Virus record (IMG/VR): IMGVR_UViG_3300024062_000043 | Coordinates: 1 to 28,776 of that record | Origin: a virus | Reading direction: 5' to 3' (one strand) | Length of the DNA stretch: 28,776 nucleotides | Part shown: positions 1 to 28,776 of the stretch, in pieces | Layout of the letters: each line of letters opens with the position of its first letter | How positions within the stretch are numbered: position 1 is the first letter of the stretch | Position numbers and translations under genes: made by a program | The notes under the pieces: generated by a model | What the model saw: the letters and a program-made list of their open reading frames with translations, nothing else | What the model was told of the DNA's origin: nothing | The model's database searches: none

Positions 1-1340
1 GTGAAATTGGAATGATGAGTAAATATGGTGGAGGTACAAGTGCTTTTATTGGTAACATTAGAGCAAGAGGAACTGAAATATCTACAGGTGGTTTTGCTGA
101 TGGTCCAGTGCACTATGCTAAGATTTATGATACTGTAGTGGACGTTTGCAAGCAGTCTGAGGCCAGACGTGGTGCTTGTGCAGTATACCTACCAGTTGAG
201 CATGCGGATATCTTAGAGTTCTTAGATATTGGTACAGAGGGTAATCCTATACAAAATTTACAGTATGGTGTTACAGTTACTGATCAGTGGATGCAAGAGA
301 TGAAAGATGGTGATAAGAGCAAGCGTAAAGTATGGGCTAAGATCATTCAGAACAGAAGTGAGTTTGGGTTTCCTTATATTATGTTTAAAGATAACTCTAA
401 CAATAATTCTCCTTATAAAGAACTTGGTATGGAGATTACAGCATCTAATCTATGTTCAGAGATCCAGCTTCCTACTGATAGTTATAACTCTTTTGTATGT
501 TGTCTTGGTTCTATTAACTTATTACACTGGGACCTTATAAAAGAAACGGATGCAATTGAAACATATGTATATTTCTTAAACGCAGTAATGGATGAATTCA
601 TTATTAAGTCTGAGACTATGCCGGGTATGAAGAGAGCGTTTAACTTTGCTGAGAAGCATAGAGCAATTGGTCTTGGTGTATTGGGATACCACTCTTTGTT
701 TCAATCTAAGCTTCTTGAGTTTGACTCATTACAAGCTAAAGGATTAAACAGTGAGATCTTTAGAACACTTAAAGATAGAAGTGAGATTGCTTCTAGAGAG
801 TTGCATAATGTGTATGGATACACATCTCTTAGAGAAGGGTATGCTAACACTACTCTTATGGCCATTGCTCCTACTAAGTCTAGTTCATTTATACACGGTG
901 CTGTGTCTATGGGTATAGAACCTATTAAGTCTAACTACTTTATTAAGGACCTTGCTAAGTCTAAGACTATTTACAAGAACCCATTTTTAGAAGAGGAACT
1001 TGAGAAGTATGGTCTAAATACAGACAAGACTTGGAAATCTATCCTAAAGAAAGATGGTAGTGTACAACACTTAGATTTTCCTACTAAAGCAGTGTTCAAG
1101 TCTTTTGTTGAGATATCTCCAAAAGAGCTTGTACTCCAGGCGGCACAAAGACAAAAGTATATTGATCAGTCACAGTCATTAAACTTGATGATAGATCCAT
1201 CTGTCTCAGCTAAGGATATTAATAAGTTATATATGTATGCTTGGGAAGAAGGTGTGAAAACTTTATACTATCAATTTAGTAAAAGCAGTGCACAAGACTT
1301 TGCAAGAAACATTTTAGAATGTAGTAGTTGTGAAGGTTAG
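1..1340 (+). CDS. nrdA: Ribonucleoside-diphosphate reductase class I alpha subunit, 5'-truncated by the window edge
   Basis: Catalytic subunit that reduces ribonucleoside diphosphates to deoxyribonucleotides with a radical-generating beta subunit (not in this window); cytoplasmic dNTP supply for phage replication. The frame is open from base 3 (Glu-Ile-Gly before the first ATG at 12), so the true start is upstream; the N-terminal part with the first redox cysteine is missing. Counting from the Met at 12, I see the active-site NLCSEI (Asn146, Cys148, Glu150, matching the catalytic N-x-C-x-E), Cys163 in CCLGSINL (partner of E. coli Cys462), the APTKSSSFI loop, IDQSQSLNL, the tyrosine pair in LYYQ that relays the radical, and a C-terminal CSSCEG redox tail. 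The tail ends precisely at the TAG stop, so the 3' end is genuine. The next small gene overlaps its last 11 bases; the leftward late block converges on it. Confidence 0.95.
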   Translation, partial: EIGMMSKYGGGTSAFIGNIRARGTEISTGGFADGPVHYAKIYDTVVDVCKQSEARRGACAVYLPVEHADILEFLDIGTEGNPIQNLQYGVTVTDQWMQEMKDGDKSKRKVWAKIIQNRSEFGFPYIMFKDNSNNNSPYKELGMEITASNLCSEIQLPTDSYNSFVCCLGSINLLHWDLIKETDAIETYVYFLNAVMDEFIIKSETMPGMKRAFNFAEKHRAIGLGVLGYHSLFQSKLLEFDSLQAKGLNSEIFRTLKDRSEIASRELHNVYGYTSLREGYANTTLMAIAPTKSSSFIHGAVSMGIEPIKSNYFIKDLAKSKTIYKNPFLEEELEKYGLNTDKTWKSILKKDGSVQHLDFPTKAVFKSFVEISPKELVLQAAQRQKYIDQSQSLNLMIDPSVSAKDINKLYMYAWEEGVKTLYYQFSKSSAQDFARNILECSSCEG

Positions 1341-1524
1341 GTTATTATTACTGTTGGTTTGCCTAGGTTGCAAGCCACAGTATAACCCTGATAAGGATCC
1401 GGATGTACTAGACTGGTATGTAGATGAAGGAGAGCTTATTATTTATACTAAGCAAGACTCAATACAAGATGCATATGATAGAGCTAAATATATTGACTCA
1501 TTAAAAAAGGACTCTATTTTCTAG
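1330..1524 (+). CDS. Small putative lipoprotein (64 aa), GTG start
   Basis: Unrecognised small protein. It begins with MKVRLLLLLVCLGCK: two basic residues, a leucine-rich core and a Gly-Cys pair at residues 13-14, which looks like a short lipoprotein signal peptide with Cys14 as the lipidated residue. The -3 residue is Cys, which is not ideal for a lipobox. The remaining 50 residues are highly charged (DKDPDVLDWYVDEGE, then DAYDRAKYIDSLKKD). No in-frame ATG exists nearby, so the start is the GTG lying inside the last codons of the reductase gene; the 11-base overlap suggests translational coupling. Its 3' end overlaps the end of the convergent holin gene by 11 bases. It could be an outer-spanin-like or cell-surface lipoprotein, but nothing in the sequence proves that. 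The overlaps at both ends leave some chance that it is not expressed. Confidence 0.5.
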   Translation: MKVRLLLLLVCLGCKPQYNPDKDPDVLDWYVDEGELIIYTKQDSIQDAYDRAKYIDSLKKDSIF

Positions 1525-1531
1525 GTCCTTT
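1503..1531 (-). terminator. Hairpin with U-tract, probable end of the leftward late transcript
   Basis: A perfect 7-bp inverted repeat, AAAGGAC at 1506-1512 and GTCCTTT at 1525-1531, encloses a 12-base loop. Read on the minus strand the second arm ends in GTCC followed by six T (complement of the A-run at 1503-1508), the usual form of an intrinsic terminator. It overlaps the holin stop codon (1514-1516) and the stop of the rightward small gene (1522-1524). Read rightward the T-run is only three bases, so it should stop leftward transcription better. Seen by eye; folding energy was not calculated. Confidence 0.5.
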
Positions 1532-1927
1532 GTGGTTATCAATTCTATCTAGGATTTTATTAAGCTCATCTGTTTTTATCAGCCCAGCCATAGAAGCATT
1601 CTTTAGTGCACTTATAATTTGAAGTACCATAAAGGGAACTATAATTACCTCGGATAGCCAACCTGTACCTGCAAAACCTTTTTCTATCATAAGAATAACG
1701 GTCAGGATGGCTAACCATGTAAAAGTATTTTTTGTTATTCTTAGAGCTTTATATGTTTTAAACCCTTCTCTTTTACAGCCTGCCCAAACTCCAAATATAC
1801 CATCTAACCATAATACTGAACAAACAGCTAAGTATTGTTCCATGTTTTCCATTGATAAATCAAAAAAGTACGTACATAAATACGTACAAAATGCTGTTAT
1901 GCTCACTATGAATAATTTAGTTGTCAT
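1514..1927 (-). CDS. Phage holin, holin_4/TcdE-like family (137 aa)
   Basis: Predicted small inner-membrane protein that would form the lesions allowing endolysin to reach the peptidoglycan at lysis. Four hydrophobic segments are visible, at about residues 4-22, 29-50, 68-87 and 91-110, followed by a charged tail ending in DNHKGPRK. The stretch LWLDGIFGVWAGCKREGF, then a Lys/Arg-rich connection and a third hydrophobic segment, has the D-x-x-x-G-x-x-A/W-x-x-x-x-x-x-F pattern of the toxin-secretion/phage-lysis holin family (PF05105 type), and the length fits. It is the last gene of the leftward block, 93 bases downstream of the giant genes, consistent with late expression. An endolysin is not in the window. 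The N-terminus repeats Cys-Thr-Tyr (residues 14-20) because of an inverted repeat in the DNA. The ATG at 1927 lacks a Shine-Dalgarno sequence. Confidence 0.75.
   Translation of the reverse strand: MTTKLFIVSITAFCTYLCTYFFDLSMENMEQYLAVCSVLWLDGIFGVWAGCKREGFKTYKALRITKNTFTWLAILTVILMIEKGFAGTGWLSEVIIVPFMVLQIISALKNASMAGLIKTDELNKILDRIDNHKGPRK
1868..1887 (-). repeat. Perfect 7-bp inverted repeat inside the holin start region
   Basis: GTACGTA at 1868-1874 and TACGTAC at 1881-1887 are exact reverse complements separated by six bases, forming a potential hairpin about 40-60 nucleotides downstream of the holin start codon in the mRNA. It encodes the repeated Cys-Thr-Tyr of the first membrane segment. It may influence holin translation or may simply reflect the repeated codons. 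Confidence 0.45.
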
Positions 1928-2020
1928 TGATTAATCTCATTTTGCTTTAATCCAAAAGGTTTATACTATAATATACATAAATTATACGTCATACCTAGGA
2001 TTTAAACCTGTTAATTTGTC
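1928..2020. other. Intergenic gap upstream of holin (93 bases)
   Basis: The largest non-coding gap of the window. It is AT-rich. On the minus strand it carries TATAAT-like and TATTATAG-like stretches, including GTATAATTTATG around 1978-1989, which could be a -10 element for a separate holin promoter, but I see no properly spaced -35 and no exact Bacteroidota TAnnTTTG box. An imperfect palindrome lies around 1997-2009 (AGGATTTAAACCT). No RNA gene is recognisable. Confidence 0.3.
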
Positions 2021-5000
2021 TTATTTAATATAGAAGCTTTCAAGTTTTTCAAAGTTTTTCCATTTTTGTAAAGTATATAATACAGGAACTACATCATAGA
2101 AGTTTTTTTCTAGCTTCCACATACCTTTCTTAGGTTTGTTTTGATATACATATTTACTGTTTTCTCTAAATTCTTTATCACTATAAACTAGTAAACCAAA
2201 TCCAGTACCAAAAGTAAGGTCAAGTAATTCACCCAACTCTCCAAGAGTTCTTGTAGCAGCTATAGGAGATTTTAACATCTGATATACCTGTTGGTAACCA
2301 CCTAGTGTAGGTAAAGGGTTAAATAAAACCATCTCTTTATAAGTTCTGTTTGCTTGATAAGCCCCAAAGTTTCTAAGCTTTTTAACAAGGATAGGGTCAT
2401 CATCATCTCCACCAACTAAAGTCTCATCTAGGATATGAATAATCAGAAGTATCATTGCTTCACCCAATGTTCTATATACATTTTTAAGCATCATGTTTGC
2501 TTTACCCTCATCGTATCTTCCATCTACAAGTCCGTACTCCTCTTTAAATGATTTACCTAACTCTGCTAAACCAAACTTAGCCATACCCCTTTCACCAGTT
2601 ACAGCAGTTTTTCGTATATGATTTAAAAACTTAAGTGCAGATGTATATCTACCTTCTAACCAACCTAAGTTTTGATCATAATAATTTTCTTGAAACCTTG
2701 CTCTAAAAGCAGGCATAACCCACTTGTGAAACTGAGCCATTAATATACCTGTAAAGTTATTTTGAATAACCATTCTATCTTCTCTAGCATAGTTACCGTG
2801 TATCTGTTTATTTACTTCACGTATATTATTTCTCATTTCAAATCTCCAGCTATCTGTATATTCTGTAGTAGATCCATCTTTATTAATAATTGTATCATAG
2901 CCTTCTCGCATAGTTACTTTACCTGTTGACTGATCAAAGTCTAAAGCATCAACTAGATTTAGAGAATCTTCACCATTAGATATTTGTGTACCTAATAACA
3001 TAGCCATACCTACAGTACTTTGAACTTTGTATTCAGCACCCTGGTTAAAAGAGTAACCAAAGTTTGTGAATCTTGACCATAAAGTATCACCATCACCTAA
3101 CCCAAATTGTTCTCTTATATCTGCATCATCATCCATCATTCTAAAAAACTGAACTATTGCTTCATATTTATTAAGTGCTTTATCTGGATCATAGTTGCCT
3201 CTTTTTATTTGTAAATTATTACCGGTTATTACTCTACCTGTAAAATCTGCTGCTGACTCAACAGCATTAGCTGTTCTCTCTATCATACCTTGGGTACCCA
3301 TAGTATAAAACATCTTAGTAGCTTCAGTATAATCTCCTGCTGTATAAAATAAACCACCGGCAGCTTCTATGTAATTGTTAATTTGACCCAGAGTCAAGTT
3401 ATTAAAGTTACCAAATATGTTAAAGGCCACATAAGATAATGAGGATAGATTAATTAATCCACCGGCTAACTTATCTACAGCACCTTTAGTTATTTTATCG
3501 TTATCATAGTAAACCATTTTCATCCAATGATGAGCACGTTTTTCTGCATTACTTTGCAAACCAGTTTGACTATCTCTACCTACAACTGTATTCACAAATC
3601 CTTGTGATCCTTGTTTTATTTTTGCAATTAACTCAAGCGCTGTACCTGGTTCTTTATAAGCTCTCATCTTTAAAGCTTGTACCATTGCTTGTAATGTGTC
3701 TTCTATTTGACCCATCACCTCAAAGTTTTCTGCCATACTTGCAAACTTAACTAAACTTTTAGTCATGTCTGTACTAACTTCACCCAGTGTAGGTTGTGAT
3801 CTTAACTTGGCTGCTTCAGCTTCTAATACTGCTCTTTCTTTTTTATATTGGTCAACATTAATACCACCCTGCATTCTTTTATCTTTAAGATCTTGAATGT
3901 CTTCATATACTTTTTCAAGTTGTCCTTCTACCCTTGGGTTACCAGTGTAAAATACAGGAAGAGTATCTACTAATTTTCCCTGTTCATTTAAGAGAACAAC
4001 CTTTTGCTCTGATGTTTCAGTAAATAAGTTCTTTATACTTCCTAAAAACTTAGGTATCATTCTAGCAAAGAAAGATGGTTTAGTCATTACCTCATCCACA
4101 AAGTTATTAGCAATAACAGGCACCTTACCTAGCATTTGCATTCTTTGACTTCTTGGTAGTTTTTTAAGCAAGTCCTCATAATGCTCAACAAACTTTAAGT
4201 AATATTGCTTTCTAGCTTCTCCCAACTGATCTGTTGGGTTCATTATAGCTTCATACTTAGGGTTAATTAAACTAGCGCCTGTATCAGATCTTTTATCTTT
4301 AACCTCAACATAATCAGGCTTTACAGCATCAAAATTTTTATTTTCTTTTATAGCTCCAGTTGGTTCTCTGTTAGCATCTTTAAAAGTTTTTGTATACTCT
4401 ACTTTATAATAGTATTTACTTTTATATACATCATAAGCAGTTTGTGGGACACCTGGTTTTTTAATCCAAGTAACACCCTCTCCATTAGACCAGACTTGAG
4501 CATACTCATAGTTTTTTCTAACGTCAATAAACTCTTGTGTATATTGGTGGAATGTTCCTGAAGTTAAAACACCATCCTCTAGTTTTTCAGCTTGCATAAA
4601 ATCAGCAAAAGCTTTTTTATCTCTATAGAGTTCTTTATTCTTTTCTATTTGAATAGGGTCAGCATTAGCTAAAGAATAAATAGGGAAATATTTTCTTGGT
4701 TTACCATTAGCATCGTAGAGTTTATCTCTCAATGCCTTCTTTTCATTTAGGTAATTTTGACCTATTCTTGTTGTATAGAATCCTGTAAATTTTTTGTCAT
4801 CATTAAACTCAAGCATAAAATCATATAACCTTTGAAGATCTTTTTCACCTGAGAGTTCTAGTAGTGTTTTACCAGCATCTAATATATCTGCTTTTCTAGC
4901 TTGAACTCTATCTAAGAATTCTTGCTTTTTAAACTTAAATATTTTATCCATAGTTGCAAGAATGACATCTTTTGATGTTGCTAAATCCTTGGCATAAAGT

Positions 5001-7768
5001 TCTGAGTTAGATATATCAGGTACAAGATTAAATAACTCATCCAAATCATCAAGAGTAATTGTCTGTCCTGAATGTGACTGTATGACTGTTTCAGCATCTG
5101 TCTTTTTTCCTTTCTTTGCAAAAGCTCTAATTACAGTAGCAACATAATCAAGTATAGCTGTTTTAATTATACCTCTGTTAGCACCTACTTCTGATACAAT
5201 ATCATTACCAAGTAGTTGAGTAAGTTCAATATTAATACTACCTAATAATGATCTTTGTGTTGCATTTAATTCTTTGTTGGCTTCTATAGCATGAAGCCCC
5301 TCAAATGTTGAAAGGAATCTATTAAAGTTTAATATATATGTTATGTATTCTTTTTTACTTTGATTCTTAGGGTCAGTAGCATATTCTTTAAATGACTTCA
5401 TCTGTCTTAGAGCATCCTGTAACAATCTTGTGTACACTCTAGACTGTGATATAGGACCTTCTTGTTTAGCAAGAGCTATGTAACTCAATGTACTTGCTAT
5501 TTCTTCTTGCACATCTTCTTTTGATCTATCTCTATATATGTTTTCCTTTAATAAATCTTCTACTTCTTGTTTACTTTTTAAAGCTTTTTCATATGTTTCT
5601 AAGGCACCAAGAACGGTTCCTTGTTCAGGATATTCTAAAGGATCAACAGTATCAGCAAAATTTTCAGCAGATTCTATATCTTGCTCAGCATTATAAATTT
5701 GTTCTGCTGCGTCTTTAAGGACTTGTTCTGATATCTCTTGTTCTGCTAAGTTTGTATCTATAGCCGGTATTAAAACATTGACCTTTTCTGCATTTTGTTT
5801 ATACCCATGTGGCTCATTACCGTCAAACCTTATTTTCTTACCATTATAAGAAATCAGCAGACTAGCAACATTACCAACACCATACTCAATATCATAGCCC
5901 ATATTTTCAACCATTCTTTGTAAAAGGTTTACTTCTAAAGCATCTAGTGTTTTAAGAGTTAAGGACTTTGTATCAGTAAGTTTTGCATACATACTTGTTT
6001 CTGCCAGAGTTACCTTATCTACATTGTATGGATTTTTCTTATCACCATACAGTATACCCATATCTTTAGTAGAAGTAAATATACCCTTAGCCCAAGTCTT
6101 TGGATTTGTTTTTAAAACGTTTGATTCAGTTAATTGTATTTGTAAAATCTTAAGTTGTCCTGTTGATGCAACCAAGACTATGTCTGCTTTAGAAGCTATC
6201 TCTGAATATGCGTCATGAAAAACAACATTAGTCAACATTACATCTCCTTGACTTTTAACTGTATTAACCTGATTTACTATATTACTAAAAGCCTGCTTAG
6301 CTACATCAGTTTCTATATTTGTAATCTTATCAGATATCTTATCAAAAGATTCATGAGATGCAATAGCATCTAACATTGTACTTAAATCATTTTTAATAAG
6401 CTGTTGTTCTTTAGTTTCTTCTCTACCAAGCGCTTCTTTAGCTGATATAAAAGGTTTTTTGCTGGTAAGACTATAATATTTACCGTCTTCTTTATTCAAA
6501 ATAACCAAGTCATCACTGTTAAAAGTAACTCCTTCTGAGGCAGACAAAGTATCTGATTCCTCTTTAGCACTTTGAACATTGTGAAATAATCTATCAATCA
6601 TTCTTCTCTGTAAAACCCCACCTTCTTTTTTTGCTACATTGACTATCTTTTGTTTTTCAGGTGATAGGCTATATCTTATTCTACCATTAACAGGTGTATC
6701 TAGTTTAAATGATATACCATCTGTATTAAGCAATCTAGCAATGTCACTTAAGGTTGCTTTATCAGATATATTATTTACTTCAAGAACACGCCCTGTAATT
6801 ACCTCATTGAGGTTTTTAATAATTTTAGAAAACCACTCTAAAAATTGTTTTATTTTATCAGTAAAACTTTTAGTTGGGGTATTCTCATACTCATTATTAA
6901 AATGTCTAGATAGTGCTTGTGTTACAATTTCTAATTGAACATCAGCTTCTGTAAATCTTCTTTTACCACGGTAAGCATCTTTTATTTGTTGAGTCATTTC
7001 AGGAAAATTCCTTTGTGCTTCATTTAATAAAGAATTAAATAGATCTTCATTATCTAGTTTTACAGCATCTATGAAAGGGTGTAATACTTCTTCTATTGCT
7101 ATTTCATCTGTTACTCTGCCATTTATTAGTATAGCAGTACCATCCAAATAAAATGAGTTTATTTTACTAAATGGAACTTTTGCTTTTTTCCATTGAGGTA
7201 TACTAGCATAAAGATTCTCTGCATCCTTTACTGACATTAACTTAACATTAATTCCAGGAAACATTCTCATTAAATGTGAAACTACTTTTCTTGCTCTAGG
7301 TTTATCCCATGCTCTAGAGGATTCTAACATGTCAGTTGCAGAAAAAATAGACGGGTTAATAGATACAGAAAATGTTTTTTTTGTTTTAGCTATATCTATA
7401 GACTCAACAGGTATGTTATTTATTTCAAGATACCTATTTAACCTTCTAACATTAGAGTCTATAAGTCTTTGGCTTGGTTGTAATGTATCTGTATCAGTAT
7501 TATTAATATAGTACTTACCCCCAAAGCTATGTATTATTTTTAGCCTTCTAAGATTATTTAATAATGCAACACCAAACTCTTCTTGCTTCAAGTTAAAAAG
7601 AACTTTTTTATTAGCAATCATGTTTTGCGCTTCAACAACAGTAGGTATAGCATCACCCTTTGAAAGTCTCTGATATTGATTTATTACATTATTTGTTATA
7701 ATATCAGTCTTATAAACTTTCTTTAAGTTTTTATACGTTGTTAGATTTTTATTGTGACACTTTCCCAT
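2021..7768 (-). CDS. Giant virion cargo-type protein with degenerate zincin-like domain (1,915 aa)
   Basis: Giant protein of the crAss-like type, probably packaged in the capsid and delivered with the polymerase; its function is not known. Residues about 200-290 resemble a metallopeptidase domain, but the expected HExxH reads EEVLH (Glu226-Glu227-Val-Leu-His230, then Pro): the first His is replaced by Glu, so zinc catalysis is doubtful. It is followed by an amphipathic helical linker (FLEWFSKIIKN region), as after the intact HEAFH of the neighbouring 4,669-aa protein. The middle is mostly helical and charged. The last 500 residues have hydrophobic and aromatic segments (SYVAFNIFGNFNN; QFHKWVMPAFRARF; MILLIIHILDE), suggesting membrane or DNA contact during ejection. 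Start: the ATG lies 3 bases after the TAG of the 4,669-aa gene and in the same frame, with no ribosome site, so it is read by reinitiation or by readthrough. Stop is TAA. Confidence 0.8.
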   Translation of the reverse strand: MGKCHNKNLTTYKNLKKVYKTDIITNNVINQYQRLSKGDAIPTVVEAQNMIANKKVLFNLKQEEFGVALLNNLRRLKIIHSFGGKYYINNTDTDTLQPSQRLIDSNVRRLNRYLEINNIPVESIDIAKTKKTFSVSINPSIFSATDMLESSRAWDKPRARKVVSHLMRMFPGINVKLMSVKDAENLYASIPQWKKAKVPFSKINSFYLDGTAILINGRVTDEIAIEEVLHPFIDAVKLDNEDLFNSLLNEAQRNFPEMTQQIKDAYRGKRRFTEADVQLEIVTQALSRHFNNEYENTPTKSFTDKIKQFLEWFSKIIKNLNEVITGRVLEVNNISDKATLSDIARLLNTDGISFKLDTPVNGRIRYSLSPEKQKIVNVAKKEGGVLQRRMIDRLFHNVQSAKEESDTLSASEGVTFNSDDLVILNKEDGKYYSLTSKKPFISAKEALGREETKEQQLIKNDLSTMLDAIASHESFDKISDKITNIETDVAKQAFSNIVNQVNTVKSQGDVMLTNVVFHDAYSEIASKADIVLVASTGQLKILQIQLTESNVLKTNPKTWAKGIFTSTKDMGILYGDKKNPYNVDKVTLAETSMYAKLTDTKSLTLKTLDALEVNLLQRMVENMGYDIEYGVGNVASLLISYNGKKIRFDGNEPHGYKQNAEKVNVLIPAIDTNLAEQEISEQVLKDAAEQIYNAEQDIESAENFADTVDPLEYPEQGTVLGALETYEKALKSKQEVEDLLKENIYRDRSKEDVQEEIASTLSYIALAKQEGPISQSRVYTRLLQDALRQMKSFKEYATDPKNQSKKEYITYILNFNRFLSTFEGLHAIEANKELNATQRSLLGSINIELTQLLGNDIVSEVGANRGIIKTAILDYVATVIRAFAKKGKKTDAETVIQSHSGQTITLDDLDELFNLVPDISNSELYAKDLATSKDVILATMDKIFKFKKQEFLDRVQARKADILDAGKTLLELSGEKDLQRLYDFMLEFNDDKKFTGFYTTRIGQNYLNEKKALRDKLYDANGKPRKYFPIYSLANADPIQIEKNKELYRDKKAFADFMQAEKLEDGVLTSGTFHQYTQEFIDVRKNYEYAQVWSNGEGVTWIKKPGVPQTAYDVYKSKYYYKVEYTKTFKDANREPTGAIKENKNFDAVKPDYVEVKDKRSDTGASLINPKYEAIMNPTDQLGEARKQYYLKFVEHYEDLLKKLPRSQRMQMLGKVPVIANNFVDEVMTKPSFFARMIPKFLGSIKNLFTETSEQKVVLLNEQGKLVDTLPVFYTGNPRVEGQLEKVYEDIQDLKDKRMQGGINVDQYKKERAVLEAEAAKLRSQPTLGEVSTDMTKSLVKFASMAENFEVMGQIEDTLQAMVQALKMRAYKEPGTALELIAKIKQGSQGFVNTVVGRDSQTGLQSNAEKRAHHWMKMVYYDNDKITKGAVDKLAGGLINLSSLSYVAFNIFGNFNNLTLGQINNYIEAAGGLFYTAGDYTEATKMFYTMGTQGMIERTANAVESAADFTGRVITGNNLQIKRGNYDPDKALNKYEAIVQFFRMMDDDADIREQFGLGDGDTLWSRFTNFGYSFNQGAEYKVQSTVGMAMLLGTQISNGEDSLNLVDALDFDQSTGKVTMREGYDTIINKDGSTTEYTDSWRFEMRNNIREVNKQIHGNYAREDRMVIQNNFTGILMAQFHKWVMPAFRARFQENYYDQNLGWLEGRYTSALKFLNHIRKTAVTGERGMAKFGLAELGKSFKEEYGLVDGRYDEGKANMMLKNVYRTLGEAMILLIIHILDETLVGGDDDDPILVKKLRNFGAYQANRTYKEMVLFNPLPTLGGYQQVYQMLKSPIAATRTLGELGELLDLTFGTGFGLLVYSDKEFRENSKYVYQNKPKKGMWKLEKNFYDVVPVLYTLQKWKNFEKLESFYIK
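7079..7093 (-). other. Degenerate HExxH motif (EEVLH) in the 1,915-aa protein
   Basis: Codons 226-230 of the 1,915-aa protein. The second Glu and the final His of a zincin motif are kept, while the first His is Glu. Glu274 and Glu280 downstream are in the region where the third ligand would lie. I infer a diverged, possibly non-catalytic copy of the domain found intact in the upstream gene. Confidence 0.5.
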
Positions 7769-7771
7769 ATT

Positions 7772-10700
7772 CTATAAATTACATCTTTTGATTTCTTCTA
7801 AGAAATTTTTAATTTTTTCCTCTTCTGTTTTCCCTTCATATGACAATGTTTCATTTTCATATAATGCTGTAAGATCTTTCAAAGATACAATATTATTATC
7901 AGCCAGGTTTTTTCTCATCTCAGTAAACTCATCTGCTATGTATGGAGCATTAATTGTTTCATTATAGAATACTGTTATTAATGGATACTTGTCTTCTAAA
8001 GCTGCATCAAATAAATCTAATTGTTCATTTTGTTTTGAAGTTAGCTCAGGCATATTATTTTCAGCTGATAAAATACCTTCTGTCTCTGTTTTAATATTAG
8101 CTTGTTCTCTTGATTGTGTTGCTGGTTGAGTAGATCTATAAGCATCAGCTAAAGATTCAATAAACCAATCTTGACCACCTGTTTCCCAAACTGTATTTTG
8201 TTTAGTAGGTTGGTGAGTAGAAGAACTTATCCAATCAACACCTCCTTTTTCAGTTATTGAAGAAATTAACCTAGGGTGTTGCTCTAACTTAGCTGATATT
8301 AAATCTACCATCAACCTATAGTTATTACTATTTTCCTTAGTGGGTTTAGTCCTAGCTTCAGACTTATCTTTTAATGCCTGATAAGCTGCCTCAACATCTT
8401 TATAGTTTTTACCGTTAAAAGTTATAGGGTAAGACTCTGCAAGGTTACCTTTAGACTTAGCTAATTCCGTAGGATTAGTAAGCGCTGCTGCTAAACCTTT
8501 AGCATTAGAAGATATTTCAACCTTACTAGTTTGTTCTGTAGGAGTTGTTAAGCTTTCTAAAAGTGTATCAGCATTTACCTGTGCAATGTTAACTGGAACA
8601 GCAGCTGAATCTATTTGAAATTCTACACTGTCTTCTGTAGCAGATACATTTGCACTTTCAGTTCTAAGTGCACGGGCTGATATAGATTTTGATCTATCTA
8701 AATTAAGATTTTCAATATCCAATGAATCAATAACTTGATCTATACCAAGCATGTCTTCTATATTACCTATAATATCAGTTTTATTACTAATATTATTTCT
8801 AACTGTTGCATATGTATCTCTAGCACCAAACATAAACCCTATTGCATTTTGATAATTTGACCCCATAAATGGAACTTCATCATACATAAATGATGTGCTT
8901 TTTTCTTGATCTTCCCTTAGTAAAAATAATTTGTTTGATCTTTCTACTCCAAATCCAGTATCTGTTTCAGTATAATACCTTAAGTATTTTGGTTGATTTT
9001 CAAAAACAAATGCACCATCAACCTGTGAGTTCTTAGGGGCAGATAATGTTAACACACCGTCTTTACTTAGTGCTGTTTTACCTTTAATTGAAGTTTGTGT
9101 ATCTGAAGAACCATCAACGTCTGTCCTAACCTCTTTAAAAGTAAGATTAAACATACCAACATTAGATGATAAGTATCCATTTTCAAACTCATTAAATAAC
9201 TCATCTTTTGTTAAACCAAAAGCATCCTTGTAATCTTTATCATTAAGTAAAGACTCTTTGGCAGTCTCTATTTGTTGTAGATAAGAATCCATTACAAAAG
9301 GAGATATTGCTTCTAATAAGCTATCTTTAGAAAGCTGCAAACCATCTTTAACCATAATGTAATTTACAATTGTTGAGGCATCTTTTCTTGTTGCAGGGTT
9401 ACCATACAATTTTGCAAATGAGGTTTGAAGATCTATCTTCTGGAGTTTATTTAAATTTCTCCATGTATTAGCAGCTAAAATATTAATTCCTGTTTTGTTA
9501 GACTCTGCATTCACAGGTAACTGTGTAACAAATGATTTAAGAAAAAAGTTATCATTGTCTGCAGCATTTAATCTTCTAATAGAATCATAAATATTTTGAG
9601 CATCTACCATAGGGTATATAAGCTTATTGCTTAATGTTCCTGCATCTTTATCTTGTGTATTTGCATTGTTATGCATATACGCTTTTATAGTAAAGTAAGA
9701 AAGCATATCCCTTCTAATCTTCTGCTCTGTCTCTTCATTAAAAGTTATAGCATCTACAGCAAATGACTTTTCAAGTTTTTCATAAAGTTCATTAAATACA
9801 GGAGTTGCTGTTAAGAATACTTGTGGTAAAAGCTCATTTGTTATCTCATTAAAGATATCTAAATTTTGTTTTACAAAACTATTTTCCAAAATACGGGATA
9901 TATCAATTACTGGATTTTCTCCAATTTTTTCTATTGCACCTATTTTCTGTAGATCTTTTTTTATTGATGCTATGTCAGCAAAGTTTTTACCTAGTCCTGC
10001 ACTACCTGATATACCAGTTAATGAATTCATATTACCAATAAATTCATTTATAGTATTTACTGTAGATAAAATTTCTAGCAGTTCTAGCTCTTGTTTAAAA
10101 GAACCACCACCTTCAACTAAACCACCAAGATCTTCTCTAGTTTTTATTCCTGTAGATAAATCTATACCTAATATTTTTCCATCTTTTATTTGACCCTGCT
10201 TAAATGCTAGCTCCTGATTAACAAGACCTTTAAACCCTGCATCAAACTTCTGTATTTTATTAGATGCTTGTTCAAATAGATCTCTGGCTATTTTTGAATT
10301 TAATATAAGTATTGCGTCAGACAACGGAATTCCTAAAGCAACCATTGTTACAGCTCTTGGTACTGCTTGTTTGTGCATACCAAGCTTTGACATAAAGTTC
10401 TCTTTAGAGTTATCAGTAAGCATTGTTATTATAGCAGATATAGTATCCTGCTTTCTTTTACCTTCAGTAGTAGTAGCTGTGTCAAATCCAGTATATGGTT
10501 TATTCAGAATACTAAACTGTAACTCTCCAGGTAACTTTATCTTATACTCACTTAATAAACTAATGGCTAAGTTTGGAGATACAGCTCTACCAATTGCTGC
10601 ACCTTTATTATTAATAAATGATATTACTTTACCATTGATATCATCTACATCAACCTCAGAACCATTCATAGATTGAGTGTAGCCTGGTGCAAATTTTTCT

Positions 10701-13700
10701 AAACTTGCATATGCTTCTTTTACTGCATCTAGTGTAGCCGGGGTATAAGAAATATCTTGTACTGCCTCATTACCCATAAGTGCATATCTCATATTAAGCA
10801 CTGCATTATTAATTGGTGCTTCATATGGCTCACCATATTCTTCTTTATATTTTTGATACTGAGCTTTGGTTACAGGAAGCCCTAGTCTTGTTACAGCCTT
10901 TAGCGCATCATCAGTAAACATTTGATCTATAATAAAATTATCATCATAGCTGTCCTCCAATCTTGAACCTTGAACTTTAAAAGACTTTAATGCTTCAGCA
11001 TAGATTGTGTCTTGTTTAACTTTTGTATTAATATATTCAACATAATCCTTATACTGTCTACCTTGTGTAGCACCATATTGGAAAAACTTCTTCTCTTCTT
11101 TTGAATAATAGTATTCTAATATTTGAGTATATACTTTGTCAATATCAAAATCCGCACCTGATACTTCCACAAGTTCAGCTGCAAACATTGCTGAAGAACC
11201 ATAATAAACAGGCATAAAATCTACAAGTTTTATATTCATTGTAGAATGATTATCTTGTGATGGTATACGCACAGCAAACATTTTTGCAATCATCTCTGGT
11301 ATAGCACCACCTTTTTCTGCAACCTTTTCAAATACATCTTTGAAGTGAGCAGGCATCATACTTTCTGAATAACGTTGTTTTGTTGATCTACCTTTATCAT
11401 CAAACTCTTGTAGACCATATCTAAGTCTATCTATTACAACTATACCTTCTTTAGGTATTTGTTTTTGGGCTAACTCAGCCATAGAGAATTGCTTAACGTC
11501 TAAAGCTTTCATTCTAACTGCATCAGATTCTCTTATTACTTCATGTCTAAGAGGTAAGAATTTACTATTACCTGCTTCATCTTTTATTTCTTCAACACTA
11601 AATACTCTTCTATATATATTATTTCCAAAGTCAGAAACCAAAGCCAAACCATGACCTGGTATTTTTTCCTGGAACACCCCTTTGGTAAAGTAACTTAAAA
11701 ATAACTGTTCTGCTTTTGCAATAGCCAATGGATTGTTAAAGTCAAACTTAGGTTGTCCTGATACAGGATCAATACTAAAAAACTCAATAACATTACTACT
11801 AGATTTAGATGCTTTTAAAGAATTGATTGCATAACTTAAGAATGATGCAAGGTCGGGTGTAAGATTGTTTCTTTCTTTACTTACATTAAACTCTGACATA
11901 ACTCCATCAAAAGTAAATACTAAATTTCTTTTATTTTTAAATTTAAGAACAACTCTTTTCTTCAATGCATCATTATAGAATGCTTTAACTTTCTTTATAT
12001 TAGTAAGAGCTGGATAACCCGGTATGTTTACCTGTTGAGAATCCTCTTGCTCATTTGTAGCTAATAGTTTTATTTGACTTACTTCAGTAACAGAATTTTT
12101 ATTACTTGGATTTACAACTTGTAATCCAAAATCTTTAGCACTTATTATAGAAGATGGCTCTGATATACTTTCATCTAAAAGCTGTACATTTTTCTTAGCC
12201 ATTTTCTGTGCACTTACAGGTGTTGCAATTGCTACATTACCTGTATTTCTTTGAATAGTCTCAAGATCTTCTCTTAGTTTGTGAAGCTCTGGTCTTAACG
12301 GGTTTTCTTCCCAAATAACATTACCGTCATTATCTTTCTTTCCTGTATCTATAGATGTAAATGAGGGTGATAAAACAAAAGCAGACATTTTAATAAACTG
12401 CTCACCGTCAAAATGAACAAACTTTTTAGAGTTTAACATCCCGTCTGTTTGTATTAACCCTCCTTCATCAAAGATATCACTTGATGTAATTCTTTCTCCT
12501 CGTTCTATTTTAGTTATAACATCAGCTTGTGACTTAGTTAATTTACCTAAACCAAACCAAAAGTTTCTAAATGCTTTAGTAGTTAAATAAACCTGTGCAT
12601 CTGCTCTTTCAATACCTTGACCAGTAAACCAAGAGTTTAAAATAGGATCATCAAATGTTAACACTGATATGTTTTCAGTCATGGTATCAACACCTAAATT
12701 GGTATCAACCATATTAGTATATACATTATCAAATGCTGCATTCTGACCCTTAGCTCTTTTAATCTTATCAACAGAGTCTTTAAGTATTAATGCTTGATCA
12801 CCAAGAAGAAGTTCATTTATAGATTTTGTATTTATATAATCATTGAAAAATATCTGTCTTAAGTTATAATCTAAATCTTTTCTTAAGTTTAGTTTTTCTG
12901 CAGCAGCTACAGCATTTGCTCTATCTACACCAGTTCTGTCTTGAACTATACCAGATTTTATTTCATTAGATATTTTATTATCTATTTTAAGAGTATCATA
13001 TAAAGACTTAAATCTTTTATACTTAATTTCTAAATTGTTTCTTAACTGATCTTTAAATTGTTTTTCTGATAATTCATTATTTTTTAATGCTTCTTTAAAA
13101 GTAAGATGCTTTTCAAGAGTTTCTCCAACTTTTTGTTGAGCAGAAACCTCTAAAGATTTCCTTAACTCTTCAGAAATTAAATCTGAATTATTTACAAAAC
13201 TAAGTTTTCTATCATCATATCCTTTGTATGAATCTTTTGTTCTGTTTTCACCCTGTTCTCTAACAATTCTATCATACTCATTTTTTACAAAATCAAATGA
13301 TGCATCTATTATGGTGTCTGTTATATCTGCATTTTTACCAGATACTGCAATTGTAACTGGTAGTGTTGTCATATCATTAGTATTAGATGACTCTAGAATT
13401 CTTATCTGAATAGGAGAGGTGGCTATTTGTTCAACTAAACCAGTTTCTTGGTTTACTACAACAGACTTTTTAAGCTTATTTGTTTTTGGATTAAAGTCTA
13501 ATGTATAGTTGTTAATTAAATTTGCCATAAACTGACCGGCTGTAAAGCTTCCATACTCTGTTGTATTCAACACTCCACTGATATATTGATCATAATCAAC
13601 ATCTCTATCTAATGTTTTAACTTCTGCAACACCAGATACTCTTTGTACTGATAGCATATTAGCATCAGACATTGCTTTAAACTTATCATTATTTAAAAGA

Positions 13701-16700
13701 TAATTATTTGATAAGTATTCTTTTTCTGATAACTCTTGTAATTTTGCCGGATAATTTAATTCCTTTATTCTTTTCAAATGATATGTAGGCTTCTGATGAG
13801 CATTCACTAAATCACCATTTACATTTTTAAATACGGATAAACCAATACTCTCATCAAATATGGCATTGTTAACTGCCATGGACTTTAGTCTACCTGCTGC
13901 ACCTTTCTCATCACTATATAGTTCATGAGCTGTCTCTTTGCTTTTTATAATCTCAGATATAAAATAAAGTTGCTCAGCTGTAATTGGTTCTGCATTTGTG
14001 TTTAATGATAAAAGTAATTCTTGATCAGGATGTTTTTCATTTGTACCATTAGACTTTAGTATGCTAAATTTTATATATTGTGGTGATAAACTTATACCTG
14101 TATTATCAAATATTTGTTTAGCTGCATTTTTACTTGAGTCATCTAATTTCTGGTCATTAAACTTTTTACCACTTAATAATACTTGTCTAAGACTACTTAC
14201 TGATTTTACTGCAGAGTTTCTTTCTTTTGGTTTTATCTTCCACTCTTGTAATAATGAAGTGTAAGCTTGACTCCATAAAGACAACTGTGTATTTGCATCA
14301 TCTCTTTCTGCAGCAGAGAAAGTAATTAAACTTCCGTTATTGTCTGTCTTTTGAAATAACCATTCAACTTTAAAATTGCTAAATGCTTTAAGCTGATTAA
14401 ACAAAATACTATTCTTAATCTTGGTAGGTAACACCATATCTGATACTGACTCACCCATAGTTATACCTAAGTCAGTAAATATCTTGTTAACTGCTGCTTT
14501 TGTATCTGGATTTGACGTAGAAAATAAAGCTAAAGACTGAACAATTTCCATGGGTTCAGTTCTACCCTCCATAGCTTTCATAATACCGTTGTAAGTATTA
14601 TATACATTTATAGGTACAATCAACTTTTCTTCTCTATTATCTTTTCTTGTTATAGTTGTGTTACCAAATATATCTGACTCAGCTCTTGTTATTGTAGCTA
14701 AATACTTTCTAAAGTAAGATGATAATGAGCTAAAGCTTCCATTAAGGTATGCTTCTTTACCATACTGAGTTACATTTCTTAGACCTTGATCTTGTTCAAG
14801 GCTATCTGCTTCCTCAACCTCTTCTGCTTTTTGGAAGTCTATTGTATCCAAAACATCAAAAGCAGCTTTATAATAAGGTGACTCAGTTAGGTCTTCATAA
14901 CTATTAGAGTATATAAAAGAATCTGTAATTTTTTGTAACAGTTTAGATCTTTCACCATCATTCATATTGCTTTGATTAGATGGATTGTCAACACTATACA
15001 ACCACTCAAAGTCATCTAATATTTCTGACATTCTATCTTCTCTAGAGACTTTAGGGTCTTGTTGCTGTCTCTCTACAAATGTAGCCGCCATAGTTAAAAC
15101 TATATTATTAGCTACACTACTATCCAAAAACAGTTGTCCTTTACTTGTTCCTACTTGTACTTGCTCATATGGAATAACAGCATTTGCTATTACTATCTCA
15201 TTGCTATAGTTATCTGTAAATTCATTTGATACTGATTCAGCCTGTGCGTATCTACCAGAGTCTATATTTTCATATAAACTTTGCAATTGAGTTTTAGTAT
15301 ACTTAGAGAATATACCTTTTATCCAATCAAGAAGTTTTGTAAACCATGACTTAACAACAGAATCTGTATTTGTATCTCTTGGGTTTAATTTAAATTTATT
15401 AAACTCATCCGCCATATATTCTTCATAGAAAAGATTTTGTAATTCTTTTAGACTTAGATTATCATATTGCTCAGATGTATTTTTAAATTTCTGTAATTCT
15501 TTAGTAAATGATTTATTTTCTTTTCTTAGCTTAGATCTTACTTCTTTTCTAGCAATTGCTCTTAACTTAACTTGTTCTTCTGGTGTTAATAACAATCTGT
15601 ATACTGCGTGAAATGCCTCATGGTATTTAAATGGGTTACTTGCACCAGTATATATTGTTCCACCTATTTTAAGATTTCCTGCCAATGCATTCATGTTCAA
15701 TGCAAAGCCACCTACTCTTACACCACCTTTTAAAAGATTACTTCCTAATACATTTATATCAGCAAGAGTAATAGAATCAGGTAAGTTATTTTGTGCCCAT
15801 ACAGTGAAGTCATTTAAAGATTGTACATCCTCTGCTGTAAAATTTGTAACTACTTTATTTGAAATCAGCTTATCTCTAGCTTGTTTAAGTTTTTGATATA
15901 CCGGGTCATTTCTTAATGCTTTTGTTAATCCTCTAGCACCCACTTCTTTTTTAGTGGTGTCTTCTATTTCTTTTAATTTTACATTAAGTTGATCTAATGG
16001 GCTCTGTGTTATAGATGCTAAGTCTATAGAGCCATCTGTTGACGTTGCCGTTTTTTCTTCCCCAACAGGAATAGGGTTTCCTTCTGCATCAGTGAATGCC
16101 AGTGTTTCAGTAAAGACTGCGTTTGTAGTAATCTTATCTCCTAGATTGAGTATTTTATTAGTGTTATCTTCTGCAGATAAATTTACATCTTTATCAAAGC
16201 TTGCTTGATTAGCAGCACTTGTAGTTTCAAAATTTAATTTAGAGTTACGTCTGACTCTAGGACTAAGCTTTGTACCAAGGGATTCTAATGTAGTTTGTAC
16301 ATCAGCGTTTAATGATAATGATGTTGTAAATTGATTCAAAGAAATATTTACAGTATCATAACCAGCAACATCTAAGTCAGCATTAATCTTTTTCAATAAG
16401 TCATTCAGTTGCTTCAAAGGATCTGATGAAGCTTTAATTTCTGAAAGCTCTAGATATGTAGTTGTTATTTTACTTCTATTTTTTTCTACTACTGCACGTA
16501 TTTTTCCAAAGGGTGCAACATTAATAGTAACATCAAATCCAGGAACCATTGCTATCCTGATACTCTTATTATTTTCTAGATTAAATACATCAATTTCTTG
16601 ACCAACAGTTTGTTGTGTCTGACCATTAATATAATTTCCTTTTTCATTAATTGAAGGCTTTATATTTTTTTCTTTATTTCCTTCCTTCAGTTCAATAACC

Positions 16701-19700
16701 TTATCCATCATTCCAGTTACAAACTGGCTAATAATGGTTTTGTCTTGACCAATAGTCTTAGCAGTTGCTAATGTATAAACTCCATTAGGTTGTTTAATAA
16801 CATACTGATATCTTTCAGTATAACCTAAAGTGTTAGGACCTAGCATTTTACTCCACAAGCCATTTTGTAAACCTTCCTTAGCTTCTTTTTCTAATACTTT
16901 AAGTTCATCATCTATTAGATTGCTTATTACTTCTGGTTCACCAACGGATTCTCCATTCTTATCTCTAGTAATATCATAAATAAGAATACCACCTTTTCCA
17001 TCTGAAGAAAGACCTGCTTTATAAAAGTCACTTAATACTGTTAATGGGTTGTCTGTATTATAATCAGGGTAACCATCTTCTCTTACAATTGAAAAACCAT
17101 TCTCCTTCAAACTTTCAAAAGTAATTTCAGTTATACCTGAAGCGTATTGTTTATTTAAGAAGTTTACTAAAACATCTTTTCTAGTTGTAGAATCAATTGC
17201 TTTTGCAAGCTCTTGTTCAATTGTTGTTTTAGATGTATCTACATTAAATATATTTTTAGCCAGATCTGTAGACATTGTAGAAGGTGTGAATTCATTTACA
17301 CCCACTTTATATATATAAGAACTATTTGCAATGTTACCTATAATGCCATTATTCTTATCACTAATAGGTTGCAACCCTACGGCTTGTAATTTTTGGTTAA
17401 CTTCAAGAAGAGTAAGCTCATCTTTAATTCTTATCTGTATATTATAAGGTTCCCCTTTTGTAAGTATGTATTTATTTGGTTGAGCTACACCACCATAGCT
17501 AAATTGTGTTGCTGCTTTATTAGGATTAGGTTTTACATCAATTACTAAATTATTATAAACATTATCAGTTAGGTTGTTTATAATCCAGCTTAAACGTTTT
17601 TCAGCACTTTCCTTTGATTCACCTGCGTTTTCTCTTACATAAATATTAGCAATGTTATCTGCTGTTATCTTAGCAGTACCATCAGGAACTTTATCAACAA
17701 TAAGTTTTTCATCATAGTAACGCTCACTAAAATCTAATTCAGACTCTGTTATTGCTTTTTGTTTTCTGTCAGCATAAGGTTTACCATAATCTTCTGGAGT
17801 AACTAACTGAATGTTATCTCCTAAAGGTCTATTTACTGCAACTCTAAATTCTTCTCCTGTAACTTTATCATATACAAATTGACCTCTTATAAGTGTAAGG
17901 CCATCAAACTTAAACGTAGAACCATCTGAATATTCTTCTTCTAGTATAGTAAACTGATCTAAAGCTGCTCTAGCATTGTTGTAAACACCTTGACCAGATA
18001 TTGCATCTAATTGTACTGCTGATAAATCTGATCCATTGTTGTTTATTATTTTATATAATTTTTGATCTTCATCAGCTACATCTATTGATATAACTCTGAA
18101 ATTAACTCCATCACCACCCTTAATGGCTTTTAAATTACTTTTCTTATTGATATTCCTGTTTGTAAAAATATCATAAGATAAATCTAGCTGTTTTAATATA
18201 TCTTCTATAATAGGATTTTCAATAGCTTCTCTACTATCTAGATACTCTTGGAAACCTTTTTCTTCATCTATATCTCCTGCAGATGGTATTCTTGACCTTT
18301 CAACTAAATTGCCATATTCTTCAACTGTAGTTGAATAACCTTTTGCCCATACTCTCTTTATAGCAATAAAAGCTTTTTTAATTTTAAGAGCCTCGTTTGT
18401 TGCTGACCATTGTGAAAAATCTAATGGGTCTGAGGACTTGTCATTAGCTCTGTATTTTAGATACTGCTGTTTAAGTATTTCATTTAAGATGTTTGAATCA
18501 ACTTGTTCATCTACCTCAACATCTATTCCAGCTTGTTGTAGTGTTTCTTCAATATCTAATATTTCTGCATTTGCCACAGCTTCATCAGATACTTCACTCT
18601 TTCTTTCTTGTTGAACTTTTACACCAATGTAATTTTTAATTATTGCTACTGCTTTTGCTAATGACTCAGCATCTTTTATAACATTTGGATTTAAACGTCT
18701 GCCGTTTTGTATAAGCTTACCTTCATTTACTCCTTGAAGTAAATCCTCTAAACTTATTTCATCTTGTAAAAATTCTCTTGCAAAGCTTTCTTCCATTAGA
18801 ATATCTACTTCAGCTAATCCATTTAATAATTTAGTTTTTTCAACACTATCTATAAATGCTTCAGTCTGTCTTTTATATATTGTCTTTCTATTTTTATATA
18901 TATACTCAAGATATTCCGTGGCTCTTTCTTCTAATTGCTCTTGGACTTTTGGATTAGTTAAAAGGTCAACTGATTTACTATATGCAGAAGCATCTTCTTG
19001 TAAGGCTACATGATCAGTAATTAAAGTTAAAGCTTCTTTTATCTTACCGTAGTCTACAAAATCACTAGACTTGTCTGCTAATGCTTCAATATAGTTTTTA
19101 AATGCTGTATCTAAACCAGATGTTTTTACTTTGTTTCTAGCAAAGTAACCTTTCTTTGTTAAGTTTTTAGGATCAGTAAATATCTTAAGATACTTTTCTA
19201 ATGCTTTCTTTTTCTTTTGTTTTTTTGATTTTAATTTATTCCCTTCTGTAGTATCCTCATATGCGTCTATCTCTGTTTCTAAAGTTTTGATCTCTTGTTC
19301 TATTGTATCTTTAGTGTATAGTAATCTTATATCAGTTGCTCCTTGATTGGCAATAAGTGGTTCTGTTTCTAGTCTATTTTCTATTTCAGACTGTCTTATT
19401 GCTGCATTTTTAAAAGACTCATTAGTAAACATATAAAGCAATTTTGTTTGCTCATATGCTTGAAGTTTAAAAGACTCTTTAATAAACTCCTCAGTACCTG
19501 GATCAAACTGTTTAGGATCATATTTAGTTGGAAAAATACCACCTAGATTATCAGTAACAGTTTTTCCAAAAGAATCTATTCTTTCTAATTGAGTTGATAT
19601 TTTATTTCTTAATGATTTAGCACTTCTACCGCTTCCTTTAAATGCATCAACTAACTCTTTATCATTTAGTTTATTTAAATTAACAAGATTGTCTTTTAAA

Positions 19701-21781
19701 AATACAATAGATCCTGTATCAAATGCTTTTTTTAATGCATCAAACTCAGCAAAATTTCTATTATCAAAATACTCTTTCTTATCACCCATTGCAATATTTA
19801 AGTTCATAAGACCTTGTTGTTGTTTTTGCAAAGTCAACTTCAATTGGTTCTCACTTAATATAGCTTCTAATGGTTTTTCAGCATTCATCTGCTGATCATT
19901 AATCTTATTGATGTAATTGACAACATCGTCTACTGCTTTTTCTCTTGCAGTATTATACTCAGTATAAGGATCTGCTGCTGTCTCACCTTCTTTAACTGTA
20001 CTTTTATTATAAATAGATTGGCCTTTTCTGAATATAGCAGGCATTCCCTGAAATAATACTTGTTGGTAAGGACCAGCTAAACCACCCATAAAAAATCCAG
20101 ATGCAAATACTTCTGCCCCTTCTTTTGAAAATACATTACCTACAGCCTGCTGACCAAAAGCACCATAGGTAGATGGTGCACCTGCTAAAGGATCTCTTAA
20201 TAAAGAACTATAATATCCAATAGTAGCAGCAGATATTGCTTCCTGAGAAACTTCTTGTACACCTTCAGCCAAATTAGCTGCTGCATACTTTAACATCTGA
20301 CTACCTAATACTTTAGGAACACCTTTCCAGCCTTGAGTTTTAAATGCTAAATTTAGTTCTTGAGGTATACGTTTAAATAAATACTTTTCTGCTTTTATTG
20401 CTTTACCACCTGTTCCTCTTAAAACTCTTTGTGCTTCTTGATTTAGTTTTCTTTGCCAACCCCCAAATGCATTTTTTAATACTATTCTATTTGATGCATG
20501 TATAATTAAGAAGTTTCTCATTTGAGCTTTGAAAGCTCCTTCAGCAGCTTTTATTCTTGTATTTTTAGCTTGCTCTTCTGTAATACCTTTTCCGGCTCCA
20601 TTCTTATAATTGAAATAATTTAAACCATTCATTTCAATTTGATTAAATACCATACCTGCTTCCATTTTAGACTCAGACATTGAAGCATTAACCATTCTCA
20701 TATCTCTATAAAACGCACCAAATACATGTGTATTCTTTCCTATGTTAAGTAAATTCTTTGCTGTGTTACCTGTAGTCTTCCAGTTTTTAATAGCATGAGT
20801 TAACTCTGGTGCTACAAATTTTAATCCTGCTGAAGCAACACCTCTTGATACATTATAAAAACTTCTTGCATTCTCAATATTTTTTAGTGTTTTTACTAAA
20901 TCTCTTGATGCCTTTGCTGCTCTAGATACGTCAAAAAGATTACCTAGTTTTCTTAAGTTGTTTAGAGTGCCAGCCCCAAATGCAGCCCAGCTACTACCTC
21001 CACTTGGTAGGGTACCAGCAGCTGCAGCCGCAGCCATTATAACTTCTTCAAAGGCTACTGATGCTACAATCCCTGCAGTATAACCAAAATTAAGACCTAA
21101 GTTTCCTGCTTTACCAATAAAAGAACCATCAGTACTACCTCCTATTCTCATTGCATCTTCCATTTCATATGCGGAAGTTAAATCTGGAGAACTCAAATAA
21201 TCATCACCATCAAAGAAATCCGCAATTGATCTGTAACTTGATACAAATCCTGTACCAGCAAGATGTTGAAACTGCTCCCATCCTCTTTGCCATCCATCAT
21301 AAGCTGTCATGTTTTGATTATAGACATCATCCATATCTGCATATGGTGTAAAGCCTATATCACCAAAAGCTTCTGACTGATACTGTCTATCAAAATTTAA
21401 AGATCTAACATTTTCAAATATAGGTTTCCCTAAAGCACCCTCTTCCTTTACCATAGGAGACCCGATTGATTTTATCAGGCTATCCATTTGAGACTCATAA
21501 GTATCAGTATTCTGATTTGGTAGAGTTGAGAATGTAGGAGAAGGTAGGTCACTATTAATATTACCCATATTAATAGGTCCAAATTTATCTATATCAGTTT
21601 GATAAGCAGATATCATATTTTTATACTCATCACTGACAGCTGTTGGATCATCATCCATTATATCAGTAATAGATACATAAGGCTTAGATGAATCAATAGG
21701 ATTCAAAGCTGTAGTATCTGCTAGTATTTGATCTGTTAAGTTATTCCCTGAACTAGGTAAATTTTTGTTTACTTCTTCCAT
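7772..21781 (-). CDS. Giant virion RNA polymerase polyprotein of crAss-like type (4,669 aa)
   Basis: Single-chain DNA-dependent RNA polymerase in a multi-domain polyprotein, inferred to be packaged in the capsid and injected to transcribe early phage genes. Order seen: residues 1-220 acidic and aromatic; 227-257 and about 500-585 hydrophobic, Gly/Ala-rich segments; long helical charged region; 2020-2180 zincin-like domain with HEAFH (His2054, Glu2055, His2058) and EEYMADEF from Glu2120; about 3040-3840 polymerase region with DAQ (Asp3061), SAQKMAKK (3190-3197), R-x-P-S-Q (Arg3505) and the metal-binding DFDID (Asp3544, 3546, 3548); about 4420-4555 a NADAR/YbiA-like domain. It is much larger than the roughly 2,180-aa enzyme of Cellulophaga phage phi14:2, so other functions are fused on. 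ATG at 21781, 10 bases after the upstream stop, lacks a Shine-Dalgarno sequence. It ends in TAG, directly before the in-frame 1,915-aa gene. Polymerase assignment is strong; roles of the other parts are inference. Confidence 0.88.
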   Translation of the reverse strand: MEEVNKNLPSSGNNLTDQILADTTALNPIDSSKPYVSITDIMDDDPTAVSDEYKNMISAYQTDIDKFGPINMGNINSDLPSPTFSTLPNQNTDTYESQMDSLIKSIGSPMVKEEGALGKPIFENVRSLNFDRQYQSEAFGDIGFTPYADMDDVYNQNMTAYDGWQRGWEQFQHLAGTGFVSSYRSIADFFDGDDYLSSPDLTSAYEMEDAMRIGGSTDGSFIGKAGNLGLNFGYTAGIVASVAFEEVIMAAAAAAGTLPSGGSSWAAFGAGTLNNLRKLGNLFDVSRAAKASRDLVKTLKNIENARSFYNVSRGVASAGLKFVAPELTHAIKNWKTTGNTAKNLLNIGKNTHVFGAFYRDMRMVNASMSESKMEAGMVFNQIEMNGLNYFNYKNGAGKGITEEQAKNTRIKAAEGAFKAQMRNFLIIHASNRIVLKNAFGGWQRKLNQEAQRVLRGTGGKAIKAEKYLFKRIPQELNLAFKTQGWKGVPKVLGSQMLKYAAANLAEGVQEVSQEAISAATIGYYSSLLRDPLAGAPSTYGAFGQQAVGNVFSKEGAEVFASGFFMGGLAGPYQQVLFQGMPAIFRKGQSIYNKSTVKEGETAADPYTEYNTAREKAVDDVVNYINKINDQQMNAEKPLEAILSENQLKLTLQKQQQGLMNLNIAMGDKKEYFDNRNFAEFDALKKAFDTGSIVFLKDNLVNLNKLNDKELVDAFKGSGRSAKSLRNKISTQLERIDSFGKTVTDNLGGIFPTKYDPKQFDPGTEEFIKESFKLQAYEQTKLLYMFTNESFKNAAIRQSEIENRLETEPLIANQGATDIRLLYTKDTIEQEIKTLETEIDAYEDTTEGNKLKSKKQKKKKALEKYLKIFTDPKNLTKKGYFARNKVKTSGLDTAFKNYIEALADKSSDFVDYGKIKEALTLITDHVALQEDASAYSKSVDLLTNPKVQEQLEERATEYLEYIYKNRKTIYKRQTEAFIDSVEKTKLLNGLAEVDILMEESFAREFLQDEISLEDLLQGVNEGKLIQNGRRLNPNVIKDAESLAKAVAIIKNYIGVKVQQERKSEVSDEAVANAEILDIEETLQQAGIDVEVDEQVDSNILNEILKQQYLKYRANDKSSDPLDFSQWSATNEALKIKKAFIAIKRVWAKGYSTTVEEYGNLVERSRIPSAGDIDEEKGFQEYLDSREAIENPIIEDILKQLDLSYDIFTNRNINKKSNLKAIKGGDGVNFRVISIDVADEDQKLYKIINNNGSDLSAVQLDAISGQGVYNNARAALDQFTILEEEYSDGSTFKFDGLTLIRGQFVYDKVTGEEFRVAVNRPLGDNIQLVTPEDYGKPYADRKQKAITESELDFSERYYDEKLIVDKVPDGTAKITADNIANIYVRENAGESKESAEKRLSWIINNLTDNVYNNLVIDVKPNPNKAATQFSYGGVAQPNKYILTKGEPYNIQIRIKDELTLLEVNQKLQAVGLQPISDKNNGIIGNIANSSYIYKVGVNEFTPSTMSTDLAKNIFNVDTSKTTIEQELAKAIDSTTRKDVLVNFLNKQYASGITEITFESLKENGFSIVREDGYPDYNTDNPLTVLSDFYKAGLSSDGKGGILIYDITRDKNGESVGEPEVISNLIDDELKVLEKEAKEGLQNGLWSKMLGPNTLGYTERYQYVIKQPNGVYTLATAKTIGQDKTIISQFVTGMMDKVIELKEGNKEKNIKPSINEKGNYINGQTQQTVGQEIDVFNLENNKSIRIAMVPGFDVTINVAPFGKIRAVVEKNRSKITTTYLELSEIKASSDPLKQLNDLLKKINADLDVAGYDTVNISLNQFTTSLSLNADVQTTLESLGTKLSPRVRRNSKLNFETTSAANQASFDKDVNLSAEDNTNKILNLGDKITTNAVFTETLAFTDAEGNPIPVGEEKTATSTDGSIDLASITQSPLDQLNVKLKEIEDTTKKEVGARGLTKALRNDPVYQKLKQARDKLISNKVVTNFTAEDVQSLNDFTVWAQNNLPDSITLADINVLGSNLLKGGVRVGGFALNMNALAGNLKIGGTIYTGASNPFKYHEAFHAVYRLLLTPEEQVKLRAIARKEVRSKLRKENKSFTKELQKFKNTSEQYDNLSLKELQNLFYEEYMADEFNKFKLNPRDTNTDSVVKSWFTKLLDWIKGIFSKYTKTQLQSLYENIDSGRYAQAESVSNEFTDNYSNEIVIANAVIPYEQVQVGTSKGQLFLDSSVANNIVLTMAATFVERQQQDPKVSREDRMSEILDDFEWLYSVDNPSNQSNMNDGERSKLLQKITDSFIYSNSYEDLTESPYYKAAFDVLDTIDFQKAEEVEEADSLEQDQGLRNVTQYGKEAYLNGSFSSLSSYFRKYLATITRAESDIFGNTTITRKDNREEKLIVPINVYNTYNGIMKAMEGRTEPMEIVQSLALFSTSNPDTKAAVNKIFTDLGITMGESVSDMVLPTKIKNSILFNQLKAFSNFKVEWLFQKTDNNGSLITFSAAERDDANTQLSLWSQAYTSLLQEWKIKPKERNSAVKSVSSLRQVLLSGKKFNDQKLDDSSKNAAKQIFDNTGISLSPQYIKFSILKSNGTNEKHPDQELLLSLNTNAEPITAEQLYFISEIIKSKETAHELYSDEKGAAGRLKSMAVNNAIFDESIGLSVFKNVNGDLVNAHQKPTYHLKRIKELNYPAKLQELSEKEYLSNNYLLNNDKFKAMSDANMLSVQRVSGVAEVKTLDRDVDYDQYISGVLNTTEYGSFTAGQFMANLINNYTLDFNPKTNKLKKSVVVNQETGLVEQIATSPIQIRILESSNTNDMTTLPVTIAVSGKNADITDTIIDASFDFVKNEYDRIVREQGENRTKDSYKGYDDRKLSFVNNSDLISEELRKSLEVSAQQKVGETLEKHLTFKEALKNNELSEKQFKDQLRNNLEIKYKRFKSLYDTLKIDNKISNEIKSGIVQDRTGVDRANAVAAAEKLNLRKDLDYNLRQIFFNDYINTKSINELLLGDQALILKDSVDKIKRAKGQNAAFDNVYTNMVDTNLGVDTMTENISVLTFDDPILNSWFTGQGIERADAQVYLTTKAFRNFWFGLGKLTKSQADVITKIERGERITSSDIFDEGGLIQTDGMLNSKKFVHFDGEQFIKMSAFVLSPSFTSIDTGKKDNDGNVIWEENPLRPELHKLREDLETIQRNTGNVAIATPVSAQKMAKKNVQLLDESISEPSSIISAKDFGLQVVNPSNKNSVTEVSQIKLLATNEQEDSQQVNIPGYPALTNIKKVKAFYNDALKKRVVLKFKNKRNLVFTFDGVMSEFNVSKERNNLTPDLASFLSYAINSLKASKSSSNVIEFFSIDPVSGQPKFDFNNPLAIAKAEQLFLSYFTKGVFQEKIPGHGLALVSDFGNNIYRRVFSVEEIKDEAGNSKFLPLRHEVIRESDAVRMKALDVKQFSMAELAQKQIPKEGIVVIDRLRYGLQEFDDKGRSTKQRYSESMMPAHFKDVFEKVAEKGGAIPEMIAKMFAVRIPSQDNHSTMNIKLVDFMPVYYGSSAMFAAELVEVSGADFDIDKVYTQILEYYYSKEEKKFFQYGATQGRQYKDYVEYINTKVKQDTIYAEALKSFKVQGSRLEDSYDDNFIIDQMFTDDALKAVTRLGLPVTKAQYQKYKEEYGEPYEAPINNAVLNMRYALMGNEAVQDISYTPATLDAVKEAYASLEKFAPGYTQSMNGSEVDVDDINGKVISFINNKGAAIGRAVSPNLAISLLSEYKIKLPGELQFSILNKPYTGFDTATTTEGKRKQDTISAIITMLTDNSKENFMSKLGMHKQAVPRAVTMVALGIPLSDAILILNSKIARDLFEQASNKIQKFDAGFKGLVNQELAFKQGQIKDGKILGIDLSTGIKTREDLGGLVEGGGSFKQELELLEILSTVNTINEFIGNMNSLTGISGSAGLGKNFADIASIKKDLQKIGAIEKIGENPVIDISRILENSFVKQNLDIFNEITNELLPQVFLTATPVFNELYEKLEKSFAVDAITFNEETEQKIRRDMLSYFTIKAYMHNNANTQDKDAGTLSNKLIYPMVDAQNIYDSIRRLNAADNDNFFLKSFVTQLPVNAESNKTGINILAANTWRNLNKLQKIDLQTSFAKLYGNPATRKDASTIVNYIMVKDGLQLSKDSLLEAISPFVMDSYLQQIETAKESLLNDKDYKDAFGLTKDELFNEFENGYLSSNVGMFNLTFKEVRTDVDGSSDTQTSIKGKTALSKDGVLTLSAPKNSQVDGAFVFENQPKYLRYYTETDTGFGVERSNKLFLLREDQEKSTSFMYDEVPFMGSNYQNAIGFMFGARDTYATVRNNISNKTDIIGNIEDMLGIDQVIDSLDIENLNLDRSKSISARALRTESANVSATEDSVEFQIDSAAVPVNIAQVNADTLLESLTTPTEQTSKVEISSNAKGLAAALTNPTELAKSKGNLAESYPITFNGKNYKDVEAAYQALKDKSEARTKPTKENSNNYRLMVDLISAKLEQHPRLISSITEKGGVDWISSSTHQPTKQNTVWETGGQDWFIESLADAYRSTQPATQSREQANIKTETEGILSAENNMPELTSKQNEQLDLFDAALEDKYPLITVFYNETINAPYIADEFTEMRKNLADNNIVSLKDLTALYENETLSYEGKTEEEKIKNFLEEIKRCNL
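8117..8524 (-). other. NADAR/YbiA-like domain in the C-terminus of the polymerase polyprotein
   Basis: Residues about 4420-4555. By eye this follows E. coli YbiA along its length: a P-I-x-x-x-G-K strand, then VEAAYQALK (Glu4464) against YbiA SEHYFQAQK, then LMVDLISAKLEQHPRL against VMRKALRAKFEQHAEL, then VWETGG (Trp4532) against YWGDGG, and a final helix. NADAR proteins act on ADP-ribose-linked substrates, including removal of ADP-ribose from guanine in nucleic acids. The alignment is from memory and needs a profile search. Confidence 0.65.
10262..12664 (-). other. RNA polymerase catalytic region (two putative double-psi beta-barrel halves)
   Basis: Residues about 3040-3840. The beta'-like half holds Arg3505-x-Pro3507-Ser-Gln and DFDID at 3544-3548 (bases 11138-11152); E. 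coli beta' has Arg425 and Asp460/462/464 with nearly the same spacing. The earlier segment with DAQ (3061) and lysine-rich SAQKMAKK (3190-3197) is my candidate for the beta-like half. After DFDID comes a conserved-looking helical stretch with TDNSKENF (around residue 3780). Confidence 0.8.
15242..15724 (-). other. Zincin-like metallopeptidase domain (HEAFH) in the polymerase polyprotein
   Basis: Residues about 2020-2180. HEAFH (bases 15608-15622) supplies two histidine ligands and the catalytic Glu2055. EEYMADEF at Glu2120-Glu2121 is a plausible third ligand 62 residues after His2058. It is followed by an amphipathic stretch (WFTKLLDWIKGIF) and a short helix-G-R-Y motif. Metallopeptidase domains are known in phage polyvalent proteins. 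Possible roles are self-processing of the giant chain or attack on a host target. Confidence 0.65.
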
Positions 21782-21791
21782 GTTGATTTAC

Positions 21792-24700
21792 TTATTCGTT
21801 TGTTTTGCTATTAATTTTAGCAAAGTCTAATGCTTGTTGATATTGGCGTTCATATTCTGCTTCTGACAAACCTGGGTTGTTAGTCTTAAATCCTTCTATC
21901 CATTTTACTTTAGAAAGATCTTTAGCTCTCATATCATACATTTTAAGATTATTGTTACTATTGGTTAACTCAAGCACTTGTTTAATATTATTATATTTTT
22001 CATTAAGACCTACAGTATAATTCTCTCCTGGATCATAAATAATATTTTGAACAATTTGTTTAGTTTTATATTGCTTTGCTGAATTATTAGATGTAGGGTC
22101 ATAGGTATTAACATTCATTGTTACTTGAATCTTACCGGGAACAATCTCTTTAAATATAACATTACCCGGAGAAAATATTTGACCTGGTATTGAATACTTA
22201 AATGTTCCGTTTTCACTTAAATCTAATCTTTTTTTAATGTTTGAACCCTCAGCACTTTTTGCATAGCTGCCCGGACTAATATCTTTATCTCTTGGAAATA
22301 AAAACACAAACCCTTCTTTATTCATTTTTTTTGCTATTATATACTGATCAGCATTAAGAGGAGAAGCACCACCATCAGGGTCTAAAGCTTCTATAAATTT
22401 TTGGTCTATTTCAGATATTTTATATCCTGCCATAGGAGTTGAAATTTTTTTACCTTCATCATCAAATCTATCTGGACCAATATTTTGAAAGTATTCTATT
22501 TTATATTTTGAATCTACATCTCCTCCTTTTAGTACTAATTCATTAAATAAAATTCTTCCTGCTATAGCTTCATTACTAGTTACATCTGGAGCTAAAATAT
22601 TAATATCAGTTATATCTTCTATTGTATTTGGCAATTCCATAATTACCCCACCTATTTGAGTTGGATCTGCATAAGTTTGTCTAAACTGATTGATCATTGT
22701 ATTTGTTACTCTTTCTGCATCAGAATTTGGTAAAGGGGTGCCATTGGTATAAACGCTTTCTGTTTGTGTAAAACCCATGTTAGTTCCAGGAAGACCTAAT
22801 ACTTGTCTTTGTATTTGCAAATATGTTTTATAGTCTTGAGACCCAAAATTTTTCTGCATCTGTGTGACAAGCTTATCATATATATACGCAGACTTACCTT
22901 TAATAGCATCTTCATCTGGTTTATTCACTATCACTGGAACAGGCATTGTTCCTGTCGAAGCCTTCACAGGAAGTAATGTCACTTGTTTGTCATACCAATC
23001 TGGATTACTATCCCCATCACTTGTTTGACCAAAGCCTTCTCCATCAAAGTTTTCTATTTCCCCTTTAAGAGCCATATCTCTGAATTTTTTCATGTACTCA
23101 TTTCTAGGCATGACTCTCTTAATACCATTATCAATTACATATGGTGTTGGATAGTTTAATTCAGTAATCATTTTTTTAAAATCCTTATCCGTTTCTTGAA
23201 TGGCTGCTGATGCTGCTGTAGCATTATTATAAAATGCTTCACCATTTTTTACAACCATTTGATTAAAAAGCTTTTCATCCTCAAAGTATCCTTGTTGAGA
23301 TGGATTTGTAGGATCAGAGTTATAAAGTTTATTTTGAATTAGTCTGTAATCAGTTTGATTATCATCATCTGTATTTCTAACTCCATCATCTCCTATTAAC
23401 CAGTTGGGATGTTGTTGATATACATTCTCTTCATTGTCTGGTGAAAAATAATCAGTCATTTCTGTGAATATTCTGTCTATAGCAGCATAGTTTTGTAACT
23501 TGTCTGAATCTTCTTCTTGCTGAGTCTTTGGGTTATAAACTTTTTGTTTAGTAGCTAAAAATTCTTTAAGTCTTTTAGAATTCATTTGCTCCATAACAGG
23601 CTCATCTACTGTTCCTGTATTAATAGTATAAGTTTCAGCGCCAGGATATCTTGCAGCAAACATATCTACAATAAGATCATTCTTGCGTGACATCATCTGC
23701 TTTTGCTTAGTAGCTATTGCATTTTCATTTTCATTTATATAATTATCTTTTATTATTTCACCATCATCATCAAGTTGAAATATAGAGGAAGTTGTATTAC
23801 CATATGTAGTTGTTGATCTAGATCTATTTCTTTCTGTTTTACTACTGTTATCACCCTTATTGGCTTTTTCAATTGCACCTTTTAATTGTTCTAAAGCTAC
23901 ATCTTCTTCATACTGTTGTTGACTTAATTTAAATGACTCTTCATAGTCTTGTTTAGATTGTTCACTGTCAAAGTAAGCTCTTGTTTTAATTTCATTTAAT
24001 GTATATCGGTGTTTTAGCTCATCTTGCTTTAATTGATTTACTTCTAATTCAGTACTAGAGTCTAAATATGAATACTGGCGTGCAGCTTCCATAGTATCTT
24101 GCATCATATATTGTTGGCCTAACATTGCGTATGCCTTACTCAGTGATGCGGTATTATCAACATCATTCATTGCTAAAAACTCTGATCCTTGTAACTTTCT
24201 GTCTAAGTCTGCTTGTAATTGTTCTACTGCTGATTTATTATTTTCAAGTATAGTTTTTTCTGCAGGTAATAAACCTGAACCTCCTCTTACAGATTCCCAA
24301 GTAACCGTGGCATTTCGTCTTTTGTCTATATCTTTTTTTAGATCCTCTTGTTGGTTAAAGTTAATCTCTTCTAATACTTTAAGTTGTTCACTAGCCCAAA
24401 GTTGTAAGCCTTCTTGTTTTGATTGAACACCTCCTGCTTCTAATGCATTATTAGCAAATCTCATGCTTTCTACATATGTTCTTGTATCATACCATTGTCT
24501 TACTCTAGGATCATCTAGTAGATCTGTCATAATCATATTCCTTGCTAGACCTTCTATAAGTTTACCATTCTTATCAGTGATTAAAAAATTACCAGCACCT
24601 TTTCCATCTTTATCTCCAAAACTTGGATACTCAACCGTCATTGTGAGACCCTTCTCTTTTAAATAATCTTTAGCTGTTCTTACTAAATCAGCATCTTCAA

Positions 24701-25202
24701 CAAACTTAGGTAAAGCCATACCTAAAGTTGCAGCTCTATCTGCCTCTTGAAACTCTTGCATTCTAAATTGCATTGCTTCCATAGCAATAGGGTTAAACTT
24801 TTGACGTACTTCAAAGTCTGCACTATTAGCCAGTTGGCTAGCATATCTTAATTGATCTTTATAAGTAGAAGTATATACTATATCTTTTACAACACGCTCA
24901 TCTTCAAAAAAAGGAGCAAACACCCCTTTAGCTGCATTTACGTTTTGTTGTATGGAAAAATCTAATCCAGATATCTTTTGTAATTTTGGAGTTAGATCTT
25001 CTATAAACTGTTTTTGAAACTGTCTATTTTCTTCTTGACTTAAATCAGAATACATTCTGCTATATGTATCATTAGCAGCCTCCCAACCAGATAAATATTT
25101 ACTTTCTCTTGCATCCAATGTTGCAGAGAGAAACTTATAATCAGGTGTAAATGATTTAATCTCTGGGTAAAAATTCTTTTCTCCTTTTAAAAATGTAGCC
25201 AT
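21792..25202 (-). CDS. Putative virion internal (cargo) protein, coiled-coil rich (1,136 aa)
   Basis: Not recognised by a named domain. Position and character suggest an internal virion protein that accompanies the giant polymerase. The first 120 residues resemble N-termini I associate with crAss-like giant-gene neighbours (YLSGWEAANDTY, then IEDLTPKLQKISGLDFS and a following Asn-rich stretch). Residues about 270-460 are long, Gln/Glu/Lys-rich helices likely to form coiled coils, ending in a Ser/Thr/Arg-rich linker (NRSRSTTTYGNTTSS). The second half is mixed alpha/beta with Asp/Asn-rich loops; the C-terminus is again helical and polar. No signal peptide, membrane segment or catalytic motif is visible. 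The ATG at 25202 has no Shine-Dalgarno sequence and follows a 59-base gap with a hairpin; its TAA lies 10 bases before the polymerase gene, so the two are probably cotranscribed. Confidence 0.72.
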   Translation of the reverse strand: MATFLKGEKNFYPEIKSFTPDYKFLSATLDARESKYLSGWEAANDTYSRMYSDLSQEENRQFQKQFIEDLTPKLQKISGLDFSIQQNVNAAKGVFAPFFEDERVVKDIVYTSTYKDQLRYASQLANSADFEVRQKFNPIAMEAMQFRMQEFQEADRAATLGMALPKFVEDADLVRTAKDYLKEKGLTMTVEYPSFGDKDGKGAGNFLITDKNGKLIEGLARNMIMTDLLDDPRVRQWYDTRTYVESMRFANNALEAGGVQSKQEGLQLWASEQLKVLEEINFNQQEDLKKDIDKRRNATVTWESVRGGSGLLPAEKTILENNKSAVEQLQADLDRKLQGSEFLAMNDVDNTASLSKAYAMLGQQYMMQDTMEAARQYSYLDSSTELEVNQLKQDELKHRYTLNEIKTRAYFDSEQSKQDYEESFKLSQQQYEEDVALEQLKGAIEKANKGDNSSKTERNRSRSTTTYGNTTSSIFQLDDDGEIIKDNYINENENAIATKQKQMMSRKNDLIVDMFAARYPGAETYTINTGTVDEPVMEQMNSKRLKEFLATKQKVYNPKTQQEEDSDKLQNYAAIDRIFTEMTDYFSPDNEENVYQQHPNWLIGDDGVRNTDDDNQTDYRLIQNKLYNSDPTNPSQQGYFEDEKLFNQMVVKNGEAFYNNATAASAAIQETDKDFKKMITELNYPTPYVIDNGIKRVMPRNEYMKKFRDMALKGEIENFDGEGFGQTSDGDSNPDWYDKQVTLLPVKASTGTMPVPVIVNKPDEDAIKGKSAYIYDKLVTQMQKNFGSQDYKTYLQIQRQVLGLPGTNMGFTQTESVYTNGTPLPNSDAERVTNTMINQFRQTYADPTQIGGVIMELPNTIEDITDINILAPDVTSNEAIAGRILFNELVLKGGDVDSKYKIEYFQNIGPDRFDDEGKKISTPMAGYKISEIDQKFIEALDPDGGASPLNADQYIIAKKMNKEGFVFLFPRDKDISPGSYAKSAEGSNIKKRLDLSENGTFKYSIPGQIFSPGNVIFKEIVPGKIQVTMNVNTYDPTSNNSAKQYKTKQIVQNIIYDPGENYTVGLNEKYNNIKQVLELTNSNNNLKMYDMRAKDLSKVKWIEGFKTNNPGLSEAEYERQYQQALDFAKINSKTNE

Positions 25203-25261
25203 AATTCAAATTTACTATAATTTATAAGGTTTACCTACCAAAATAAATAAACCTTTAATGT
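25203..25261 (-). other. Intergenic hairpin between the 949-aa and 1,136-aa genes
   Basis: The 59-base gap contains an 8-bp inverted repeat, AAGGTTTA at 25226-25233 and TAAACCTT at 25248-25255, with a 14-base loop. On the leftward transcript it ends about 24 nucleotides before the ATG of the 1,136-aa gene. No T-run follows, so it is not a typical terminator; an RNA-processing site, operator or attenuator is possible. Confidence 0.4.
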
Positions 25262-28111
25262 TTATATCCCCATCTTACCTGTATAGAAAGGGTTTGCAAA
25301 ACGTTTCATGCTACCACCTTTCTTACCAACTGTTGTATTTGGTACTGTAACTGAAGGAATATTAAAATCATTATTATCTTCTTCAGATGAAGGATTTCTT
25401 CTTTCTGTTTTTTTACCTGTTAAAGGTGTGCCATCTAAGAAATATTGATTCATTTTCATCCTCTCATCTACTGTAGCATTGGGATAAAGTTCAGATGTTT
25501 TTTTATCAATCTCTATCAGTCTATCTTGTCTTATCTGCCAATCCTCACGGTCATCCTTATTTGCTACAAGAGGTTTATCTGCTTTTTTAACTTGCATACC
25601 ACCAATGCTTGGATCTATTTCCATGTAGTCTTTAAGCATATTTAAATTATATGTATTTGCTCTGTTTGTAATAGCATCATTATATAATTTATTAGATTCC
25701 TTTTTATCCCAGTTTTCAAAATCAACAAATCTTTGCAATGCTCTTACACTGCCATCATACTCTGCATCTTGTTGTTTAGCATTAAAAACTCCTGTTCTTA
25801 AATTAAGATCAGCTTGCGTTCTTGCAGCATTATTCATAATGCCTACATTATTAGTATTAGTACCAGCAATTGCTTTTACTGCTTCTTCTGCACCTTTACC
25901 AAATGCATTTGTACCAGCCACACTACCTTTACCATATCCTCTAAGGTTTTTCATATATTGACCAGTATTTGCATTTATTGCATTTACTTTCGCAGTCCAA
26001 TCATCAAGAACATAGTTTATTCTTTCTTGTGGTAGTTTAGTCACATTAGGCATAAACAACGGATTCTCTAATGAGTTTTGTGTTGCTATATTATTTAGGT
26101 CTTGCCACCACCAATCAGGCATTGGTTGTTTTTCTGTTATTATGTCTCCACTACTTGCTGGTGTTCTTTCATCTTCAACACTAGCATTTAATATATTTGG
26201 TTTCTGTACACGTACATATGTTCTACCTTTATTAAAAGTATCAAAGCCTAATTTGCCATCTACACATGTTCCTGGTCTATCTCCACTACATGGGAATAAT
26301 ATTCTAGGTTTACTTTTTGCATCTTTTCCAAATATCTCATAATGGTTTTTATTTTCTATTTCTTGCATTAAAGTCTGTGCCTGAATCCAATGTGCTTTAT
26401 ATTTTCTAGCTTGATCATTTACAGGTTTACCATTCTTCCATAAACCTGACTTCATTTGATAATTAAATTCAGGCATCATAGTTTTTAGATCATCACCATA
26501 ACGTAAATTAAAATCAGCTTCGGCTTCAGGAGTTGTAAAGTCACCACCAAAAGAATTAGACTCTTCTCCCATCCAACCTTGAGACATAGGTCTATCCTGA
26601 TTGGAATACATTCCTTTTCTTATTCTAACATTATTATCATTTGATCCTTCATATACAGAATTTAAAGATGCATCTTCATCACTAATAACACTTACACTAC
26701 CTGTTCCTTTTGTTTCTAGTTGTTTCTGTTCATTCTGAACAAAATTTTCAAACTTGTTAGCAGGTAAAACTTCTATAGCTTCATAGTTTGTAACACCTTG
26801 TGTTTCATCTCTAGTGGCAACAATTTTATAACCATTATTTATAGCATCTTCAAACTCTTGCCATTGAGGATGTGTTTTTGGTAAAGGGTTTTCATCAATA
26901 GCTTTTGCTGTTGAAGTAGTAACACCAGTACCTGAATCATCTATAGCACCATCTTCAACATCAGTTTTAGCTTCTGTATCTGGTTGAACTGTTGGCTGAA
27001 CTGTTTCTTGCTCTTCAAATTCTATATCTTCAGTTCTATATAATTCTGGAATATTACCTGTTCCCTTAACGGTCATTGCTAATTGCATAGCAGCTGATTT
27101 ACTTAGAGGAGGGGTACCATCATCAAATACCCAAACCTTACCATCAAAAGTAGGATCTTTAACACCTTTAGGCCATTCTTGACCTTTACGCTTAGCATAT
27201 TCAGAAGCTTTTTCCCCACCTTTTTGAAACTCTGCAGCTGGAGCTTGACCCATTTCTTCTGGTGTTGGTTGGATCTGACTATTAGGATCTGACATCTGTG
27301 GATCAACAACTTCTTGTTGCTGTGGTTGTCCATCTATGTTTTCCATCATAGCTTGCATCTGCAACATTTTTTGCTGTTGCTCTGGTGGTAGTGATGCTAA
27401 TAATTCTAACTCTTGTTTTTGTCTTGTTGATTCTTCTACTGTAGCGGCAAACTCAATTGGGTCAATACCTTTTTCTACTAAGTATGGATATGATGCTAAA
27501 GGCACTCCATCTTCAAAATTCTTTTTGACTTCTTGACCAAAGGCTAGCTTTGACAAGTTACTCATATTTTTCTTAAGCATTAATTCAGCACTTGTAGTTG
27601 ATATAATATCAGCATACTGATCATTAATAACTCCGTAAAAAGGATTGAGTTGATATCTTTTAGATACTTGTGCTGGTGTTATTTTTTTTCTGCTTTCTAT
27701 ACCAAACTCAGCAAGCTCATTTCTGTCCATTTTTAATCCTGCAGTATCAGAATAAATAAAAGACTGCTCAGGCAAATACATTGGTACACCTCCGCTTGAG
27801 TGTCTTGGTCCAGTAATACTGTATAAACCAAATTGACCATCACCACTTAAATCTGTTAGTACAGTCTCCCCACCTTCAGCTTCAATGTTTGCTTCATCCC
27901 TAGGTACACTAGATAAACTATATCTAACTGAATCATCTAAATCATTGTTAAAGTTTGTTTGTCCATAGTATTCTTGTGGTGTTGTAATTAAACCATAGTC
28001 TGCTTGATCGCCAGTTACCATTCCACCATCTCTCTTTAAAGCTTTTTTCTTTACTTTGCCATCAACTATATGGAAGCCTTTAGGTAATTTGTTTATTCTA
28101 ACTTTTGCCAT
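25262..28111 (-). CDS. Putative virion structural protein with Gly-Gly-Glu domain (949 aa)
   Basis: Probable structural or internal virion protein; function unknown. Residues about 74-130 form a compact beta-rich module (NIEAEGGETVLTD, then SITGPRHSSGGVPMYLPE and FIYSDTAGLKM) of a kind I recall from virion-gene neighbourhoods of Bacteroidota phages; the match is from memory. Residues 245-295 are Gln/Pro-rich and flexible, followed by QKGGE (296-300) and a short WPKGVKD-x-x-FDGKVWVFDDGTP motif. Residues 365-410 are acidic and Thr-rich. One Cys pair (CSGDRPGTC) is too isolated for a zinc site. The C-terminus carries KKGGSMKRFANPF, echoing the KKGGE of the 218-aa neighbour. The ATG at 28111 follows that neighbour's TAA by two bases, pointing to translational coupling; no Shine-Dalgarno sequence. 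Confidence 0.72.
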   Translation of the reverse strand: MAKVRINKLPKGFHIVDGKVKKKALKRDGGMVTGDQADYGLITTPQEYYGQTNFNNDLDDSVRYSLSSVPRDEANIEAEGGETVLTDLSGDGQFGLYSITGPRHSSGGVPMYLPEQSFIYSDTAGLKMDRNELAEFGIESRKKITPAQVSKRYQLNPFYGVINDQYADIISTTSAELMLKKNMSNLSKLAFGQEVKKNFEDGVPLASYPYLVEKGIDPIEFAATVEESTRQKQELELLASLPPEQQQKMLQMQAMMENIDGQPQQQEVVDPQMSDPNSQIQPTPEEMGQAPAAEFQKGGEKASEYAKRKGQEWPKGVKDPTFDGKVWVFDDGTPPLSKSAAMQLAMTVKGTGNIPELYRTEDIEFEEQETVQPTVQPDTEAKTDVEDGAIDDSGTGVTTSTAKAIDENPLPKTHPQWQEFEDAINNGYKIVATRDETQGVTNYEAIEVLPANKFENFVQNEQKQLETKGTGSVSVISDEDASLNSVYEGSNDNNVRIRKGMYSNQDRPMSQGWMGEESNSFGGDFTTPEAEADFNLRYGDDLKTMMPEFNYQMKSGLWKNGKPVNDQARKYKAHWIQAQTLMQEIENKNHYEIFGKDAKSKPRILFPCSGDRPGTCVDGKLGFDTFNKGRTYVRVQKPNILNASVEDERTPASSGDIITEKQPMPDWWWQDLNNIATQNSLENPLFMPNVTKLPQERINYVLDDWTAKVNAINANTGQYMKNLRGYGKGSVAGTNAFGKGAEEAVKAIAGTNTNNVGIMNNAARTQADLNLRTGVFNAKQQDAEYDGSVRALQRFVDFENWDKKESNKLYNDAITNRANTYNLNMLKDYMEIDPSIGGMQVKKADKPLVANKDDREDWQIRQDRLIEIDKKTSELYPNATVDERMKMNQYFLDGTPLTGKKTERRNPSSEEDNNDFNIPSVTVPNTTVGKKGGSMKRFANPFYTGKMGI

Positions 28112-28113
28112 AA

Positions 28114-28770
28114 TTATAATATTTCTATGTCAGCACCTGCTGCTATTAGTGCAGCTAGTGTATCATTATCAACTTCTATTTCCCCACCACCTTGCATTTC
28201 ATCTTTATGAAGGTAACCTAATTTTTTCATTCTTTCATGATCAGCTGGTTCATTAGCTTTATATCCTTTACCTGATTCTGGATCAAACATCATGTGTACT
28301 TTAAACTCACCGCCCTTTTTTGCAGTTCCGGTTGCTCCACCAAACTGTGTAGGAGACCCTTGAAAGTTCATATAATAACCAGTTGTTCTTTCGGCTTCTC
28401 CTTGTAAACGTCCATCATTTAAACCATAATAACCTTCACTCATAGGATCAGACATCTTAGTATCATAAGCAAAATCAGCACCACCCATCAACTCAAGCTT
28501 ATCATATTGTCTTTTAAAATCACGCTCTGCTATCCTTCTATTAATAAAACCAGCTCCTTTAACAGCAAAACTTGACATTGCTGTAGCAGCATTGTATAAT
28601 GGACTGTCTGCAATAGCATCTAATGTCCCACTTAAAGGATTTGACACACTAGCTTTTGGTAAAGTTATATCATTAAATTTATCATCTGCAGTTCTAACAG
28701 GTGGTTGAGCAGGTTGTTGAGCAGTTTGTGTTGGAGCATTGCTTGATTTTCTTGAAGGTGTGGTATTCAT
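28114..28770 (-). CDS. Putative small virion protein with Gly-Gly-Glu motifs (218 aa)
   Basis: First gene of the visible leftward block; function unknown. The N-terminal 45 residues are Ser/Thr/Gln/Pro-rich and likely disordered. Residues 55-75 are mildly hydrophobic (LYNAATAMSSFAVKGAGF), then a basic stretch (NRRIAERDFKRQYDKL). The C-terminal third has KKGGEFKVHMMFD (151-163), a helix ending LGYLHKDE, and QGGGEIEVDNDTLAALIAAGADIEIL-type ending (193-218), a recurrent style in structural-region proteins of Bacteroidota phages (recalled, not searched). Only six bases lie upstream of the ATG at 28770 and the frame stays open to the window edge, so the true start could be further upstream. The TAATG around the start suggests overlap with the stop of an upstream gene. 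Confidence 0.68.
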   Translation of the reverse strand: MNTTPSRKSSNAPTQTAQQPAQPPVRTADDKFNDITLPKASVSNPLSGTLDAIADSPLYNAATAMSSFAVKGAGFINRRIAERDFKRQYDKLELMGGADFAYDTKMSDPMSEGYYGLNDGRLQGEAERTTGYYMNFQGSPTQFGGATGTAKKGGEFKVHMMFDPESGKGYKANEPADHERMKKLGYLHKDEMQGGGEIEVDNDTLAALIAAGADIEIL

Positions 28771-28776
28771 TAAATC

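What the first reader, a model, noticed from the sequence alone, without database searches (positions are those of the whole stretch)
8117..8524. NADAR-like domain fused to the injected polymerase
Residues about 4420-4555 align by eye with YbiA over the whole domain, including the E-x-x-x-Q-A-x-K, A-K-x-E-Q-H and W-x-x-G-G blocks. NADAR enzymes can remove ADP-ribose from guanine. A copy at the end of a virion polymerase would arrive in the cell with the first phage protein, so it could counter host ADP-ribosylation or NAD-based defence at once, or protect the polymerase's own template. I know of no description of this fusion.
Basis: partly seen in the sequence, partly recalled or inferred. Interest (0 to 1): 0.75.

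Follow-up and report, generated by a model that had tools for sequence, protein, structure and literature searches.

The report
Swappable NADAR domain in phage polymerase
A giant protein of a crAss-like phage, which carries the phage's RNA polymerase and is probably injected at infection, has near its end a small enzyme-like domain related to enzymes that remove ADP-ribose; phages swap this piece among themselves and some lack it, which fits a weapon against bacterial defences.

Summary
The NADAR-like domain is real (aa 4420-4552 of a 4669-aa ORF; window 8126-8524, minus). PF08719 does not match the window protein, but a 37-sequence profile matches a joint NADAR/gp30.3 profile (E 4e-6; 0 of 200 decoys), and its confident model aligns to ADP-ribose-bound NADAR (Z 10.2) and YbiA (Z 9.4); the next chain scores 2.6. 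Glu4464, His4523 and Trp4532 are invariant in 37 of 37; Lys4471 is Lys or Arg. The His is of the phage (gp30.3) catalytic type. About 25 residues that contact adenine and pyrophosphate in NADARs are missing, so the substrate is uncertain.

The host ORF matches crAss-like RNA polymerase; in 26 of 35 distinct viral sequences the domain shares an ORF with the polymerase motif. It is an exchangeable cassette: polymerase parts diverge (dS 1.0-1.4) while the domain is nearly identical (dS 0.02 and 0.10), and a sister phage 93.7% identical over 10 kb lacks it. Some relatives sit near SLOG-like genes or inside giant proteins of conjugative cyanobacterial plasmids.

Best reading: an optional, injected N-glycosidase effector against NAD/ADP-ribose-based defence. 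Fold and cassette behaviour are shown; injection, activity and substrate are inferred.

The parts
7772..21781 (-). Giant ORF, 4669 aa, crAss-like RNA polymerase catalytic protein with the NADAR-like cassette near its C-terminus
   Evidence: tblastn of aa 2900-3899 hits 65 phage records; the 20 listed include crAss-like phages annotated RNAP catalytic subunit or putative RNA polymerase, best E 3e-12
8126..8524 (-). NADAR-like domain, aa 4420-4552
   Evidence: block edges from nucleotide identity
8390..8392 (-). Glu4464, equivalent of NADAR E43 (P. nicotianae) / E88 (E. coli C7)
   Evidence: E in 37 of 37; in register in hhalign
8369..8371 (-). Lys4471, equivalent of NADAR K50 / K95
   Evidence: K in 33 and R in 4 of 37; same 7-residue spacing from the Glu as in 8bau
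8213..8215 (-). His4523, phage-type (gp30.3) catalytic residue position
   Evidence: H in 37 of 37; aligned to the invariant His of gp30.3 by hhalign
8186..8188 (-). Trp4532
   Evidence: W in 37 of 37; equivalence to W133 of 8bau not shown in register
8525..8650 (-). Linker aa 4378-4419 before the cassette; the allele without the cassette has a diverged counterpart of it (by eye)
7775..7993 (-). Common C-terminal tail aa 4597-4669, shared with the sister allele that lacks the cassette
   Evidence: 88.6% nt identity in L107, L109, L110;
11138..11152 (-). DFDID, RNA polymerase DxDxD motif, aa 3544-3548
   Evidence: motif family as described in PMC7886860
15608..15622 (-). HEAFH, zincin-like HExxH motif, aa 2054-2058, as common in polyvalent proteins
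   Evidence: motif match only
2021..7768 (-). Second large protein, 1915 aa, similar to crAss-like phage RNA polymerase subunit
   Evidence: tblastn, 67 phage records, best E 2e-17, the 20 rows listed annotated RNA polymerase or subunit

Best explanation
It is a short, divergent NADAR-fold enzyme domain of the histidine (phage gp30.3) type, carried as an optional and exchangeable effector cassette near the C-terminus of the giant RNA polymerase protein of a crAss-like phage. The polymerase protein is packaged and ejected with the DNA, so the domain enters the cell before any phage gene is expressed. There it most likely hydrolyses an N-glycosidic bond to ribose of an NAD-derived substrate, either a soluble ADP-ribose-type signal or an ADP-ribosylated nucleic acid, and so blunts a host NAD/ADP-ribose-based defence during the first minutes of infection. 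Shown here: fold, conserved catalytic-type residues, fusion, cassette exchange, an allele without the cassette. Indicated by sub-threshold matches: SLOG and phosphatase neighbours of some relatives. Inferred: packaging and ejection of this protein, enzymatic activity, substrate, anti-defence role.
For: Fold and homology; weak but consistent family hits to NADAR models (one member hitting TIGR02464 at E 0.0012). Residues: Glu4464, Lys/Arg4471, His4523, Trp4532, with the His aligned to that of gp30.3; a phage NADAR (gp30.3) hydrolyses guanosine-ADPr in vitro (PMC11125620, passages). Fusion to the polymerase in 26 of 35 distinct viral domain sequences. Cassette: dS 0.02 (L005) and 0.10 (L006) in the domain against 1.0-1.4 in the polymerase parts; for L006 the edges fall at the domain limits, for L005 the similar block runs on into linker and tail; absence in a 93.7% identical sister; position varies between phages. 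Context of cellular relatives: SLOG-family and dual-specificity-phosphatase matches, below Pfam cut-offs, in 2 of 4 bacterial loci; a SLOG-like neighbour by eye in a third; a SLOG-like module (by eye) in the same protein in 5 of 6 plasmid-type proteins that have the domain, L100 being the query's own source. Delivery: RNA polymerase-associated proteins are virion cargo in phi-crAss001 (PMC10172136, passages) and the phi14:2 polymerase is translocated with the DNA (as stated in PMC7886860, passages).
Against: The segment with adenine, proximal-ribose and pyrophosphate contacts of 8bau (R79, Y84, D86, W89, R93; also K75) is missing, so ADP-ribose may not be the ligand. No member was assayed. PF08719 rings only weakly. 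Foldseek E-values against PDB are weak (top hit YbiA, E 0.2, probability 0.95; 8bau probability 0.13). PADLOC finds nothing convincing. Packaging of this protein is not shown. NADAR domains also occur among bacterial defence proteins (PMC13092281, one passage; NCBIfam NF053876), so the fold alone does not say which side it serves. SLOG calls are below cut-offs or by eye; the plasmid protein L098 has no Pfam match at E 0.1, the Tychonema neighbour none at 0.01, and the neighbours of L045 were not examined.
Confidence: 0.55

Rival explanations
1. One reading: it specifically removes ADP-ribose from guanine in the incoming phage DNA, undoing DarT1-like host toxins and protecting the polymerase's template.
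For: All four NADAR subtypes tested in PMC11125620, a phage one included, hydrolyse guanosine-ADPr in vitro. Fusion to a DNA-reading enzyme would place it on the template. Catalytic-type Glu, Lys/Arg and phage-type His kept.
Against: The adenine/pyrophosphate contact segment is missing. In PMC11125620 the phage NADAR did not rescue cells from DarT1 (Figure 2 legend). The domain is found at other positions and in other ORFs and is missing from a sister with an otherwise intact-looking gene, so there is no fixed tie to the template.
Confidence: 0.17
2. A NADAR fold that binds but does not cut: a sponge or sensor for an NAD-derived signal, as Tad1/Tad2 sponges do for other signals (named in the abstract of PMC12043709 in the listing).
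For: Shortened pocket; SLOG-like neighbours or modules in some relatives.
Against: The catalytic-type Glu and His are invariant in 37 of 37, which binding alone would not obviously need.
Confidence: 0.13
3. An attack or exclusion enzyme: an N-glycosidase that acts on a host or rival nucleotide or nucleic acid to help takeover or keep rival phages out, not a counter-defence.
For: NADARs include N-glycosidases of metabolism (riboflavin intermediates; PMC11543638, passages) and occur among bacterial anti-phage proteins (PMC13092281, one passage); plasmid proteins carry the domain too.
Against: Standalone copies are kept in bacterial genomes without an immunity partner that I could see by eye.
Confidence: 0.09
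4. A structural or packaging module of the giant protein without enzymatic role.
For: It lies in a virion-cargo type protein.
Against: Missing in a sister with an otherwise 93.7% identical gene; small separate ORFs and plasmid copies exist; invariant catalytic-type residues.
Confidence: 0.06

Closest known systems
YbiA / NADAR superfamily (PF08719; YbiA and BC4488 families)
   Same: Fold (Z 9.4-10.2), Glu-x6-Lys block, AK-x-x-Q/T-H helix, profile similarity
   Different: No Pfam match for the window protein; the about 25-residue stretch with adenine/pyrophosphate contacts is missing; extra conserved LTNPTE..K..KGN..Y segment near the N-terminus; His in place of Glu/Asp
Phage gp30.3 NADARs (T4 gp30.3; Pfam Phage_30_3, pfam08010 as noted in a record)
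   Same: Catalytic-position His aligned; N-terminal EI-x-SN...AL-S/T-N block similar; hhalign probability 55, E 1.2e-4
   Different: T4 gp30.3 is a separate 152-aa protein and keeps the middle segment; 21% identity in the profile alignment
Polyvalent proteins (Iyer 2017, PMC5512222), e.g. N4-type virion RNA polymerase fused to metallopeptidase or ART
   Same: Large polymerase-bearing protein with a changing set of fused modules, in phages and conjugative elements
   Different: Polymerase is the crAss-like DxDxD type; module is a NADAR-like domain, not named in that paper (0 occurrences)
NADAR/Macro/SLOG/DUF4326 networks of phages (PMC9503650, PMC7824862)
   Same: Predicted processing of NAD-derived molecules, frequent virion packaging, SLOG association
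   Different: PMC9503650 states that outside eukaryotic RNA virus polyproteins viral NADARs are typically standalone, and has no 'crAss'; jumbo-phage fusions reported in PMC7824862 are to NAD-using domains and DUF4326, not to a polymerase in the passages seen
crAss-like phage virion RNA polymerase (phi14:2, phi-crAss001 gp47/gp49/gp50)
   Same: Sequence similarity to crAss-like RNA polymerase proteins and DxDxD motif, block of giant proteins
   Different: 4669 aa with a C-terminal effector cassette; no deposited phage record matched the cassette with the five queries tried

Membership tests
NADAR superfamily (fold and catalytic core) | YbiA-like fold | tested here: met
   VIA-align Z 10.2 (8bau, 120 residues, 3.0 A) and 9.4 (2b3w, 118 residues, 3.2 A), next 2.6
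NADAR superfamily (fold and catalytic core) | Profile-level sequence homology | tested here: met
   hhalign probability 87, E 4e-6 against joint profile; 0 of 200 decoys reach it
NADAR superfamily (fold and catalytic core) | Catalytic Glu and Lys seven residues apart | tested here: met
   E 37/37; K 33/37 and R 4/37; register
NADAR superfamily (fold and catalytic core) | Third catalytic residue: Glu (YbiA), Asp (BC4488) or His (phage) | tested here: met
   His 37/37, aligned to gp30.3 His; rests on one alignment
NADAR superfamily (fold and catalytic core) | N-glycosidic hydrolysis of ADP-ribose adducts | not testable with these tools
   needs enzyme assay
PF08719 (YbiA and BC4488 families proper) | Score over the curated cut-off (35.1 bits) | tested here: not met
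   no hit for the window protein; 12.1 bits for the Tychonema copy; 5 of 37 members at best E 0.025. Not filed as a PF08719 member
PF08719 (YbiA and BC4488 families proper) | Segment with adenine/pyrophosphate contacts (K75 to R93 of P. nicotianae NADAR) | tested here: not met
   Lys-to-helix spacing 9-18 residues in the 36 of 37 members that a search pattern caught, against 37-41 in 23 YbiA-type NADARs, by slightly different patterns
Phage gp30.3 family (PF08010) | Match to the family model | tested here: inconclusive
   PF08010 not among the 25 of 27 families shown; hhalign against 9 gp30.3 sequences probability 54.8
crAss-like phage RNA polymerase | Sequence similarity and DxDxD motif | tested here: met
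crAss-like phage RNA polymerase | Double-psi beta-barrel fold | tested here: inconclusive
   model of aa 2900-3899 with 6 sequences failed, pLDDT 39.5
crAss-like phage RNA polymerase | Packaged in the virion and ejected | not testable with these tools
   known for other crassviruses only
Polyvalent proteins | Large protein combining varied enzyme modules, often with a zincin-like metallopeptidase | tested here: inconclusive
   size and NADAR-like module shown; metallopeptidase only as an HEAFH motif

The most novel reading that the evidence does not exclude
Phages and conjugative plasmids have independently bolted the same short NADAR-like enzyme onto large RNA-polymerase-type proteins that enter the cell with the DNA. 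It is a swappable first-minute counter-defence slot, and its enzyme is a new NADAR branch with a rebuilt pocket that acts on an NAD-derived signal not yet known.
Probability: 0.25. Interest if true: 0.88.

Novelty: new variant of a known kind. Interest (0 to 1): 0.68.

Why it matters
If true, it is an anti-defence enzyme physically joined to a protein known in relatives as virion-delivered polymerase, so it would act before any phage gene is expressed. It comes with a natural control: closely related phages with and without the cassette. It also marks a compact NADAR branch whose substrate is open and testable, and points to a similar arrangement in conjugative plasmids.

Tried and rejected
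Direct Pfam, PHROGs, NCBIfam and PDB sequence searches with single sequences did not identify the domain; the only pointer was a sub-threshold NCBIfam NADAR anti-phage model (E 0.062 for the window; 14 of 37 relatives, best E 0.0061). A profile search of PDB sequences ranked YbiA and 8bau only 6th and 7th at E 0.34, behind an unrelated chain at 0.017. The top weak Pfam hits (Biopterin_H, DUF6680, Baculo_p24) were rejected as chance: partial, below cut-off, and not shared by most relatives; DUF6680 rings in as many members as NADAR does, 5 of 37. PADLOC hits on A2 (Csn2, AbiEii and others) were rejected for the same reason.

No relative of the cassette was found in 50,697 deposited phage records with five queries, at E limits from 1e-3 to 1. 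A fold of the polymerase core failed and was not searched. The plasmid DFDGD protein gave no PDB sequence match, no Pfam match (L098) and no viral relative, so its being a polymerase is motif-only. tblastn of the 949-aa neighbour found no phage match, so its being a cargo protein is not shown. BFVD matches to gut crAss giant proteins cr272_1, cr131_1 and cr130_1 were weak (probabilities 0.63, 0.23, 0.08); two of my divergent family members found nothing in deposited phages, and I went no further.

Rows dropped before counts: A2 holds 37 of the 39 distinct sequences (left out: L005, almost identical; L040, truncated). NADAR comparison set: 23 of 33 loci L048-L080 (those whose ORF carried the search pattern). 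Tree: 4 of 6 plasmid-type loci scanned were caught by the pattern; L101 and L103 do hold the domain. hhalign significance is against column-permuted copies of the same targets, not against a database. dS was computed for six pairs with the window; L003, nearly identical throughout, is uninformative.

Full report
WHAT IS THERE. The window is a 28,776-base virus record. Its main block is on the minus strand: ORFs of 218, 949, 1136, 4669 and 1915 aa and a holin-like ORF. The finding lies in the 4669-aa ORF (7772-21781).

THE HOST PROTEIN. tblastn of aa 2900-3899 against 50,697 phage records hits 65 records; the 20 rows listed are mostly crAss-like and uncultured gut phages, many annotated RNAP subunit, RNAP catalytic subunit or putative RNA polymerase (best E 3e-12). 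The ORF carries DFDID at aa 3544, the DxDxD motif described for these polymerases (PMC7886860, passages read). The next ORF (1915 aa) matches crAss-like RNA polymerase subunits (67 records, best E 2e-17). A fold of the core failed with six sequences (pLDDT 39.5), so the assignment rests on sequence and motif. Virion delivery is known for relatives only: three RNA polymerase-associated proteins are virion cargo in phi-crAss001 (PMC10172136, passages), and PMC7886860 states that the phi14:2 polymerase is translocated with the DNA.

THE DOMAIN IS A NADAR HOMOLOGUE. Single-sequence searches fail or are sub-threshold. Relatives gave 42 viral loci and 4 bacterial loci. A 37-sequence alignment (A2) has 12 invariant positions, Glu4464, His4523 and Trp4532 among them; Lys4471 is K in 33 and R in 4. 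Of the 37, five ring PF08719 weakly (best E 0.025), 14 ring an NCBIfam NADAR anti-phage model weakly (best E 0.0061) and one rings TIGR02464, the riboflavin-intermediate N-glycosidase (E 0.0012). Unrelated models ring at similar strength, so these hits alone prove nothing. hhalign gives E 1.2e-4 against nine gp30.3 sequences and 1.9e-4 against 23 cyanobacterial YbiA-type NADARs. Against both joined it gives probability 87, E 4e-6, score 39.6; of 200 column-permuted decoys none reached it (best 18.3), and none reached the observed score for either set alone (best 20.6 against 29.7; 25.5 against 31.9). The AlphaFold model (pLDDT 95.9, pTM 0.90) aligns to 8bau, NADAR with ADP-ribose, at Z 10.2 and to YbiA 2b3w at Z 9.4; the third chain is at 2.6. 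Foldseek ranks YbiA first in PDB, without significance by E-value (E 0.2, probability 0.95), and in BFVD five of the six best are named NADAR, the best at E 9.8e-4.

WHAT IS KEPT AND WHAT IS MISSING. In P. nicotianae NADAR, E43 and E125 coordinate the distal ribose and K50 contacts adenine and pyrophosphate; the E125 position is Asp in BC4488 and His in phage NADARs (PMC11543638, section read). The window has the Glu and the Lys at the same spacing of seven, and an invariant His that hhalign aligns with the invariant His of gp30.3. K95R in E. coli C7 NADAR keeps in vitro activity, though it no longer rescues cells, so the four Arg rows are not disqualifying. Missing is the segment with K75, R79, Y84, D86, W89 and R93: Lys-to-helix spacing is 9-18 residues here (36 of 37 caught by the pattern) against 37-41 in 23 YbiA-type NADARs (numbering). 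The family has instead a conserved segment with invariant Lys4444 and Tyr4451 before the first strand. That it replaces the lost contacts is a guess.

IT IS A CASSETTE. The domain shares an ORF with the DxDxD motif in 26 of 35 distinct viral domain sequences: 21 by pattern, 5 more (L006, L022, L028, L029, L039) read from the printed context. Of the other nine, three are cut by contig ends on the side of the motif (L008, L020, L040), one lies in a large ORF without the motif in the part held (L027), one in another large ORF similar to the N-terminal part of the giant protein (L023), one in a 434-aa ORF (L011) and three in small ORFs (L035, L042, and L038, which the contig end cuts downstream). 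In L014/L015 and L037 it lies before the motif instead of after it.

Against L005 the window's polymerase parts (aa 2600-4377) have dS 1.02-1.36 but the domain 0.02; against L006 1.06-1.41 against 0.10. For L006 the high-identity block runs from aa 4415 to 4548 at 95.8%, and bins on either side fall to 38-69%. For L005 the similar stretch runs on into the linker and, less strongly, the tail. More distant pairs keep 78-81% amino-acid identity in the domain where the polymerase parts have 20-46% (L007, L012, L017; the alignment of the distant polymerase parts is rough). Three contigs (L107, L109, L110), with the same ORF length and the same printed C-terminus, are 93.7% identical to the window over aa 1034-4378, lack the domain, and resume at aa 4597; the stretch between is 224 bases there against 218 codons in the window. 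L005 has an additional segment of about 160 aa in the same slot, with a similar QTS(K/G)VE junction before each piece (by eye).

RELATIVES ELSEWHERE. Bacterial copies lie beside a SLOG-family gene and a dual-specificity phosphatase-like gene in Agitococcus and Variovorax (Pfam E 8e-5 to 0.0023, below cut-offs); in Variovorax also near an RNA ligase/kinase/phosphatase and an RF-1 domain protein. In Tychonema the neighbour looks SLOG-like by eye but has no Pfam match. In cyanobacteria 3 of 194 genomes and in the Variovorax phylum 1 of 299 have a match, seeds included. Two of the cyanobacterial matches lie inside ORFs of about 2200 aa. 26 of 72,556 plasmid records match the Tychonema copy, 17 of them typed conjugative. 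In Anabaena pANACY.02 the 2186-aa protein has DFDGD at 499, the domain at 1641 and a SLOG-like module at 1899, one gene away from a relaxase gene. The SLOG-like module (by eye; no Pfam match in L098) is found in 5 of 6 such proteins with the domain (L098, L099, L100, L101, L104; not L103); L102 lacks both modules. In a tree of 41 rows the 30 rows with the window fall on one side of a branch (97/94) and the bacterial and plasmid rows on the other, with L035, L037 and L038 (bootstrap not settled).

HOW IT WORKS, MOST LIKELY. An optional module that recombines at its edges, is missing from a close sister and keeps its catalytic residues looks like an effector against a variable host trait, not like a polymerase part. 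With NADAR chemistry and SLOG-like neighbours, hydrolysis of an N-glycosidic bond in an NAD-derived molecule is the best guess. PMC9503650 argues that phage NADARs mainly meet low-molecular-weight ADP-ribose derivatives and are often packaged (passages). PMC11125620 shows guanosine-ADPr hydrolysis by all four NADAR subtypes tested, while the phage one did not rescue cells from DarT1 (passages and legend). The missing segment argues against assuming either. NADAR domains also occur among bacterial defence proteins (PMC13092281, one passage), so a role against rival phages is not excluded.

NOVELTY. Searches for NADAR with crAss-like, Crassvirales, virion RNA polymerase and polyvalent, for polyvalent protein with crAss-like and for NADAR with defence terms showed no description of such a fusion in titles and abstract starts; listings were partial (20 of 45; 20 of 21; 10 of 85; 12 of 26). 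The two papers were opened by passage: one names a NADAR family protein gene in phAss-1, the other only an author name. PMC9503650 calls phage NADARs typically standalone; PMC7824862 reports NADAR fusions to NAD-using domains and DUF4326 in jumbo phages (passages); the polyvalent-protein paper has no NADAR in its main text. The library lacks bioRxiv preprints and most subscription papers. Filed as a new variant of a known kind: a new NADAR branch in a known type of injected multi-module protein.

Noticed in passing
L098:3210-9848, L099:4147-10698, L100:3001-9561 (Anabaena pANACY.02) and further plasmid records: Cyanobacterial plasmids, several typed conjugative, code for a protein of about 2200 aa with an RNA-polymerase-like RQGRDFDGDCIG motif, a NADAR-like and a SLOG-like module, near a relaxase gene in L100 and L103 (L103 without the SLOG-like module); a Nostoc plasmid (L102) has the protein without both modules. 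Polymerase identity is motif-only.
   Followed up: partly
L005, about 5500-6000: An additional segment of about 160 aa sits in the same C-terminal slot in front of the NADAR cassette, with a similar QTS(K/G)VE junction, suggesting a multi-cassette slot.
   Followed up: no
L025:1-10188: This giant ORF also holds an AAA_30/PIF1-type helicase domain after the NADAR-like domain.
   Followed up: no
L047 (Variovorax sp. WDL1), 1312-9479: NADAR-like gene among a SLOG-family gene, a dual-specificity phosphatase-like gene, an RF-1 domain protein and a kinase/phosphatase/RNA ligase, reminiscent of RNA repair loci.
   Followed up: partly
window 3-1340 (+): Ribonucleotide reductase large-subunit gene, NrdE-prime type, on the opposite strand, cut at the window's start.
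   Followed up: no
window 1514-1927 (-): Holin-like gene (PHROG 199, E 6e-5) right after the polymerase block.
   Followed up: no
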